From Micromonospora echinaurantiaca (GTDB lineage: Bacteria > Actinomycetota > Actinomycetes > Mycobacteriales > Micromonosporaceae), in the NCBI RefSeq assembly GCF_900090235.1, contig NZ_LT607750.1, forward strand, positions 1,996,501-2,060,500: 64,000 bases of DNA. The letters are read 5' to 3'. The notes under the pieces were generated by a model, which did no database searches, had not been told where the DNA came from, and saw nothing but the letters and a program-made list of their open reading frames with translations. The position numbers were made by a program, and so were the translations under genes. Below, one piece after another: positions 1-64,000 of this stretch; the first letter of the stretch is position 1; every line of letters starts with the position of its first letter.

Positions 1-591
1 GGGCGGGCCTGGCTCGGCGTCGGGCCGGCCTGGAACGAACGGGAGCAGCTCGCCCTGGGCATCCCCACGTACAGCTGGCCGGAACGGTTCGCCCAGCTGG
101 AGGAGCTGCTCCAGGTCGCGCACCGGGCCTTCGCCGGCGACCGCAGCCCGTACGCCGGTGAACACCTGCGACTGGCGGAACCGGTCTTCTCGCCCCCGCC
201 GCTGCGCCGCCCCCCGATCCTGGTCGGCGGCGCCCACGAGCGCCGGGTCTTCCCGCTGGTCGCCCGGTACGCCGACGCCTGCAACCTGTTCGAGGCCGGC
301 GGCCTGCCGATGCTGCGGCTCAAACTCGACCTGCTGCGCCGCCGCTGCGAGGAGATCGGACGGGACTTCGCCACCCTGCGTAGGACCTCGTTCGGCCCGC
401 TGCACCTGACCCGCACCGGCGCCGGCGACTCGCAGACCGTCCCGGCCGCGCTGGAACGGTTCGCCACCCTGGCCGGCGAGGGCTTCGAGCTGGCCATCGT
501 GGCGCTGGCCGACCCGCTCGACCCGGCCGCGTTCGAGTTGCTCGCCGAGCTGGTCGAGGCACTCGCTCCGGTCACCGCCACGCCCCGGTAG
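1..591 (+). CDS. Luciferase-like (F420/FMN-dependent) monooxygenase, 3' part
   Basis: Open from base 1 in frame 1 to a TAG at 589-591, so the N-terminus lies upstream of the window and about 196 residues remain. The start of the visible part (LGVGPAWNEREQLALGI) is the loop seen in F420- or FMN-dependent luciferase-like (LLM) monooxygenases, where a conserved GxGxxWN segment contacts the cofactor. The PPILVGGAHERRVFPLVARYADACN stretch is the family's C-terminal barrel strand. Such enzymes do Baeyer-Villiger, hydroxylation or F420-linked redox reactions. The lone 3' end sits upstream of a monooxygenase-like acyl-CoA dehydrogenase gene, suggesting membership of the same cluster. Whether it uses F420 or FMN cannot be decided without the N-terminus. 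Confidence 0.85.
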   Translation, partial: GRAWLGVGPAWNEREQLALGIPTYSWPERFAQLEELLQVAHRAFAGDRSPYAGEHLRLAEPVFSPPPLRRPPILVGGAHERRVFPLVARYADACNLFEAGGLPMLRLKLDLLRRRCEEIGRDFATLRRTSFGPLHLTRTGAGDSQTVPAALERFATLAGEGFELAIVALADPLDPAAFELLAELVEALAPVTATPR

Positions 592-660
592 CCCGCCCGC
601 GCCGGTCGCCGCCACACCCCGGTAGCCCGCCCGCGCCGGTCGCCGCCACGCCCCGTGGCC
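571..660. repeat. 34-bp tandem repeat over the LLM stop codon
   Basis: The segment beginning gtcaccgccacgccccggta at 571 recurs at 605 and, partially, at 639, a period of exactly 34 bp with one or two mismatches. The first copy encodes the last codons and stop of the luciferase-like gene, so the gene's 3' end has been duplicated into the intergenic region. Confidence 0.8.
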
Positions 661-988
661 GGCCCGCCCCGGCCACCGTGCGTTGAGCCCCAGCACCTCG
701 GCGTCGGCCATGGTGGCGTGCACCGCGTCCGGGAAGAGCGCGTCGCGGCCGGGCGGACCTGCGCGCCCGGCGGTGTCGCGACCCGAAATGCGGCTCGCGC
801 TGGGCGGTGTCGCGACCGGGAATGCCGCTCGCAGCGGGCGGTTCGGCGGGCCGGTGGGCCGCCAGCGCCGGGCGGCCCCGGTGTGCAATCCGCGCTCCTT
901 GTCGGTCTCCGCGGGCCGTTGGGAGACTGGCTGCGCCGTGACGGTGGGCGACGAGTCGCGTGCCATCTGCGTACACATTGGAGGTCCG
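592..988. other. Intergenic region with two 34-bp tandem repeats and a possible promoter
   Basis: No convincing gene lies here; the open frame seen is an upstream extension of the next gene without a usable start. It holds the 34-bp repeat tail and a second, different 34-bp tandem pair at 771-804 and 805-838, each copy carrying the 8-bp palindrome GTCGCGAC. A weak promoter-like pair TTGTCG (899-904), 18 bp, GAGACT (923-928) lies about 60 bp before the downstream start, and a clear GGAGGT ribosome site is at 980-985. Confidence 0.5.
771..838. repeat. Second 34-bp tandem duplication with GTCGCGAC palindrome
   Basis: Copies at 771-804 and 805-838 both begin cggtgtcgcgacc and differ at only a few positions. 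The centre of each contains GTCGCGAC, a perfect 8-bp palindrome, so the pair could be a double operator ahead of the gene at 989. This is inference; no regulator is seen nearby. Confidence 0.7.
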
Positions 989-2179
989 ATGAGCGTGACC
1001 GGTGAAGCGGCGCGGGACACCGCCCGCAGCGGCGCGGACGTCGTCAAGGCCACCGAGCTGCTGGCCCCGGAGTTCGCCGAGCGGGCCGCCGAGGGCGAAC
1101 GGCTGGGCCAGCTGCCGGCGGATCTGTTCACCAAGGCGCAGGACGCCGGCCTGATCGACCTGATGCTGCCGCGCGCGCTCGGCGGGCTGGAACTGGACCC
1201 GCTCACCGTGGTCGAGGTGATCAGCACGATCTCCGCCGCCGACGGGTCGGCGGGCTTCACCATCCTCACCCTGAACGCCACCTGCTACGTCGCCTGGCTC
1301 GCCGAGGACGCGGCCCGCACCGTGCTGGCCGGCGAACCGCGGGCGGTGGCCACCGTCTTCACCCCCCGGGGCAGCGCGGTCCCGCAGGACGACGGCAGCC
1401 TGCTGGTGACCGGCCGCTGGCCGTTCAACACCGGCTGCCGCAACGCGTCCTGGTTCTGCAACGGGGTGATGGTGCTCGACGGCGACAAGCCGGCCGTCGT
1501 ACCGCCCGGCCGGCCGGACTGGCGGCTGGTGTTCGCCCCCCGCGAGCAGTGCGGGATCCTCGACACCTGGGACGTCGCCGGGCTCAAGGGCACCGGCAGC
1601 AACGACACCGTGATGGAGCGGGTGCGGGTCACGCCGGAGTTCACCGCCAACCCGATCTTCGAGCCGCCCCGGCACGACGGTCCGCTGTACCGGTGGTCGT
1701 TCTTCGCCCTGATGGGGGTGCAGTTCGCCGGGTTCCCGCTGGGCATCGCCCGCCGGGCGCTGGACGAGTTCGTCGCGCTCGCGCCGAAGAAGTCCCGCGG
1801 CAGCAAGCCGCTGGCCCAGGAACAGTCGGTGCAGCTCGCCGTCGCCCGGTGCGAGGCGGACCTGCGCTCGGCGAAGGCCTTCGTCACCGACGTGATGGGC
1901 GCCGCCTGGGAGCGCACGCTGCGCGGCGACGAGATGAGCATGGACGACCGGGTGGCGGTGCGGCTGGCCACCGGCCGGGCGATTCGGGCCGGCGTCGAGG
2001 TGGTCGACACCGTCTTCCGGCTCGCCGGCGGGGGCGCCCTCTACGGCAGCTCGCCGCTGCAACGGTGCTGGCGGGACATCAACGCCGGCAGCCACCACGG
2101 CTACTTCTCCGAGTACCACGAGACGCGGGTCGGGCGGGCGCTGCTCGGGGTGCCCGTGCCGGACCCCTGGATGATGTGA
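989..2179 (+). CDS. Acyl-CoA dehydrogenase-fold flavin monooxygenase (type 2 C-domain)
   Basis: 396 residues. ATG at 989 is chosen for the GGAGGT site 4 bp before it. The three-part acyl-CoA dehydrogenase fold is clear (helical N-domain, central beta domain with GRWPFNTGCRNASW, helical C-domain). WDVAGLKGTGSNDT is the signature of the HsaA / DszC / KijD3 group, which are reduced-flavin-dependent hydroxylases or N-oxygenases, and the usual Glu base of true dehydrogenases is not evident. It therefore probably oxygenates a small or carrier-bound substrate using FMNH2, which the reductase at 21573-22148 could supply. The acyl carrier protein follows after 13 bp, so a tethered substrate is possible. 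A paralogue is at 19641. Dehydrogenation instead of oxygenation cannot be excluded. Confidence 0.85.
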   Translation: MSVTGEAARDTARSGADVVKATELLAPEFAERAAEGERLGQLPADLFTKAQDAGLIDLMLPRALGGLELDPLTVVEVISTISAADGSAGFTILTLNATCYVAWLAEDAARTVLAGEPRAVATVFTPRGSAVPQDDGSLLVTGRWPFNTGCRNASWFCNGVMVLDGDKPAVVPPGRPDWRLVFAPREQCGILDTWDVAGLKGTGSNDTVMERVRVTPEFTANPIFEPPRHDGPLYRWSFFALMGVQFAGFPLGIARRALDEFVALAPKKSRGSKPLAQEQSVQLAVARCEADLRSAKAFVTDVMGAAWERTLRGDEMSMDDRVAVRLATGRAIRAGVEVVDTVFRLAGGGALYGSSPLQRCWRDINAGSHHGYFSEYHETRVGRALLGVPVPDPWMM

Positions 2180-2192
2180 AGGGCGGTGGCCG

Positions 2193-2453
2193 ATGAGCCA
2201 GTCGGATGCCAAGGTGAGCGAGGTCGAGGACCCGGCCGCGGTGGTGCAGTCCATCGTCGACGAGATCGCCGGCAGCCCGGTCTCGCCGGAGCTGAGCTTC
2301 TTCGACCTCGGGCTGGACTCGATCCAGCTGATGGACATCTGCAACCGGATCAACGACCGGTACGGGGAGGTGATCGACCTCTTCCTGCTGTTCGAGAGCC
2401 CGACCATCAACGAGTGCGCCGACATCGTCCGGGCGCACGGCCACGGCGCCTGA
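2193..2453 (+). CDS. Free-standing acyl carrier protein
   Basis: 86 residues, the normal ACP/PCP length. The phosphopantetheine attachment motif LGLDSIQLM places the modified serine at residue 43, preceded by FFD and followed by helix III (LFESPTINECADIV). It would carry an acyl or aminoacyl thioester during assembly. It is translated right after the flavin monooxygenase (13-bp gap) and 31 bp before the GH78 gene, so these three look co-transcribed. The Sfp/EntD-type transferase at 28766-29398 is the obvious activating enzyme. It is the only carrier protein in the window, which makes it the likely hub for the discrete adenylation and condensation enzymes. Confidence 0.92.
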   Translation: MSQSDAKVSEVEDPAAVVQSIVDEIAGSPVSPELSFFDLGLDSIQLMDICNRINDRYGEVIDLFLLFESPTINECADIVRAHGHGA

Positions 2454-2484
2454 TGCGCCACCGCCGCCGCCCGCCGGTGACCCG

Positions 2485-4911
2485 ATGAGCCGCGCCTGGG
2501 CCGCCCAGTGGATCTGGTGCCACGACAGCGGCATCGACAAGCTCGGCGAGTTCTCCACCGACACCCGGATCGCGGCCGGCGCGCACGACCGCCGGGTGCT
2601 CTTCCGGCGGGTGTTCGACCTGCCGGAGCCGCCGGTGACCGCCCCGCTGCGGATCACCGCGGACTCCCGGTACGTGCTCTGGGTCAACGGGCGGGAGCTG
2701 GCCCGGGGACCGGCCCGGTCGCACCCGGCGCGGCTGCCGTACGACACCGTCGACGCCGGCCCCGCCCTGGTCGGCGGCCGCAACGTGCTCTGCTGCCTGG
2801 TCCGCTTCTACGGCGAGCCGAACGCCCGGTGGATGCCAGCCGGCCCGACGTTCAGCCACGGCGCCGGCGCGCTGCTGGCCGAACTGGCGCTGCCCGACGG
2901 GCCACTGGCCACCGACCGCGCCTGGCGCTACCGGATCGCCGACGCCTGGACCCCGCACCGGCCGGAGGGCGTCGGCGGCTCGGTGCCCGAGGTGCTCGAC
3001 GGCCGGCGACTCGACCCGGACTGGCTGGCCGTCGACGCCGACGAGACCGGGTGGCGCCCGGCCCGGGTGATCACCGCGCTGCACATCGGCGGCACCGCGC
3101 GGACCACCCCGCCGACCGACCCGTACGGGCCGCTGCCGCCCGGTCCCGGCCCGGCCGCGCCCGCCGTGCCGCGACCGGCGCCCCGGGCCCGGCTCCGGCT
3201 GGCCCCGCCGCCGGCCGGTGACCCCGGCCCGGCCCGCTACGTGGCCGCCGCCGACGCACAGGCCGGCCCGGTACGCGGCGAGCTGACGTTTCCGGTCGAG
3301 CTGGAGCTGACCGCCGACGTGGTCGCCGTGCTGACCGTCGACTGGGGGCAGGTGGTGGCCGGCACCCTGGACCTGCGCCTGCACGCCCCGGCCGGCACCC
3401 GGGTGGACGCCCGGATGTGCGAGGAGCTGGACGCCGACGGGCGGATCCCGGCGCACCACCACCCGCACGGGGTGCGCTACGTCGCCCGCGGCCACGCCGA
3501 CCGGTTCGAGTCCGCCGACCCGGCCGGCGGCCGGTACGCGATGCTGGTGCTCACCGGCGTCGGCCGGGTACGCCTCGACCCGCCGGTGGTGCGCGAACGG
3601 CTCCGCCCCCGCCCGCCGGGCGCCTACTTCACCTGCTCCGACGAGCTGCTCGACCGGATCCACCGCACCGGGCTGCGGACCGTCGACCTGAGCGCCCAGG
3701 ACGCCTACCTGGACTGCCCGACCCGGGAGCAGCGGGCCTGGGTCGGCGACTCGGTGGTGCACCAGTCGGTCGACCTGCTCACCAACCCGGACTGGGGGCT
3801 CGCCCGCTGGCACCCCCGGCTGTGCGCCAGCCCCCGCCCGGACGGCCTGCTGCCGATGGCGGTGGCCTGCGACTACGAGCACCGGGGCGACACCTACATC
3901 CCGGACTGGTCGCTGCACTGGATCCGGTCCGTGCACAACCTCTACCGCTGGACCGGCGACCGGGACCTGGTGGCGGAGCTGCTGCCGGTAGCGGAACGGG
4001 TGCTGCGCTGGTTCGCCGACTTCGCCCGCGGCGGGCTGCTGCACGACGTGACCGGCTGGGTCCTGCTGGACTGGGCCAGCGTCCAGGGCTCCGGCGCCAG
4101 CGCGGCGCTCAACGGGTTGTGGGGGCGGGCGCTGCGCGACGTCGCCGAGATGTCGTCCTGGCTGGGCGACCAGGGCCGGGCCCGGTGGGCGGCGGCCCGG
4201 CACGCCGAGCTGGCGGCCGCGTACCCGGTCTTCTGGGACCAGCGACGGGGCGCGTACCGCGACTGGTTGCGCGACGGGGTCACCGCCCCGCAGGTCTCCG
4301 ACCACGCCACCGCGGCGGCCGTGGTGGGCGGCCTGGTGCCGGCGGCGCTGCGCCCGGCCGCGCTGCGTTTCCTGCTGCGGCGCGCCGACCGGGTGTGCCG
4401 GGCCTGGTCGTTCCGCACCATGCCGCTGCGGGCCGCGATGGGGCCGCCCCCGCCGGACTGGGACGTGGCGCGCGAGGTGGTCGAGGCACAGCCGTTCTTC
4501 CGGTACGTGGTGCACGACGCGGTGGCCGAACTCGGCGCCGCCGAGCGGGTGGCGGCGCTGTGCCGGGACTGGACGCGGCTGTTCGACCTGGGCGACGGCA
4601 CCTGGCCCGAGACCTGGCTGGGCGGTTCGCACTGCCACGGCTGGTCGGCCACCCCCAGCCGGGACCTGCCGCTGTACACCCTGGGGGTCAGCCCCGACCT
4701 GCCCGGTTTCGCGCGGGCCCGGATCGCGCCCCGGCTGGGCGACCTGGCCTGGGCGCGCGGGGCGGTGCCCACGCCGCACGGGCTGATCGAGGTGGCGGTC
4801 ACCGACCGGGTGGAGGTCACCTCGCCGGTGCCCTTCGTGCTCGACCTGGCCGGCCGGCGCGAGTCGCGCCCCGCCGGCAGCTTCAGCGCCGCCCTGGTGG
4901 GGGCGCGATGA
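2485..4911 (+). CDS. GH78 alpha-L-rhamnosidase-like glycoside hydrolase, cytoplasmic
   Basis: 808 residues with a beta-sandwich N-terminal half (RVFDLPEPP...YVLWVNGREL, typical of Bac_rhamnosid_N) and an alpha/alpha-barrel catalytic half. DCPTREQRAWVGDS (from about residue 410) matches the GH78 catalytic block with its acidic residues, and SHCHGWSATP near the C-terminus is the other family hallmark. No signal peptide is present, so it should act inside the cell. It overlaps the next gene by ATGA. GH78 enzymes hydrolyse alpha-L-rhamnosides. Inside a biosynthetic operon it might trim a glycosylated intermediate, activate a protected form of the product, or act on a non-rhamnose substrate. The true substrate is unknown. 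Confidence 0.85.
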   Translation: MSRAWAAQWIWCHDSGIDKLGEFSTDTRIAAGAHDRRVLFRRVFDLPEPPVTAPLRITADSRYVLWVNGRELARGPARSHPARLPYDTVDAGPALVGGRNVLCCLVRFYGEPNARWMPAGPTFSHGAGALLAELALPDGPLATDRAWRYRIADAWTPHRPEGVGGSVPEVLDGRRLDPDWLAVDADETGWRPARVITALHIGGTARTTPPTDPYGPLPPGPGPAAPAVPRPAPRARLRLAPPPAGDPGPARYVAAADAQAGPVRGELTFPVELELTADVVAVLTVDWGQVVAGTLDLRLHAPAGTRVDARMCEELDADGRIPAHHHPHGVRYVARGHADRFESADPAGGRYAMLVLTGVGRVRLDPPVVRERLRPRPPGAYFTCSDELLDRIHRTGLRTVDLSAQDAYLDCPTREQRAWVGDSVVHQSVDLLTNPDWGLARWHPRLCASPRPDGLLPMAVACDYEHRGDTYIPDWSLHWIRSVHNLYRWTGDRDLVAELLPVAERVLRWFADFARGGLLHDVTGWVLLDWASVQGSGASAALNGLWGRALRDVAEMSSWLGDQGRARWAAARHAELAAAYPVFWDQRRGAYRDWLRDGVTAPQVSDHATAAAVVGGLVPAALRPAALRFLLRRADRVCRAWSFRTMPLRAAMGPPPPDWDVAREVVEAQPFFRYVVHDAVAELGAAERVAALCRDWTRLFDLGDGTWPETWLGGSHCHGWSATPSRDLPLYTLGVSPDLPGFARARIAPRLGDLAWARGAVPTPHGLIEVAVTDRVEVTSPVPFVLDLAGRRESRPAGSFSAALVGAR

Positions 4912-5312
4912 CCGGTCCCGAACCGGACCCCGGTGCGGTGCGTGACCTGCTCCGGCAGGCGTACGCGCTGGTCTGCGACCGGCTGGACGGTGACATCGCG
5001 ATCAACGCCGCGCTGCTGACCACGGTGGAGGCCGCGCTCGGCCTGGCCGAGCTGCGGGCGGACCGCTGCGCCGACGCCGAGCAGCGCAGCGAACGGCTCA
5101 GCGAGGTCTACCGGTGCGCCCGGGCGGCGGCCACCACTGTCCGGTTCGCCGTGGTGGAGGCCGACGACCGCCGGCGGATCCGCGGGGTCCGGCGGCCGGA
5201 GCCGCGGCCGGCGCCACCGGCTCAGGCCGCGTCGACGACGTACGACGGTGGGAACGGGCGCCGGCCGCGGGCCCGGCAGGAGCAACCGGCGGTGGCCGGC
5301 GGGGAGGGGTGA
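4908..5312 (+). CDS. Small protein of unknown function between GH78 and P450 genes
   Basis: 134 residues. The ATG at 4908 overlaps the GH78 stop as ATGA, and the stop is 4 bp before the P450 start, so it is translationally embedded in the operon. The first about 90 residues look helical (VRDLLRQAYALVCDRLDGDIAINAALLTTVEAALGLAELRAD) and the last about 45 are basic and Pro/Arg-rich, probably disordered. I do not recognise a family. The placement directly before a P450 could mean an accessory or chaperone role, but nothing in the sequence proves that. Confidence 0.7.
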   Translation: MTGPEPDPGAVRDLLRQAYALVCDRLDGDIAINAALLTTVEAALGLAELRADRCADAEQRSERLSEVYRCARAAATTVRFAVVEADDRRRIRGVRRPEPRPAPPAQAASTTYDGGNGRRPRARQEQPAVAGGEG

Positions 5313-5316
5313 GCAG

Positions 5317-6507
5317 ATGCCCGGTGGCGAGCGGGTGGCGGAGCGGGTGACCTTCGACCGGTCCGACCCGGCGTTCCTGCACGACCCCTATCCGACCTGG
5401 ACCCGGCTACGCGACGCGGATCCGCTGCACCTGACCGCCGGCGGCACCTACCTGGTCACCCGGTACGCGGACGTGACGGCGCTGCTGCGCGACCGCCGGT
5501 GCGGCCGGTCGGTGCCGCCCCGGCTGGTGCGCCGGGTGGCCGGCACCGGCCCCACCCTGACCTCGTTCCTGGCCAGCGTGCTCAACCTGGAGGGGGAGCG
5601 GCACGGGCGGATCCGCCGGCTGATGCTCACCCCGTTCACTCCCCGGCCGGTGGCCGGGCAGCGCGAGCGGATCGGCGCGCTGGTCGACGGCCTGCTCGAC
5701 CGGGCCGGGGACCGCTTCGACCTGATCGAGGCGGTCGCTGCCGACCTGCCCATCCTGCTCGTCTCCGACGTGCTCGGCCTGCCGCACACCGACGCCGCCG
5801 AGCTGAAGCGGGGGATCGCCGCGCTGATCGACGCGTCCGCGGTCTTCCCGCCGCCGGAGGCGCTGGCCCGCAGCGACGAGGCCAACGCCTTCTTCGCCGA
5901 CTACTTCGCCCGGATGGTGCGTCGGCCGGCGGCGGACGGCCTGCTGGCCGGGATGGCGGCGGCCTGGCGGGCCGGCCGGATCACCGCCGAGGAACTCTCC
6001 GCCAATGCCACCCTGCTGCTCTTCGCCGGCAACGAGACCACCACCAACAGCATCGGCAACGGGGTGCTGGCGCTGCTGTCCCGTCCTGAGCTGCTCGACC
6101 GGCTGCGCCGTACGCCGGAGCTGGTGCCGACCGTGGTCGACGAGCTGCTGCGCTACGACAGCCCGGTGCAGACCACCATCCGCTGGACCGAGGCGCCGAT
6201 CGACCTGCCGTCCGGCCGGTTGCCGGCGCGCCGCTTCGTGGAGGTGTCGCTGGCCGCCGCCAACCGCGATCCCCGGGCGTTCGACCGGGCCGACGAGGTG
6301 GTGCCCGACCGGCAGCCGAACCCGCACCTGGCCTTCGGTCACGGCATGCACCTGTGCCTGGGCCTGCACCTCGCCCGGCTCGCCGGCGAGCTGGTGCTGC
6401 GCCGGCTGCTGGCCCGCTACGCCACGGTGGAGCTGGACGGGGAGCCGGTGCGCGCCGCGTCGCTGTGGAACCGCGGCCTGCACCGCCTGCCGCTGCGGGT
6501 GAGCTGA
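5317..6507 (+). CDS. Cytochrome P450 (canonical)
   Basis: 396 residues. ATG 5317 has a ggagggg ribosome site just upstream; the longer upstream frame overlaps the previous gene and is rejected. All marks of a bacterial class I P450 are present: I-helix AGNETT (A237-T242) with the acid/alcohol pair, K-helix ExxR (E276-R279), and heme loop FGHGMHLCLG with Cys347. It would hydroxylate or otherwise oxidise a pathway intermediate with electrons from a ferredoxin encoded elsewhere. It ends the plus-strand run 989-6507 and faces the next P450 with only 7 bp between the stops. Confidence 0.95.
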   Translation: MPGGERVAERVTFDRSDPAFLHDPYPTWTRLRDADPLHLTAGGTYLVTRYADVTALLRDRRCGRSVPPRLVRRVAGTGPTLTSFLASVLNLEGERHGRIRRLMLTPFTPRPVAGQRERIGALVDGLLDRAGDRFDLIEAVAADLPILLVSDVLGLPHTDAAELKRGIAALIDASAVFPPPEALARSDEANAFFADYFARMVRRPAADGLLAGMAAAWRAGRITAEELSANATLLLFAGNETTTNSIGNGVLALLSRPELLDRLRRTPELVPTVVDELLRYDSPVQTTIRWTEAPIDLPSGRLPARRFVEVSLAAANRDPRAFDRADEVVPDRQPNPHLAFGHGMHLCLGLHLARLAGELVLRRLLARYATVELDGEPVRAASLWNRGLHRLPLRVS

Positions 6508-6514
6508 GCGGGGT

Positions 6515-7762
6515 TCAGCCGAGGTGGACCGGGAGGCTGGTCAGGCCGCGCAGCGTGAAGCAGGGCACCCGGCGGCGCGCTGGCCCGGCGACGCTCATCC
6601 CGGGATACCGGCGGACCAGCGCGGCCAGCGCGGCGCCGACCTCGATCCGGGCCAGGGTGCCGCCGAGGCAGGAGTGCATGCCCCGGCCCAGCCCCAGGTT
6701 GCGCGGCGCCTCCGGGCGGCGCAGGTCGAGCCGGTCCGGGTCGGCGAAGACCCGCTCGTCGCGGTTGGCCGAGCCGAGCAGCAGCATCACCTGGCGGTGG
6801 GCCGGGATGTCCACCCCGTCGACGTGGTAGACCCCGGTGGTGACCCGGGTGGAGGTCTGCACCGGGCTGTCGTAGCGCAGCAGTTCCTCGACCGCGTTGG
6901 GCATCAGCTCCGGTGAGCGGCGCAGCAGGTCGAGCTGGTCCGGGTGCTCCAGCAGGGCGAGCATCCCGTTGGCGATCAGGCTGACCGTGTTGTGGTGCCC
7001 GACGATCAGCAGGAAGACCCCGTTGACCAGCAGCTCGGCCAGGGACATGGTGCGGTCGTCGCGGCTGGCCGCCAGCCAGCGGCCGAGCAGGTTGCCACCG
7101 GGCACGGTGTCGCGGCGGCGCACCAGCCGGGCGAAGTAGGCGCCGGCCTCCCGGGTCGCCTCCGCGGCCTGCTCGCGCTGGGCGTCGGTGAGCACCGCGT
7201 CCGGGTCGGAGGCCACGCCGAACTCGTGCGACCAGCGGCGCAGCAGTGGCTGGTCCTCGCGCGGGATGCCGAACAGCCGGCCGATGATGGCGACCGGGAT
7301 CGGGTACGCCACGTCGTCCACCAGGTCGATGTCGGTCCGTCCCCGCGCCTCCAGCTCGTCGAGGACCTCCTCCACCGTCTCGGTGATCACCGGGCGGAGC
7401 GCGTCCACGGCGGCCGGGTGGAACTCCGGGGTGATGGCCGAGCGGATCCGCCGGTGGTCCGGCGGATCCAGCGCGTTGAGCGGCAGCGGGAACCGGTTGT
7501 CCACGCCGCGCGCCCGAAAGTAGCGGTCGTAGTGCTCCAGCCGGGCGAAGTCGCAGCTGAGCGCGGGGTCCTTGAGGCCGCGCACCACGTCGGTGTACCG
7601 GGGGACCACCCAGATGTCCGAGCCGGCGTGCAGCGCCGGCGCGGTCTCGCGCAGCCGCCGCAGGAACGGGTACGGGTCGGCGACGTACTCGGGGGTGCCG
7701 ACCACCGACAGGAAGTCCTCGGCGGCGGTGACGGCCGGGCCGTGGTGGTGCCGGGCGGCCAT
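6515..7762 (-). CDS. Cytochrome P450 with non-canonical I-helix
   Basis: 415 residues. ERR-triad elements (EELLRYDSP) and heme cysteine (GRGMHSCLGG, Cys366) are intact, so heme binding is expected. The I-helix reads VGHHNT (residues 254-259) where A-G-x-D/E-T-T is usual. The conserved acid and the oxygen-activating threonine are thus His257 and Asn258. The heme loop also begins LGRG rather than FGxG. Such losses are known in P450s that work by peroxide use, substrate-assisted protonation or non-hydroxylating chemistry. The gene lies 3 bp downstream of the P450 stop codon at 7766 on the same strand, so the two are probably co-expressed. Confidence 0.93.
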   Translation of the reverse strand: MAARHHHGPAVTAAEDFLSVVGTPEYVADPYPFLRRLRETAPALHAGSDIWVVPRYTDVVRGLKDPALSCDFARLEHYDRYFRARGVDNRFPLPLNALDPPDHRRIRSAITPEFHPAAVDALRPVITETVEEVLDELEARGRTDIDLVDDVAYPIPVAIIGRLFGIPREDQPLLRRWSHEFGVASDPDAVLTDAQREQAAEATREAGAYFARLVRRRDTVPGGNLLGRWLAASRDDRTMSLAELLVNGVFLLIVGHHNTVSLIANGMLALLEHPDQLDLLRRSPELMPNAVEELLRYDSPVQTSTRVTTGVYHVDGVDIPAHRQVMLLLGSANRDERVFADPDRLDLRRPEAPRNLGLGRGMHSCLGGTLARIEVGAALAALVRRYPGMSVAGPARRRVPCFTLRGLTSLPVHLG

Positions 7763-7765
7763 CGG

Positions 7766-8971
7766 TCAGCCGACGCTGACGGGAAGCTTCGAGTAGCCCC
7801 GCTGGGCGGGCCGGTCGAGCCGGGTGGGTTCCTCCGCCACGGCCAGGTCGGGCAGCCGGCGCAGCAGCTGGGGGAAGGCGATCCGGCCCTGCAACCGGCC
7901 CAGCGCCTGGCCCAGGCAGATGTGCGCGCCGGCGCCGAAGGTCAGCGGGTGGTTGTTCGGCCGGTCCGGGTCGAACCGGTCCGGGTCGGGGAAGCGGTTC
8001 GGGTCCCGGTTCGCCGCGCCGAGCATCATCTGCACGTGCTGGTTGGCCTTCACGTTCACCCCGGCGACGGTGATGTCCTCGGCCGCCCAGCGCAGCGTCC
8101 ACTGGATCGGCGACTCCATCCGCAGGATCTCGTCGACGAAGCCGGGCGCCAGGGACGGGTCCTCGCGCAGCCGCCGGGCCTGCTCGGGGCGCTCCAGCAG
8201 GAGGACCAGCCCGCTGCCGAGCATGTTCGCCACCGTCTCCCAGCCGGCCATCAGCAGCAGCACCAGGTTGGCGATCAGCTCGTCGTGGTCGAGCCCTTCG
8301 ACGGCGGTGTCGTTCGCCTCCAGCAGGGCGGTGAGGAAGTCGTCGCGCGGCTCGGCGCGCCGCTCGGCCACCAGCCGGTCGAAGTAGCGGGACAGCTCGG
8401 CGGTGGCGTGGTCGGCGCTGAACAGCGCCTCGCCGAACTGCATGTTCTGCACCTTCACCAGCTCGTCCCAGTGCGGGCGCAGCCACTCGCCGTCGGCGTC
8501 GGGCACCCCCATCAGGTCGCAGAAGATGCCCAGCGGCAGCGGGTAGGCGAAGGTCTCCATGAACTCGACCGACCCGCCCCGGCTCTCCAGCAGGGTGTCG
8601 ATGAGCCGGTCCACCCGCTGCTCGATCTTCTCCTGCATGGCGGCCACCCGGCGGGCGGTGAACGCGGCCCCGAAGACCCGGCGGACCCGGGTGTGGTCCG
8701 GCGGGTTCACCGAGTGCAGCGAGTTCGCCATCATCCGCATCGACGGGTGCTCGCGCCAGTTGCGGACGTACCGGTCCAGCGACACGGTGCCGTCGAGCAG
8801 CAGCCGGGAGTCGCGCATCATCGCGTCGACGTGGTCGTACCCGACGATGATGTGGACCCGTCGGCCGAAGGGGATCACCGGTCCGTGGGCGTGCATCGCC
8901 GCGTACGCCGCGTACGGCTCGGCGCGGCCCTCCGGACTGTTCAGCACCTTCAGCGCGCTCGCGATGTCCAC
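7766..8971 (-). CDS. Cytochrome P450
   Basis: 401 residues from a GTG at 8971, chosen because ggaggtggaggac lies immediately before it and the P450 fold starts within 20 residues (EPYAAYAAMHAHGPVIPFG). I-helix AGWETV keeps the acid/alcohol pair, and FGAGAHICLG is a perfect heme loop. Upstream at 9001-9007 and 9040-9046 the 7-bp arms GGTTGCA and TGCAACC form an inverted repeat in the leader. It heads a two-gene minus-strand unit with the unusual P450 that follows. Confidence 0.93.
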   Translation of the reverse strand: MDIASALKVLNSPEGRAEPYAAYAAMHAHGPVIPFGRRVHIIVGYDHVDAMMRDSRLLLDGTVSLDRYVRNWREHPSMRMMANSLHSVNPPDHTRVRRVFGAAFTARRVAAMQEKIEQRVDRLIDTLLESRGGSVEFMETFAYPLPLGIFCDLMGVPDADGEWLRPHWDELVKVQNMQFGEALFSADHATAELSRYFDRLVAERRAEPRDDFLTALLEANDTAVEGLDHDELIANLVLLLMAGWETVANMLGSGLVLLLERPEQARRLREDPSLAPGFVDEILRMESPIQWTLRWAAEDITVAGVNVKANQHVQMMLGAANRDPNRFPDPDRFDPDRPNNHPLTFGAGAHICLGQALGRLQGRIAFPQLLRRLPDLAVAEEPTRLDRPAQRGYSKLPVSVG

Positions 8972-9096
8972 GTCCTCCACCTCCGCACTCGGGGCATCCG
9001 GGTTGCAAGGTAGACCGAAGGCCGGGACGCGTTCGACTGTGCAACCTCGCCACTTGGACCCCGCCGGGCGCCGGCCGACCCGGCCCGCGGCGGCGG

Positions 9097-9930
9097 TCAG
9101 CTGCCCCGGGAGAACGCCGCCGGTCGGCTGAGCTGGTGCAGCAGCATCTGCTGCTGACCGGCGGCGATCAGCTGGCCGTCGTCCGACCAGACGGCGGCCG
9201 TACCGCCGACGAAGCCGTGCGCCGCGGCGGCGCCCCGAGCGTCGACCAGCAGCCACTCCGCGTCCCCGGCGTCGCGGTGGAAGGTCACCGCCAGGTGCGT
9301 GGTGAGCGCCAGGGTGCGGTCCCGGTCCGGCATCAGCATCCGGATCGCGGGCCACTGGAGACTGTCCACCAGGATCAGCGCCCGGCAGGCGTCCAGCCAC
9401 GGTTCGTCGAACGCGGGCACCGGCCGGAACCGGGCCCAGGTGAGCTCGGGCGTCGGGCCGGGCACCACCCGCAGGGTGACGCTGTCGTGCCAGCGCGGCA
9501 CCCACGCGCCGGCGGCGGCCAGTCGGTCCTTCAGGTCGGGCAGCCGGTCCGGGCCGGGCGCCGCCGGCATCTCGTGCCAGGCCACGGCGGGCCCCTCCGG
9601 ATGCTCCGGGGTGGCCCACACCTGCGCCTCCAGCAGCTGGTCGCCGCCTTGGAACATGGCCACCCGCAGCGCGGTCGCCCGTTCGGTGACCCGCAGCACG
9701 GTGCCGGTCAGCTCCACCCGGCCGAACCGGGCGGGGGCCAGGAACTGGCAGGACATGCTCGCCGGCCGGTACCGATCGGCCAGCCGCTGGCCGGCTCGCA
9801 GCGCAACCGCCGCCAGGTACCCGCCGTTGGGCCCTACGAGCTGCCAGTCGGCGGAGAGCGTCGCGGCGAACCGGCCCGGCGCGACGGACTGCACCTCGGT
9901 GTCGGACGCGAGATCGCCCACGATGTTCAC
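9097..9930 (-). CDS. Acyl-CoA thioesterase, TesB-like double hotdog
   Basis: 277 residues, the length of TesB-type double-hotdog thioesterases. An N-terminal hotdog (GPNGGYLAAVALRAGQRLADRYRPASMSCQFLAPARFGRVELTGTVLR) is followed by a second (DSLQWPAIRMLMPDRDRTLALTTHLAVTFHRD). It would hydrolyse an acyl-CoA or acyl-carrier thioester, either releasing product or proofreading. It is separated by 125 bp from the P450 gene it precedes on the same strand, and it is divergent from the VOC gene across a 59-bp gap. Mycobacterial and actinomycete homologues are often listed only as thioesterase family protein, so the substrate is open. Confidence 0.8.
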   Translation of the reverse strand: MNIVGDLASDTEVQSVAPGRFAATLSADWQLVGPNGGYLAAVALRAGQRLADRYRPASMSCQFLAPARFGRVELTGTVLRVTERATALRVAMFQGGDQLLEAQVWATPEHPEGPAVAWHEMPAAPGPDRLPDLKDRLAAAGAWVPRWHDSVTLRVVPGPTPELTWARFRPVPAFDEPWLDACRALILVDSLQWPAIRMLMPDRDRTLALTTHLAVTFHRDAGDAEWLLVDARGAAAAHGFVGGTAAVWSDDGQLIAAGQQQMLLHQLSRPAAFSRGS

Positions 9931-9989
9931 CTCCGTGTCCGGTTGCTCACGCTAATGTGACTGTTCCATCGAGCGGAATCGAGGACGGC

Positions 9990-10457
9990 ATGGACCGACA
10001 GCCGGTGCGGTACGTGGGTGTCAGCCCCTACCTGTACTACGAGGACGCGGCCGCGGCGTTGGACTGGCTCGCGCGCACCTTCGGCTTCGAGGAGCAGGTG
10101 CGCTGGGTCGACCCCGACGGCGTGGTCCAAGAGGCCGAGATCCGGGCGGGTGACACCGTCTTCCAGGTGTGCGGGTGCCCCGGGTTCTGGGCCGAGCGGG
10201 GGGTGGCCGGGCCGCTGGGCCAGGAGAACATCCTCTACGTCGACGACGTGGACGCCCACTGGGCCAACACCCGGGCGGCCGGCGCCGACCCGCAGGACCC
10301 GGAGGACAAGCCGTACGGGGTGCGCGCCTACGGCCTCAAGGACCCGGGCGGGCACTCCTGGGTGTTCTGGCAGCGGTTGACCGACACCGTCGAGCTGCAG
10401 CCGGGGTGGCGGGAGATCCGCGGCGGCCAGGTCACCCGGGAGGCCGTGGCGACATGA
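9990..10457 (+). CDS. VOC-fold (glyoxalase/bleomycin-resistance-like) protein
   Basis: 155 residues starting at ATG 9990; an in-frame start 33 bp upstream has no better support. Two beta-alpha-beta-beta-beta units are visible (VSPYLYYEDAAAALDWLARTFGFEE... and ENILYVDDVDAHWANTRAAGA...GVRAYGLKDPGGHSWVFWQ), the vicinal-oxygen-chelate fold. Members are dioxygenases, epimerases, lyases or drug-binding proteins. The cluster context allows either a tailoring step or self-protection. Its stop overlaps the methyltransferase start as ATGA, so translation is coupled. Confidence 0.85.
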   Translation: MDRQPVRYVGVSPYLYYEDAAAALDWLARTFGFEEQVRWVDPDGVVQEAEIRAGDTVFQVCGCPGFWAERGVAGPLGQENILYVDDVDAHWANTRAAGADPQDPEDKPYGVRAYGLKDPGGHSWVFWQRLTDTVELQPGWREIRGGQVTREAVAT

Positions 10458-11575
10458 CCCCGGGGGGCGGGGCGCGCGCCCAGGCGCAGGCCCTCGGCGG
10501 GCGGCTGTTCCAGGCGAGCCTCGCGGCCGCCGAGCTGATGACCGTCTACCTGGGCGTCCGGCTGGGCCTCTACGAGGCGCTGGCGAAGGGGCCGGCCACC
10601 GCCGCCGAGTTCGCCGACCGGGCCGGCATCGCTCCCCGGTACGCCACCGAGTGGCTGGAGCAGCAGGCGGCGGCGGGGATCGTGACGGTCGACGACGTCA
10701 CGGTCCCCGCCGACCGGCGCCGGTACACCCTGCCGGAGGGGCACCGGATGGCGCTCACCGACACCGGCGGGCCGTGGGCGGTCGCCCCGCTCAGCGTGCT
10801 GCCGGTCGGCGGCATCGCCCCCGCGCTGCCCCGGCTGGCCGAGGCGATGCGGGCCGGCACCGGGGTGCCTCCGGACGCGTACGGCGAGGCGCTGCGGGCG
10901 GCGCAGGCCGGGATGAACCGGTCGGTCTTCACCGACCTGCTGCCCGGCTGGCTGCGGGGTGCCCTGCCCGACGTCCACCAGGCGCTGCGCCGCCCCGGCG
11001 CGGCGATCGCTGACGTGGGCTGCGGCACCGGCACCTCCACGCTGGTGCTGGCCCGCACCTACCCGCTGGCCCGGGTGCACGGCTTCGACCGGGACGCCGA
11101 CGCGCTGGCGGCCGCCCGGGCCGCGGTACCGGCGGCCGCCGCCGATCGGGTCCGGTTCACCGCCGTCGACCTCGCCGCCTCCGCCGTCGACCCCGCCGAG
11201 CACGCCGATCCCGCCGGGGCCGCAGGGTTCGACCTGGTCTGCGTCCTCGACGCGCTGCACGACATGGCGCGCCCGGTGGAGGTGCTCGCCGCCTGCCGGG
11301 CCATGCTGAAACCGACCGGCGCCGTGCTGCTGATGGAACCCCGGGCGGCCGAGCGGTTCACCGCGCCCGCCGACGAGACGGAACGCTTCATCTACACCGT
11401 CAGCCTGCTGCACTGCCTGCCGCAGAGCCTGGTGGACGAGGGTTCGGTGGGCACCGGCGCGGTGCTGCGCCCCGAGACGGTCCGCCGGCACGCCACCGCG
11501 GCCGGCTTCGCCCGCGCCACTGTGCTCGACGTCGCACACCGGTTCCACCGGCTCTACCGACTCGACCTCCACTGA
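10454..11575 (+). CDS. SAM-dependent methyltransferase with winged-helix N-domain
   Basis: 373 residues. The N-terminal part (AAELMTVYLGVRLGLYEAL...YATEWLEQQAAAGIV) is a winged-helix dimerisation domain. The SAM pocket is ADVGCGTGTSTL, followed by an acidic residue two strands on (HGFDRD) and VCVLDALHDM after strand 4. It resembles the fused methyltransferase group often labelled class I / Methyltransf_25 with a rotamase-like helix. It is likely an O-, N- or C-methylase in the pathway. The start overlaps the VOC stop. It is distinct from the next gene, which belongs to the O-methyltransferase 2 family. Confidence 0.85.
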   Translation: MTPGGGARAQAQALGGRLFQASLAAAELMTVYLGVRLGLYEALAKGPATAAEFADRAGIAPRYATEWLEQQAAAGIVTVDDVTVPADRRRYTLPEGHRMALTDTGGPWAVAPLSVLPVGGIAPALPRLAEAMRAGTGVPPDAYGEALRAAQAGMNRSVFTDLLPGWLRGALPDVHQALRRPGAAIADVGCGTGTSTLVLARTYPLARVHGFDRDADALAAARAAVPAAAADRVRFTAVDLAASAVDPAEHADPAGAAGFDLVCVLDALHDMARPVEVLAACRAMLKPTGAVLLMEPRAAERFTAPADETERFIYTVSLLHCLPQSLVDEGSVGTGAVLRPETVRRHATAAGFARATVLDVAHRFHRLYRLDLH

Positions 11576-11582
11576 GGACGGT

Positions 11583-11605
11583 CAACTGCGCGCTGCTCGC
11601 AGTTG
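11583..11605. promoter_or_regulatory. 8-bp-arm inverted repeat upstream of OMT-like gene
   Basis: CAACTGCG (11583-11590) and CGCAGTTG (11598-11605) are perfect inverted arms separated by 7 bp. TTGTGC overlapping the right arm, then 17 bp, then CATGGT (11626-11631) could be the -35 and -10 of the gene at 11677, which would make this an operator. Alternatively it is a weak terminator for the methyltransferase gene ending at 11575. Confidence 0.5.
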
Positions 11606-11676
11606 TGCCCCCGCGTCGATCCCAGCATGGTGCTCAGGGAGAAGTGTCGTCGGCCAATGGATGAGTGAGGTCCGCG

Positions 11677-12756
11677 GTGTCAGAGACGGTCGTGAGTACC
11701 CGGCAGCCAGCCCAGAGCAGTTCGATCGGGAGCATCCGCAGCCAGCAGAACTCGCAGTTCGGGCTGGAGAACGTGGCGAACCTCGTCACCCCGTACGCGG
11801 TGCGGGTCGCCGCGACGTTGCGCCTGGCCGACCACATCACCGACGGTGCGACCGACGTGCCGACGCTGGCGCAGCGTTGCGGCGCGAATCCGAAGGCGCT
11901 GCGCCGCCTGCTCGTGCACCTGGCGAGCTACGACGTGTTCACCGAGCGGGCCGACGGCGGCTACGACGTCGGGCCGGTGGGTCAGCAGCTGCGCAGCGAC
12001 CACCCGATGAGCATGCGGGTGCTGCTCGACCTGGACTCCTTCAGCGGCAAGGCCGATCTGTCCCTGTCCGGCCTGCTGGAGTCGGTCCGCACCGGGGAGC
12101 CGGTCTACCCGGCGCAGCACGGCAAGCCGTACTGGGAGGACCTGGTCTCCTCGCCGGCGATGGGGGACAGCTTCGAGACCGCGCTGGACACCATCGTCAA
12201 CTTCTCCTCCCGGTCCCTGCTGCGCGGCTACGACTGGTCGACGGTGAAGCGGATCGTGGATGTCGGCGGCGGCAGCGGCGCCCCGCTGATCCGGCTGCTG
12301 AAGAAGTACGAGCACCTCCAGGCGACGCTGGTCGACTTCCCGCAGATGATCGAGCGGGCCCGGCGCAACTTCGAGGCGGCCGGGGTGGCCGACCGCGCCT
12401 CGGTGACCCCGGGCAGCTACTTCGACCCGCTGCCGCCGGGCGCCGACGCGTACCTGCTCTCCGAGGTCGTCGACCAGGAGTCCGAGGAGAACGCGGTGCG
12501 GATCCTTCGCCGCTGCGCCGAGGCCGCCGGCGACACCGGCAAGGTGATGCTGCTCCAGACGCCGGTGACGAAGTCCAACCGGGCCGTGATGACCGCCCTC
12601 GACCTGCGGATGCTCACCAGCGTCGGCGGGCAGGAGCTCAGCGTGGAGCAGTACCGCGAGCTGTTCGCCAAGGCCGGGCTGAAGCTCGACACCACCTACC
12701 CGGCCAGCAACATCACCACCTTCTCGGTGATGCTCTTCGTCTGCTCCGCCGCCTGA
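11677..12756 (+). CDS. O-methyltransferase family 2 protein lacking the catalytic His
   Basis: GTG 11677 is preferred over GTG 11665 because GTGAGG then lies 6 bp upstream; 359 residues. A helical dimerisation domain (VTPYAVRVAATLRLADHI) precedes the SAM domain with VDVGGGSGAPL. In catalytic family members strand 4 is followed by a LHDW-type motif whose His deprotonates the substrate hydroxyl. Here the same place reads SEVVDQESEEN, so His becomes Asp266 and the next Asp becomes Gln. RdmB and EamK-like relatives that changed this pocket do hydroxylation or decarboxylation instead of methylation. Function may therefore be methylation of an already acidic group, or another reaction altogether. 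Confidence 0.88.
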   Translation: MSETVVSTRQPAQSSSIGSIRSQQNSQFGLENVANLVTPYAVRVAATLRLADHITDGATDVPTLAQRCGANPKALRRLLVHLASYDVFTERADGGYDVGPVGQQLRSDHPMSMRVLLDLDSFSGKADLSLSGLLESVRTGEPVYPAQHGKPYWEDLVSSPAMGDSFETALDTIVNFSSRSLLRGYDWSTVKRIVDVGGGSGAPLIRLLKKYEHLQATLVDFPQMIERARRNFEAAGVADRASVTPGSYFDPLPPGADAYLLSEVVDQESEENAVRILRRCAEAAGDTGKVMLLQTPVTKSNRAVMTALDLRMLTSVGGQELSVEQYRELFAKAGLKLDTTYPASNITTFSVMLFVCSAA

Positions 12757-12760
12757 GCCG

Positions 12761-14278
12761 ATGGTCGCTCTGGCGACCGCCACCGGCGCCCGGCTGGTCG
12801 CGGCGCTCGCCGCCGGGGAGGTCGGCAGCGCCGAGCTGCTGGAGGCGTGCCTGGCGCGGGTGGCGGCGTACAACGACGGGTTGAACGCGGTGGTCGCGAC
12901 GGACCTGGACCGGGCCCGCGCCGAGGCCCGGGCCGCGGACGACGCCCGCGCCCGGGGCCGGCCGCTCGGCCCGCTGCACGGGCTGCCGATGACGGTCAAG
13001 GACGTCTTCGAGACCGCCGGCCTGCGCACCACGGCGGGCGCGGCGGAGCTGGGCGAGCACGTGCCAGCGCGGGACGCCGACGCGGTGGCCCGGCTGCGGG
13101 CCGCCGGCGCGATCGTCTACGGCAAGACCAACGTGCCGCGCTACGCCGGCGACTTCCAGACCTGGAACGAGCGGTACGGCCTGACCGTGAACCCGTGGCG
13201 GCCGGACCGCACCGCCGGCGGCTCGTCCGGCGGCTCGGCGGTGGCGGTGGCCGCCGGGATGAGCCCGATCGAGCTGGGCAGCGACATCGCCGGCTCGATC
13301 CGGGCGCCGGCGCACTACTGCGGGGTCTTCGGTCACCTGCCGAGCTGGGGCGCGGTGCCCGGCCGGGGGCACCTGCCGCCGCCACCCGGCGCGCTGGCCA
13401 CCCCCGAGCTGGGCACCGCCGGCCCGCTCGGCCGCGGCGCCGACGACCTGGAGCTCGCCCTGGACGCGCTGGTCGGCGCCGACCTGGCCGGCGTGCCCGG
13501 CGGCCGGCTGCCGGCCAACCGACTGCCCGAGCTGCGCGGGTGCCGGGTGGGGCTCTGGCTGGACAGCCCGCTGGCCCGCACCGACCGGGAGCTGCTGGGC
13601 ATCCTGCGCCGGCTGGCCGACCGGCTCGCCGACGCCGGCGCCGTGCTGGTCGAGCGGCTGCGCCCGCCGCGGCCGTTCTACGAGATGCACGAGGTGTACG
13701 TACGGCTGCTCATCGGCGTGCTGTCGGCGCACTTCACCCCGGACGAGTACGGGCAGTTGCTCGCCGTCGGCGCGGACGACCCGCTGGCCCAGGCGCTCAC
13801 CCAGTCCTACCGGGACTGGGCCGCCACCCAGGAGCGGCGGGCCCGGATCGAGGCGGCCTGGCCGGCGGTGTTCGACCGGGTCGACGTGGTGCTCACCCCG
13901 GTGACCCCGTTGCCGGCGTTCCCGCACGACCTGGACCGCCCCGCCCCGGAGCGGATGCTGGAGATCGACGGTCGGTCGGTGCCGTACTTCGTGCACATGG
14001 TCTGGACCAACCTGGCCAGCCTGGCCCGGCTGCCGGCCACCGTGGTGCCGGTCGGGCACACCGCCGCCGGCCTGCCGGTCGGGGCGCAGATCATCGGGGC
14101 GCGTTGGGACGACCGTTCCACCATCGGCTTCGCCCGCCTGGTGGAACGGCTCACCGGTGGCTTCGTCGCCCCGCCGTTGCCCGCCGGTTCCGCCGCTCCG
14201 CCACCGGCGCGGGGGCCGCACCCGGAGCGGGCCGGGACGTCACTCGACCTCGGCCGCGAGGCGCTTCGGCGCGGTTAG
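12761..14278 (+). CDS. Amidase-signature family hydrolase
   Basis: 505 residues, starting 4 bp after the OMT-like stop, so co-transcribed. The Ser-cisSer-Lys triad is complete: Lys80 in PMTVKD, cis-Ser155 in GGSSGG and nucleophile Ser179 in SDIAGSIR. These enzymes hydrolyse or transfer acyl groups at amides. In a cluster with a free condensation enzyme it could remove a protecting acyl group, form an amide from a primary amine, or unmask an inactive precursor. The last 39 bp overlap the end of the convergent YjbR-like gene. Confidence 0.9.
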   Translation: MVALATATGARLVAALAAGEVGSAELLEACLARVAAYNDGLNAVVATDLDRARAEARAADDARARGRPLGPLHGLPMTVKDVFETAGLRTTAGAAELGEHVPARDADAVARLRAAGAIVYGKTNVPRYAGDFQTWNERYGLTVNPWRPDRTAGGSSGGSAVAVAAGMSPIELGSDIAGSIRAPAHYCGVFGHLPSWGAVPGRGHLPPPPGALATPELGTAGPLGRGADDLELALDALVGADLAGVPGGRLPANRLPELRGCRVGLWLDSPLARTDRELLGILRRLADRLADAGAVLVERLRPPRPFYEMHEVYVRLLIGVLSAHFTPDEYGQLLAVGADDPLAQALTQSYRDWAATQERRARIEAAWPAVFDRVDVVLTPVTPLPAFPHDLDRPAPERMLEIDGRSVPYFVHMVWTNLASLARLPATVVPVGHTAAGLPVGAQIIGARWDDRSTIGFARLVERLTGGFVAPPLPAGSAAPPPARGPHPERAGTSLDLGREALRRG

Positions 14279-14602
14279 CCGGTACGCCTCGCGGACCAGC
14301 TCGCTGACCTCGGCCCAGTCCAGCCCGGGCGCCTCCAGGTCGACCCCCACCCAGCCCCGCGCGCCCAGGTAGCTCGGCACGTGGAACCGGACCGGGTCGG
14401 CGCCGACCAGTGCCTGCTGCGCGCCCGGCGCCGCCTTGACGTGCAGCACCACCCGGCCGTCGCCGTGGTGGTCGTCGAGGAACCACAGGAAGGTCTTCTT
14501 CCGCACCCGGTAGCCGACGTGCGGGCCCTCGCCGTCGGCTGTCACCTCGGGCAGGGCGGTGGCGATCCCGCGCACCCGTTCGCGCAGCCGGTCGCCGGTC
14601 AC
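14240..14602 (-). CDS. MmcQ/YjbR-like small protein
   Basis: 120 residues from the GTG at 14602, which overlaps the condensation-domain stop as GTGA. Features typical of the YjbR/MmcQ (CyaY-like fold) family are visible: LPEVTADGEGPHVGYRVRKKTFLWFL, VLHVKAAPGAQQALV and the terminal LVREAYRLTAPK. The family is common but biochemically obscure; DNA binding was proposed from the fold. It is the last gene of the minus-strand operon 19484->14240. Confidence 0.85.
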   Translation of the reverse strand: MTGDRLRERVRGIATALPEVTADGEGPHVGYRVRKKTFLWFLDDHHGDGRVVLHVKAAPGAQQALVGADPVRFHVPSYLGARGWVGVDLEAPGLDWAEVSELVREAYRLTAPKRLAAEVE

Positions 14603-15939
14603 GACGCGGCCCGTTCCGCGGGGCGGAGCTGGCCCAGCAGCGCCGGCAGCGACCGCCCCGGGTCGGCCAGCACCGCCCGGGCGGTGGCCGCGAAGTCGGC
14701 CAGGAAGCGCTCGACCCACTCCGGCGCGAACTGGTTACGGGCGTACGAGAGCCGGGCCTCGATCCGGTCGCCGCGCGGGATGACGGTGAGGTTCAGCCCG
14801 AACCGGCTCAGCGCCTGGGGCGGCCGGAAGGTGCCGACCTCCAGCCCGGAGGGGAGGGTGGCCGCCTCCCACGCCTCGGGGCTGCGGTCGGGCAGCATCT
14901 GGAACACCACGTCGTTGAGCCGGCCGGGCGAGTGCACCAGCGAGGGCAGTGAGAGCATCTGCGCCGGCACCGCCTGGTGGACCACCGCGTCCAGCACCGT
15001 GCGGCGGGTCTCGGCGAGCAGGTCGCGGAACGACCCGGCGGGCGCGACGGTGGTGCGCAGGGCCAGCATGGTGGCCAGGAAGCCGACGGTGTGCTGCAAC
15101 TCCCGGCGGGTGCGGTTGGCGAAGAACGAAGCGACGGTGAGGTCGCCCTGCCCGGTCCGCGAGTGCAGCAGCAGGTAGTACAGGGCCAGGAAGACCGAGA
15201 AGAGCGTGGTGCGCTCGGCCCGGGCCAGCTCGCGCAACCCGTCGCCGACGGGGCCGGGCAGTTCGGCGACGGCCAGCGCCGGCTCCGGCCGGGCCAGGTC
15301 GACGACGTCGGCGCGGCCGGGCAGCACCGGCAGCCGAATCCCAGCCAGCCGCGCCTGCCACCACTCCTGCTGGCGGCGCAGCTCACCGCCGTCGGCCGCG
15401 GCCCGCTCCCAGCGGCAGAAGTCGAGGTACTGCCAGTCGACCGGACGCAGCGCGGGGTCCGTCCCGGGCGCCGCGCCGAGCAGCCGCACCACGTCGTCCA
15501 CCACCACTCCGCAGGACCACGCGTCGGAGATCAGGTGGTGCATGTTCACGCACCAGACGGCGTCGCGGTCGCCGAGGCGCCACAGCGTGAACCGGACCGG
15601 CGTGGTGTCGACCGGGATCGGCGCGGTCAGCTCGGCGCGCAGTTGCCGGGTCAGCTCGGCCTCCGCGCCGGCCGGCAGCGCCACGGTGCGTACCGGGGCG
15701 GGCAGCCGGTCGTGCACCCGCTGCACCAGCTCCCGGCCCCGCCGCACGAGGGTGGTGCGCAGCGACCCGTGCCGGGCGGTGAGCAGCTCCGCCGCCGCCC
15801 GGACCCGTCCGGTGTCCAGGTCGCCCCGGATCCGGAACAGGGCCGGGCAGCTCACCGACGAGGATTCGGAGCGGTAGTGCTCGAGGAACCAGACCAGCCG
15901 CTGCCCGATCGACGCGGGCGCCTCGTCGGTCACCGTCAT
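14599..15939 (-). CDS. Stand-alone NRPS-type condensation enzyme
   Basis: 446 residues, one condensation domain with nothing attached. The active-site motif is HHLISDAW (His134, His135, Asp139), so HHxxxD is intact with Ala replacing the usual final Gly. Other core motifs are recognisable (FFANRTRRELQHTVGFLATMLALRT; FGLNLTVIPRGDRI). Free C enzymes such as SgcC5 of C-1027 form an ester or amide between a carrier-bound acyl group and a free acceptor. The neighbouring adenylation enzyme and the ACP at 2193 could provide the donor. Both ends overlap neighbours (ATGA with the exporter, GTGA with the YjbR gene). Confidence 0.9.
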   Translation of the reverse strand: MTVTDEAPASIGQRLVWFLEHYRSESSSVSCPALFRIRGDLDTGRVRAAAELLTARHGSLRTTLVRRGRELVQRVHDRLPAPVRTVALPAGAEAELTRQLRAELTAPIPVDTTPVRFTLWRLGDRDAVWCVNMHHLISDAWSCGVVVDDVVRLLGAAPGTDPALRPVDWQYLDFCRWERAAADGGELRRQQEWWQARLAGIRLPVLPGRADVVDLARPEPALAVAELPGPVGDGLRELARAERTTLFSVFLALYYLLLHSRTGQGDLTVASFFANRTRRELQHTVGFLATMLALRTTVAPAGSFRDLLAETRRTVLDAVVHQAVPAQMLSLPSLVHSPGRLNDVVFQMLPDRSPEAWEAATLPSGLEVGTFRPPQALSRFGLNLTVIPRGDRIEARLSYARNQFAPEWVERFLADFAATARAVLADPGRSLPALLGQLRPAERAAS

Positions 15940-17360
15940 GGCGTGCCCGCGCCCTCGGGGAGGGCCCGGGGCGCGGAGAACGCCGCCACCCCGGCGAGCA
16001 GCACGACCCCGGCGGCGAGCAGCATGGCGTTGGTGTAGCCCGCCGCGGCGGTGGCGAACGAGGCGGCGAAGGTGGCCAGCACCGCCACGCCCAGCGCGCC
16101 GCCGAACTGGTTGGCGGTGTTGACCAGGCCGGAGGCCAGGCCCGAGCGCTCCTCGGCGACGCCGGCGGTCGCCGTGCTGGTGGCCGGCACGAAGATGGCG
16201 CCGATGCCGATGCCCATCAGGATCGTCGGCACCAGGACGTGGACCGGGTAGCTGCCGCCGTCGGGGGCGAGCGACAACCAGACCTGCCCGGCCGCGGCGA
16301 TCGCGGCGCCGGCCAGCATCGGCGGCCGGGGGCCAACCTTGGGCAGCAGCATGCTGCCGGCGAACGAGCCCATCACGATGCTGAACGACAGCGGCAGAAA
16401 GGCGAGCCCGGCCTGCAACGGGCTGAACCCGTAGACGTCCTGGAGGAAGAGCCCGAGCAGGTAGTACATCGGCAGGCTGGCGGCGTTGGCCAGGAACGCC
16501 ACCGCGTTGCCGGAGGACACGGTGCGCAGCCGGAAGATGTCCAACGGCACGATCGGGGTGCGTACCCGCCGCTCGATCGCGACGAAGGCGACCAGCAGCG
16601 CGACGCCGGCCAGCAGCGGCACCAGGGTACGCGGCGAGCCCCAGCCGTAGCTGCTGGTGGACGCGGCGCCGAGCACGACGAGCAGCAGACCGGCGGTGAC
16701 CGCCGCCGCGCCGGCCAGGTCGAACCCGGGTCGCTGCGCCGGCCGGCGGGTCTCCCGCAGGCCGACCAGCGTGCCGGCGAGCAGGAGCAGTCCGACCGGC
16801 ACGTTGATCCAGAGCACCCAGCGCCAGTCGAGCAGGTCGGTGAGCAGCCCGCCGATCAGCGAGCCGAGCGCCGCGCCGACCACCCCCGCGGTGATCCAGG
16901 CGCCGATCGCGCCGGCCCGCTGCTTCGGGTCGGTGAAGTAGGTGGTGAGGATGGCCAGCGTGGTGGGCGCGATGATGGCCGCGCCGACGCCCTGCCCGGC
17001 GCGGGCCGCCACCAGCCAGGCGCCGTTCATCGCCAGCCCGCCGAGCAGCGACGCCACGATGAACACCACCAGCCCGACGACCAGCATCCGGCGGATGCCG
17101 AACATGTCGGCGGCTCGGCCGCCGAGCAGCAGCAGGCCGCCGAACGCGAGCAGGTAGGCGTTGACCACCCACTGCAGGCCGAGGTCGCTGAGGCCGAGGT
17201 CGTTGCGGATGGTGAACAGCGCGACGTTGACGATCGAGGCGTCGAGCAGTTCCGTGAAGGAGGCGCCACAGGCGATGAGGAGCACGAGCCAGGCGCCACG
17301 GGCCCGCAGCGGCGGGGTGGGCGGGGCGGAAACCGTGCTGGTCGATTCGTCAGTCGTCAC
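15936..17360 (-). CDS. MFS drug exporter, DHA2 (14-TM, EmrB/QacA) type
   Basis: 474 residues with roughly 14 hydrophobic segments. The N-terminal part (ELLDASIVNVALFTIRNDLGLS...LQWVVNAYLLAFGGLLLLGGRAADMFGIRRM) carries the DHA2 motifs D1 and A; RAGQGVGAAIIAPTTLAILTTYF is the motif B/C region. It probably exports the product by proton antiport and confers self-resistance. The stop overlaps the condensation gene start; the upstream hotdog gene ends 49 bp away. Confidence 0.93.
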   Translation of the reverse strand: MTTDESTSTVSAPPTPPLRARGAWLVLLIACGASFTELLDASIVNVALFTIRNDLGLSDLGLQWVVNAYLLAFGGLLLLGGRAADMFGIRRMLVVGLVVFIVASLLGGLAMNGAWLVAARAGQGVGAAIIAPTTLAILTTYFTDPKQRAGAIGAWITAGVVGAALGSLIGGLLTDLLDWRWVLWINVPVGLLLLAGTLVGLRETRRPAQRPGFDLAGAAAVTAGLLLVVLGAASTSSYGWGSPRTLVPLLAGVALLVAFVAIERRVRTPIVPLDIFRLRTVSSGNAVAFLANAASLPMYYLLGLFLQDVYGFSPLQAGLAFLPLSFSIVMGSFAGSMLLPKVGPRPPMLAGAAIAAAGQVWLSLAPDGGSYPVHVLVPTILMGIGIGAIFVPATSTATAGVAEERSGLASGLVNTANQFGGALGVAVLATFAASFATAAAGYTNAMLLAAGVVLLAGVAAFSAPRALPEGAGTP

Positions 17361-17409
17361 CGGGCTCCTCCGAGGACAGTGCGGACAATCGCCATCCGTG
17401 TCGGATGGC

Positions 17410-17889
17410 TCACGGTAGGTTACTCGACGTCCCCTCCGGACGGCTGACCCGCGCGCGCAGCCGCGCCGCGGTCTTCTCCGAGATCACCCGGAAGGTGCCG
17501 GTGGCGGTGGCGAGCACCTCGGCGTCGGCCCGGAACACCGCCGTCGCGCGCACGTCCGTCCCGGCGACCTGGCCGATCTCGGCCCGGGCCAGGTACGGCA
17601 CGTCGACCCGCAGCGGCCGGTGGAAGTCGGTGGAGCTGGCCAGCGTGATCGCGATCCGGCCGGTGGTGGTGACCACCGCCCAGGCCATCGCCTCGGCCAG
17701 CACGGCCATCGCCAGTCCGGAGTGGACGTACGTCGGGGCGCCGCAGTGCAGCTCGTCGAAGCGCACGGTGGCCTCGACGTGGCCGTCGGCGTCGTCGTAC
17801 CAGAGCGGGACCGCCAGGCCGCGCGGGTTGCCGGGCGCGCAGACGAAACACCGGGATCCCGGCGCCTCCCGCAGCCGTCGCAGCGTCAT
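17410..17889 (-). CDS. Single-hotdog thioesterase (PaaI-like)
   Basis: 159 residues. After a CFVC...NPRGL start, which is common to a PaaI-like subgroup, the hotdog helix is YVHSGLAMAVLAEAMAWAVVTTTGRIAITLASSTDFHRPLRVD. It would hydrolyse small acyl- or aryl-thioesters. Its ATG overlaps the adenylation enzyme's stop. In EntE/EntH-like pairings such a thioesterase clears misloaded carrier protein, a reasonable role here. Confidence 0.85.
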   Translation of the reverse strand: MTLRRLREAPGSRCFVCAPGNPRGLAVPLWYDDADGHVEATVRFDELHCGAPTYVHSGLAMAVLAEAMAWAVVTTTGRIAITLASSTDFHRPLRVDVPYLARAEIGQVAGTDVRATAVFRADAEVLATATGTFRVISEKTAARLRARVSRPEGTSSNLP

Positions 17890-19484
17890 CCCCGGGCCCC
17901 GGCCCCGAGCTCGCGCAGCAGCCGTTTGTCGACCTTCCCGACGCTGGTGCGCGGCAGTTCGTCCACCACCTCCAGCCGGTCCGGCAGCTTGTAGCCGGCC
18001 AGCCCGCGCCCGGTGAGGAAGGCGCGCAGCTCGTCCAGCCCGACCGGTTCGCCGCGCGGCACCAGGTAGACGCAGATCTTCTCGCCGAGGGTGGCGTCCG
18101 GCACGGCCACCGCCGCGCACGCGCGCACCGCCGGGTGGGCGCCGACGTGGTCCTCCAGTTCGGTGGCGCCGATCTTCTCGCCGCCGCGGTTGATCACGTC
18201 CTTGATCCGGCCGCGGACGGCGAGGTTCCCGTCTCCGGTGATCCGGACCAGGTCGCCGGTGCGCAGGAAGCCGTCGGGCGTGAACGCCTCGGCGTTGTAC
18301 GCCGGCGCCCGGTAGTAGCCGCGCAGCGTGCACGGGCCCCGGACGAGCAGCTCGCCGACCTCCCCGGGCGGCAGGGCCACGCCGTCGGCGTCGACCACCC
18401 GGTACTCGTCCGCGGCGGCCAGCGGCCGGCCCTGGGTGTGCGCCACCACGTCCGGCGGGTCGGTGAGCCGGGTGTAGCTGAGCACCCCCTCGGCCATCCC
18501 GAACCAGTGGGTGAGCCGGCAACCCGCCGCCATCACCCGGTACGCCACCTCGGGTTGCAGGTTGGCGCCGCCGACCTGCAGCAGCACCGGCCGCAGGTCC
18601 ACCTCGAGCAGCGGGGCCAGGTCCACCCAGACCGGCAGCAGCGGCGGCATCAGCGTGGTGAAGGTGACGCCCTCGGCGGTGATCAGCCCGAACGCGTCGT
18701 CCGGGCTCGGCGTCGGGCTGAGCACCACGGTGCCGCCGACGGCCAGGGTGCCGAGCACCCCGGGGCAGCCGAGCGCCGCGTTGTGCGCCGCCGGCAGCGC
18801 CGCCAGGTAGACCGAGCGCTCGTCCACGCCCAGCGCCTCGGCGCAGGCCCGCAGCTGGAAGGCGTAGTCGTCGTGGGTGCGGGGGATCAGCTTGGGCAGT
18901 CCGGTGGTGCCCCCGGAGAGCAGGAAGAAGGCGATGTCGTCGGGCGCCGGCCCGGGCAGCGCCAGCGGCTCGGCGTCCACCTCGGACAGTGCCTGGAACT
19001 CGCCGGGCTCGCCGACGATCAGCACGTGCGCCAGGGCCGGGTTGGCGGCGCGCAGTTCGGCGGCCAGCGGTCGGTAGTCGAAGCCGGCGAACCGGTCCGG
19101 TGCCACGTAGGCGCGGGCGCCGGTCAGCTCGGCCAGGTGGCCGAGCTCGGCCATCCGGTGCGGCGCCAGCGCGTACACCGGCAGCGCGCCGAGCCGGAAC
19201 AGAGCAAGGGAGAGTTGCACCAGCTCGGCGACGTTGGGCAGCTGCACCAGCACCCGGTCGCCGCGGCGGATGCCGAGCGCCGCCAGGCCGGCGGCGGTGC
19301 GGTCGGCCCGCCGGTCCAGCTCCGCGTAGCTCCACCGCCGGTCGCCGTGCACCAACGCGGTGCGGTCCGGGTCGGGCACGGTCCGCCCGATGGCGCCGAG
19401 TGTCTCGCCCCGCCAGTAGCCCTCGGCCCGGTAGCGCCGGGCGAACTCCGCGGGCCAGGGCACGAAACCGTCCAGTGCGTCCAC
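17886..19484 (-). CDS. Aryl-acid AMP ligase (DhbE/EntE-like)
   Basis: 532 residues from GTG 19484 (GTG 19493 is equally possible; no strong ribosome site). Core motifs: LLSGGTTGLPKLIPRTHDDY, WFGMAEG, YRTGD-type FLRTGD, GRIKDVINRGGEKI and the terminal SVGKVDKR lysine. The pocket aligns without gaps to DhbE numbering: Asn235 present, Tyr236 replaced by Ala, Ser240 replaced by Cys. Asn235 is the residue expected for a 2-hydroxy-aryl acid, and Cys240 is the salicylate-type variant, so a salicylate or related 2-hydroxyaryl acid is suggested. It is the first gene of a five-gene operon (ligase, hotdog, exporter, condensation, YjbR). Confidence 0.9.
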   Translation of the reverse strand: MDALDGFVPWPAEFARRYRAEGYWRGETLGAIGRTVPDPDRTALVHGDRRWSYAELDRRADRTAAGLAALGIRRGDRVLVQLPNVAELVQLSLALFRLGALPVYALAPHRMAELGHLAELTGARAYVAPDRFAGFDYRPLAAELRAANPALAHVLIVGEPGEFQALSEVDAEPLALPGPAPDDIAFFLLSGGTTGLPKLIPRTHDDYAFQLRACAEALGVDERSVYLAALPAAHNAALGCPGVLGTLAVGGTVVLSPTPSPDDAFGLITAEGVTFTTLMPPLLPVWVDLAPLLEVDLRPVLLQVGGANLQPEVAYRVMAAGCRLTHWFGMAEGVLSYTRLTDPPDVVAHTQGRPLAAADEYRVVDADGVALPPGEVGELLVRGPCTLRGYYRAPAYNAEAFTPDGFLRTGDLVRITGDGNLAVRGRIKDVINRGGEKIGATELEDHVGAHPAVRACAAVAVPDATLGEKICVYLVPRGEPVGLDELRAFLTGRGLAGYKLPDRLEVVDELPRTSVGKVDKRLLRELGAGARG

Positions 19485-19560
19485 GCCCCGCACTATCGGC
19501 GGCGACCGTCGGGGCCGGCAAGGGTGGTCATTGCGCGGCGGTCGGACGCGGCCGCGGGCG

Positions 19561-19603
19561 GCAACGGCGCTCGTTGCGCCGCTCGCCGGTGCGTCCGTAG
19601 GGT
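19561..19603 (+). promoter_or_regulatory. Candidate promoter with overlapping palindrome
   Basis: TTGCGC (19574-19579), 18 bp, TAGGGT (19598-19603) resembles a vegetative promoter for the gene at 19641. GCAACG (19561-19566) and CGTTGC (19572-19577) form a perfect inverted repeat whose right arm covers the -35, as an operator would. It lies in the 156-bp divergent region shared with the ligase operon. Confidence 0.45.
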
Positions 19604-19640
19604 CCGACTCGCCCGCGTCCCGAGTCATTGGAGGTACGCC

Positions 19641-20951
19641 ATGACCCGACCGCTGTCGGCGAGGACCCCGGCCGGTGCCCGGATGGTTGAACTGGCCGAG
19701 GAGCACGCGGCGGACTTCGCCACCCGGGCCGCACGCTATGACGCGGAGAACACCTTCGTCCGGGAGAACTTCGCCGCGATGCGGGCCAGCGGTTTCCTCG
19801 CCGCCACCGCGCCGGCCGAGGCCGGCGGGCTCGGCGTCGACTCGCTGCACGACCTGACGGTGGCGGTGTCCCGGCTGGCCCGCGGCTGCCCGGCCACCGC
19901 CATCGCCGCGAACATGCACCTCGGCTTCACCTTCGACATCAGCCGCACCCTGCGCCGGTCCGCGGACGACGCGCCGTTCACCGCCCAGCTGCGCATCCTG
20001 GTCAAGCTGCTGGGCCGGGGCCGGCTGGTGATGTCGCACGCCGGTACCGAGCCGGGTGGCGCGTTCTCCTTCCCGACCACCGAGGCCCGGCCGGCCGAGG
20101 GCGGTTACCTGATCAGCGGCCACAAGACCTTCGCCACCAACTCGGCGGTCGCCGACGCGTTCACGGTCTTCGTCCGGGTGCCCGACGGCGCCGGCTGGTA
20201 CCGGATGGGCAGCGCGGTGATCCGGCGCGGCACGCCTGGCCTGACCGTGCTGGACAACTGGGACGCGGTCGGGATGCGCGGCTCGGGCAGCAACGACGTG
20301 GTGCTCACCGACTGCTTCGTGCCGGCCGACATGGTGCAGTTGGGCGGTCGGGTGGGTGAGCCGACCACGGCGATGTGGCCGGGGCTGGTCGCGGTGAACT
20401 TCCCGCTGGTCGGGGCGTACCTGGGCATCGCCGAGGCGGCGCACGAGCTGACCGTGACGGCCGCCCGGACCCGCAAGCGCAAGCCGTACGACCACCTGCT
20501 GGCCGAGCGCCCGGCGGTGCAGGTGCAGCTCGCCGAGATGGAGGTGGCGCTGGCCACCGCCCGGGCCACCCTGGGCCGCACCTGCGAGGCGATGGACGAG
20601 TTCCTGACGCTGCCCGAGGACGAGCTGACGATGGACGCGGTGCACCGGGCGGTGATGGATTACCAGTGCACCAAGCTCATCGTCAACCGGGCCGCCACGG
20701 AGGTGGTCGACCAGGCGATGACGGTGGTCGGCGGCGGGTCGTACCTCACCGGGCACCCGCTCGGCCGGCTCTACCGGGACGTGCGGGCCGGCGGGTTCAT
20801 GCAGCCCTACTCGCCGATCGAGGCCCGGGAGTTCATCGGCCGGGTGTCGCTGGGTCTGGATCCGTTCGCCGAGCTGCGGACGCTGGTGCCGCCGGCGCCG
20901 GCGCCGGACGCCGCCCCGGCCGCTGCAGGAACCACAGCGGAATCCCGATGA
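19641..20951 (+). CDS. Acyl-CoA dehydrogenase-fold flavin monooxygenase, second copy
   Basis: 436 residues, ATG 19641 after ggaggt. The domain order matches the protein at 989-2179, and the marker WDAVGMRGSGSNDV is again present, followed by the type 2 C-domain (AEMEVALATARATLGRTCEAMDEF; GGGSYLTGHPLGRLYRDVRAG). It probably uses free reduced flavin to oxygenate a pathway intermediate. Its leader CATTGGAGGT is the same as at 989, a hint of a common origin for the two transcription starts. The last about 119 bp overlap the convergent GNAT gene; the tail after position 20870 is Ala/Pro-rich and probably not part of the fold. Confidence 0.87.
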   Translation: MTRPLSARTPAGARMVELAEEHAADFATRAARYDAENTFVRENFAAMRASGFLAATAPAEAGGLGVDSLHDLTVAVSRLARGCPATAIAANMHLGFTFDISRTLRRSADDAPFTAQLRILVKLLGRGRLVMSHAGTEPGGAFSFPTTEARPAEGGYLISGHKTFATNSAVADAFTVFVRVPDGAGWYRMGSAVIRRGTPGLTVLDNWDAVGMRGSGSNDVVLTDCFVPADMVQLGGRVGEPTTAMWPGLVAVNFPLVGAYLGIAEAAHELTVTAARTRKRKPYDHLLAERPAVQVQLAEMEVALATARATLGRTCEAMDEFLTLPEDELTMDAVHRAVMDYQCTKLIVNRAATEVVDQAMTVVGGGSYLTGHPLGRLYRDVRAGGFMQPYSPIEAREFIGRVSLGLDPFAELRTLVPPAPAPDAAPAAAGTTAESR

Positions 20952-21525
20952 CCCGCACGGTGCGCACCACCTGCCAACCGAGCGCCTGGTAGAACCGCAC
21001 GTTGGCTTCGGTGTCGGTCTCGCACCAGCCGTCGTGCCCGTCGGCGTCCAGCACGGCGGTCAGCTCGCGTACCAACCGCGCGCCGACGCCCCGGCCCTGG
21101 AACCCGGGCTCCACCGCCACCGGCCCGAGGTGCCAGTGCGGCTCCGGCAGGTCGTTGACCGCGTACGTCGCCTGCACGTAGTCGGCGCGGCCCGGGTCAC
21201 CGGGCGGCGGCTCCGGCCCGCCCGCCACCTGGGCGGCGCGCGGGCCGTAGGTGCTGCCGACGCAGGCGCCCGGCGGGGTGGCCCCGGCGACGCCGACCAG
21301 GCAGCCGCGGTGGAAGGCGCCGACCGCCGGGCCCGGCGGCCGGTGGAAGAAGGCGGTCCAGATCGGTTGCATGTGCGCCAGCCGGTCGAACGGGTCGGCG
21401 CCGCACATCGCCAGCGTGGTGGGGTTGTCCCGCATCGCCCGGGCGACCAGCCCGCCGGCCAGCCGGCGCTCGTCGGGGCGCAGGCCACGGACCTCCAACC
21501 GGGGCGGGTCGCCGTGGTCAGCCAT
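20833..21525 (-). CDS. GNAT-family N-acetyltransferase
   Basis: 230 residues from ATG 21525. The acetyl-CoA loop is VEPGFQGRGVGARLV, preceded by HWHLGPVAV, and NVRFYQALGWQ is the conserved end strand. It acetylates an amine, perhaps a drug for self-protection. The acceptor is unknown. The C-terminal 40 residues (from about QRPGRRPAPAP) are low-complexity and lie antisense to the end of the flavin monooxygenase gene. Confidence 0.85.
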   Translation of the reverse strand: MADHGDPPRLEVRGLRPDERRLAGGLVARAMRDNPTTLAMCGADPFDRLAHMQPIWTAFFHRPPGPAVGAFHRGCLVGVAGATPPGACVGSTYGPRAAQVAGGPEPPPGDPGRADYVQATYAVNDLPEPHWHLGPVAVEPGFQGRGVGARLVRELTAVLDADGHDGWCETDTEANVRFYQALGWQVVRTVRVIGIPLWFLQRPGRRPAPAPAAPASAARRTDPDPATPGR

Positions 21526-21557
21526 GTCGCGGAACGTAGCAGCGCCGCGTCGGGCCG

Positions 21558-21572
21558 TGCCAATGTGTGGCA
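21558..21572. promoter_or_regulatory. Small inverted repeat abutting the reductase start
   Basis: TGCCA (21558-21562) and TGGCA (21568-21572) are inverted arms ending directly before ATG 21573, in a 47-bp divergent gap. It could be an operator or a chance palindrome. Confidence 0.3.
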
Positions 21573-22148
21573 ATGACGTCTGTCGACAGTGGCCCGGTCC
21601 CGTTCACCGTCCTGGTCGGCAACCCGCGGCCCCGGTCGCGCACCCGGGGCGTGGTGCTGACGGCGGCGGAGCTGCTGCGCGAGCGGCTGGCCGAGACCGG
21701 GGTCGGGTTGGCCGCACCGACCCTGGTCGACCTCGCCGAGCTGCCGGCCGGGCTGATCGTGGCCGAGGACCGGTGCACCGCGGTGCGCGAGGCGTACGCG
21801 GCGGTGACCGGCGCGGCGCTGCTGCTGGTCGCCTCGCCCACCTACAAGGGCAGCTACACCGGGCTGCTGAAGCTCTTCCTTGACCTGCTGCCCCGGCACG
21901 GCCTGGCCGGCACGGTGGCGGTGCCGATGATGACCGCCGCCGACCGCGGCCACCGGCACGCGGTGGAGAGCTACCTGCGCCCGCTGCTGGTCGCGCTCGG
22001 GGCGGCGGTGCCCACCGCGGGGCTGTCCGTGCTGGAGTCGGAGTTCGGCGCCGTCGAGCGGGTGCTGTCGGCCTGGTCGGCCGGGGCGACGCCGGCGCTC
22101 GGCGGGTTGCTGGACCGGCGCTCGCGCCCGCTGCTCAGCCGCGCCTGA
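21573..22148 (+). CDS. NADPH-dependent FMN reductase
   Basis: 191 residues from ATG 21573 (a GTG two codons earlier is possible). The flavodoxin-like fold shows the phosphate loop VGNPRPRSRTRGV and the SPTYKGSYTGLLKLFLDLLP block that holds the isoalloxazine ring in SsuE/MsuE-type reductases. It would supply FMNH2 to two-component monooxygenases. Candidates in the window are the two acyl-CoA dehydrogenase-fold oxygenases (989, 19641) and, if FMN-type, the luciferase-like enzyme at base 1. Confidence 0.88.
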   Translation: MTSVDSGPVPFTVLVGNPRPRSRTRGVVLTAAELLRERLAETGVGLAAPTLVDLAELPAGLIVAEDRCTAVREAYAAVTGAALLLVASPTYKGSYTGLLKLFLDLLPRHGLAGTVAVPMMTAADRGHRHAVESYLRPLLVALGAAVPTAGLSVLESEFGAVERVLSAWSAGATPALGGLLDRRSRPLLSRA

Positions 22149-22157
22149 CCGGCCGCG

Positions 22158-22409
22158 TCAGGGGTGTTGGCCCTCGTCGATCCAGCGGCGGAACAGTGCC
22201 ACGTCCTCGTCCGGCCACGGCGCGTCGCACGGCATCGAACCGTCCGCGAGGCGCTCGTGGATGGCCTCGGCCCACGCGCAGACGTCGGCGTGGTCGGACA
22301 GGTCGAAGGCGTGCGGCATCTCGAGGTCCAGCTCGCGGAAGAGCGGCAGCACGTCCCTGGCGAAACTCACCGGCTCCGGCACGCCTGGCAGTGTCGCCGC
22401 GGACCGCAC
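22158..22409 (-). CDS. Small conserved-looking hypothetical protein
   Basis: 83 residues if the GTG at 22409 is used; a shorter start near VSFARDV is equally likely. Recognisable texture: FARDVLPLFRELD, an aspartate-rich middle and MPCDAPWPDEDVALFRRWIDEGQ at the end. The last segment recalls the C-terminus of cytochrome-c-like or ferritin-like accessory domains, but no CxxCH heme motif is present. I cannot assign a function. It is convergent with the reductase (9 bp between stops) and divergent from the carbamoyltransferase. Confidence 0.6.
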   Translation of the reverse strand: MRSAATLPGVPEPVSFARDVLPLFRELDLEMPHAFDLSDHADVCAWAEAIHERLADGSMPCDAPWPDEDVALFRRWIDEGQHP

Positions 22410-22466
22410 CGCCGTTCAACTGCGGAGTCGCGTCACTCGCCCGGGCCGCGGGCGGTTCTGCGCGCC

Positions 22467-22496
22467 TTGTCGCCCCGGCTGGGCCGCGCCTATGTT
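22467..22496 (+). promoter_or_regulatory. Candidate promoter of the carbamoyltransferase gene
   Basis: TTGTCG (22467-22472), 18 bp, TATGTT (22491-22496), 49 bp before ATG 22546. The CCTTGTCG context also occurs at 897-904 upstream of the first flavin monooxygenase, a weak sign of a shared promoter class. Confidence 0.4.
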
Positions 22497-22545
22497 CCAC
22501 CACGACCCAGGTCGCCGCCGACCGGTCGCGCCGGGAGGAGAAGCG

Positions 22546-24249
22546 ATGTCTGCACCCCTGATCTGCGGGCTCAAGATGACCCACGACGGCGGCTTCGCAA
22601 TCGTGGAGGGCGACCGCCTGCTGCTCTCGGTCGAGGCGGAGAAGCTGGAGAACCGGGAACGGCACGCCACCTTCAACCGCTCCGCCGACATCGCCGCGCG
22701 GCTGCGCGACGCCGGGGTCTCCCCGGCCGACCTGACCAGTGTGGTCATCGACGGCTGGGCCCGGGGCCGGGAGAACGAGAGCTGGGTCGAGGTGATCGAC
22801 GACGCCGGCACCGCCCGGCCGGTCGAGGTGGCCGGCTACGACGACGCGCCGGCGGACTCACCCCGGCTGCTCGCCGGCCGGGTCGGCACCAGCCCGCTCT
22901 TCGGCCCGACGCCGACGCCGTTCCGCAGCTTCAGCCACGCCACCGACCACGCCTTCGCCAGCTACTGCACCAGCGACTTCGCCGCCCGGGACGAGCCGGC
23001 GCTGATGCTGGTCTGGGACGGCGGGATGGCGCCGAACCTCTACCACTACGACCCCCGGCGGCGGACGGTGCGCGCGTACGGCCCGGTGGCGGAGGTCTCC
23101 GGCGGCATCTACCCGATCTTCGCGTCGCACTTCGGCCCGTTCCGGGTCGACCACTCGCGGCGGCTCGCGTCCAACCCCGGCCCGGGCATGGAGGCGCTGC
23201 TCCCGGTCTCCGGCAAGGCGATGGCGTACGCCTCGCTCGACCCGCCGTCGGAGGAGGCCGTCAAGCTGATGGAGGGCGTCACGGCGGCGATGCTGCCGAT
23301 CGACCGGGCCATCAAGTCGTACGGGTGGAGCCGCCGGGTGCAGCAGGAGGCCGCCGCACTGGGGCTCTCCGACGCCGCGCTGCTCGCCTCCTTCCAGGAA
23401 CACCTGTTCCGGGTGCTCGTCGACGGGCTCAAGCAGAAGCTCGCCGAGCTGCCCGAGCTGGACGGCCTGCCGATCTGCCTCTCCGGCGGCTGCGCCCTGA
23501 ACATCAAGTGGAACGCCGGGCTGCGGGCCAGCGGCCTCTTCGCCGACGTCTGGGTGCCGCCGTTCCCCAACGACGCGGGCTCGGCGATCGGCGCGGCCTG
23601 CGTGGAGATGATCCGCAGCACCGGGCGGTCCGCGCTGCGCTGGTCCGTCTTCGCCGGCCCGCCAGTGACGCCGACCCGGCGGACGCCGGCCGGCTGGTCC
23701 AGCCGCCCCTGCGAGATCGAGGAGCTGGCCAAGCTTCTGGAGGGGCAGGGCGAGCCGGTGGTCGTGGTGCACGGGCCGGCCGAGCTGGGCCCCCGGGCGC
23801 TCGGGCACCGCAGCATCATCGCCCCGGCCACCAGTGCGGCCATGAAGGACCGGCTCAACGCCATGAAGGGGCGGGAGTGGTACCGGCCGGTGGCCCCGAT
23901 CTGCCTCCAGGACCGGGCGCCGGAGGTGTTCAGCCCCGGCACCCGGGATCCGTACATGCTCTTCGACCACTCCGTCCGTCCGGAGTGGAAGGACCGGATC
24001 CCGGCGGTGGTGCACCTCGACGGCAGCGCTCGGCTGCAGACCGTGGACGCCGACAACCCGACGATGCACCGGCTGCTGACCGCGTACGAGCGGCTCACCG
24101 GCGTCCCGGTGCTCTGCAACACCAGCGCCAACTTCAAGGGCTCGGGCTTCTTCCCGGACGCGGCCTCTGCGATGCGCTGGGGCCAGGCCCGCTACGTCTG
24201 GTCCGAGGGCGTGCTGCACTGGACCGACGCGGCGCCCGCCGCCGGCTGA
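22546..24249 (+). CDS. O-carbamoyltransferase, NodU/CmcH/TobZ family
   Basis: 567 residues from ATG 22546 behind gggaggag. The N-terminal ASKHA-type domain starts LICGLKMTHDGGFAIVEGDRLLLSVEAEKLENRERHA, with the metal-binding histidines in HATDHAFASY; the C-terminal YrdC-unlike carbamoyltransferase domain has ELGPRALGHRSIIAPA and GREWYRPVAPICL. The enzyme transfers the carbamoyl group of carbamoyl phosphate, via carbamoyl-adenylate, to a hydroxyl on the product. Length and motifs are complete. It is monocistronic, flanked by a promoter-like element and a strong bidirectional terminator. Confidence 0.92.
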   Translation: MSAPLICGLKMTHDGGFAIVEGDRLLLSVEAEKLENRERHATFNRSADIAARLRDAGVSPADLTSVVIDGWARGRENESWVEVIDDAGTARPVEVAGYDDAPADSPRLLAGRVGTSPLFGPTPTPFRSFSHATDHAFASYCTSDFAARDEPALMLVWDGGMAPNLYHYDPRRRTVRAYGPVAEVSGGIYPIFASHFGPFRVDHSRRLASNPGPGMEALLPVSGKAMAYASLDPPSEEAVKLMEGVTAAMLPIDRAIKSYGWSRRVQQEAAALGLSDAALLASFQEHLFRVLVDGLKQKLAELPELDGLPICLSGGCALNIKWNAGLRASGLFADVWVPPFPNDAGSAIGAACVEMIRSTGRSALRWSVFAGPPVTPTRRTPAGWSSRPCEIEELAKLLEGQGEPVVVVHGPAELGPRALGHRSIIAPATSAAMKDRLNAMKGREWYRPVAPICLQDRAPEVFSPGTRDPYMLFDHSVRPEWKDRIPAVVHLDGSARLQTVDADNPTMHRLLTAYERLTGVPVLCNTSANFKGSGFFPDAASAMRWGQARYVWSEGVLHWTDAAPAAG

Positions 24250-24265
24250 CCCGCCGGCCGTTCTC

Positions 24266-24295
24266 CGCCGCCCTCCCGCCCCCCGGAGGGCGGCG
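24266..24295. terminator. Bidirectional hairpin terminator
   Basis: CGCCGCCCTCC (24266-24276) and GGAGGGCGGCG (24285-24295) form a perfect 11-bp stem with an 8-nt loop, exactly between the convergent carbamoyltransferase and CoA-transferase genes. No U-tract, as usual for actinomycetes. Confidence 0.75.
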
Positions 24296-24353
24296 GCGCG
24301 CGTCCAGATCGCCCCCGGGCTCAGCGGTGGGCGGGGTGGCTCGGGGCGCGCGG

Positions 24354-26750
24354 TCAGCGGCGGCCGGCGGTGCTGGTCGAGCGGCGGCGCGGCTGGCGCG
24401 GGCGGGTGCCGACCGCCTCGGCCGCGCGCAACGCCCGGATCCGCCCGGGGTCGTAACCGAGCCACTCGGCGAGCACCTCGTCGGTGTGCTGGTCGAACAG
24501 GGGAGCGGGCCGGGCCGGCGGCAACGGATCGCCGGACAGCCGCACCGGCGGCGTGAGGTACGCCCGCCGCCCGGCGACCGGGTGGTCGATCTCCTCCACC
24601 AGCCCGGCGGCGCGCAGCGTGCCGTCGGCGTACCGCCGGCGCAGATCGGCCACCGCCTCGGCGACGACCCCCTCGGCGCGCAACCGGGCCAGCACCTCGG
24701 CGGTGGTCGACCCGGCGGCCCAGCCGGCCACCGTCTCCGGCGTCACGGTCGAGCCGGGCCGCCGGTCGACGTACGCGACGTGCCCGTCCCGGGTGGCGAC
24801 GACGCCCGAGCCGGGGACGCCCGGCTCGGCGTCGCCGAGCCGCGCCGGGTTCCGGCCCTCCCGGGAGGCGAGCATTAGCCCCTCGCCGAGCTGCAACCAG
24901 AGCGTCTCCTGCTGGGACAGGTCGAGCCAGTCACCCCGCCCGTGCCGGGCCCGGCCGGCCAGCGCGGCCAGCACGGCGAGCACGCCGTGCACCCCGGCCA
25001 CCGCGTCCGGGTAGTAGACCGGGCTGACCGCTGCCGGTTCGGCCGGCGATCCGTACCGGGCGGCGAAGCCGCCCATCCCCTCGGTGAGCATCCCGTAGCC
25101 GGCCATCGACCGGTACGGCCCGGTCGCCCCCAGCGCCGGCATGGTGACCACCACCAGGCCGCGCTCGACCTGCCGGCGTACGTCGTCGGCCACGCCGCGC
25201 TTGACCAGCACGTCGTGGGTCATGTTCACCACCAGCACGTCGGCGACCGCGAGCAGCTCCCGGAAGACGTCGGCGCCGGCCGGGGTGGCCAGGTCCACCG
25301 AGATTCCGCGCTTGCCCCGGTTCAGGCTGTTGAACTGGGCGGAGGCGTCCCAGGTGCACTCCTGCGGGTCCACCCCGTCGGGCACCGGCACGCCGAGCTC
25401 GCGCCACCGGTGCCGGGTCCGCCAGCCGTCCGGACGGTTGCCCACCTCGACCCGCACCACGTCCGCGCCGAGCGTGCCGAGGAACCGGCCGGTGAGCGGC
25501 CCGGCCCAGGCCAGCGTCAGCTCCAGCACGCGCAGCCCGGCCAGCTCCGGCGGCCGGGGTGCCGCCGCCGGGCGGGGGTGGTCGGGGCGGAACCAGGCGG
25601 CGTCCCCGCCCGGTTCGGCGAGCCGGACCGGCACCCCCTCCGGCAGTCGCGGGCTGCGCCACGGGCGGGCCGCCACCCGGCCGCCGGTCGCCCCGGTCAG
25701 TGGGGCGAGGAAGCCCCGACCGGCCAGGTGCGGGTCGGTCAGCGCGTCCCGGGCGGTGAGCACCATCGCCGCCGCCCAGCCGGCGTCCAGCGCGGCCCGG
25801 AAGATCTCCGCCCGGGTGCGCGCCGCGTACCAGGGGCGCAGCTCGGCGGCGAGCAGGTGCCGGTTGCGCCACCGGTGCGCCCAGACGAACCGCTCGTCGT
25901 ACGGCAGGTCGGGTCGGCCGTAGACGGCGCACTGCCGCAGCCAGTCCTCCGCCCGTACGGTGCCCGGGATCACCTGCCCGTCCGCGCAGGCGAACACCCC
26001 GGACGGGAAGGTACGGACCAGGTGCCCGGCGTTGCGGCGGGCCTCGTCGGGGTCGTCCGGACGGCCGGAGCTGGCGGTGTAGAGCAGCCCGGCGCCCTGC
26101 GCCTCGTACGCGGTCAGCAGTGCCCCCAGCCAGCTGACCCGTGCCCCGGCCGCCCGGCGGGCCAGCCCGGCCAGCGCGGCCGTCGCCGCGTACGCCCCGG
26201 CCAGGTACTGCGACTGCCAGCCGGGGAACCGGTGCGGCACCCCGTCGTCGTCCACGCTCACCGCCAGCAGCCCGGACGCCGCCTGCACCAGCAACTCCTC
26301 GTCGGTGGCCAGCCCGGAGGTCACCGTGACCACCAGCGGCCCGTCCACCGGCGGCCCGTCCACCGGCGGCCCGTCCACCGGCGGCCCGTCCACCGGCGGC
26401 CCGTCCACCGGCGGCCCGTCCACCGGCGGCCCGTCCACCGGCGGCCCGTCCACCGGCGGCCCGTCCACCGGCGGCAGCGTCCCGTCGTCCAGCACCACGT
26501 CCGCCCAGCCCAGCGCCGCCGGCAGCACGTCCCGGCCGACCAGCCGCTTGCCGGCGTTCAGGTGCACGAAGACCGGGCTCGGCGAGTGCTGCGGCCCACC
26601 GTCGACCGGCAGGTCGCGCGCCGGGTCGCCGCCGGGCGGCTCCGCCTTCACCACCGTGGCGCCGAGCATGGCCAGCAGCCGGCCGGCGTACGGGCCGGCG
26701 ACCCCGGTGGCCAGCTCCAGCACCCGCAGCCCGTGCAGCGGGCCGGTCAC
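24354..26750 (-). CDS. Fused double CaiB/BaiF (family III) CoA-transferase
   Basis: 798 residues from GTG 26750, which overlaps the lipocalin-like gene's stop as GTGA. Two CaiB/BaiF domains are fused: A (about 1-395, LHGLRVLELATGVAGPYAGRLL) and B (about 403-798, LAGLRVLELTLAWAGPLTGRFL). In B the catalytic Asp is in PDAVAG (Asp582). In A the aligned segment is SQYLAG, with Gln181 in place of Asp, so A looks non-catalytic. Domain A also carries nine PPVDG repeats (about residues 92-137). B would move CoA between an acyl-CoA and a free acid with Asp as anhydride carrier. It is the final gene of the operon starting at 31622. Confidence 0.88.
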   Translation of the reverse strand: MTGPLHGLRVLELATGVAGPYAGRLLAMLGATVVKAEPPGGDPARDLPVDGGPQHSPSPVFVHLNAGKRLVGRDVLPAALGWADVVLDDGTLPPVDGPPVDGPPVDGPPVDGPPVDGPPVDGPPVDGPPVDGPPVDGPLVVTVTSGLATDEELLVQAASGLLAVSVDDDGVPHRFPGWQSQYLAGAYAATAALAGLARRAAGARVSWLGALLTAYEAQGAGLLYTASSGRPDDPDEARRNAGHLVRTFPSGVFACADGQVIPGTVRAEDWLRQCAVYGRPDLPYDERFVWAHRWRNRHLLAAELRPWYAARTRAEIFRAALDAGWAAAMVLTARDALTDPHLAGRGFLAPLTGATGGRVAARPWRSPRLPEGVPVRLAEPGGDAAWFRPDHPRPAAAPRPPELAGLRVLELTLAWAGPLTGRFLGTLGADVVRVEVGNRPDGWRTRHRWRELGVPVPDGVDPQECTWDASAQFNSLNRGKRGISVDLATPAGADVFRELLAVADVLVVNMTHDVLVKRGVADDVRRQVERGLVVVTMPALGATGPYRSMAGYGMLTEGMGGFAARYGSPAEPAAVSPVYYPDAVAGVHGVLAVLAALAGRARHGRGDWLDLSQQETLWLQLGEGLMLASREGRNPARLGDAEPGVPGSGVVATRDGHVAYVDRRPGSTVTPETVAGWAAGSTTAEVLARLRAEGVVAEAVADLRRRYADGTLRAAGLVEEIDHPVAGRRAYLTPPVRLSGDPLPPARPAPLFDQHTDEVLAEWLGYDPGRIRALRAAEAVGTRPRQPRRRSTSTAGRR
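26341..26475. repeat. 15-bp minisatellite, nine perfect copies, in coding sequence
   Basis: The unit ccgtccaccggcggc is repeated nine times without a mismatch. On the coding (minus) strand it encodes (PPVDG)9. Perfect identity at every third position points to recent slippage expansion rather than selection on an old repeat. Confidence 0.97.
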
Positions 26751-27721
26751 CGCTCGCCGCCCGGGAAGAAGTGATGGTGGTCCGAGCCGGTGATCTCGTA
26801 GATCGCGGTGCCGCGGCGGCCGTCGTCGGTGACCACCGCGAGGTGGTGCTGCCCGCCGCCGCGCCGGCCGTAGCGGGCGTTCCACTCCCCGCTGCCGGTC
26901 ACCCCGATCCGCCGGCCGTCGGCCAGGTCGAAATCCACCCGGCCGGCGAGGCCGTGCACCGCCGCGCCGGCCCGCCCGTACCCGACCGGCCGGCCGTCGG
27001 CCCCGGTCCAGTGCAGCCGGTGCCGGAAGCCGGTGACCGGCACCGGCTCCCGGTCGCCGGCCGGGGCCCAGCAGCCCGCGCAGTAGGCCCGGCCACCGTC
27101 CGGCCGCTCCCAGCACCAGACGCCGAGCATCCCGTCGCCGAGCTGCACGGCCAGCCACATCCACAGCGGCACCCGGGCGTGGTCCCGCACCCCCCAGGAG
27201 TGGTCGCGCTGCCCCCACCACCGCCGCACCGGCCGGTGCTCGCCGTCGACCGAGTACCAGCCGTCGAACCAGCCGGACTGGAACAGGTGCCGCTGGTCCC
27301 ACACCAGCCGGTCGCCGACCGACATCGACCCGCGGGGCAGCAGGTACGGCCGGGTGCGCGCGGTCCACGTCAGGTCGAAGCCGACCGGCGCCTCGCCCTC
27401 GGCCACCGCCAGCCGGATCCGCCGGTACGGCGCGAGCACGTCCACCCGGGCCGGACCGACGGCGGTGGTGCGCGGGTCGCCCCCGTACCGGCGGGTGAAC
27501 CGGGCGAACCGCAACCGCCCGTCGATCCGGCTCAGCTGCAGGCAGTCGAACCCGTCCCGGGTCGGCTGGCTGGTCAGGTTGAGGATCAGCACGTCGCCGG
27601 GGTGGTCCGGCCGGTGCGCCACGAAGTAGCAGCTCTCCTGCCAGTACGCGGGCGGGTCGGCGGGCGGCGGCCCGAACGCCTCGTCGGGCAGCGCCTGCTC
27701 ACCGGTGCTGGTCGAGGACAT
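26747..27721 (-). CDS. Lipocalin-like protein (CrtC/AttH-type fold)
   Basis: 324 residues. Two beta-rich halves are visible (YWQESCYFVAHRP...DVLILNLTSQPTRDGFDCL and WFDGWYSVDGEHRPVRRWWGQRDHSWGVRDH...WMWLAVQLGDG). The GQRDHSWGVRD motif is the mark of a lipocalin-like group related to hydroxyneurosporene synthase/AttH and to tocopherol-cyclase-like proteins. In actinobacteria it accompanies acyl-CoA and terpenoid or steroid metabolic genes. It binds or transforms a hydrophobic ligand; the reaction is unknown. It overlaps the upstream APH-like gene by 23 bp and the CoA-transferase by GTGA. Confidence 0.75.
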   Translation of the reverse strand: MSSTSTGEQALPDEAFGPPPADPPAYWQESCYFVAHRPDHPGDVLILNLTSQPTRDGFDCLQLSRIDGRLRFARFTRRYGGDPRTTAVGPARVDVLAPYRRIRLAVAEGEAPVGFDLTWTARTRPYLLPRGSMSVGDRLVWDQRHLFQSGWFDGWYSVDGEHRPVRRWWGQRDHSWGVRDHARVPLWMWLAVQLGDGMLGVWCWERPDGGRAYCAGCWAPAGDREPVPVTGFRHRLHWTGADGRPVGYGRAGAAVHGLAGRVDFDLADGRRIGVTGSGEWNARYGRRGGGQHHLAVVTDDGRRGTAIYEITGSDHHHFFPGGER

Positions 27722-28769
27722 CGAACGCCTCCAGATCCGTCACGTGGGCCGCGTGCCGCTCGGCCAGCGACACGAACATGGCGTCGCTGGCCGGGTCCGC
27801 GGCGACGAGCATCGCGCCGACCACCGTCATGTGGAGCCCGGCGAGCGCGCCCAGCCGCCACGCGCGGCGGCACTCCGCCTCGGCCCAGCGGACCCCGGCG
27901 GCGGCCAGCGACCGCCGGTAGAGCCGCAGCAGCTCCTCCTCGCGGTCCCGCCGGACGTCCTCCGGCAGCGCGCCGCCGACCAGGTACGCCGCGTCGCTCG
28001 GGCCGGGACCGACCGCCACGGTCTGCCAGTCCACGACGGTCAGCGGCGCGCTGCCCGGCCCGTCGCCGAAGAGCAGGTTGTCCAGCCGGAAGTCACCGTG
28101 CAGCAGGGTGTACGGCGGCTGCTGCGCGGCGGCCCAGCGGCGGACCCGGGTGCCGAATCCGGTCACCACCGCCCGGGCCCGGGGCGACAGCCGCGCGCCG
28201 AACCGGGCCAGGAACCCCTCGGCCGTCACCCGGTACGCCGCTGCCCGGCGCCGGCCGGTCGCCGGGCCGGGCACCGGCAGCCACTCCTGGCCGCAGAGCC
28301 CGGCGCCGCCCCAGAACCGCGCCTGCAGCCGGGCCAGCTCACCCAGCGCCAGCGCGACGTCGTCGGCGGTGGCGCCGCGTACCTGGTCGCGGGGGCGGGC
28401 CGGGGCGGCGTCGTCGAGCAGCAGCACGAACTCGCCGGTCCCCGGCGCCGCCTCGGCCAGGTGGCAGCGCGGCACCCGGATCGGCACGGCCGGCGCGAGC
28501 CGACGGTAGAAGAGCAGTTCCCGGCGGTACGCGTCGCTGTCGGTGCCGGTGCGCCGGGTGCGCTCGTCGGCGGCGGCGAACTTGCCGATCAGCGTTGCTG
28601 GCCCGGCCCCGGCCGGTGACCAGCGCAGCCGCAGCCGGACGCAGCGGCTCAACTTCCCACCGCCGACCGGCGCGGACTCCACGGCGGTCACCCGCGCGCC
28701 GGCCGCCGCCGTCGCGCGCAGGGCACCGGTCAGCCAGGTCGGGGTCACCTGCTCCGGGGCGGGGATCAC
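27699..28769 (-). CDS. APH-fold small-molecule kinase
   Basis: 356 residues from ATG 28769, overlapping the PPTase stop as ATGA. The Brenner motif LLHGDFRLDNLLF and the metal site VVDWQTV are intact, and the N-lobe lysine lies in TLIGKFAAAD. This is an aminoglycoside-phosphotransferase/choline-kinase-like enzyme. Sitting among acyl-CoA dehydrogenases it resembles the kinase half of ACAD10/ACAD11 systems and LvaA, which phosphorylate 4-hydroxyacyl-CoA so that a dehydrogenase-fold partner can eliminate phosphate. Antibiotic self-resistance is the alternative reading. Confidence 0.85.
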   Translation of the reverse strand: MIPAPEQVTPTWLTGALRATAAAGARVTAVESAPVGGGKLSRCVRLRLRWSPAGAGPATLIGKFAAADERTRRTGTDSDAYRRELLFYRRLAPAVPIRVPRCHLAEAAPGTGEFVLLLDDAAPARPRDQVRGATADDVALALGELARLQARFWGGAGLCGQEWLPVPGPATGRRRAAAYRVTAEGFLARFGARLSPRARAVVTGFGTRVRRWAAAQQPPYTLLHGDFRLDNLLFGDGPGSAPLTVVDWQTVAVGPGPSDAAYLVGGALPEDVRRDREEELLRLYRRSLAAAGVRWAEAECRRAWRLGALAGLHMTVVGAMLVAADPASDAMFVSLAERHAAHVTDLEAFDVLDQHR

Positions 28770-29398
28770 GCCGGCACCGCGGCGGCGGTGAGCACCAGCC
28801 CGTCGCCGATCCGGAACCGGCCGGTGATCCCGCGCAGGCAGTCGGGGGCCGGCACCAGCAGCTCCACGGTGAAGGTGCCGGCCGGGTCGAGCCGGACCAG
28901 GGCGTCGCGGAAGCCGAGCCAGCGCCCGGTGACCGGGTGCCAGACCTTGTAGACGCTCTCCTTGGCCGAGAAGAGGACCGTGTCGAGGGCCGCGCCCGGC
29001 GGCTGCCCGCGCAACCAGCGCCGCTCCGCCGGCAGCAGGACCCGCTCGGCGACCCGGGGCGGCAGCGGCCGGTGCGGCTCGGCGTCGACGCCCACGGCGA
29101 GCAGGTCGGCGCGGCGGGCCACGGCCGCGCCCCGGTAGCCGCGGCAGTGGGTGATGCTGCCGACGAAGCCGGCCGGCCAGCGGGGCGCGCGGTCGGCACC
29201 GCGCGGGATGGCCACCGGCGGCACGCCGAACCGGGCCAGCGCCCGCCGCGCGCAGGCCCGCCCGGTGAGGAACTCGCCGCGCCGGCCCGCGCCGGCCCGG
29301 GCCACCGCCTCGGCCTCCTCGGCCAGGGGCACGGCGGTCGGGTCGTCGTCGGGCCGCTCGGCGACCCGCACGGCGGCCGGCAGCAGCTCGCCCAGCAC
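28766..29398 (-). CDS. 4'-Phosphopantetheinyl transferase (EntD/Sfp type)
   Basis: 210 residues from a GTG at 29398, one base after the stop of the acyl-CoA dehydrogenase. P1b-like WPAGFVGSITHCRGYRGAAVA, magnesium site GVDAEPHRPLP and FSAKESVYKVWHP are all present, giving the EntD subclass. It converts apo carrier proteins to the holo form using CoA. The ACP at 2193 is the target in sight; upstream megasynthases outside the window may be others. Its location in the middle of an acyl-CoA operon ties that operon to the thiotemplate pathway. Confidence 0.93.
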   Translation of the reverse strand: MLGELLPAAVRVAERPDDDPTAVPLAEEAEAVARAGAGRRGEFLTGRACARRALARFGVPPVAIPRGADRAPRWPAGFVGSITHCRGYRGAAVARRADLLAVGVDAEPHRPLPPRVAERVLLPAERRWLRGQPPGAALDTVLFSAKESVYKVWHPVTGRWLGFRDALVRLDPAGTFTVELLVPAPDCLRGITGRFRIGDGLVLTAAAVPA

Positions 29399-29399
29399 G

Positions 29400-30446
29400 T
29401 CAGCTCCCGAGCAGCGCCCGGGCCAGGTCGGCCCGGTGCCGGGTCGACGGCGCGTCGAAGGCGCGAATCCAGAGCGCCCGCCGGTACCACCGGTGCACCG
29501 GGTGCTCCCAGGTCATCCCGATCCCGCCGAGCACCTGGATGGCGTGCTCGCAGCCGCGTACCGCCGCGTCGCGGGCGGCGACCACGGCGGCGGCGACCGC
29601 CTCGTCGACGGTCCCGTCCGGCCGCCCGTCGGCCCGCCCGGCCAGCCAGGCGGCCCGGTAGACCAGCGAATGCGCCAGCTCGACGGCCACGTAGCTGTCC
29701 GCGACGCGGAAGCTGACCCCCTGGAACGCCCCGATCGGCCGGCCGAACTGGGTACGGGTCCGGGCGTGCGCGACGGCCAGGTCGTACGCCCGGCGGGCCA
29801 CCCCCAGCGCCTCGGCCGCCAGCAGCGTGTACGCCCGCCGGCGCAGCCGGCGCAGCGCCACCGGGGTGCCGGCGACGTCGGCGACCGGCTCGGCCGGAGT
29901 GTCCGCGCAGCGCAGGTCCGCCGGGCGGCGCAGCCCGTCCAGCCCGGCGCGGTCGACCACGGTCACCCCGACCGCGTCCCGACGGACCCGGAACAGCGCC
30001 ACGCCCTCGGCGGTGCCGGCGGTGAGCAGCACCTCGGTGACCGCTGCCAGGTCGGGCACGAGCCGCTTCACCCCCGACACCCGCCAGCCGTCCGGGCCGG
30101 TGACCGCCCGTACCGCGCTGGTGCGGTGCGCGACGGCCAGCGTCGCGCAGTCGTCGTCGTGGCAGGCGACGGTGGCCGGCGCGGTGCCGGGCAGCGCCGC
30201 GCTCAGCGTGCTCCACCAGGGCACCGGGTGCAGCGCGTAGCCGGACTCGTCGGCCAGCACCGCCTGCTCCACCAGGCCGAGGTCGGGGTCCCGCCAGCCC
30301 AGGTCGATCAGCGGCGCCCAGCCGTCGGGGTCGTGCCCGGGGCCGTCGGCGAGCGCGGCCACCCGGTCCGGCGGGTAGCGCTCGGCGAGGTAGCCGCGGG
30401 TCACCTCCCGCAGGTGCCGCTGCTGCTCGGTGAAGCCGAACTCCAT
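29400..30446 (-). CDS. Acyl-CoA dehydrogenase (FadE-like, short form)
   Basis: 348 residues, start ATG 30446. The acyl-CoA dehydrogenase C-domain is good (ARTRTQFGRPIGAFQGVSFRVADSYVAVELA; QVLGGIGMTWEHPVHRWYRRAL), but the N-terminal and middle domains are short and the FAD-binding loop is degenerate. In mycobacteria such short FadE proteins form alpha2beta2 complexes with a full partner (as with FadE28/FadE29). The gene 12 bp upstream encodes a plausible partner. It probably desaturates a branched or cyclic acyl-CoA. Confidence 0.88.
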   Translation of the reverse strand: MEFGFTEQQRHLREVTRGYLAERYPPDRVAALADGPGHDPDGWAPLIDLGWRDPDLGLVEQAVLADESGYALHPVPWWSTLSAALPGTAPATVACHDDDCATLAVAHRTSAVRAVTGPDGWRVSGVKRLVPDLAAVTEVLLTAGTAEGVALFRVRRDAVGVTVVDRAGLDGLRRPADLRCADTPAEPVADVAGTPVALRRLRRRAYTLLAAEALGVARRAYDLAVAHARTRTQFGRPIGAFQGVSFRVADSYVAVELAHSLVYRAAWLAGRADGRPDGTVDEAVAAAVVAARDAAVRGCEHAIQVLGGIGMTWEHPVHRWYRRALWIRAFDAPSTRHRADLARALLGS

Positions 30447-30458
30447 CCCGCCCCCTCG

Positions 30459-31622
30459 TCAGCGCCAGCGCGGCAGCCCGGCGACCCGCTCGGCGATGAG
30501 CCCGCGCAGGATCTCCGAGGTGCCGCCCTCGATGGTGTTGCCCCGGCTGCGCAGCAGCTGCCCCTGCCAGTAGCCGGCCCAGTACGCGTCCGCGCCGTCC
30601 AGCGCCGCGCGCTCGCCGAGCAGCCGGACCGCCAGGTCGCAGACCCGCTGGTGGACGTGCGACCAGTGCAGCTTCAGCACCGCGCTCTCCGGACCCGGCT
30701 CACCGGTGCGCTGCAACCCGGTCAGCGCCCGGTAGCCGGTCCAGCGCAGGGCCTGCACCTCGACGTGCAGTTGGGCCACCTCGTCGCGGACCAGCGGGTC
30801 GTCGGCGTGGCCGGTGGCCCGCACGGTGGCCAGCAACCGGTCGAACTGGACGCTGAGCCGGGCGTTCAGGGTGATGCCGAAGGTGCCGCGTTCGTGGGCG
30901 AGCGTGGTCATCGCCACCGCCCACCCCGCGTCGACCTCGCCGACCACGCAGTCGTCGCCGACCCGCACCCCGGCCAGCAGGATCTGGCCGAACTCCGCGG
31001 CGCCGTTGATCTGCCGCAGCGGCCGTACCGTCACCCCGGTGGCCCGCATGTCGAGCAGGAAGCAGGTGAGGCCCCGGTGCCGCGGCCCGTCCGGCCCGGT
31101 GCGGGCCAGCAGCAGGCAGTGGTCGGCCAGTGGGGCGTACGAGGACCAGAGTTTCTCCCCGTCGACCACGAACCCGCCCGGCACCCGGCGCGCGGCGGTG
31201 CGCACGGCGGCCAGGTCGGAGCCCGCCTCCGGCTCGGAGAAGCCCTGACAGAACACGTCGTCGCCGGCGAGGATCGCGGCCAGGTGGCGCTCCTGCTGCG
31301 CCGGGGTGCCGTACCGGATCAGGGTCGGGCCCACCATGTTCAGGCCGATCACGTTGAGCTGTTCGGGGGCGCCGGCCAGGGCGCACTCCTCGGCGAAGAT
31401 GCCCTGGTGCACGGGGGAGAGGCCGCGACCGCCGTAGGCCACCGGCCAGGTGAGGCCGGCGTAGCCGGCGGCGTGCACCTGCTTGGTCCAGTCCCGCAGC
31501 GCGGCCGGGTCGCCGGGCGCACCGTCGGGCGCCGGCTCGGGTAGCCGTTCGCGCAGCCAGGCCCGCAGCCCGGCGCGGAACGCGGCCTGCTCGGTGCTGT
31601 CGTTCAGGTCCACGAGCGACAC
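30459..31622 (-). CDS. Acyl-CoA dehydrogenase (FadE-like, full partner)
   Basis: 387 residues from GTG 31622; GTG 31613 (VDLNDSTEQ) is also reasonable. FAD/substrate motif FCQGFSEPEAGSDLA, then VDGEKLWSS and the terminal GNTIEGGTSEILRGLIAERVAGLP, all typical of the FadE group whose Glu base is in EGGTSE-like positions. First gene of the six-gene operon down to 24354. It is divergent from the class II aldolase with 38 bp between starts, so regulatory elements must be compact or overlapping. Confidence 0.9.
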   Translation of the reverse strand: MSLVDLNDSTEQAAFRAGLRAWLRERLPEPAPDGAPGDPAALRDWTKQVHAAGYAGLTWPVAYGGRGLSPVHQGIFAEECALAGAPEQLNVIGLNMVGPTLIRYGTPAQQERHLAAILAGDDVFCQGFSEPEAGSDLAAVRTAARRVPGGFVVDGEKLWSSYAPLADHCLLLARTGPDGPRHRGLTCFLLDMRATGVTVRPLRQINGAAEFGQILLAGVRVGDDCVVGEVDAGWAVAMTTLAHERGTFGITLNARLSVQFDRLLATVRATGHADDPLVRDEVAQLHVEVQALRWTGYRALTGLQRTGEPGPESAVLKLHWSHVHQRVCDLAVRLLGERAALDGADAYWAGYWQGQLLRSRGNTIEGGTSEILRGLIAERVAGLPRWR

Positions 31623-31660
31623 CGTAGCCACGCGTCGTGGCACCGGCTACCGTGCGCGAC

Positions 31661-32407
31661 ATGAACGCTCCGCGCACCGAGCGGTCGCCCGAGGAGGAGC
31701 GGCAGCACCGCAAGCGGCAGCTCGCCGCGACCCTGCGGATCTTCGCCCGGCTCGGCTTCGACGAGGGCGCCGGCGGGCACGTCACCGCGCGCGACCCGAT
31801 CCGGCCCGACCACTTCTGGATCAACCGGTTCGGCCAGCACTTCGGTCACGTGCGGGTCAGCGACCTGCTCCTGGTCGACCACGCCGGCGCGGTGGTGGCG
31901 GGCACCGGCACCATCAACCCGGCCGGGTACGCCATCCACTCGCAGATCCACCTGGCCCGGCCGGACGTGGTGGCCGCGGCGCACACCCACTCCACGTACG
32001 GGCGGGCCTGGTCCACCCTCGGCCGGCCGCTGGACCCGATCACCCAGGACGCCTGCGCGTTCTACGAGGACCACGAGGTGCACGAGCACTACTCCGGGGT
32101 GGTGCTCGACCCGGCCGAGGGCAAGCGGATCGCCGGCACGCTCGGCGACCGCAAGGCGGTGATCCTGCGCAACCACGGCCTGCTCACCGTCGGCGGCAGC
32201 GTGGCCGAGGCGGCCTGGTGGTTCGTCTCGATGGACCGCTGCTGCCAGGTGCAGCTGCTGGCGGAGGCGGCCGGCCGGCCGGTGCTGGTCGACCCGGACG
32301 ACGCCCGGGCCACCCGGGACACCATCGGCACCCCCGCGTTGGGCCGGTTGAACTTCCGGCCGCTCTACGCCGACGTGGTCCGCGCCGAGCCGGACCTGCT
32401 GGACTGA
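31661..32407 (+). CDS. Class II aldolase/adducin-family protein
   Basis: 248 residues. GGHVTARDP, the zinc-ligand block AAHTHSTYGRAWS and RNHGLLTVGGSVAEAAWWF define the class II aldolase fold (fuculose-phosphate aldolase / decarboxylase). The N-terminal RLGFDEGAGGHVTARDPIRPDHFWIN closely follows the subgroup found in actinobacterial catabolic and cyclisation pathways. It would cleave or form a C-C bond at a beta-hydroxy carbonyl, with metal help. It is followed by an acyl-CoA synthetase after 2 bp. Confidence 0.87.
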   Translation: MNAPRTERSPEEERQHRKRQLAATLRIFARLGFDEGAGGHVTARDPIRPDHFWINRFGQHFGHVRVSDLLLVDHAGAVVAGTGTINPAGYAIHSQIHLARPDVVAAAHTHSTYGRAWSTLGRPLDPITQDACAFYEDHEVHEHYSGVVLDPAEGKRIAGTLGDRKAVILRNHGLLTVGGSVAEAAWWFVSMDRCCQVQLLAEAAGRPVLVDPDDARATRDTIGTPALGRLNFRPLYADVVRAEPDLLD

Positions 32408-32409
32408 CC

Positions 32410-34038
32410 GTGGCCCGACTCCTCGACGAGCTGGTGCGGGACCGGGCCGGCGAGCCGGCGCTGGCCGACCGGCACCGCCGGCTCGACTGGTGGGCGCTCA
32501 ACGACCGGGTGAACCGGTGGCTGCGGGTGCTGCGCGACCACGGCCTGTCGGTCGGGGACACCGTGGCGGTGGTGGTCGGCAACCGGGTCGAGGTGTTCGA
32601 GGCGTTGCTCGCCGGCCTGCACGGCGGCCTGCGGGTGGTCCCGGTGAACTGGCACCTCACCGCGCCGGAGCTGCGCCACATCCTGACCGACTCGGCCAGC
32701 CGCGCGGTGCTGGTGGACGCGTCCCGGGCCGCTGTCGTCGCCGCCGCGCTGCGGCCGGACGAGTGCCCGGTCCGGCTGCTGGTCGGCGCCGCCGAGCCGC
32801 CCGGCTCCGCGCCCGTCGAGGCGTCGCCCGGCTCCGCGCCCGTCGAGGAGTCGGCGGGCCACGGCGCGGCGACCGGGTTCACCCCCGTCGAGCCGTTGCT
32901 CGCCGCCGCCGACGGGGCGGAACCGCCGGGGCAGGTCTGCGGGTCGGTGATGCTCTACACGTCGGGCACCACCGGGGCGCCGAAGGGCGTGGTCAACGGG
33001 GTGTTCCGGCAGGGCGAGCCGCTCGCCGGGGTCGGCCGGCTGCTGGCGTACGCCGGACTGGTGCTGAAGGTGCCGGCCACCGGCCGGGCCCTGCTGGTCG
33101 GCCCGTGGTACCACTCCGCCCAGCTGTACTTCGCGCTGCTGCCCCTGCTGCGCGGCTGCGAGCTGCGCATCGAGGAACGGTTCGATCCGGAACGCACGCT
33201 GCGACTCATCGACGCCGAGTCGGTCAACCTATGCCACCTGGTGCCCACCCAGTTCGTCCGCCTGCTGCGGTTGCCGGAGCCGGTGCGCCGCCGCTTCGAC
33301 GGCGGCAGCCTGCGCCGGGTCTGGCACGGCGGCGGGCCGTGCGGGCCGGAGGTGAAGCGCCGCATGATCGAGTGGTGGGGCCCGGTGGTGGTGGAGTACT
33401 ACGCGGCCACCGAGGGCGGCGTGGTGACCCTCATCGAGGCCGAGGAGTGGCTGGCCCGGCCGGGCAGCGTCGGGCGGGCCGTGCCACCGACCCGGATCCT
33501 GGTGGTCGGGCCGGACGGCGCGGAACTGCCCCCGGGTCGGGTCGGCCGGGTCTTCTTCCGGCGTGGCGCGGCGCAGGATTTCCACTACCACGGCGACCCC
33601 GCCAAGACCCGCGAGGCGCACCTGGCGCCGGGCGTCTACACCTACGGCGAGCTGGGCTACCTCGACGGCGACGGCTACCTCTTCCTCACCGGACGGCACA
33701 GCCAGACGATCGTCTCCGGCGGGGTGAACGTCTACCCGGCCGAGGTGGAGGCGGCCCTGCTGGCCCACGAGGCGGTGCAGGACGTGGCAGTGCTGGGGGT
33801 GCCCGACGAGGAGTTCGGCGAGCGGGTGTGCGCCCTGGTGCAACTGACCGGGCAGGGGCTCGCCGCCGCCGACGCGCCGGCCACGCTGGACCGGCACTGC
33901 CGCACCCGGCTGGCCGGGTTCAAGGTGCCCCGGGTGTGGCGGGTGGTCGACCGGCTGCCCCGCGACGAGACCGGCAAGCTGCGCCTTGAGGCGCTGCGCT
34001 CGCTCGCGCCGCGCCCGCCGGCCGCCGCGCGCACCTAG
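32410..34038 (+). CDS. Acyl-CoA synthetase (ANL superfamily)
   Basis: 542 residues from GTG 32410, 2 bp after the aldolase stop. P-loop-like VMLYTSGTTGAPKGV, YYAATEGG, the hinge GRHSQTIVSGGVNVYPAEVE and catalytic Lys in DETGKLRLEAL are intact. It activates a carboxylic acid with ATP and CoA. A linker insertion near residues 130-148 contains an almost exact 9-residue duplication (PGSAPVEAS / PGSAPVEES), encoded by a 27-bp direct repeat at 32799-32848. Together with the aldolase it forms a two-gene unit. Confidence 0.9.
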   Translation: MARLLDELVRDRAGEPALADRHRRLDWWALNDRVNRWLRVLRDHGLSVGDTVAVVVGNRVEVFEALLAGLHGGLRVVPVNWHLTAPELRHILTDSASRAVLVDASRAAVVAAALRPDECPVRLLVGAAEPPGSAPVEASPGSAPVEESAGHGAATGFTPVEPLLAAADGAEPPGQVCGSVMLYTSGTTGAPKGVVNGVFRQGEPLAGVGRLLAYAGLVLKVPATGRALLVGPWYHSAQLYFALLPLLRGCELRIEERFDPERTLRLIDAESVNLCHLVPTQFVRLLRLPEPVRRRFDGGSLRRVWHGGGPCGPEVKRRMIEWWGPVVVEYYAATEGGVVTLIEAEEWLARPGSVGRAVPPTRILVVGPDGAELPPGRVGRVFFRRGAAQDFHYHGDPAKTREAHLAPGVYTYGELGYLDGDGYLFLTGRHSQTIVSGGVNVYPAEVEAALLAHEAVQDVAVLGVPDEEFGERVCALVQLTGQGLAAADAPATLDRHCRTRLAGFKVPRVWRVVDRLPRDETGKLRLEALRSLAPRPPAAART

Positions 34039-34064
34039 CCCCGGGTGTCGCCGGCGGCGCGCGC

Positions 34065-35459
34065 TCACCCGAGCCGGGTCTTCTGCACCTTCCCGAGGGC
34101 GTTGCGGGGCAGCGCGTCAACCAGGTGCACCCGGCGCGGTCGTTTGTGGACCGACAGCAGCCGGGCCACGAAGTCGATCAGCTCCGGCTCGGCCACCCCG
34201 TCGCCGACCACGTACGCGGTGACCTGCTGGCCCAGCACCGGGTCCGGGGTGCCCACCACCGCCGCCTCGCGTACCCCGGGGTGGGCCAGTAGCGCCTCCT
34301 CGACCTCCCCGGCGCCGATCCGGTAGCCGCCGCTCTTGATCAGGTCAGTCGACGCGCGCCCGACGATCCGGTGCCGACCGTCCGGGCCGATGGTGGCGAT
34401 GTCGCCGGTGCGGTACCAGCCGTCGCCGGTCCGGGTGGCGGCGTCCGCGTCCGGCCGGTTGAGGTAGCCGTCGAAGAGCGTCGGCCCCCGGACCAGCAAT
34501 TCGCCCATCGCCGAGCCGTCCGCGGGCAGCGGGTCGCCGTGCTCGTCGACCAGCCGGGTGCCGACCCCGGGCAGCGGCCAGCCCACCCAGCCGGCCTCGC
34601 GGGGGCCGTCCGCCCGGGCGCTCACCGTGATCAGGGTCTCGGTCATCCCGTACCGCTCGGCCACCCGGTGCCCGGTGAGCGCGCGCAGGCCGTCGAAGAC
34701 CGCCGCCGGCAGCGCCGCGCTGCCGGAGACCAGCAACCGGGCCCGGCGCAGGGCGCGGGCGGCGGCCGGGTCGGCGCAGATCCGGGACCAGACGGTCGGC
34801 ACCCCGAACAGCAGCGTCCCGCCGGCGGCGGCGTACCGCTCGGGGTGGGGGCGCCCGACGTGGTCCAGCCGGCTGCCGTGCCGCAGCGGTCCGAGCAGGC
34901 CCAGCACCAGTCCGTGTACGTGGAACAGCGGCAGCCCGTGCACCAGCAGGTCGTCCGGGGTCCAGGCCCAGGCGTCGGCGAGCCCGTCCAGGCAGGCGGC
35001 GATCGCCCGGCGGGAGAGCAGCACGCCCTTGGGTAGCCCGGTGGTGCCGCTGGTGTAGAGGATCAGCGCGGGCCGGTCCGGGGCGGGCACCGGGTGGCTG
35101 GTCGAGGAGCGCAGGTCCGGTGACACCGGGACCACCGGCAGGTCGCCGCCGACGTCGTGCCCGGTCGCGGCCAGCACCGCGGCCGCCGCGGAGTCCCGCA
35201 GGATGTGCTCGCGTTCCATCGGGCCGGCGTCGGGCGGCAGCGGCACCACGGTGACGTCGGCCAGCAGCGCGCCGACGATCCCCACCACGGTCTCCAGTGA
35301 CGGGGTGGCCAGCACGGCCACCCGATCCAGCCCCCGGACGCGGTCGGCGACCGCCGTGGCGCTGGCCAGCAGCCGCGCCCGGGAGATCGACCGCCCGGCC
35401 ACCCGGACCGCGTCCGGGCGGTCGTCCGCGGCCGTGGACAACGCCGTCAACAGGGTCAC
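34065..35459 (-). CDS. Acyl-CoA synthetase resembling malonyl-CoA synthetase (MatB)
   Basis: 464 residues from GTG 35459, 8 bp after gggagg. LILYTSGTTGLPKGVLLS, LFHVHGLVLGLLGPLRHG, GHRVAERYGMTETL and IVGRASTDLIKSGGYRIGAGEVEEALL follow MatB-type enzymes, which load malonate or methylmalonate to give extender units. The overall length also fits MatB (about 480-500). The acid preference is an inference; residues that select malonate were not checked. It converges on the previous synthetase and diverges from the giant gene. Confidence 0.85.
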   Translation of the reverse strand: MTLLTALSTAADDRPDAVRVAGRSISRARLLASATAVADRVRGLDRVAVLATPSLETVVGIVGALLADVTVVPLPPDAGPMEREHILRDSAAAAVLAATGHDVGGDLPVVPVSPDLRSSTSHPVPAPDRPALILYTSGTTGLPKGVLLSRRAIAACLDGLADAWAWTPDDLLVHGLPLFHVHGLVLGLLGPLRHGSRLDHVGRPHPERYAAAGGTLLFGVPTVWSRICADPAAARALRRARLLVSGSAALPAAVFDGLRALTGHRVAERYGMTETLITVSARADGPREAGWVGWPLPGVGTRLVDEHGDPLPADGSAMGELLVRGPTLFDGYLNRPDADAATRTGDGWYRTGDIATIGPDGRHRIVGRASTDLIKSGGYRIGAGEVEEALLAHPGVREAAVVGTPDPVLGQQVTAYVVGDGVAEPELIDFVARLLSVHKRPRRVHLVDALPRNALGKVQKTRLG

Positions 35460-35829
35460 GTCGTGGACCTCCCAGACGCGGCGGGCGGTCGCCGGGGCGG
35501 CGGACCGGAGCCCCCGGTGGCGCGGGCCCGGCCCGACCGTAGCCACCACCGGACCGGGCGCACCACCCCGCCCGGGCCGCCGCCGGGCGTGGTCGTTCCC
35601 GGTCACGGCGAGCCGGCGGCGCCGGATCGACCGAGGGCCGGACGCCGAGCGTCCAGTCTGTAGGGTCTGTGGTGCGGCCCCGCGCCGCGGCCGGCTCCGC
35701 GCCGGTCTGCGAGGCGGCCTACTGTCGGGATTCTGCCTGTGCGAGCCCGCCGGTCAGCAGCACAGTGGAGGGACGGCGCATCGGCGGGCGTGGCGCCGAC
35801 GGCTGCCGCGCATCCTACCGGGCCTGGGG
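35460..35829. other. Divergent intergenic region before the giant gene
   Basis: About 370 bp without a supportable gene. TAGGGT at 35661-35666 could be a -10 box, but no good -35 is placed. No ATG, GTG or TTG in frame with the giant gene was found between here and 35830. Confidence 0.4.
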
Positions 35830-38800
35830 GTGAGCTTGAGCATCACGGAGGAGGAGCCGCCCCGGACGGATGTCGCGGCGCAGGCGCTCGTCGCCGTCGT
35901 CGACGCCGACGCGCACGACGCGCTGGCCGCTGTCCCGGGGTCGATCCTGCGCGACGCCGCGGTGGCGGCGGCCCTGCTGGTGCGCGAGGCCGCGCTGCTC
36001 GCCTCCATCGTCACCCCCGACGACCGGCGTCGCGACGAGGCCGGGTCGCGGGCCGTACGGCTGCTCGGCCGGCTCTGCGACGCGGCGTACGCGGGCGAGG
36101 ACCACCAGCTCAGCCAGCTGCTCGACTGGTTCGCCAGGGCGTGGCTGGGCCGCCCGTTCAACGGTGCCATCTACGGCGACCGGCACCTGCCCGAGGCAGT
36201 GCACGCCCCGCTCGCCGCACTGACCGAGCAGGCCGGCGAGGCGCCGGTGATGATCTGCGCGGCCGCACACCGGGAACTGGAACGGGTGCTGGCCGAGCTG
36301 GAGCGGGACGCGTCCCGGCTCAGCGCGATCGACCGGGAGGTGACCGGCCCGCTCTTCGTCCGGCCGGTGCGCGAGGTGATCGAGGCGGCCCGGGCCGGGC
36401 AGCCGCACGACGCCGGCCTGCTCGCCGAGCGGCCGGAGGACCTGGTGGCCGCCGTCAACCGGACGCTGCGCGAGCCGATCCCGACGAACGGCCGGCGCTG
36501 GCCACTGCTGGTACGGGCGACCGAACAGATCCAGGACCACGTACGGCGGTCGATCGAACTGGGGCGGCTCGCGCAGGGCGCCGTCGCGCCGCCCGCCGTG
36601 CCCGGTGACACCCTGCCCGCCCCGCTGGACGAACTCGTGGCCGTCGCGCTCACCGCGGCCGAGCCGCCGCCGGTCGGCGAGCGCCTCCCGGAGACGCTGG
36701 CCCGGGCCGCGCTGGCGCACGCCGGTACGCCCGAGCTGGGTTGCCGGGTGGCCGGCGTGCTGGAGGGCCTGGACATCGCGACGGCCGAGGTGGAGGAGGC
36801 CCTGTCCCCGTTGCAGGACCTGCACGAGCGGGTCCTCGAATACGCCGCCCGCTGTCCCGACGACGCCGAAGTGGAGGAGGTCGCCGCGCTGATCGGCGCG
36901 GGCATCGCCGACTGCGACCTCGGGTACGCCCGCGACGGCCTCGACCTGCTCGCCGTGACGGTGCGCGGCGCGGAGCTGCGGCGGCGGCTGACCCGGACCG
37001 GCAACCGGATCGAGGCCATGCCCCCGGACCTGGCCGGCGGCGCCGGCCCGCACCTGCGGGCCGCCCGGATCGCCGTCGCCGAGCAGCGGTTCGAGGACGC
37101 CGAGTTCCACCTGACCGAGATCGACGGGCTGACCGGTCCGCGGCCGCGGACCGGCCCGACCCCGCGTCCGCCGGCGGCGCCGGCGACCCCCTCGCTGGCG
37201 GACTTCAAGCGCCGCCGCGACGGGTCCGACGTCCCCACCCTGTCGGCGATCGAGCAGGCCGTCGCCGACGGCGACCGCGACGAACTGCTCGCGCTGGCCC
37301 GCCGCCTCGGTCGGCCCGACACCGTCGAGCTGGTCGACGCGATGATCGACCGGTTCGCCACCGACGGTGAGGTGGCCGAGGCGCTGCTCTCCGGCCTGCC
37401 GCCCCGGCAGCGGCCCGCGGTGCTGCACCGGCTGGCCGAGGTGCGCCGCGCCCGTGGCGACGAGGCCGGCGCCGAGGAGGCGGCGCGGCGCAGCCGGCCC
37501 CCGGTCCCACCGGCCGAGCTGACCGTGGCGTCCCCGCTGCCGGCCGCCGACCTGCTGGTGCCGCGGATCAACTCGTCGACCGGCGCCGACGACGCCCGTC
37601 CGTCCGCGACCGAGCTGGCCGACGCGCTGGCCGACGAGACCCGCGCCGGCTCCGCCATCTCCCTCGGCTGGGCGGTCGGCCAGTACGTCTTCGCCGGTGA
37701 CCCGCTGCGCGGCCTGGAGCTGTACCGCGAGTGCGCGGAGCGCTTCTACGGCAACGCGACGTTGGCGTGGAACCTGGGCTGCGCGTACGCCGCGGTGGGC
37801 TGCCGGGACGAGGCGGTCGGCGCGCTGCGGTACTTCCTCGACATCATGGCGGACCGGGTCCCGGCGGAGCAGCGCGCGGCCCTCACCGAGTTCCTCCGCC
37901 ACAACGGCGTGCCGGCGCCGGAACCGACACCGCCCCCGGTGCCGGTGGCCCTGCCGCAGCACGTCATGCAGGCGCAGGAGAAGGCCGCGAAGGCCCTCTA
38001 CGAGCAGGGCCAGGCCGAGGCGGCGCTGCGCCGGATCCGGCGCCTGCTGCGGCTGGCCCCGCACTCGCCCGGCGCCTTCCTGCTGCTGCGGATCTGCCGG
38101 GAGCAGCGCTGGCTGGACCAGGCCCGCGAGGCGGTCGCGGAGATCGCGGCGGCCGGGGCCGCGAACTGGCGTCACCACTACGAGCTGGCGCGGATCGCGG
38201 TGGAGGTCGACGCCGCCGACCTCGCGGAGGAGCACCTGCGGACGGCCGCCGACCTCGGCGCGTCGATGGACGAGCTGTACCGGTTGCGGCAGCGGATCGG
38301 CGCCGGCGGGCCGGTGGCCGGGGCGCGGCTGGACGGCGCGGCGGAGCCGGCGACCGGCGCCTCGGCGCTGCCCCCGCTTCCGCAGCCCCGCGACCTCGTC
38401 CGCGAGGTGCGCGCCGCCATCGCCGACCCATACGACCCGTCGCACCTGGTGGGACTCGCGCGCCAGGCGCTCATGGTGATGCCCTCGGCCGCCACGGTGA
38501 TCGTCGACGAGGTACTGGCCGCGCCGCACGCCGACGAGCTCGTCGGCGAGCTGGTGCGGTTCCTGCCGGCCGAGGGCCAGCTCACCGCCGTGCTGGTGCT
38601 GGCCCCCGAGCTGGGCCGCGCCGGCCGCACCCGGGACGCGATCGACCTGCTGCGGGGCGTGGAGACCGTGGCCCGGCCGACGGAGCTGCCCCGGGTGTGG
38701 TTGACCCTGCAACGGCTGATGCGGGACGCGGGCATCGACCCGGACGGCGAGCCGGGCGGCTGGCTCCGGTTGCCCGCCACGCCCGGACCGCCCCGATCGG

Positions 38801-41800
38801 ACGGTCCCGCGCTCGCCCCGCCACCGTGGATCACCGAGATCGCCGTCACGTCGGGCACCCCGCCCGCCGTCCACCGGGCCCATCAGGTGCAGCTCGAGCA
38901 GGGTCCGGCGGCCGCGGCGCAGCTGTGGCGGGACGCCGTCGCCGCCGGCTTCGGGCTGGCGCTGCCCAACGCCCTCGGCACGCTGGTGCTCACCGGCCGG
39001 GCGGCCGAGGCCGTGGCGCTCTACCGGCAGACCTCCGACCGCCTCTACCTGGTGGCCAGCGCGGCCTGGAACCTCGGCTGCGCCTTCGCGTACCTCGGTG
39101 ACCTGGAATCGGCCGGCGCCGCCTTCGAGTACCACACCCGGGTCACCTCCCGGACGTACCTGCCCGAGCAGCGGGCCGCGCTGGAGCGGCTCTTCGCCGA
39201 GTTGGGCCGCCCGCTGCCGATGCCGGTCGCCCACCCCGGGTGGCGTCCCGTCCCGTCGCCCCGGTCGGCGCCGGCGGGCGGCGTGTCGGCTGCCCGCGCC
39301 GTCGAGGCGTTCCGGCGCGCCCCGGACGCGCACCGGTTCATCGTCGCCAGCTCCGCCCTGCGCGCCGAGATGGCCGATGCCCCGCCGGACCGTCGGCGGC
39401 TGCTGCTGGCCCAGATCGAGGAGATGTTCGCGGAGCTGCCGTCGCCGACGGCCCACCCGTACGCCGAACACATCCGTGCCCTGGCGCTCGCCGGAGAGGA
39501 CCAGCGGGCGTGGACGATGGTGCTGGACTGCCTCGACCGGTTCGACCTCGCCGCGGAGCTGCTCGCGCCGGCCCTGGCGCTGGCCACCGGCCGGGCCCGG
39601 GTGACCCAGCTCGAGGAGATCCTGACCCGGCAGGCGGACGGCGGGGACTACACCCGCTACCTCACCCTGGCCAAGCTCGCCCGCAAGCGGGGCGACGGCC
39701 CGGCCCGCCGGCGGTACGCCGAGGCCGCGCTGCTGCACAACCCCTCCTCGGCGGAGGCGCGCAAACTGTTGGGCAGGGGCGCCCCGCCGGCCGAGAACAG
39801 GCCGATCTGGGAACGCCGGTCCGCCCTCGAGGACCTGGTCCGGTCGATGACCACCCGAGAACCCGTCGAGGTGCTCAAGCAACTGCCGGACTACTCGGCC
39901 GAGATCAAGCGGCTGGAGAGCCGGGCGGTCGACGTGCTCACCCCGTACCCTCCGTGCGACGAGTTCCTGGACATCGAGGACGAGGCCCGACCCGCGGTGG
40001 ACGCCGGGATCCGGGCCGCGCGCCACGAGGACTGGCCGCTCGCCGCGACCGAGTTCGGCGCGGCGCTGCAGCTCCAGCCGCGGCATCTCGGCGTGGCCCG
40101 GAACACCGCTGGCGCGTTCATCCGCCTCGGGCGGCTGTCGGACGCCCGGGCCATCGCCGAGTCGATCTCCTACAGCCACCACGGCAGGCTGCTGCTCGCG
40201 CAGCTCGCGTACGCCGAGAAGGACCTGGACCGGGCCGCCGACCACCTGGCCGAGCTCTCCGTGGCCGGCGTTCCGGAGGCGAACGCGTACGCGTTCGGCC
40301 TGGCCGGCCTGCGCCTGCACCTGCAGAACCGGCCCCGGGAGGCCGCCGAGGCGCTGCTGCGCCGCGCCGAGGACGCCCTGCCCGGCCGCCCCGAGTTCTC
40401 CACCGCGATGGCCGCGGTGATCGCCGACAGCCACGGTCACGACGATCTCGTGCGGCGGGCCGTCGGCCTGCTGTTCACGCCGCGCCTGACCAGCCGACAG
40501 GCGGTCGACTGGGCGATCGAGCGGCAACGGTTGGAGGCGCTCGGCGCGCCGCACGCGCCCGAGCTGCGCCCCGCCGACCTGGAACGGTTGGTGGACCACT
40601 TCGCCGGCCAGGATCCGGTCCGGCTGCGGAACTTCCTCGACCGGCTGGCGGACCGGCTGCCCGCCGCCCGCAACCGCGAGGTGCGGCTGCTCCGCGCGCG
40701 GGTCGCCGAGGAGTGCGGCCTCATCGAGGACGCGTTCGCGGCCCGGTTCGGTCTGCTCGACCCGAACGCCCGGGACCGGCGGGCCATGCTCGACGACCTC
40801 ACCGCGTTCTGCGAACGCACCCTCTACCTGGAGGGGCTGGACCGGGTGCTCGAGGTCAAGCGGGAGTGGCAGCTGCTCACGCCGGTGGACAGCGACCGGG
40901 CGGAGGCGCAACGCAGCAGCATCGAGTACCGCAGGTCGGTCTACCGCGAGAAGATCAACGCCACCCTGTGGGAGATCCAGCGGATCAGGACCGACGACGA
41001 CATCGCCCGGGTCGAGCCGCCCCTGGCCGCGCTGACCGACCGGCTGCTCGGCTTCACCGAGGGCACCGGCGTCGCCCAGGCGGTCCACCGGCTCGCCGGG
41101 TTGTGGCGGCGCTGCGTGGAGCTGCTGCCCCAGGTCGGTGGCCCGGTCACCGACGTCGGGCTGCGCAGCGAGCTGCTGACCGTGCTGCGGCAGATCCGCT
41201 CGCTGCAGACCGGCCTCGGCTCCCCGGTGGTCGAGGAGGCGGCGGCCACCGTCGGCAAGTGGCTGTACGGGCGGTGGGAGCAGATCGCCCGCGACCAGCG
41301 CAGCTCCACCGGGGCGATCGAGGTGAACGTGCTCGCCGCCACCCGGATCGTCGGCGGGCCGGTGGAGGCGGTCGTCGAGTTCACCGCGCACGTCGAGGTC
41401 CGGGAGCTGCGGGTGCGGCTCGGCGGCCAGACCACCAACCTCGGGCGGATGGACGCCGAGGAGCAGCGGACCGAGGGGTTCTGCGCGGACGTCGCCGCGG
41501 ACGACGTGAGCCTGACGGTGACCTTCCAGACCGCCGACGGCCTGCGCGACGAGATCGTCCGGCAGCTCGCCCTCGAGGTGGGCGACCAGCACGAGCATCC
41601 GGTCCGGTCGCTGTTCACCCCGAACGTCACCGCGACCGGGGACATGTTCTTCGGCCGCAACGCCGAGCTGGAGAAGCTGCGCCTGGAGTACGGCGAGGCG
41701 CACACCCGCAACGCCACCATCCGCAGCCTGACCGGGCCGCGGAAGGTCGGCAAGACCTCCCTGCTGCAGTGGCTGGAGACGGACGGCCCGCCGGAGAGCT

Positions 41801-44043
41801 GGAAGATCCCGTACGTGCTGCCGATCTACCTGGACGTCAGCTCGTTCCCGTCGGGTGCGCACCCGCTGGGCCGCATCGGCCGGGCCATCGCCTCGGCCGC
41901 CGAGGCGCTCGCCGCGCAGGGCCGGTTCACCGACCCGGTCCCGCCGCCGCCGGCCGAGCCGGACGACGCGCAGGCGTTCATCCGCTGGTGCCGGCGGCTG
42001 CGGGCCGCCTGCGCCGAGCGGCTCGGATTCCTCGTCATTCTCGACGAGGTGCAGGAACTGCTGAAGGACCTGCACGCCCGGCAGGAGCTGGGTCCGGTGG
42101 CCGCCAGCCTGCGGACGATCGCCAACAGCGGAGCCGTCGCCCTGCTGCTCTGCGGTTCGTGCACCGGCGCCACGCTCAAGGCGCTGCTCGCCGGTACCGC
42201 GCTGCAGGACGAGTTGCAGACCGAGACGCTCGGCTACCTCGACCGCCGGGCGACCGAGCAGGTCTTCGAGGAGGGCTTCGCCGGGACGGCCCGCATCCTG
42301 CCGGAGGCCAGGGCCGAGGTGTGGCGGCTGACCGAGGGCCACCCGAACCACATCCACCACATCGGCAAGGACGTCGCCCTGCGGCTCACCACCGATCGCC
42401 GACGGCTGGTCACCCGGAGCCTGGTCGGCGAGGTCGGGCTCGCCATGGCGAAGACGTCGGCCGCCACCATCGGCATCGTCAAGCTGGACACCGAGGGGCC
42501 GGACGGTCGTGACCTGCTCGTCCAACTCGCCAACCGGGCGCAGGGGGCCATCGACCTCGGCGAGACGGCCGAGCTGAAGCGCGAACTCGACGCGCGGCAC
42601 ATGGACCAGATCGATCGCTACCTGCTGATCGGCCTGCTGCGGGTGGACCGCGAGCAGTACCGGTGGGCGAACGAGATCATCAACCTGCACGTCCAGCACT
42701 TCGCGGAACGGCAGTTCTCCCAGTTGCGGTTCACCATCGAGGAGAGCCACCTGCACGCGAGCCAGTACGAGACCCAGCGGACGTACTCGCTGGGGCCGTG
42801 CCGTACCCGGCTGGTGATGCGGGAGGGGCAGCTGTTCACCGCGAAGCGGGTGACCCACACGACCGACACCGGCGGGCGGTCGCGGGCCGACTCGTCGGCG
42901 CTGACCGGCGACGAGACCGCCAAGCTGGTCGACGAGTTCCTGACCTACCTGTCCCGCACGCCGCTGACCGGGGTGCCCCGGTACGTCGGCCGGGAGGGGG
43001 ACTGGTTCCTCTTCGACCACGCCGAGGGCCGCTCGCTGGCGGAGATCGCCCGGATGCAGCGCGACGTGCCGACCGAGCCGTACAAGCTGGTCCGGTGGAT
43101 CGCGGCCGCGTGCGACGTGGTGGAGCGGGTGTTCCGGCTGCGTGGGATCACCCATGGCAACATCAAGCCGGGCAACGTGATCGTGGACGACACCACGGTC
43201 AGCGTCGTCGACTGGGGTCGCGGCACCCAGGACGGGTCGGCCAACCCGATCAGCGGCGGCACCCCCGGCTACCTGAGCCCGGGCTATCTGCGCCGGCTGG
43301 ACCAGGACGAGGGCGGCGCGCTGCCGACCGACGACGTCTTCGCCCTGGGCGTCGTGCTGTACCAGATGCTCGACCCGAACGGCGAGCTGCCCTACGGCAC
43401 CGAACTCGCCGACCTCGACACCGCCGGCCGGCCGGCCGGCGCCCGGCCGTTGCCGGTGGAGTTGCCGCTGATGGCCTGCCTGACCCGGGCCATCGCGCTG
43501 CGCGACGAGGACCGCTACGTGACGGCCGGCGACTTCGCCCGGGACCTGCGGTTGGCGGTGCCGGAGGCGGCACCGGAACGGCCGGCCGAGTTTCCACCCG
43601 CGCCCGCGCCACCCCGCACGGCGGGCCAGAGCCTGATCATCCACAGAGTCGAGGAGATGAACGTGACGAAGGACGGGATCAGCATCGAGGGCAGCTCGGT
43701 CACGGGTTCGGTGGTGGGAAACCGGAACCGGATCGGGACCTTCGCGGTCAACGCCGGGGTGGAGACCTCGGAGCTGACGGCCCGGATCGCGCAGCTCGAG
43801 TCCGCCGTCGAGGCGCTGCGCGCCGAGCTGCCCGCGGGGGTCGCCGACGGCGTGGCCCGGGACCTGGCGGCGTTCACCGGCGAGGCGACCGCGGAGGCGC
43901 CGCGCCCGGACCGGCTCCAGCGCATCGGCGCGGACATCGTGGACGCCGCGGAGACGGTGCCGGCGTCCACCCCGCTCTTCCAGCGGGTCGGGTTGCCCGT
44001 GATCACCCTGGTCAACGAGATCATCAACATGATCGCCGGCTGA
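35830..44043 (+). CDS. Giant helical-repeat / STAND-like NTPase / pseudokinase protein
   Basis: About 2,737 residues. GTG 35830 or, with a better ribosome site (GGGGGTGA), TTG 35836. Order: residues 1-1820 mostly helical repeats with TPR texture (two copies of an AAWNLGCA...LPEQRAALE module near 611-700 and 1035-1131); about 1830-1920 a beta-sandwich; then FFGRNAEL, Walker A GPRKVGKTS (1969-1977) and Walker B LVILDE (2068-2073) with a TEGHPNHIHHIG block as in STAND/MNS NTPases; 2317-2590 a Ser/Thr-kinase-like domain; finally a beta-like repeat and coiled coil. The kinase has HGNIKPGN (2442-2449) where HRDxKxxN is expected, so the catalytic Asp is Asn, although DWG (2461) and FTAKRV remain. 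Likely a regulatory or conflict-type switch, not a metabolic enzyme. Confidence 0.88.
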   Translation: MSLSITEEEPPRTDVAAQALVAVVDADAHDALAAVPGSILRDAAVAAALLVREAALLASIVTPDDRRRDEAGSRAVRLLGRLCDAAYAGEDHQLSQLLDWFARAWLGRPFNGAIYGDRHLPEAVHAPLAALTEQAGEAPVMICAAAHRELERVLAELERDASRLSAIDREVTGPLFVRPVREVIEAARAGQPHDAGLLAERPEDLVAAVNRTLREPIPTNGRRWPLLVRATEQIQDHVRRSIELGRLAQGAVAPPAVPGDTLPAPLDELVAVALTAAEPPPVGERLPETLARAALAHAGTPELGCRVAGVLEGLDIATAEVEEALSPLQDLHERVLEYAARCPDDAEVEEVAALIGAGIADCDLGYARDGLDLLAVTVRGAELRRRLTRTGNRIEAMPPDLAGGAGPHLRAARIAVAEQRFEDAEFHLTEIDGLTGPRPRTGPTPRPPAAPATPSLADFKRRRDGSDVPTLSAIEQAVADGDRDELLALARRLGRPDTVELVDAMIDRFATDGEVAEALLSGLPPRQRPAVLHRLAEVRRARGDEAGAEEAARRSRPPVPPAELTVASPLPAADLLVPRINSSTGADDARPSATELADALADETRAGSAISLGWAVGQYVFAGDPLRGLELYRECAERFYGNATLAWNLGCAYAAVGCRDEAVGALRYFLDIMADRVPAEQRAALTEFLRHNGVPAPEPTPPPVPVALPQHVMQAQEKAAKALYEQGQAEAALRRIRRLLRLAPHSPGAFLLLRICREQRWLDQAREAVAEIAAAGAANWRHHYELARIAVEVDAADLAEEHLRTAADLGASMDELYRLRQRIGAGGPVAGARLDGAAEPATGASALPPLPQPRDLVREVRAAIADPYDPSHLVGLARQALMVMPSAATVIVDEVLAAPHADELVGELVRFLPAEGQLTAVLVLAPELGRAGRTRDAIDLLRGVETVARPTELPRVWLTLQRLMRDAGIDPDGEPGGWLRLPATPGPPRSDGPALAPPPWITEIAVTSGTPPAVHRAHQVQLEQGPAAAAQLWRDAVAAGFGLALPNALGTLVLTGRAAEAVALYRQTSDRLYLVASAAWNLGCAFAYLGDLESAGAAFEYHTRVTSRTYLPEQRAALERLFAELGRPLPMPVAHPGWRPVPSPRSAPAGGVSAARAVEAFRRAPDAHRFIVASSALRAEMADAPPDRRRLLLAQIEEMFAELPSPTAHPYAEHIRALALAGEDQRAWTMVLDCLDRFDLAAELLAPALALATGRARVTQLEEILTRQADGGDYTRYLTLAKLARKRGDGPARRRYAEAALLHNPSSAEARKLLGRGAPPAENRPIWERRSALEDLVRSMTTREPVEVLKQLPDYSAEIKRLESRAVDVLTPYPPCDEFLDIEDEARPAVDAGIRAARHEDWPLAATEFGAALQLQPRHLGVARNTAGAFIRLGRLSDARAIAESISYSHHGRLLLAQLAYAEKDLDRAADHLAELSVAGVPEANAYAFGLAGLRLHLQNRPREAAEALLRRAEDALPGRPEFSTAMAAVIADSHGHDDLVRRAVGLLFTPRLTSRQAVDWAIERQRLEALGAPHAPELRPADLERLVDHFAGQDPVRLRNFLDRLADRLPAARNREVRLLRARVAEECGLIEDAFAARFGLLDPNARDRRAMLDDLTAFCERTLYLEGLDRVLEVKREWQLLTPVDSDRAEAQRSSIEYRRSVYREKINATLWEIQRIRTDDDIARVEPPLAALTDRLLGFTEGTGVAQAVHRLAGLWRRCVELLPQVGGPVTDVGLRSELLTVLRQIRSLQTGLGSPVVEEAAATVGKWLYGRWEQIARDQRSSTGAIEVNVLAATRIVGGPVEAVVEFTAHVEVRELRVRLGGQTTNLGRMDAEEQRTEGFCADVAADDVSLTVTFQTADGLRDEIVRQLALEVGDQHEHPVRSLFTPNVTATGDMFFGRNAELEKLRLEYGEAHTRNATIRSLTGPRKVGKTSLLQWLETDGPPESWKIPYVLPIYLDVSSFPSGAHPLGRIGRAIASAAEALAAQGRFTDPVPPPPAEPDDAQAFIRWCRRLRAACAERLGFLVILDEVQELLKDLHARQELGPVAASLRTIANSGAVALLLCGSCTGATLKALLAGTALQDELQTETLGYLDRRATEQVFEEGFAGTARILPEARAEVWRLTEGHPNHIHHIGKDVALRLTTDRRRLVTRSLVGEVGLAMAKTSAATIGIVKLDTEGPDGRDLLVQLANRAQGAIDLGETAELKRELDARHMDQIDRYLLIGLLRVDREQYRWANEIINLHVQHFAERQFSQLRFTIEESHLHASQYETQRTYSLGPCRTRLVMREGQLFTAKRVTHTTDTGGRSRADSSALTGDETAKLVDEFLTYLSRTPLTGVPRYVGREGDWFLFDHAEGRSLAEIARMQRDVPTEPYKLVRWIAAACDVVERVFRLRGITHGNIKPGNVIVDDTTVSVVDWGRGTQDGSANPISGGTPGYLSPGYLRRLDQDEGGALPTDDVFALGVVLYQMLDPNGELPYGTELADLDTAGRPAGARPLPVELPLMACLTRAIALRDEDRYVTAGDFARDLRLAVPEAAPERPAEFPPAPAPPRTAGQSLIIHRVEEMNVTKDGISIEGSSVTGSVVGNRNRIGTFAVNAGVETSELTARIAQLESAVEALRAELPAGVADGVARDLAAFTGEATAEAPRPDRLQRIGADIVDAAETVPASTPLFQRVGLPVITLVNEIINMIAG

Positions 44044-44082
44044 CCGCCGCGCGGGGCCGGGGCGCCCGCCCCCGTTCGCGTC

Positions 44083-44952
44083 CTACCGGGAGACGTGCTG
44101 CGTCTCGGCGAACTCGTCGTCGCCCTCGTTCCAGCGCATGACCACGGCGAACGCGCGGCCGTCCCCGAGCGCGCCCATCAGTGGCCAGGAGAACTCGCTG
44201 CGCGGGATGATGTCCGGGGTTTCGTCGCCGTACAGCCGGGGCGGGGTGCCCTGGCCGGCGAGGCTCTCGACGCTGACCCGCACCCGGTGCGCCGCCGCCT
44301 CCCCGGCGTTCGTGACGACCAGCCGTTCCCGCCGGGTCCGGTACCGCACCGCACCGCGGTCGTCCCGGTACTGCTCCCGCTCGCTGTCGTACCGCGCGCG
44401 CAGCACGGCGCGTTCCCGGCCGCTCGGGCGGCGGGGCACGGCGCCGAGGCCGAGCAGGTCCAGATCGCCCTCGATCGCCTGCCGCACCTGGTGCCCGAGG
44501 TCCTCCGGGCTGGCGTACGTGCCGAGCAGCCCCAGTTTGGACAGTTGCTCCTGGAACGACCGCAGCGCATGCACCTGCTCCAGGTCCGCGTCGCGCGGGA
44601 TGGGTTCGGTGGAGAAGTAGACGTGCACCGGTTTGCCCGCGGCGTGCGACCGTTCGATCTCCTCGGCGGTGCCGGACACCGCCGCCGCCGTCGCCATGCC
44701 GAGCCGCGAGTCGAACAGGGCGATCACGATGTCGGCGCGGTCGACGAGCTGGTCGTTGATGACGCTCTGCGCGCTGCCGCCGAGCCGGGGCACCGCGTTG
44801 GTCTCCCACCGCCGGGGGAGCAGCACCACCTGTTCCCGCTCGGCCCGGGCGGCGTTCCAGCCGTGCAGGGCCTCGGTCACCGCGTCGCGTTCCGCCGTGG
44901 TGTCTCCCGGCGAGGCGATCAGCACCCGCAACACGTGCGCACTGAAGGGCAT
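44083..44952 (-). CDS. DUF4062-like (TIR-related fold) protein with C-terminal beta domain
   Basis: 289 residues from ATG 44952 (a TTG three codons earlier exists). VLRVLIASPGDTTAERDAVTEAL is the characteristic first strand and helix of DUF4062-type domains, followed by DIVIALFDSRLGMA and GTAEEIERSHAAGKPVHVYFS, the second and third strands. This fold belongs to the TIR/SLOG-like nucleotide-binding group often found as effector or sensor in conflict systems. From about residue 200 a beta-sandwich (RLVVTNAGEAAAHRVRVSVES) follows. It converges on the giant gene with 39 bp between stops. A functional tie to that protein is inference from neighbourhood. Confidence 0.8.
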   Translation of the reverse strand: MPFSAHVLRVLIASPGDTTAERDAVTEALHGWNAARAEREQVVLLPRRWETNAVPRLGGSAQSVINDQLVDRADIVIALFDSRLGMATAAAVSGTAEEIERSHAAGKPVHVYFSTEPIPRDADLEQVHALRSFQEQLSKLGLLGTYASPEDLGHQVRQAIEGDLDLLGLGAVPRRPSGRERAVLRARYDSEREQYRDDRGAVRYRTRRERLVVTNAGEAAAHRVRVSVESLAGQGTPPRLYGDETPDIIPRSEFSWPLMGALGDGRAFAVVMRWNEGDDEFAETQHVSR

Positions 44953-45096
44953 GGCGACCAACGTAGCGGACCGCGACGACGGCCGGACCGGGCCCGTCAG
45001 CCGCTGGCCGCGCCACCCGTCCGCGGCTGGCCAGTGACCGCGCGTCCCCGGCCGGATCCCCGCCCGGGCCCGGCCATCGGGCCGGTCATGCCGTCG

Positions 45097-45669
45097 TCAA
45101 CCGGGCGCGTCGGTCCGTTCCAGGAAAAGCAGTTGGGCCCGCTTCTCGGGCAGGTCCACCTGCGGGCCGGCGACGAATCCGCAGCGCAGCAACCGGCGGA
45201 TCGCCCGCTCGTTGCGCGCGTCCGGCTCCACCACGATCCGGCGCCGGTCCGGATCGGACAGGACGAAACGGAGCATCTCCGCGACCACGGTGGCGGTGAA
45301 CCCGTGCTCGGTCGACGTCGGCGGGCCGAGCAGCAGGTGGATGCCGTAGTCGCCGGGGCGTACGTCGTAGCACTCGCCGACCGGGTCGGCGTACGGGTCG
45401 TAGGTCTGCAGCAGCGCGACCGGCACGCCGTCCCGGTGCACCAGGTACGCGTGGTGCGTACCCAACGAGTCCAGGTACCGGTAGATCTCCGCGACCCGCT
45501 CCCGGTCGGCGTCGAGCATCCCCCAGAACCGGGCCCGCTCCTGGCTCACCCAGCCGTGCAGCAGGTCGATGTCGGTGTCCGGGTCGACCGGCCGGATGGT
45601 CACCGCCCCGAAACCGGGAACGTCCCGGGCGTACCGGTGCGGATCGGCGACGCGCTGCTCAGCGTTCAT
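45097..45669 (-). CDS. Siderophore-type N-acyltransferase (AlcB/IucB/MbtK/DesC-like GNAT)
   Basis: 190 residues. After VTIRPVDPDTDIDLLHGWVSQERARFWGM, the signature of the Acetyltransf_8 (siderophore) group, come VALLQTYDPYADPVGECYDV, GIHLLLGPPTSTEHGFTATVVAEMLRFVL and VVEPDARNERAIRRLLRCGF. These enzymes acylate a hydroxylamine of lysine, ornithine or cadaverine to make hydroxamates. It lies 1 bp downstream of the penicillin-acylase stop, in the iron island. No NIS synthetase, amino-acid decarboxylase or N-hydroxylase is in the window, so the rest of the pathway must be elsewhere. Confidence 0.87.
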   Translation of the reverse strand: MNAEQRVADPHRYARDVPGFGAVTIRPVDPDTDIDLLHGWVSQERARFWGMLDADRERVAEIYRYLDSLGTHHAYLVHRDGVPVALLQTYDPYADPVGECYDVRPGDYGIHLLLGPPTSTEHGFTATVVAEMLRFVLSDPDRRRIVVEPDARNERAIRRLLRCGFVAGPQVDLPEKRAQLLFLERTDAPG

Positions 45670-45670
45670 C

Positions 45671-47704
45671 TCACTCCTCGGTGAGCTGGTCCCAGTCGGT
45701 GATCACCCGGGCCAGTCGCCCGGCCAGCCAGAGCGGCTGCTGGTCGTGGTGGTGCGGGTCGTCGGGCACACCGGAGGCGCCGTGCGGCACCACCCAGCGG
45801 CTCTCCTCGCGCCGGGCCAGGTCCCAGACGTACCGGGCGACCGGGGCGCGCAGGCAGGCGTCGGTCACCCCGGGCACGCTGGAGGTGGCCAGCACGCAGT
45901 CGTGGTCGCCGGCCAGCTCCGGCCCCGGCGCGGCGTCCGGCTCGGGCAGCGCGCGCCACGGCGCGAGCCGGTGCCGCTCGCCCCAGCTGCCGCCGGGGTC
46001 GGCGGCCACCTCCTCGACCGCCGCCCGCACCAGCGCTGGCCGGTCCACCTCGGGCAGTCCGGTCCGCAGCAGCGCCTCCAGCGCGTAGCCGACCCGTGGG
46101 GCGAGCGCCAGCCAGGGCCGGAACAGCTCCGGGTAGGCCGGCGGGTCGGCCAGCGCGGCCAGCGCGGGGTGGGCCACGAACCGCCGGACCACCGCGGCGC
46201 GCAGCGCGGCGAAGGCGCCGGCGTCCACACTGCCGGCGTCCATCCGGCGGTCCCAGCGGCGCAGCCGCTCGCGCAACGCCGCGGCCAGCGGGCTCAGTCC
46301 GGTGAGCCCGTCGAGCAGTGCCAGCAGCGGCTCGGCCGAGGCCAGGTGGGTGTCGGTGTGCACCCGAACCATCTCCTCGGCCCGCCAGGCGGTCGACGCG
46401 TCGAGCAGGTGGCGGATCCGGTCGGCCCGGTGCGGCGGGGCGAACTCCACCCCGAGCGGCGCGGCCAGGCCGCGCTGGTTCGCCATCACCGCGACGCCGT
46501 CGACCTCGGCCCGGGGGAGCGGGCGGTGCCAGCCCTGCCAGGCGTGTCCCGGCTCCCAGGCCGGCACCACCCGCAGCCGGTTGTCCGGGTGCCGTACCGG
46601 CACCGCGCCGGCGACCCGGTGCAGCAGGCCCCCGGCGGTGTCCGCCGCCTGCACCACGTTCACCGGCTCCACCCAGTGGTCGAAGGCCGCGTCCACATCG
46701 GCGACGGTACGCGCCCGCAGCAGCGCGGGCAGCGCGGCGAAGCCGAGCTCCCCGGTGACCCGGGGCGGGTAGCGCAGGCTGACCGCCGTCCCGTCGTCCG
46801 GGCCGCCGGCGATCACCGGGCCCCGGTCGGTCTCCACCACCTCGACCTCGACCGGCGCCGACCCGGCCACCTCGATCGTCTCCAGGTGTGCCCGGACCGG
46901 CCGCCAGCCGTCCGGCCCGTACGCTTCCACCGCCGCGCCGCGCCGGCGCAGCCGCTCGGCGTACAGGTCCTGGTAGTCGGCCATCGCGTTGGTGATCGCC
47001 CAGGCGACCTCGCCGGCGTGCCCGAAGTGGCCGATCCCGGGCACCCCGGGCACGGCCAGCCCCAGCACGTCGTACTCCGGGCAGGCGAGCCGGACCTGCT
47101 GGTAGATGCCCGGGTCCTCGACGAAGCGGTGCGGGTCGCCGGCGAGCAGCGCCGCCCCGCTCGCGGTGCGCTCACCGGCCACCAGCCAGCCGTTGCTGCC
47201 GGAGGTGGCCGGCCCGTCGGTGTGGAAGAGGGTGACCGCGGCGTCCCCGAGCCGCCGGGCCACGTGCTCGCGCCACAGCTTGCCGGGGAAGCCGGCGAAG
47301 AGGATGTGGTGGCTCAGCCAGAGCGCCAGCGGGGTCCACGGCTGCCAGCGGCCGGGAGCCAGGCCGGTGGCGGCGAACTCCGGGGCCCGGGCGGCGCCCT
47401 CGGCGAGGCCGGCGTTGACCCCGTCGACGTAGTGCCCGACCCAGCTCGCGGTGGTCGGGTCGAGGCCGGCGTGGCAGCGCCGGGCGGTGTCGTCCAGCCG
47501 GACCCGGCGGGCGAACCGGTCCCACTCCACCGCCTCGGCGCCGAGGAACGCCGCGCTGGTGCCCTGCGACCGGTGCCGCTCGACCTCCAGCTGCCAGGCC
47601 CGGTCGACGGCGGCGTTGCGGCCCTGCGCGAAGGCCAGCTCGTCGGCGCTGTCCGCGCGCAGGTGCGGCACCCCCCAGGCGTCCCGGTAGACCCGGATGC
47701 TCAT
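45671..47704 (-). CDS. Penicillin-acylase-family Ntn hydrolase
   Basis: 677 residues from ATG 47704. The self-cleavage site is TSGSNGW: Ser170 would become the N-terminal nucleophile of the beta chain after removal of a short linker, with an alpha chain of roughly 169 residues. FAQGRNAAVDRAWQLEVERHR and GIGHFGHAGEVAWAITNAMADYQDLY are family blocks. No signal peptide was seen, unlike periplasmic homologues. Family members cleave or transfer acyl groups on amides; PvdQ edits pyoverdine, and penicillin-amidase genes (desG) accompany some ferrioxamine clusters. Beside a DesC-like acyltransferase and an iron-siderophore importer, a role in exchanging the acyl cap of a siderophore is plausible. Confidence 0.9.
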   Translation of the reverse strand: MSIRVYRDAWGVPHLRADSADELAFAQGRNAAVDRAWQLEVERHRSQGTSAAFLGAEAVEWDRFARRVRLDDTARRCHAGLDPTTASWVGHYVDGVNAGLAEGAARAPEFAATGLAPGRWQPWTPLALWLSHHILFAGFPGKLWREHVARRLGDAAVTLFHTDGPATSGSNGWLVAGERTASGAALLAGDPHRFVEDPGIYQQVRLACPEYDVLGLAVPGVPGIGHFGHAGEVAWAITNAMADYQDLYAERLRRRGAAVEAYGPDGWRPVRAHLETIEVAGSAPVEVEVVETDRGPVIAGGPDDGTAVSLRYPPRVTGELGFAALPALLRARTVADVDAAFDHWVEPVNVVQAADTAGGLLHRVAGAVPVRHPDNRLRVVPAWEPGHAWQGWHRPLPRAEVDGVAVMANQRGLAAPLGVEFAPPHRADRIRHLLDASTAWRAEEMVRVHTDTHLASAEPLLALLDGLTGLSPLAAALRERLRRWDRRMDAGSVDAGAFAALRAAVVRRFVAHPALAALADPPAYPELFRPWLALAPRVGYALEALLRTGLPEVDRPALVRAAVEEVAADPGGSWGERHRLAPWRALPEPDAAPGPELAGDHDCVLATSSVPGVTDACLRAPVARYVWDLARREESRWVVPHGASGVPDDPHHHDQQPLWLAGRLARVITDWDQLTEE

Positions 47705-47795
47705 CGCCGGCTCCCGCCACCGGCCGGACGATCGGGCGCGCCACGCCGGGCTGCCCGGTCGGTCACCACGCCACCGCACCGCGCGGTCGGGTCGC

Positions 47796-48638
47796 TCACG
47801 GCGCCACCGCACCGGCTCGACGGCGGGCGGCGGGCACGACCAGCGGGGTGCCGCTCTCCGGGTCCTCGATGACCCGGCAGGGCAGCCGGAACACCTCCTC
47901 GACCAGCTCGGCGGTGACCACCTCGGCCGGCGGCCCGGCGGCCACCACCCGCCCCTCGCGCATGGCGATCAGATGGGTGGCGTAGCGCGCCGCGTGGTTC
48001 AGGTCGTGCAGCACCGCCACCAGGGTGCGGCCCTGCTCCTCGTGCAGCCGGGCGCAGAGGTCGAGGATCTCGATCTGGTGGGCGATGTCGAGGTACGTGG
48101 TCGGCTCGTCCAGCAGCAGCAGCGGCGTCTGCTGGGCCAGCGCCATGGCGATCCAGACCCGCTGCCGCTGCCCGCCGGAGAGCTCGTCGACCGCGCGGTC
48201 GGCGAGGTCGGCGACGCCGGTGGCGGCCATCGACTCGGTCACGATCCGCTCGTCCTCGCGCGACCACTGCCGCAGCAGCCGCTGGTGCGGGTAGCGGCCG
48301 CGGGCGACCAGCTCGGCGACCCCGATCCCGTCCGGCGCGATGGACGACTGCGGCAGCAGCCCGAGGGTCCGCGCGACGCTGCGCGCCGAGCGCCGGTGGA
48401 TGTCCTCCCCGTCCAGCAGCACCGCCCCGGCGGCCGGCCGCAGCAGCCGGGACAGCGCGCGCAGCAGGGTCGACTTGCCGCACGCGTTCGGGCCGATGAT
48501 CACCGTGAAGGACTGGTCCGGCACGGCGACCGTCAGGTCCTGCGCGACGGTGCGGCGCTCGTAGGCGAGCGTCATCGCCTCGCCGCTGAGCCGGTGGGCC
48601 TGCATGGTCGGTGCTCCGTTCTCGTTCGTGGTCGTCAC
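47796..48638 (-). CDS. Iron-siderophore ABC importer, ATPase (FecE/FepC type)
   Basis: 280 residues from GTG 48638, overlapping the permease stop as GTGA; ATG 48605 is an alternative with a ggagc site. Walker A GPNACGKST, Q-loop LLPQSS, signature LSGGQRQRVWIAMAL, Walker B LLLLDEPTTYLDI and H-loop LHDLNHA are complete. It powers uptake through the two permeases encoded just upstream. Last gene of the permease-permease-ATPase operon. Confidence 0.95.
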   Translation of the reverse strand: MTTTNENGAPTMQAHRLSGEAMTLAYERRTVAQDLTVAVPDQSFTVIIGPNACGKSTLLRALSRLLRPAAGAVLLDGEDIHRRSARSVARTLGLLPQSSIAPDGIGVAELVARGRYPHQRLLRQWSREDERIVTESMAATGVADLADRAVDELSGGQRQRVWIAMALAQQTPLLLLDEPTTYLDIAHQIEILDLCARLHEEQGRTLVAVLHDLNHAARYATHLIAMREGRVVAAGPPAEVVTAELVEEVFRLPCRVIEDPESGTPLVVPAARRRAGAVAP

Positions 48639-49663
48639 AGCCGGCCGGCCTTCCGTTCGGTGGCGAGCAGCCAGACCAGGTAGCCGCCGCCGATCACGCC
48701 GGTGACCACGCCGACCGGCAGCTGGTGCCCGCTGAACGCCCGCTGCGCCACCTGGTCGGCGCCGACCAGCAGCGCAGCGCCGACGGCCATCGCGGGCAAC
48801 AGGCTCGGCCCCGGCGCCCGGGTCAACCGGCGGGCCAGGTGCGGCGCGGTGAGCGCCACGAACGAGACCGGCCCGGCGGCGGCCGCGGCGAGGGAGACCA
48901 GCAGTACCGCCGCGCCGAGCAGCAGCAGCCGCACCCGCTCCACCGGTACGCCCAGCGCGCTGGCGGCGTCGTCGCCCAGCTCGATCATGCGCAGCGCCGG
49001 CCCGCAGCAGAGGAACACCACCGGCACCAGTACCGCCAGCGCGACCAGCAGTGGCAGCGCGTTGGCCCAGCCCCGACCGTCCAGGCTGCCGGTGAGCCAG
49101 AGCACGGCCCGGGCCGCGTCCATCAACGGCGCCCGGGTCAGCAGGTAGCCGTTGACCCCGGTGAGGATCGCGGTGACCCCGATGCCGACCAGGATCAGCC
49201 GGAAGCCGGGCAGGCCGTGCCGCCAGGCCAGGGCGTGCACCAGCACCCCGGTGACCAGCCCGCCGGCCACCGCGGCCGCGCCGAGCGCCAGGCTGCTGCC
49301 GCCGGCCACCACCACCAGCAGCGCGCCGGTGGACGCGCCCTGGGTGAACCCGAGCACGTCCGGACTGCCCAGCGGGTTGCGTACCAGCGACTGGAAGACC
49401 GCGCCGGCCAGGGCCAGCGCGGCGCCGACACAGACGGCGGTGACCAGCCGGGGCAGCCGCAGCTCGGTGACGATGAACTCCTCCGCCGGGCTGCCGCCGC
49501 CGGCCAGCGTGCGCAGCACGTCGGCGGCGCTCATCGGGTAGTCGCCGCTGCCCAGGGCGAGCACGCCGAGGGCCGCGGCGAGCAGCGCGCAACCGGCGCC
49601 GACGACGAGCGCGCGCGGGCGCAGGCGCAGCGACACCCCGCCCGGGGTCCGCAGGACGATCAC
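48635..49663 (-). CDS. FecCD-family siderophore permease (second)
   Basis: 342 residues from GTG 49663, overlapping the preceding permease stop as GTGA. Ten or so hydrophobic helices; LRLPRLVTAVCVGAALALAGAVFQSLVRNPLGSPDVLGFTQGAS is the FecCD hallmark, and the coupling loop ALGVPVERVRLLLLG faces the ATPase. Forms the transmembrane channel with the neighbouring permease. Confidence 0.94.
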   Translation of the reverse strand: MIVLRTPGGVSLRLRPRALVVGAGCALLAAALGVLALGSGDYPMSAADVLRTLAGGGSPAEEFIVTELRLPRLVTAVCVGAALALAGAVFQSLVRNPLGSPDVLGFTQGASTGALLVVVAGGSSLALGAAAVAGGLVTGVLVHALAWRHGLPGFRLILVGIGVTAILTGVNGYLLTRAPLMDAARAVLWLTGSLDGRGWANALPLLVALAVLVPVVFLCCGPALRMIELGDDAASALGVPVERVRLLLLGAAVLLVSLAAAAAGPVSFVALTAPHLARRLTRAPGPSLLPAMAVGAALLVGADQVAQRAFSGHQLPVGVVTGVIGGGYLVWLLATERKAGRL

Positions 49664-50682
49664 GGGTGGGCCACCCTTCCCCGCCGGATCAGCCACAGGA
49701 ACAGCGGCCCGCCGAGCACCGCGGTCACCATGCCGACCTGGAGTTCGCCGGGGCGGCCGAGCACCCGGCCCAGCACGTCCGCGCCGAGCAGCAGCACCGG
49801 CGCGAGCAGCGCGCAGTACGGCAGCAGCCAGCGCAGGTCCGGCCCGGTCAGCGCGCGGACCAGGTGCGGCACCAGCAGCCCGACGAAGACGATCGGACCG
49901 CAGGCCGCGGTGGCCGCCCCGCAGAGCAGCGTGATCGCGGCGATCACCACCGCCCGGATCAGCGCCGGGCGGGCGCCCAGCGCCCGCGCCGAGTCGTCGC
50001 CGAGGGCCAGGGCGTTCAGCGGGCGGGCCGCGACCAGGGCGACCAGCAGGCCCGCGCCGATGAACGGCAGCACCCGCAGCACCGTCGCGGTCTCGGCGCT
50101 GGCCAGCGAGCCGACCGTCCAGAACCGCAGCCGGTCCAGCGACGCCGCGTCGAGCAGCATCACCGCGCTGACGTACGAGTAGAGGGTGGCGTTGAGCGCC
50201 GCGCCGGCCAGCGCGAGCCGGGCCGGGGTGGCCGCCCGGCCGCCGCCGACCGCGTACACGCCAGCGGTGACGGCGGCGGCGCCGAGCAGCGCGAACCAGA
50301 CGTAGCCGTCGATCGCGGTGACGCCGAGGAAGGCGGCGGCGGTGGCGACCGCCGCGGCGGCGCCGGCGTTGATGCCGAGCAGGCCGGGGTCGGCGAGCGG
50401 GTTGCGGGTCAGCGCCTGCATCACCGCCCCGGCCACCCCGAGGGCGGCGCCGGCGAGCAGGCCGAGCAGCGTACGCGGCAGCCGCATCCGGTGCACGACG
50501 GCGTACTCGGCCGAGTCGGGATCGAGCAGCCCGTGCCACACCTCGGCGAGCGGCAGCTGCTTGGCGCCGACGGCGATGCTGAGCACGGTGACGGCGACGA
50601 GCAGCAGCAGGGCGACGACCAGACCGGCGGCCCGCAGTGCGGCACGGCCGCTTCGGGGCGGCGGCGGCACGGCCGGGGTCAC
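49660..50682 (-). CDS. FecCD-family siderophore permease (first)
   Basis: 340 residues, GTG start at 50682. Family block MRLPRTLLGLLAGAALGVAGAVMQALTRNPLADPGLLGINAGAAAAV is textbook FecCD. First gene of the minus-strand importer operon; the iron box at 50761 lies about 80 bp upstream and could control this operon as well as the divergent binding-protein gene. Confidence 0.94.
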   Translation of the reverse strand: MTPAVPPPPRSGRAALRAAGLVVALLLLVAVTVLSIAVGAKQLPLAEVWHGLLDPDSAEYAVVHRMRLPRTLLGLLAGAALGVAGAVMQALTRNPLADPGLLGINAGAAAAVATAAAFLGVTAIDGYVWFALLGAAAVTAGVYAVGGGRAATPARLALAGAALNATLYSYVSAVMLLDAASLDRLRFWTVGSLASAETATVLRVLPFIGAGLLVALVAARPLNALALGDDSARALGARPALIRAVVIAAITLLCGAATAACGPIVFVGLLVPHLVRALTGPDLRWLLPYCALLAPVLLLGADVLGRVLGRPGELQVGMVTAVLGGPLFLWLIRRGRVAHP

Positions 50683-50749
50683 GGACAGGTCACCGCTGCA
50701 TGGTGACTGGATGACGGACAGTGTGAACTCCGATTGGGGGGCGCCGAAC

Positions 50750-50777
50750 TTGACAGGCGATTAGGTTAGGTTAACCT
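50750..50777 (+). promoter_or_regulatory. Promoter of the binding-protein gene
   Basis: TTGACA (50750-50755, a perfect -35), 16 bp, TAACCT (50772-50777, fits TAnnnT). The -10 lies inside the iron box, so a bound iron repressor would block RNA polymerase directly. Confidence 0.65.
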
Positions 50778-50779
50778 AA
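50761..50779. promoter_or_regulatory. IdeR/DmdR1 iron box
   Basis: TTAGGTTAGGTTAACCTAA matches the 19-bp actinobacterial iron-box consensus TTAGGTTAGGCTAACCTAA at all positions but one. It sits between the divergent permease and binding-protein genes, so both should be repressed when iron is plentiful. Confidence 0.92.
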
Positions 50780-50828
50780 CCGGGCTGTCCACGGTCACCC
50801 CCTCCGACCCTGATCGAAAGACGACGTC

Positions 50829-51860
50829 ATGCCTGATCCCGTGTCCGCCCGTCGACTCTCCCGCCGCGGCCTGCTGGCCGGTGGCGCCGCCACCTTCGCC
50901 GCGCTGCTCGCCGGCTGCGGTGGCGACGGTGACTCCGCATCTCCGGCGGCCAGCAAGGGTTCCGGCCCCTGGTCGTTCACCGACGACCGCAACGAGAAGG
51001 TGAGCGCCGGCACCCGGCCGACCCGCGTGGTGGCCTTCACCGGGACCGCGGCGGCGCTGGTCGATTTCGGACTCGACACGCAGGTGGTCGGCGTCTTCGG
51101 GGAGACGAAGCGAGCGGACGGCACTAAGGACCCGCAGGCTGGCGACCTGAACGTGGAGAGCGTGGAGATCCTCGGCAACGTCTGGGGTGAGTTCAGCGTC
51201 GAGAAGTACGCGGCCCTGCGCCCGGAGCTGCTGGTCACCCACATGTACGACCCGGGCGCGCTCTGGTACGTGCCGGACGAGAGCAAGGACAAGATCCTCC
51301 CGCTGGCCCCGAGCGTGGCCGTCACCACCGCCCGGGTGCCGATGACCAAGCCGATCGAGCGGTACGCCCAGCTCGCCGAGTCGCTCGGCGCCGACCTGTC
51401 GGCCAAGAAGGTCACCGACGCCAAGGCCCGCTTCGAGGCCGCCGCCGAGTCGGTCCGGCAGGCGGTGAAGACCAACCCGGGCATCAAGGTGATGGCCGCC
51501 TCCGGCAGTCCCGACCTGTTCTACGTCTCCAACCCGAAGGTCAGCACCGACCTGATGTACTTCGCCGAACTCGGGGTCGACATCGTGGTGCCCACCAAGC
51601 TCGAGACGGGCGACTACTTCGAGGCGCTGAGCTGGGAGAACGCCAACAAGTTCCCGGCCGACCTGATCCTGCTGGACAACCGCAGCACGGCTCTGCAGCC
51701 CAAGGACCTCGCCGCCAAGCCGACCTGGGGGCAGCTGCCGGCCGTCAAGGCCAACCAGGTCACCCCGTGGGACGCGGTGCCCCGCTTCTCGTACGCCGGC
51801 GCGGCGCCGCTGCTGGAGAACCTGGCCAAGGCGATCCTGGCCACCAAGAAGGTCAGCTGA
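50829..51860 (+). CDS. Iron-siderophore binding lipoprotein (FecB/FepB type)
   Basis: 343 residues. The N-terminus SARRLSRRGLLAGG is a twin-arginine-like leader and the lipobox LLAGC places the lipidated cysteine at residue 30. The mature part is a class III periplasmic-type binding protein with the RVVAFTGTAAALVDFGLDTQVVGVFGE start and the long central helix KARFEAAAESVRQAV. It hands ferric siderophore to the divergent FecCD permeases. A promoter with an overlapping iron box lies directly upstream; a hairpin terminator follows at 51916. Confidence 0.94.
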   Translation: MPDPVSARRLSRRGLLAGGAATFAALLAGCGGDGDSASPAASKGSGPWSFTDDRNEKVSAGTRPTRVVAFTGTAAALVDFGLDTQVVGVFGETKRADGTKDPQAGDLNVESVEILGNVWGEFSVEKYAALRPELLVTHMYDPGALWYVPDESKDKILPLAPSVAVTTARVPMTKPIERYAQLAESLGADLSAKKVTDAKARFEAAAESVRQAVKTNPGIKVMAASGSPDLFYVSNPKVSTDLMYFAELGVDIVVPTKLETGDYFEALSWENANKFPADLILLDNRSTALQPKDLAAKPTWGQLPAVKANQVTPWDAVPRFSYAGAAPLLENLAKAILATKKVS

Positions 51861-51915
51861 CAGCGGTCGCCGTCCGCGACCGGTTCCAGTTCCGGCGTCA
51901 CCCGCCCGTCACAGG

Positions 51916-51941
51916 CCCGCGCCGACCTCGGTCGGCGCGGG
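51916..51941. terminator. Bidirectional hairpin terminator
   Basis: CCCGCGCCGAC (51916-51926) and GTCGGCGCGGG (51931-51941) pair perfectly over 11 bp around a CTCG tetraloop, between the convergent binding-protein and GNAT genes. Confidence 0.75.
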
Positions 51942-51976
51942 TGGCGGGCGGTAGCGGTCGGGAGAGGGCCCGAGGG

Positions 51977-52498
51977 TCAGGCGGCTCCCGGGACGGTGGC
52001 GTTCGGGAACTCCTGGTACATGACGTGCAGGCCGACCCGGCCGAGGGTGGGGTGCCGGAACGCGCCCGGCACGGTGCCGACCACCGCGAAGCCCTCCCGC
52101 CGGTACAGCTCGACGGCGGCGGTGTTCGTCGCCACCACCGCGTTGAACTGCATCCCGGCATAGCCGCGCGAGCGGGCCCAGTCCAACGTGTACCGGCACA
52201 GGGCCGTGCCCACACCCCGGCCACGCGCCTCCCGAGCCACCATGAAGCTCGCCGTGGAGACGTGCGAGCCGGGCCCCGGGCGGTTGGTGCCCATCTTGGC
52301 GGTGCCGAGCACCGCCCCGCCGTCCACCGCGACCACCGTGAGTCCCGGCGGCTGCTCCACCCACATGTCGTACGCCTGACCGGCGGTCATCGCCGGGTCG
52401 TAGGGGAAGGTCTCCTGCGCCCGGATCACCTCGTGGAGGATCGGCCACACCTGGGGCCAGTCGGACTGCGTGAACGGCCGGATCTGCACGGCGAGCAC
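51977..52498 (-). CDS. GNAT-family N-acetyltransferase
   Basis: 173 residues from a GTG at 52498. VQIRPFTQSDWPQVWPILHEVI opens the fold; the acetyl-CoA loop is VAREARGRGVGTALCRYTLDWAR, and FNAVVATNTAAVELYRREGFAVVGTVPGAFRHP is the phosphinothricin-acetyltransferase-like end region. It is similar in shape to widespread housekeeping acetyltransferases of unknown acceptor. Nothing connects it functionally to the iron genes. Confidence 0.87.
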   Translation of the reverse strand: MLAVQIRPFTQSDWPQVWPILHEVIRAQETFPYDPAMTAGQAYDMWVEQPPGLTVVAVDGGAVLGTAKMGTNRPGPGSHVSTASFMVAREARGRGVGTALCRYTLDWARSRGYAGMQFNAVVATNTAAVELYRREGFAVVGTVPGAFRHPTLGRVGLHVMYQEFPNATVPGAA

Positions 52499-52585
52499 CC
52501 TAGAGGCCGCCCACCGGAGCCGGCAAAGCCTTTCCGCCGGCCCGGTGCGCTGCCGGCGCTCCGGATCTCCGACCTCGGGACACGG

Positions 52586-52622
52586 CGAAGGGCCGGCCCC
52601 CGGGTTGGGGGTCGGCCCTTCG
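52586..52622 (-). terminator. Strong hairpin terminator after the C39-like gene
   Basis: 16-nt arms at 52586-52601 and 52607-52622 pair with a single G-T position around a 5-nt loop (arm CGAAGGGCCGGCCCCC). It starts 20 bp past the peptidase stop on the minus strand. Confidence 0.85.
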
Positions 52623-52642
52623 TGGTGTTGCTTGTTCGCGTG

Positions 52643-53287
52643 TCAGGCGGCGTAGCCGCGGGTGGCGATCCAGTCGGCGAGGTTGTCGATGCTCATCCGG
52701 TAGCTGGCGGTGTTCGGGTTCGCCGAGTCGGCGATGGTCACCGTGTTGCCGCCGTCGCGGTAGCCGACGACGCTGATGTAGTGCCCGCCTTCGAAGGAGT
52801 GGGTGTTGCCGTCGGTGTCGGTGGCGGTGCCGGCGATGTTGGCGACCACGGCGCGGCCTTCGTCGACGGCCTTGACCACGTCGGCGCGCAGCTTGTCGGT
52901 CTGCTTGTCGTCGGCGGCGCGGTCGCGGATCTCGACGCTGCGGTAGACGTCCTTACCGGTTTCCTTGTTCAGGACGGGGGTGATGTCGTTGATGGAGTTG
53001 GTGCCGGCCTCGGTGGTGCCCATTTCCTCGGCCATGGCGTCCATGTTGATGTTCTTGCCCTGCACGGACAGGGCGTTGCGGGCGGCGGCGGGGCCGCAGT
53101 AGTAGAAGTTCGGCTGGGCCTCGTAGCGCACGCCCAGTTCCCGCTCACCGTTCTTGCGGTCGGTGGTCACCGAGGTGGTCGGCTTCTCGGCCGCGAAGAC
53201 GGCGGTGCTGGGGGCGGCGATGGCGCCGCCGGTGAACGCGAGGCCGGCGGCGGTCAGGGCGGTCTTACGCAGGATGTCGGTACGCAT
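52643..53287 (-). CDS. Secreted C39-like (papain-fold) peptidase
   Basis: 214 residues from ATG 53287; the longer upstream frame is not credible. A signal peptide (MRTDILRK, then a hydrophobic stretch to about AVFA-AEK, residue 33) indicates secretion. The mature protein has NFYYCGPAAARNALS with the active Cys, FEGGHYISVVGYRDGGNTV with the His, and a downstream IADSAN for the third residue, a Peptidase_C39_2 arrangement. No bacteriocin precursor or ABC exporter is adjacent, so a stand-alone exported hydrolase is more likely than leader processing. A strong hairpin follows the stop. Confidence 0.88.
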   Translation of the reverse strand: MRTDILRKTALTAAGLAFTGGAIAAPSTAVFAAEKPTTSVTTDRKNGERELGVRYEAQPNFYYCGPAAARNALSVQGKNINMDAMAEEMGTTEAGTNSINDITPVLNKETGKDVYRSVEIRDRAADDKQTDKLRADVVKAVDEGRAVVANIAGTATDTDGNTHSFEGGHYISVVGYRDGGNTVTIADSANPNTASYRMSIDNLADWIATRGYAA

Positions 53288-53424
53288 GGTGATCACAAGC
53301 CTTTCGATCCGGGGGAAACACGGCACACCCAAGGGGGATGGGTGGGCCGCGCGGTGAGGAAAGGGTCGTGCGAAAGGGTGGATCGCTCCGGGCGACGCCG
53401 GGCGACCGGGGGTGTAACCCATCC

Positions 53425-53675
53425 GGGCAGGCCCGCCATTTCCGGGGGCTCCGAGGCCGGGTGTATCGGCGGCCTGCTTCGGCCGTCCGGGGTTGTTCAA
53501 CGACCCGGGCCGGCCGGCCATTCCGGGCGACTCCAGGGGGCCTGCTCGACCCGTCCGGGGATTGGTCAACGACCCGCGGCCGGTAGGCATTCCGCCCTGC
53601 AATCCGGCCGGGCCGCTCCACCCGCATGCCAGCACCGCGGGGGTGTGGCGCGGGTATGCCATGTTCAACGACCCC
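53425..53675. repeat. Degenerate intergenic repeats, about 69-100 bp apart
   Basis: TTCAACGACCC-type cores recur at 53496, 53565 (gtcaacgaccc) and 53664. The two complete units share ggcctgct...gtccgggg before the core and a ccggccATTCCGGG-like block after it. Confidence 0.65.
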
Positions 53676-54030
53676 GACCCGCCCCCGATTCCACCCCCAG
53701 CGTGGCCCCGCCCACCCCACAGCCGCACCCAAACTACCCAACCGGCACAGCCGGACACACACCGAAACGGACATTCCGGCCCTCGCCCGGCATCACGACT
53801 GCACCGGCCCGCCGGCGCAAGCGTGGGCCGACCGGCACGCTGTGGAGCTGATGTCGCCAACGACTCACCACGCACCCTGGTGATCCACACCAGATACGGG
53901 ACGTGCGGGTGTCCTCGAGCCATCAATGGCGCCACATGCCGCAACCGGAGTCGATCACGACGGAAGGACCAACGCGGCGTGAATCGGCCAGGCACACGCA
54001 AGATGACACAACCGCATATTCATGACGCAG

Positions 54031-54201
54031 CGGCATCACGGCCGGCGCGGACCGCCCGCCCGGGCCACGACACGTCCGGCCGCCCGGGCCACGCGAACTG
54101 CACGAGCAGTCCATCACGCGGCATCACGGCCGGCGTGGACCGCCCGCCCGGGCCACGACACGTCCGGCCGCCCGGGCTACGCGACCTGCACGAGCAGTCC
54201 A
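54031..54201. repeat. 88-bp direct tandem duplication
   Basis: The segment 54031-54113 recurs at 54119-54201, offset 88 bp, with only a few differences (for example gccggcgcgg against gccggcgtgg). Both copies contain cggcatcacggccggcg and cacgagcagtcca. Confidence 0.9.
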
Positions 54202-54284
54202 CCGCCACGACCAGGAGCGGCCGCAAAACCGTCCGCCGCCCCTTCAGGCCACCACCACTCGCCCGTCAGGTCACCGCGCCGGGA

Positions 54285-55292
54285 TCAGTCGTGGGACAGG
54301 GCGGTGAGTTCTTCGTCGAGCAGGCGGGCGAGCCCGACGCGCCGGTCGGGGTGGCTGTCCGCGGTCATCCCACGGCTGGGCATCTCGACGGTCATCAGCA
54401 GGTAGAGGTGCATCCGGTAGAGCCCGAGGCGGCGCCGAAGGTTGGCGTCGAAGACCGGCGGGTCGTCCGCAGCGGCGGCGTACCCATGGAGGAACGGATG
54501 GTCCGGCTCGTCCTCCGCCCGGCGGAGCAGCAGGGGGGAGACCAGATCCACCATGGGATCGCCGAAGAGGTAGCGCTCCCCGTCGACCAGCCCGCACATC
54601 CGGTACGAGCCGCCGCCGGCCGGCTCGGCGAGCACGTTGCCGTCCCAGCCGTCGAAGTGCACCAGCGCCGGGCGGCGTACCTGGTCGAGCAGCCGGCGGT
54701 GCCGCCGCACCACGGACCGGATCCGCTGCGCCGGCACGGGTACGCCCCAGTCGACGCCGTCGGCCAGCAGCTCCTCGATCATCGCCGTGAACGCCTCGGC
54801 CCAGGTCGACCCGCCGGTACGTCCGTCGTCGTAGCCGAAGCGGTCGCCGGTGACCCGGTGCACCTCGGCCAGCGCCGTTCCGAAGTCGTACCGGGCCCGG
54901 TCACCGTCCCCTCCGGACGCCGCCAGGTCGCTCAGCGACCGGCCGGGCAGCCGGCCGGTGACGAGCCACTCGCCCAGCACCGGATCCACACCGTGGTGCA
55001 GCACCGGCGGTACGGGAACCCGCGGCGCGTGCGTCGCCACCAGCCGGAAGTAGCGGGCCTCGGCGGCGGTGAGGCCCTGCTCGTAGCGCAGCAGCGGGAC
55101 GGTGGGCGGCGGGGCGACCTTCACGACAACCTCACGGCCGTCGTCGAGGCGGACCCACCAGACGGCGGCGAAGCCGCCCCCGGCCAGCGGGCCGCAGGCC
55201 GCCACGCCACGGTCCGGCCCGAACGAGGCACGGACGTAGTCGGCCAGGTCGGCGGCGGAGAGGACGCGCTGGGTGGGACTCGGCCCGCTCAT
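54285..55292 (-). CDS. APH-like phosphotransferase family protein
   Basis: 335 residues from ATG 55292. The N-lobe has GGGFAAVWWVRLDDGREVVVKVAPP with the lysine; the Brenner motif is LVHFDGWDGNVL (His-x-Asp-x4-Asn kept); the metal segment is LVDGERYLFGDPMVDL. It belongs to the aminoglycoside/homoserine-kinase-like group with unknown acceptor. A dedicated drug-resistance role is possible but there is no antibiotic cluster directly beside it. Confidence 0.85.
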   Translation of the reverse strand: MSGPSPTQRVLSAADLADYVRASFGPDRGVAACGPLAGGGFAAVWWVRLDDGREVVVKVAPPPTVPLLRYEQGLTAAEARYFRLVATHAPRVPVPPVLHHGVDPVLGEWLVTGRLPGRSLSDLAASGGDGDRARYDFGTALAEVHRVTGDRFGYDDGRTGGSTWAEAFTAMIEELLADGVDWGVPVPAQRIRSVVRRHRRLLDQVRRPALVHFDGWDGNVLAEPAGGGSYRMCGLVDGERYLFGDPMVDLVSPLLLRRAEDEPDHPFLHGYAAAADDPPVFDANLRRRLGLYRMHLYLLMTVEMPSRGMTADSHPDRRVGLARLLDEELTALSHD

Positions 55293-55582
55293 CGCGCGCC
55301 CGGCCGCGCCATCCGTGTCACCGGGCCAGACTAGTGCGCGCCCCCGCGCTCCGTCCGCCCCGCGCACCCGCCGACCGGTACCCGGCACCGGCGCTGCCCG
55401 TCGCGCTCAACCCTTGCGCGAAGCCCTTGCGCTGCGACGTTTGCGCCCAGCCCTCTTCGCCCAACCTCCTGCGCCTGGTACCCGACGTGTTTGCTGCGAG
55501 CGGCGCCCGGGCGGCTGAGTCGTCTGCGACATCAGCTCCAAAGGGCGCCAGCCCCTACTCCAGCGACCGGCCAGCCTGTGCG

Positions 55583-57196
55583 TCAGCCGAGGCGTATCTG
55601 TGCCGGCTGCTCGACCGGTGCCTTCCGCGCGCGACCGTCACCGTCGGTCCCGGCGGTCCCGGCGGTCCCGGCGGTCCCGGAGGTCCCGGCGGTCCCGAGG
55701 GGCGGGGCCGGCATGACCGGCGCGTCCCGGCCGGTGCCGTGCCGGCTGTCGCCGTCGCCGCGCCCGTCGCCACCCGCGGACTCCTCGTGGTAGTCCTGCT
55801 CGACGTTGACGGACCAGACGTCGTGGCGGGTGCCGCAGGCGATATTCTCCGCGGTGAGCATGGCGGTCAACATCGAGTGGTCCTGATTGTTGTACCGGTG
55901 CATGCCGTTGCGGCCGACCGGGTGCACGTTGGGCACCTCGCGGGCCAGCCACTCCCGGATCACGTCGACGTTGTGCTGGTAACGCTCGTCGTAGACCGGG
56001 TACGCCTTCGGCATCCGCACCACGTAGCCGGCCTCGACGACGCCCGGCCGGACCAGACCCAGCCGCTCCAGCTCGGCGGTCGCGGCGGCGATCAGGTCGG
56101 CGTCGGGCGTACGCCAGGTCTCGTCGTCCTCGAAGACGAAATACTCCAGGCCGAGGCAGGTGCGACCGTCCTTGACCAGGTGCGGCGACCACGATCCGAA
56201 GTTCTGGATCCGGCCCACCTTCACCGCCGGGTCGTGCACATAGATCCAGTTGTCCGGGAACGAGAACTCCTCGGGCACCACCAGCGCGACGGTGAGGAAG
56301 TCCCGGTACCGCAGGTCGGCCGCGGCGGCCAGCACCTCCGGCGGGGCGGCCGGGCGCAGCGCGGCGACCAGCTCGGAGATCGGCATCGAGGAGACGACGT
56401 GCTCCGCCGGCTCGGTACGCTGCCCGCCCGCGCCGTTGACGGTCACGGCGACCGCCCGGCGGTGCTCCGGGTCGCGGTGCACGGCGGTCACCCACGTCCC
56501 GGTGTCCACCCGACCGCCCCGGCGGCGCACCTCCTCGGCGCAGCGCTCCCACATCATGCCGGGCCCCAGTTTCGGGTACTGGAACTCCTCGATCAGGCTG
56601 GTCACGTCCTTGCGGTTGCGTTTGGGCAGCACGGCGTTGCGGACCGCCTTGGCCAGCGACAGGTTCTTAATCCGCTGGGCTGCCCAGTCGGCCTGCAACT
56701 GGTCGGCCGGCATGCCCCAGACCTTCTCCGTGTACGTCTTGAAGAAGATCGAGTAGAGCCGCCAGCCGAACCGGGCCGAGACCCACCCCTCGAAGTGCGA
56801 CTGGTCCTTCGGCGGGCGCAGCCGCGCCCGGGCGTACGAGCCCATGCAGAGCGCGGCCTCGCGCAGCCCGAGGTTGCGCAGCGCGTTGGTCGCGTTCAGC
56901 GGGTAGTCGTAGAGCGCGCCGCGGTAGTAGATCCGGCTCATCCGGGGGCGGAGCAGGAAGTCCTCGTCGGGCAGGACCTCGTGCCAGAACTCCTCGACCC
57001 GGGGCACCTTGGTGAAGAACCGGTGCCCGCCGATGTCGAAGCGCCAGCCGTCCCGCTCGACGGTGCGGCTGATCCCGCCGACCACCTCGTCCGCCTCGAA
57101 CACCCGTACCGGGGCGCCCCGCCGGAGCAACTCGTACGCCGCGGTCAGTCCCGCCGGCCCCGCGCCGATGACCACCGTGCCGCGTTCGTCAGCCAT
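55583..57196 (-). CDS. FAD-dependent oxidoreductase of the UDP-galactopyranose mutase-like group
   Basis: 537 residues from ATG 57196. Dinucleotide fold [34 protein letters not shown], then [53 protein letters not shown] and [14 protein letters not shown], as in UGM-like/protoporphyrinogen-oxidase-like flavoproteins of cell-envelope glycan loci. Substrate unknown. The last about 45 residues are a low-complexity Gly/Thr/Ala tail encoded by 9-bp repeats. It is divergent from the membrane mannosyltransferase-like gene, a pairing consistent with envelope polysaccharide work. Confidence 0.85.
55645..55698. repeat. 9-bp tandem repeat encoding the flavoprotein tail
   Basis: Six units of cggtcccgg (last two with one change each). 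On the minus strand they give the [19 protein letters not shown] tail. Confidence 0.9.
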
Positions 57197-57347
57197 GACC
57201 TGCCACTTTCTGCCGTTGTGGACGGGCCGGCTTACCCACCCTGACGGCGATGTCACCCCCGGGTTCCGCAGGCCGGCCGACGTGTCAACGGCCGCGGAAC
57301 GGGGATGTGGCACCGTTCGTGGCCGGGTGGCCGGATCCGGGAGAGGC

Positions 57348-58589
57348 ATGGGCGACAGGGGGCGGGCCGACGCGGCCGAGCGCGGCGCGTTCACCGGCCG
57401 CGCCCGGCAGCTGGCGGCCGGGGCGCGGCGGGCGGTCACCCGGGTGCCGGCCCCCTGGCCGTACGTGGTGGCGGTCTTCGTCGGTACGAAGGTGGTGCTC
57501 AGCCTCCTCGGGCTGCTCGCGCTGAGCGCCTTCGACGAGGCGCCCTGGGCGCCGCCGCCGTACGAGACGGCGATGCGCGATCAGCAGCGGGCGGTCTCCG
57601 GTCACCGGTGGTTCTCGCTCTGGTTCGCCTGGGACACGTTCCTCTACGACCACCTGGCCCGGCTGCCGCTGGACGAGCCCTGGCGCGACTTCGGCTTCCC
57701 GTTGCTCTACCCGTTCCTGGCCCGGCCGCTGGCTCCGCTGCTGGGCGGGGACACCGCGCTGGCCCTGCTGGTGGTCGCCAACGTCGCGTTCCTGCTGATG
57801 CTCTACTACGCGTACCGGCTGGGGGAGCGGCTGCTCGGCGACGACCCGGCGGCCCGCCGGTTCGTCCGTTACCTGGTGCTGCTGCCGGCGGCGTTCCTGT
57901 TCCAGGCGGCGTTGACCGAGTCGCTCTTCCTCTGCCTGGCGCTGGCCGCGTTCCACTACGCCGAGCGGCGGCGCTGGCTGGTGGTCGGCGTGGTCGGCTT
58001 CTTCCTGGCGCTGAGCCGCTCGGTCGGGTTCTTCGTCGTCCTCCCGCTGGCCCTGGTGCTGCTGCGGCAGGGCGACTACCGGCTCGGGCCGCGGGCGCTG
58101 TGGCGGTACGTCCGCACCGGCTGGCCGCTGCTGCTGGTGCCCGCCGGCTGGTTGACCTTCATGGCCTTCTGTTACTGGCAGAGCGGGGACTGGTTCGCCT
58201 ACAAGCACACCCAGGAGAAGGGCTGGGGGATCAGCGTGCAGAACCCATTGCGGGTGATCTGGCACGGCCTGACCGACGCGCCGACGCGGGACGCGCTGCG
58301 GGTGTGGATCGCGGTGGCCGTGCTGGTCGTCCTGCTCGCGGCCGCCCGCCAGATCGGCCTGCCGTATCTCGTCTACGGGCTGATCATGGTGCTGGTGCCG
58401 CTGTCGATGGGCCCGCCGGTGTACAAGAGCCTGCTGCGCTACCTGCTCGCCGTGTTCCCGGTCGGCCTGGCCCTGGCCCGATGGGCCCGGCACGCCACCC
58501 TCGACGTCTGGCTGACCGCCGCCCTGGCCCTGCTGCAGGGCGCGCTCTTCGTCACCTGGCTCGCCTACTGGACCCACTTCATCATCTGA
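57348..58589 (+). CDS. PIG-V-like integral-membrane mannosyltransferase
   Basis: 413 residues from ATG 57348 behind gggagagg. About ten hydrophobic segments. [23 protein letters not shown] is the lumen-side acidic loop of GT-C enzymes; [52 protein letters not shown] is the PIG-V/GPI-mannosyltransferase II signature region. It would use a polyprenyl-phosphate sugar on the outer face of the membrane. The acceptor is unknown. A 151-bp divergent region separates it from the flavoprotein gene. Confidence 0.85.
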
Positions 58590-58735
58590 CCCGCCCGGAG
58601 CCGGCGCGCCCGAACGACCGGCGTCTTCACCTGACCGGCGCCGCTCACTATGATCCGATGAAAGTGATTGCCGGCCGAACGATCAGTGGCCGACAGAAAT
58701 CTTCGGGCGCGGCCGGCGTGCCGGGAAGGGTTGGC

Positions 58736-60121
58736 ATGGCACTGTCCGCGACCGTCCGGGCCGAACTGGCCGGCATCGTCGGCCCGGCGAACGTGCACGA
58801 CGCCGACGGCGACCTCGTCGCGTACGCCCGCGACGCCACCCCGCTGTTCACCCACCGGCCGGACGCGGTGGTCTTCCCGGCCGACACCGCCGAGGTCGCC
58901 GCGGTGCTGGCGCTGGCCACCCGGCAGGGCGTGCCGGTGGTGCCGCGCGGCGCGGGCTCGAACCTGTGCGCGGCCACCGTGCCGCTGCGCGGCGGGATCG
59001 TGCTGGTGCTGACCCGACTGAACGAGATCCTGGAGATCAGCGCGGACGAGTTGCTGGCCCGGGTGCAGCCCGGCGTCTCCAGCGCCGTGCTGGCCGACGC
59101 CGTCGCCGCGCACGGGCTGCTCTGGGCACCGGATCCGGGCAGCCGGACCGTCGCCACCGTGGGCGGCACCATCGCCACCTGCGCCGGCGGGCTGCGCGGG
59201 CTGAAGTACGGGGTCACCCGCAACTACGTGCTCGGGCTGGAGGCGGTGCTGCCCACCGGCGAGGTGATCCGCACCGGCGGCCGGCTCTGGAAGGACGTGG
59301 CCGGCTACGACCTCACCCGACTGCTCACCGGTTCCGAGGGCACCCTCGCGGTGCTCACCGAGGCGACCGTGGCGCTGCTGCCGGCGCCCGCGTCCGCGAA
59401 CACCGGGGTGGCGTACTTCCCGTCGCTGGCCGAGGCGGGGGAGGCGGTGGCCCGGGTGATCCGGGCCGGGGTGGTGCCGGCGACCCTGGAGTTCCTCGAC
59501 CGGGCCTGCATCGACGCCGTGGAGGACTTCGCGCACCTGGGGCTGCGTACCGACGCCGGGGCGCTGCTGCTCTTCGGTGACGACGGCCCGGCGGACCTGG
59601 TCGCCACCCACCTCGACCGGATCGGCGCGGCCTGCGTCGCGGCCGGCGCGGTGGAGGTCACCACCGCCCGCGAGGTCGCCCAGGCCGAGGCGCTGCTGGC
59701 CGCCCGGCGGTGCGCGCTGCCCGCGCTGTCCCGGCGCGGCGGGGTGACCATCCTGGAGGACGCCACCGTCCCCCGGCCGCGGATCGCCGAGATGGTCGAC
59801 CGGATCGACGCGATCGCCGCCCGGCACGACGTCGCCATCGCCACCTTCGGCCACGCCGGCGACGGCAACCTGCACCCCACCTGCGTCCTCGACTCCGCCG
59901 ACGACACCGACGCGGTACGCCGCGCCGAGGCGGCCTTCGCCGACGTCTTCGCCGCCGCCCTCGACCTCGGCGGCACCATCACCGGCGAGCACGGGGTGGG
60001 CGCGGCGAAGCTGCCGTTCCTGGCCGCCCGGCTCGGCGACGACCAGCTCGCCCTGCTCCGCCGGATCAAGACCGCCTTCGACCCGGCGGGCATCCTCAAC
60101 CCCGGAAAGCTGGGCTCGTGA
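58736..60121 (+). CDS. glcD: FAD-linked glycolate/D-lactate-type dehydrogenase subunit
   Basis: 461 residues from ATG 58736 with gggaaggg upstream. FAD-binding PCMH domain: VVPRGAGSNLCAATVPLRGGIVLVLTRLNEILEI, PDPGSRTVATVGGTIATCAGGLRGLKYGVTRNYVLGLEAVLPTG; C-terminal FAD-oxidase domain with FGHAGDGNLHPT and GGTITGEHGVGAAKLPFL. It oxidises a 2-hydroxy acid and passes electrons to the Fe-S partner encoded next. The stop overlaps glcF as GTGA. Confidence 0.93.
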   Translation: MALSATVRAELAGIVGPANVHDADGDLVAYARDATPLFTHRPDAVVFPADTAEVAAVLALATRQGVPVVPRGAGSNLCAATVPLRGGIVLVLTRLNEILEISADELLARVQPGVSSAVLADAVAAHGLLWAPDPGSRTVATVGGTIATCAGGLRGLKYGVTRNYVLGLEAVLPTGEVIRTGGRLWKDVAGYDLTRLLTGSEGTLAVLTEATVALLPAPASANTGVAYFPSLAEAGEAVARVIRAGVVPATLEFLDRACIDAVEDFAHLGLRTDAGALLLFGDDGPADLVATHLDRIGAACVAAGAVEVTTAREVAQAEALLAARRCALPALSRRGGVTILEDATVPRPRIAEMVDRIDAIAARHDVAIATFGHAGDGNLHPTCVLDSADDTDAVRRAEAAFADVFAAALDLGGTITGEHGVGAAKLPFLAARLGDDQLALLRRIKTAFDPAGILNPGKLGS

Positions 60122-61185
60122 GCGGCGACGTGTTCGACCCCGAGCAGCTGTCCCGCTGCATCTCCTGCGGCTTCTGCCTGCCGGCCTGCCCCACGTACGC
60201 GATGACCGGCGACGAGGCGTCCTCGCCGCGCGGCCGGATCACCCTGATGCGGGCCCTGCAGGACGGCACGCTGCCTCCGGACGACCCCACCCTCGCCGAG
60301 CAGTCCTCGTTCTGCCTGGGCTGCCGGGCGTGCGAACCGGTCTGCCCGGCCGGGGTGCAGTACGGCAGCCTGCTGGAGCAGTGGCGGGTGCACCAGTGGC
60401 GCGGCCGGCGCCGGCCACCGCTCGCCCGCGCGCTGACCCTGGTCGCCGGGCAACGCTGGCTGCTGCGCCTGCTCGGCCTGGTACGCGGCGCCGCCCGCGG
60501 CCCCGCCGCCGCCCCGCCGACCGGGCAGCTCATGCTGGGCTGCTTCGAGCGGGGGCTCTACCCGGGGGTCAGCCGGGCGGCCCGGTCCCTCGACCCGACG
60601 CTGGCCGTACCGGCGGCGCAGGGCTGCTGCGGGGCGCTGCACGCGCACAACGGCGACCTGGCCGGCGGCGAACGGCTGGCCCGGGGGCTCGGCGAGGAGC
60701 TGCCGGGCACCATCGTGACCACCTCCGGCGGCTGCGCCGCACACCTGGCCTCGGTGCTCGGGCCGCAGCGGGTGCGGGAGCTGTCCACCTGGCTCGCCGG
60801 CCGCCCGCCCGGGGTCGAGCTGCGGGTGGCCGGCCGGCGGGCCCGGGTCACCCTGCAGGATTCCTGCCACCTGCGCAACGGCCTGGGGGTCTTCGCCGAG
60901 CCCCGGGCGCTGCTCCGGCAGGTCGCCGACTACGTGGAACTGCCCTCGGCGGCCACCTGCTGCGGCGCCGCCGGCACGTACTCGCTGCTGCGGCCGAAGG
61001 ACTCCCGGCGGATCCTGGACGGCAAGCTCGACGAGATCGAAGCCGCCGGGGTGGACCTGGTGGTGGCGGTGAACCCCGGCTGTCTGCGCCAGCTGCGTAC
61101 CGGGCTGCGCCGGCGCCGGTCGGCCGTGCGGGCCGTACACCTGGCCGAGCTGCTGGCCGAGGCGGCCACGCCTGACCGGCCCTGA
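60118..61185 (+). CDS. glcF: Fe-S subunit of the 2-hydroxy-acid oxidase (heterodisulfide-reductase-like)
   Basis: 355 residues from GTG 60118. Two 4Fe-4S sites CISCGFCLPACPTY and CLGCRACEPVCPAG are at the N-terminus. The two CCG domains have QGCCGALHAHNGDLAGG and ATCCGAAGTYSLLRPKDS. Together with the upstream flavoprotein this forms the GlcDF core; the third subunit GlcE is not in the window, a situation common in actinobacteria. A perfect 16-bp hairpin follows. Confidence 0.93.
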   Translation: MSGDVFDPEQLSRCISCGFCLPACPTYAMTGDEASSPRGRITLMRALQDGTLPPDDPTLAEQSSFCLGCRACEPVCPAGVQYGSLLEQWRVHQWRGRRRPPLARALTLVAGQRWLLRLLGLVRGAARGPAAAPPTGQLMLGCFERGLYPGVSRAARSLDPTLAVPAAQGCCGALHAHNGDLAGGERLARGLGEELPGTIVTTSGGCAAHLASVLGPQRVRELSTWLAGRPPGVELRVAGRRARVTLQDSCHLRNGLGVFAEPRALLRQVADYVELPSAATCCGAAGTYSLLRPKDSRRILDGKLDEIEAAGVDLVVAVNPGCLRQLRTGLRRRRSAVRAVHLAELLAEAATPDRP

Positions 61186-61253
61186 CGGCCGCGCCGCCTC
61201 CACGCCGCCGGTCTGACCCGGCCCTGACGCCGGGCCGGACCGGGGCGGCCGGA

Positions 61254-61291
61254 CCGATCCCGGCCGGCGGGGGAGCGCCGGCCGGGATCGG
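61254..61291. terminator. Bidirectional hairpin terminator, perfect 16-bp stem
   Basis: CCGATCCCGGCCGGCG (61254-61269) and its exact complement (61276-61291) enclose a 6-nt loop, between glcF and the convergent permease stop at 61294. Confidence 0.9.
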
Positions 61292-61293
61292 GC

Positions 61294-63566
61294 TCACTCG
61301 GTCCGGATGCCGTCCGGGCGGGTGAGCCGCCGCAGCACGGGCAGGCTGAGCCCGGTGACCAGCAGCACCACCGCCGCGCCGAGGGCGGTGGAGAGGCCGA
61401 CCACCGGCCAGGCGATCACCACCGGGGCCTGCACCATACGCAGCAGCACCACGCCGAGCCCCAGCCCGAAGACCACCGCCAGGGCCAGCCCGATCAGCAC
61501 CGGCACCGCGGTCTGCCAGAGCACCGACCAGCTCAGCGTGCCCGGCCGGGTGCCGACCGCGACCAGCATGGCCAGCAGCCGGCGCCGTTCGCGGAGCTGC
61601 TCCAGGATGCCGACGAGCATGCTGGCGGCGATCAGCAGCAGGGTGACCACCGCGCCGACGTAGAGGCCGCGCTGGATGTTGACGAACTTGGTGGCCTGGG
61701 TGGTGCCGGTCAGCGTGAGGACGCTGGCGAACAGGTCGCCGCCGGCGGCCGCGTTGCGGACGTGCTCGATCGCGTCCGGCCGTCCAGGGTCGAGCCGCAG
61801 GTACGCGTCGGAGCGCAGCGGGCCCAGCCGGGCCGCCCCGACCGCGGCCGGGGTGGCCAGCACGGCCGACTCCTGACGGCCGACCGGGTCCGGCCGGCCG
61901 GGAACCTCCCGGGCGGTCCCGGGCACCTGCCAGCTGCCGCCGTCGCCCACCGCCACGGCGCTCCGGGCCGGATGGCCGGCCGGCTCTCGGCTGCCGGATC
62001 CCGGACCAGGAACACGTCGCCGTCGGCGCAGCGGTCCAGCCGGGCAAACTCGGCCAGCGTGGCACAGTCGCCGATCCGCAGGTCGGCGTAGTCGTGCCCG
62101 GCGGTGAGCCCGGTGACCAGCGTGGCGTTGCTGGCGCTGACGCCGGGCGCGGTGGCCAGCCGGTCCACCGCGGCGGTGACGTCGGCCCGGGCCGGGAACT
62201 GCACCAGCACCTGGGCGCGGGACGGATCCTGCCCGGTCGAGTGGGTGAACTGGTCGGCCACGCCGGCGAAGAGCATCTGCAGTCCGATGGTGCCGGCGAC
62301 GGCGACCGCGATGCCGTTCACCAGCCGCGCCGAGGCGGCGCTGTCGATCTGGAGCCGGCGTACCGCCAGCTGCCACGGCACCGGGCCGCCGTGCAGCCGG
62401 CGTACCACCAGGTCGGTCAGCCAGGGCAGCAGGGTGACCGTGCCGACCAGCAGCAGCACCGCGCCGGCCGCGGTCTGGTTCTCGGCGCCGGCCGGGGCGA
62501 CGCCGGCCGCGGCGGCCAGCAGCAGCCCCAGCCCGGCGGCCGGCAGCAGCAGCCGCCACGCCAGCCGGCGACGGACCGGGGTGGCCCGGCGGGTCACCCC
62601 GAGCGGCTCGACCACCACGGCGCGCAGCGCCACCATGGCCACCAGCACCGCCAGCGCGGGCACCGCCAGGGCGACCCCGACGACCAGCGGCAGCGGCGGG
62701 CGCACGTCGGCCGCGTACACGCTCAGGTCCAGCAGCGTGACCAGCGGCACCACCTGGCGTCCGGCCAGGAAGAACAGCCCACCGACCGCGACGCCGAGCA
62801 GCGCGGCGGCGGCGGCCTCGCCGGCGGCGATCCGGCGGATCATGCCGGCGTCCGCACCGACCAGCCGCAGCGCGGCCAGCCGCCGGTCCCGGCGTTCGCC
62901 GCCGAACCGCACGGCCGCGCCGAGGAAGACCGCGATGGGCAGCAGCAGTACGACGAAGATGACCACCACGAGCAGCATGAGCACCGGCCCGAACCCCTCG
63001 CCCGGCAGCCCGCCGCCGAACTCGTCCAGCCGGGCCGCGCCCTCGTCGGCCGAGAGCGTGTCGCTGCCCAGGTAGTAGGCCAGCTCGTTCGGCCCGGCCA
63101 GGCCCTCGGCGCCGATGGTGCCGGTAACCCGGGCGCCACCGAGGCGCGGGGCGAGCAGCGCGCCATCGGGTGAGTCGAGCAGGTCGCGCAGCGCGGGGGA
63201 GACCACCACCTCGCCCGGACCGGGCAGCGCGGCGACCCCCGGCGGCACCGGCGCGGCCGGACCCTCCGGACGCAGCACCCGGCCCCGGATCGGCCGGTCC
63301 CGGAAGGCGGTGTCGGTCGCCCGGATCAGCAGGGTGTTCGCGGCGGCCGGGATCTGGGCGCCCATCCGTAGGTCGTCGCGGGCGTCGCCGCGGGCCTCCC
63401 GGGCGTCCAGCGCCTGCGGTACGGCGGCGGCGAGTAGCAGCATCGCCACGCCGATGCCGACGCCGAGCGCGGTCAGCAGCGCACGCAGCCAGCCGTCCCG
63501 GCCACCGGTGACGGCCATCCGGGCGCCCATCGCGAGGTCGGCCGCGCCGGCACGCAGCCGGGTCAC
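61294..63566 (-). pseudogene. FtsX-type ABC transporter permease broken by a 1-nt frameshift
   Basis: Two adjacent minus-strand frames together encode one FtsX/MacB-like permease of about 757 residues. The upstream part starts at GTG 63566 (GTGA overlap with the ATPase gene) and has LRALLTALGVGIGVAMLLLAAAV, several helices and a repeated FtsX half; its frame then runs to a stop at 61710. The last FtsX half and its helices (LLLIAASMLVGILEQLRERRRLLAMLVAVG...PVLRRLTRPDGIRTE) are in the other frame up to 61294. Homologous meaning switches in about 61970-62000, in a ccggccggcc tract (ESRPA of one frame leading into GHPARSAVAVGDGG of the other). Either a real inactivating mutation or a base-calling indel. 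Confidence 0.85.
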
Positions 63567-64000
63567 GCCGCGATCTCCAGGTCGCGGGTACGCCCGTCGC
63601 GCACCACCACCTCCCGGTCGGAGTACGCGGCCACCCGCGCCTCGTGCGTCACCAGCACCACCGCGGCGCCGGTCTCCCGGGCGGCCCCGGTGAGCAGCCG
63701 CATCACCCGTTCGCCGTTGAGCGAGTCCAGCGCCCCGGTCGGTTCGTCGGCGAAGACCACCTGTGGCCGGGTCACCAGCGCACGGGCCACCGCCACCCGC
63801 TGGCCCTGCCCGCCGGAGACCTCGCCGGGCCGCTTGCCGGCCACCTCGGCGACCTCCAGCCGGTCCAGCCACTCGGCCGCCCGGCGCTCGGCTTCCCGCC
63901 GGCCGACGCGGTCCAGCCGCAGCGGCAGCGCCACGTTCTCCAGGCAGGTCAGCTCCGGCACCAGCTGACCGAACTGGAACACGAAGCCGAACGCCGCGCG
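63563..64000 (-). CDS. ABC transporter ATPase (LolD/MacB type), 3' part
   Basis: The visible part is about 145 residues and runs off the window at 64000, so Walker A is missing. FVFQFGQLVPELTCLENVALPL (Q-loop), VSGGQGQRVAVARAL (signature), VVFADEPTGALDS (Walker B) and VLVTHEARVAAYSDR (H-loop) are present. It pairs with the FtsX-type permease that starts inside its stop codon, forming a lipoprotein- or peptide-export type transporter. Confidence 0.93.
   Translation of the reverse strand, partial: RAAFGFVFQFGQLVPELTCLENVALPLRLDRVGRREAERRAAEWLDRLEVAEVAGKRPGEVSGGQGQRVAVARALVTRPQVVFADEPTGALDSLNGERVMRLLTGAARETGAAVVLVTHEARVAAYSDREVVVRDGRTRDLEIAA

Follow-up and report, generated by a model that had tools for sequence, protein, structure and literature searches.

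We read the product of the giant gene analyzed here, with slightly better than even confidence, as an NTP switch of STAND-like type that carries its own pseudokinase and most probably serves as an accessory regulator of intracellular immunity. We infer an immune output because of the architecture of the protein, its patchy occurrence and the DUF4062 gene that lies beside it. The gene is located in a window of 64,000 nucleotides (positions 1,996,501-2,060,500 of a 7.2-Mb single-contig genome), and its product is arranged, from the N to the C terminus, as a helical solenoid, a beta-sandwich, an NTPase, a winged-helix-like segment, a kinase fold, a disordered linker and a four-helix tail. The gene, its parts and its neighbor are placed in the window as follows:

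35830..44043, + strand: giant gene, 2737 aa (2735 aa from the alternative start TTG 35836)
35830..41199, + strand: helical repeat region, residues 1-1790 (residues 3-1190 modeled, residues 1191-1785 inferred)
41317..41565, + strand: beta-sandwich of seven strands, residues 1830-1912 (structure model)
41641..42474, + strand: NTPase domain, residues 1938-2215 (AAA_22, model and alignments)
41734..41760, + strand: Walker A motif GPRKVGKTS, residues 1969-1977, kept in 15/15 family members
42028..42054, + strand: Walker B motif FLVILDEVQ, residues 2067-2075 (motif reading and alignment)
42499..42666, + strand: winged-helix-like segment, residues 2224-2279 (helices plus a beta-hairpin in the model)
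42742..43572, + strand: kinase-fold domain, residues 2305-2581 (Pkinase match and model)
43153..43176, + strand: degenerate catalytic loop HGNIKPGN, residues 2442-2449, with N2444 replacing the catalytic Asp
43210..43218, + strand: DWG, the DFG equivalent, residues 2461-2463 (motif reading and family alignment)
43576..43767, + strand: disordered linker with a Gly/Asn-rich stretch (pLDDT under 50)
43771..44037, + strand: four-helix C-terminal tail (model)
44083..44952, − strand: convergent neighbor, a DUF4062 TIR-like domain and a C-terminal part (PADLOC, Pfam and alignment)

The open frame around the giant gene extends from 35203 to 44043 on the + strand, and the GC content of its three codon positions, taken over the whole frame from 35203, is of the coding type (0.77/0.53/0.96). 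Translation from GTG 35830 yields 2,737 residues without internal stops. Two homologues, which also point to Micromonospora as the genus of the window, P0003 of Micromonospora sp. C28SCA-DRY-2 (92% identical, in the same frame) and P0004 of Micromonospora sp. LZ34 (87% identical), are nearly equal to the giant protein in length and identical to it in domain order. P0003 begins two codons downstream, at the position that corresponds to TTG 35836 here, and because of this equivalent start the true length of the giant protein may be 2,735 residues. An antisense open frame of 2609 aa (35815-43644, − strand) spans the gene; we take it for a shadow frame of the high GC content instead of a gene.

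The model of residues 3-1190 (mean pLDDT 79.8, pTM 0.41) contains helices and zero strands, with a long-helix N-terminal part that would be followed, partly by inference, by TPR-like helix pairs. Pfam matches to TPR are weak and fall below the cut-off, and the best PDB matches of the helical region in the structure search are helical-repeat proteins at low TM-score. The model of residues 1786-2737 (mean pLDDT 79.9, pTM 0.53) reproduces the order of beta-sandwich, NTPase, winged-helix-like segment, kinase, disorder and four helices. In both structure searches with this C-terminal model kinases take up the whole list of matches, which thus bears on the kinase fold alone, and the PADLOC matches of the giant protein are restricted to its kinase part. 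We recognized no effector domain in the protein. Matches to VMAP-M8 (E 0.089), DUF5955 (0.013) and TCAD9 (0.11) were judged to be chance.

The NTPase matches AAA_22 above the Pfam cut-off (E=5e-7) and AAA_16 below it (5.3e-6). Its motifs are kept in the giant protein and all 14 relatives, with the Walker A variant GKSS in P0012, and the P-loop Lys, the Asp, Glu and Gln of Walker B and a GxPN motif (GxPN-H) are invariant across a 14-row alignment. The STAND class is defined by intact Walker A and B motifs, a winged-helix segment after the NTPase, a GxP motif and assembly that depends on ADP/ATP. The giant protein has no Pfam match to NACHT or NB-ARC (E up to 1), and the NTPase alignment, used as a profile against the PDB, reaches a best E of 0.44, no solved STAND structure being matched by sequence; we call the protein STAND-like on the strength of its motifs and predicted fold. 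The initial annotation had proposed an architecture of about 2,737 residues with an intact Walker A/B NTPase, an HGN motif whose Asn2444 replaces the Asp of HRD, and an order of domains not known to it from any described protein. Frame, motifs, Pfam matches and models agree on this architecture, conservation in 15/15 proteins bears out the NTPase, the HGN is read at residues 2442-2444, and the domain order is absent from titles and abstracts among the literature matches listed.

The kinase part matches Pkinase above the Pfam cut-off (E=8.6e-9) and is modeled as a PknB-like fold, with K2339 as the VAIK-type Lys. It differs from PknB-type Ser/Thr kinases (PDB 5u94) in having Asn for the catalytic Asp and in lying behind an NTPase in a chain of 2.7k residues. 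Among the 15 kinase domains of the family, the catalytic Asp position is occupied by Asn in 14 and by Asp in P0006, the VAIK-type position by Lys in five and by Arg in ten. The catalytic-loop Lys is kept in five domains and the DFG Asp in 11, being gone in the other four. All 15 retain the His-Gly of the loop, a paired Asp at 2501-2502 and a late Arg. These losses are distributed by branch. The Micromonospora/P0016 branch retains K2339, K2446, N2449 and D2461 and departs from the usual residues at the catalytic Asp alone; P0005 and a nine-member Blastococcus/Aeromicrobium branch have neither the VAIK-type Lys nor the loop Lys; and P0006, with HGD, the VAIK-type Lys and DWD, looks intact.

The HGN loop is not the background of ordinary kinases in related genomes, where 21 of 21 loops at 19 kinase loci read HRD and then DFG; these comparison loci are kinase matches, and the loop pattern applied to them also allowed HGN. 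Several ordinary HRD kinases of the relatives read HRDVT, so a missing loop Lys says little by itself. Judging from its residues, we read the kinase domain of the giant protein as non-catalytic, a predicted pseudokinase. This reading is weakened because P0006 keeps HGD together with the Lys and because most of the family keeps the DFG Asp.

Three protein searches, each of which scored roughly 8,000 best word-sharing candidates, returned at least 14 relatives besides the protein's own entry, a number that is a lower bound on family size. The five relatives that carry an organism name come from two Micromonospora, Blastococcus litoris, Aeromicrobium sp. Root236 and A. fastidiosum. Lengths range from 1,153 to 2,788 residues, and the shortest relative, P0015, comes from a contig of 4,244 bases and may be truncated. 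Unrooted trees of the NTPase and of the kinase agree on a backbone in which Micromonospora, P0016, P0005 and P0006 follow one another and lead to the Blastococcus/Aeromicrobium clade, with an inner branching of the nine-member clade that differs between the two. On such trees the change from Asp to Asn may be a single event, or P0006 may have regained the Asp. Selection was estimated by the Nei-Gojobori method for one species pair, the giant gene against its 92%-identical homologue P0003, and for this pair dN/dS is 0.246 over the 2,732 codons of the whole protein, 0.086 for the NTPase and 0 for residues 2201-2320, where the two Micromonospora species have zero amino-acid changes. The kinase part (residues 2321-2580), with a dN/dS of 0.154 in the same pair, is thus maintained by purifying selection between two close species. 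The tail (residues 2600-2737), at 0.555, is the fastest-changing part.

Within the linker, the Gly/Asn-rich stretch SVVGNRNRIG (residues 2627-2636) bears what we take to be a resemblance to bacterial amyloid signaling motifs of the BASS3/RHIM type, and it is possibly an amyloid-type signaling motif itself; motifs of this type recur in a receptor and its partner effector. A tail comparable to that of the giant protein is present only in P0003, P0004, P0005 and P0016 among the family. No second copy of the tail was found in the same genome at E 0.01, and a search of 51 genomes with the tail returned the gene itself and three weak matches (E about 0.003). These weak matches are to polyketide-synthase frames (L061, L063) and housekeeping-type genes (L062), and they look unrelated.

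We place the giant protein with a known kind, that of STAND-like regulators with accessory domains. It shares with STAND NTPases and bacterial NLR-like proteins an intact Walker A/B P-loop NTPase, a putative winged-helix-like segment after it and a large superhelical region, but its helical region is N-terminal, a beta-sandwich precedes the NTPase and a kinase fold follows. The MoxR-vWA ternary conflict systems (Kaur et al. 2020, PMC7159879) are likewise actinobacterial and modular and include kinases with disrupted catalytic residues, a state found there in most kinase domains of the described conflict systems. In contrast to iSTAND in those systems, the NTPase motifs of the giant protein are intact, and no MoxR or vWA Pfam match occurs among 10 flanking ORFs or in the DUF4062 neighbor. 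Two eukaryotic pseudokinases offer further parallels: JAK JH2, in which HRD is replaced by HGN, works as a regulator (PMC6287396), and ZED1, with N173, gates the plant NLR ZAR1 (PMC6634424). ZAR1-ZED1 likewise joins an NTP-switch receptor to a pseudokinase with Asn for the catalytic-loop Asp, but as two separate plant proteins, and we claim homology solely for the kinase fold. JAK JH2, ZED1 and the kinase domains of the conflict systems are analogies of working, not of descent.

In the mechanism we propose, the helical solenoid of roughly 1,800 residues would survey the cell for a ligand or hold the NTPase off. Ligand binding would then let the NTPase exchange or hydrolyze nucleotide and assemble, as its Walker A/B motifs and the winged-helix-like segment suggest. 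The kinase fold, predicted to be unable to act as a normal kinase, would serve as an allosteric or docking module that relays the state of the NTPase, and in the Micromonospora branch, where K2339 and D2461 are kept, its shape is perhaps set by bound ATP. More speculatively, the Gly/Asn-rich linker and four-helix tail could, in this branch only, bring in a partner that acts downstream or seed its assembly.

The giant gene sits between an AMP-ligase gene and the convergent DUF4062 gene, near siderophore-type genes. A Pfam scan of 10 flanking ORFs identified a GNAT acetyltransferase, a penicillin-amidase family protein, FecCD and a periplasmic binding protein on the siderophore-type flank and an AMP-ligase/acyl-CoA dehydrogenase group on the opposite one, and PADLOC gave no match for eight flanking ORFs at E 1e-4. 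The genes at 28766-35606, namely a 4'-phosphopantetheinyl transferase, two acyl-CoA dehydrogenase-type genes, a class II aldolase-type gene and the AMP-ligase, resemble a small biosynthetic cluster. The GNAT gene was matched in 51 of 61 genus genomes, and its 30 best places were examined, one per genome. At none of the 29 non-window loci does the giant gene or the DUF4062 gene lie within 1.5 kb of GNAT. The penicillin-amidase gene adjoins GNAT, as in the window, at 22 of these loci (the other seven may be different contexts), and the next gene varies (by crude gene calls, with two loci left out and none called at one). Because the other GNAT loci examined are without both genes, the giant gene and the DUF4062 gene look like accessory genes at this site.

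Occurrence is patchy on a wider scale as well. Of 354 genomes sampled from the bacterial family, two hold a full-length member, the gene's own and G309; the third match of that search (G105, locus L025) is a frame of 1,409 aa that has a beta-sandwich-like part and an NTPase part, and the 866 residues read contain no kinase. One of 397 genomes in the order sample, besides its own, has a full-length relative (G1038, the Blastococcus protein). The phylum and class samples, which overlap, gave 3 of 396 and 3 of 394 genomes at E 1e-10, in each case the gene's own and two others in which the NTPase part is matched weakly. When residues 1891-2737 were searched in 61 relatives, 48 genomes matched, and the listed matches other than the gene itself cover the kinase part only; residues 1842-2737 have no match in the plasmid collection. 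The Blastococcus homologue adjoins, by eye, suf-like genes, and no DUF4062 gene was seen beside it in 19.5 kb. A small gene at this locus (L059, 10223-10795) is convergent with the Blastococcus giant gene and overlaps its end; by eye, its product has a hydrophobic segment at the N terminus, and its C-terminal part is faintly reminiscent of the one in the DUF4062 neighbor. A Streptomyces-like genome encodes, directly after what is by eye a MoxR-type ATPase gene, a 1985-aa protein (L068, 347-6304) with apparent helicase-like and trypsin-like parts and an apparent NTPase part that distantly resembles the NTPase of the giant protein.

The DUF4062 neighbor matches PADLOC PDC-S60 over residues 10-163 of a 292-aa frame (E=5.9e-27) and Pfam DUF4062 at 20.2 bits, under the cut-off of 24.7, and its GTxEE stretch reads GT[AV][ED]E in 8 of 8 aligned rows. 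DUF4062 proteins are described, in a 2026 preprint (PMC13174449), as TIR-like NADases that act as antiphage executioners with a catalytic Glu. The comparison of the neighbor with the Swarozyc NADase, which also has a portal-binding auxiliary domain, covers the DUF4062 domain and the Glu in GTxEE, and both are shared. Homologues 32-53% identical to the neighbor are carried by plasmids of Curtobacterium, Amycolatopsis, Streptomyces and Janibacter (query coverage 98-99%) and of Rhodococcus (77%), and the stretches examined of these five loci, out of 188 matching records, hold no relative of the giant gene (P0001/P0007). The phage collection has no match to the protein. In the genus the DUF4062 gene occurs in 2 of 61 genomes, its own included. 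A 76% copy of residues 3-177 is found in another Micromonospora genome (L067), which has no match to the NTPase profile; this copy lies near what look, by eye, like a fragment of an IS110-type transposase and a polyketide synthase. From these matches, the neighbor is probably an independent mobile defense gene that shares the site, a putative antiphage NADase.

The reading of the giant protein as an immune regulator is weakened because its neighborhood apart from DUF4062 is siderophore-type and metabolic in the 10 ORFs scanned, because PADLOC is blank for the eight flanking ORFs and sees only the kinase in the giant protein, and because the Blastococcus homologue stands beside suf-like genes with no DUF4062 gene seen in 19.5 kb. 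Both settings would suit a giant regulator of ordinary physiology, for example of siderophore production, stress or development, in which an NTP-dependent scaffold with a pseudokinase has no immune role. We consider this unlikely, though the most serious of the alternatives: the giant gene is missing within 1.5 kb of GNAT at every one of the 29 other Micromonospora loci examined, of which 22 share the penicillin-amidase neighbor of the window, its distribution is patchy, and the two contexts examined have no obvious common pathway. The conflict or immunity role suggested in the initial annotation is plausible through the DUF4062 neighbor and is called into question by the other scanned flanks. 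That neighbor could also be the partner in a two-gene system, with the giant protein as the sensor and the convergent DUF4062 NADase as the killer. The two genes are adjacent, with 39 bp between their stop codons, they are adjacent again in Micromonospora sp. C28SCA-DRY-2, and NADase activity is reported for DUF4062 proteins in the preprint cited above. However, they are convergent and form no operon, and the region is 93% identical between the two Micromonospora loci, so that their adjacency counts once. The copy in a genome without the NTPase profile and the Blastococcus homologue without a DUF4062 gene alongside also speak against such a system, and because DUF4062 homologues stand without the giant gene in five plasmid loci a dedicated pair is unlikely; we rate it the least probable of the readings weighed here.

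Other alternatives concern the kinase fold. It could be an enzyme of altered chemistry (Asn phosphotransfer, AMPylation or similar) and the effector of the system, as might be argued from the four residues kept in the Micromonospora/P0016 branch, from the intact look of P0006 and from the DFG Asp in 11 of 15 domains. Both Lys are gone in P0005 and the nine-member branch, however, so the shared role seems not to need them, and the absence of the DFG Asp from four of the 15 domains also counts against this chemistry; it is unlikely as a shared function of the family, and we regard an effector of this type as distinctly improbable. Of the two options that had been raised at the outset, a pseudokinase sensor or a kinase of altered chemistry, the first gains from the Asn that all but one of the 15 domains carry and from the absence of the VAIK-type Lys in 10 of them, and the second suits the family badly and may still apply in the Micromonospora/P0016 branch. 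The survey of homologues turned up no normal HRD, one of the 15 (P0006) having HGD with the Lys. By analogy with ZAR1-ZED1, the protein might be an NLR-like receptor whose built-in pseudokinase is a decoy or guard, a one-chain bacterial counterpart of the plant pair. The bait would then be perturbed by phage kinases, or by foreign proteins whose targets for binding or modification are Ser/Thr kinases of the host, and would trip the NTP switch. We hold this view to be doubtful, a little less so than an altered-chemistry effector.

On the reading we prefer, a STAND-like switch with an integrated pseudokinase, the evidence supports a kinase fold retained for its shape and not for ordinary phosphotransfer. 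The family shows an intact NTP switch beside a fused kinase with graded loss of its catalytic parts, from HGD with the Lys in P0006, through HGN with the Lys in Micromonospora and P0016, to HGN without the Lys in P0005 and in Blastococcus/Aeromicrobium. What is new here is a family that combines an intact switch with a kinase whose catalytic parts are lost among the relatives, yet one in which the kinase is conserved between close species. This series allows the role of a pseudokinase to be tested inside a bacterial immune-type receptor, and it bears on whether the NLR-pseudokinase pattern of plants arose independently in bacteria.
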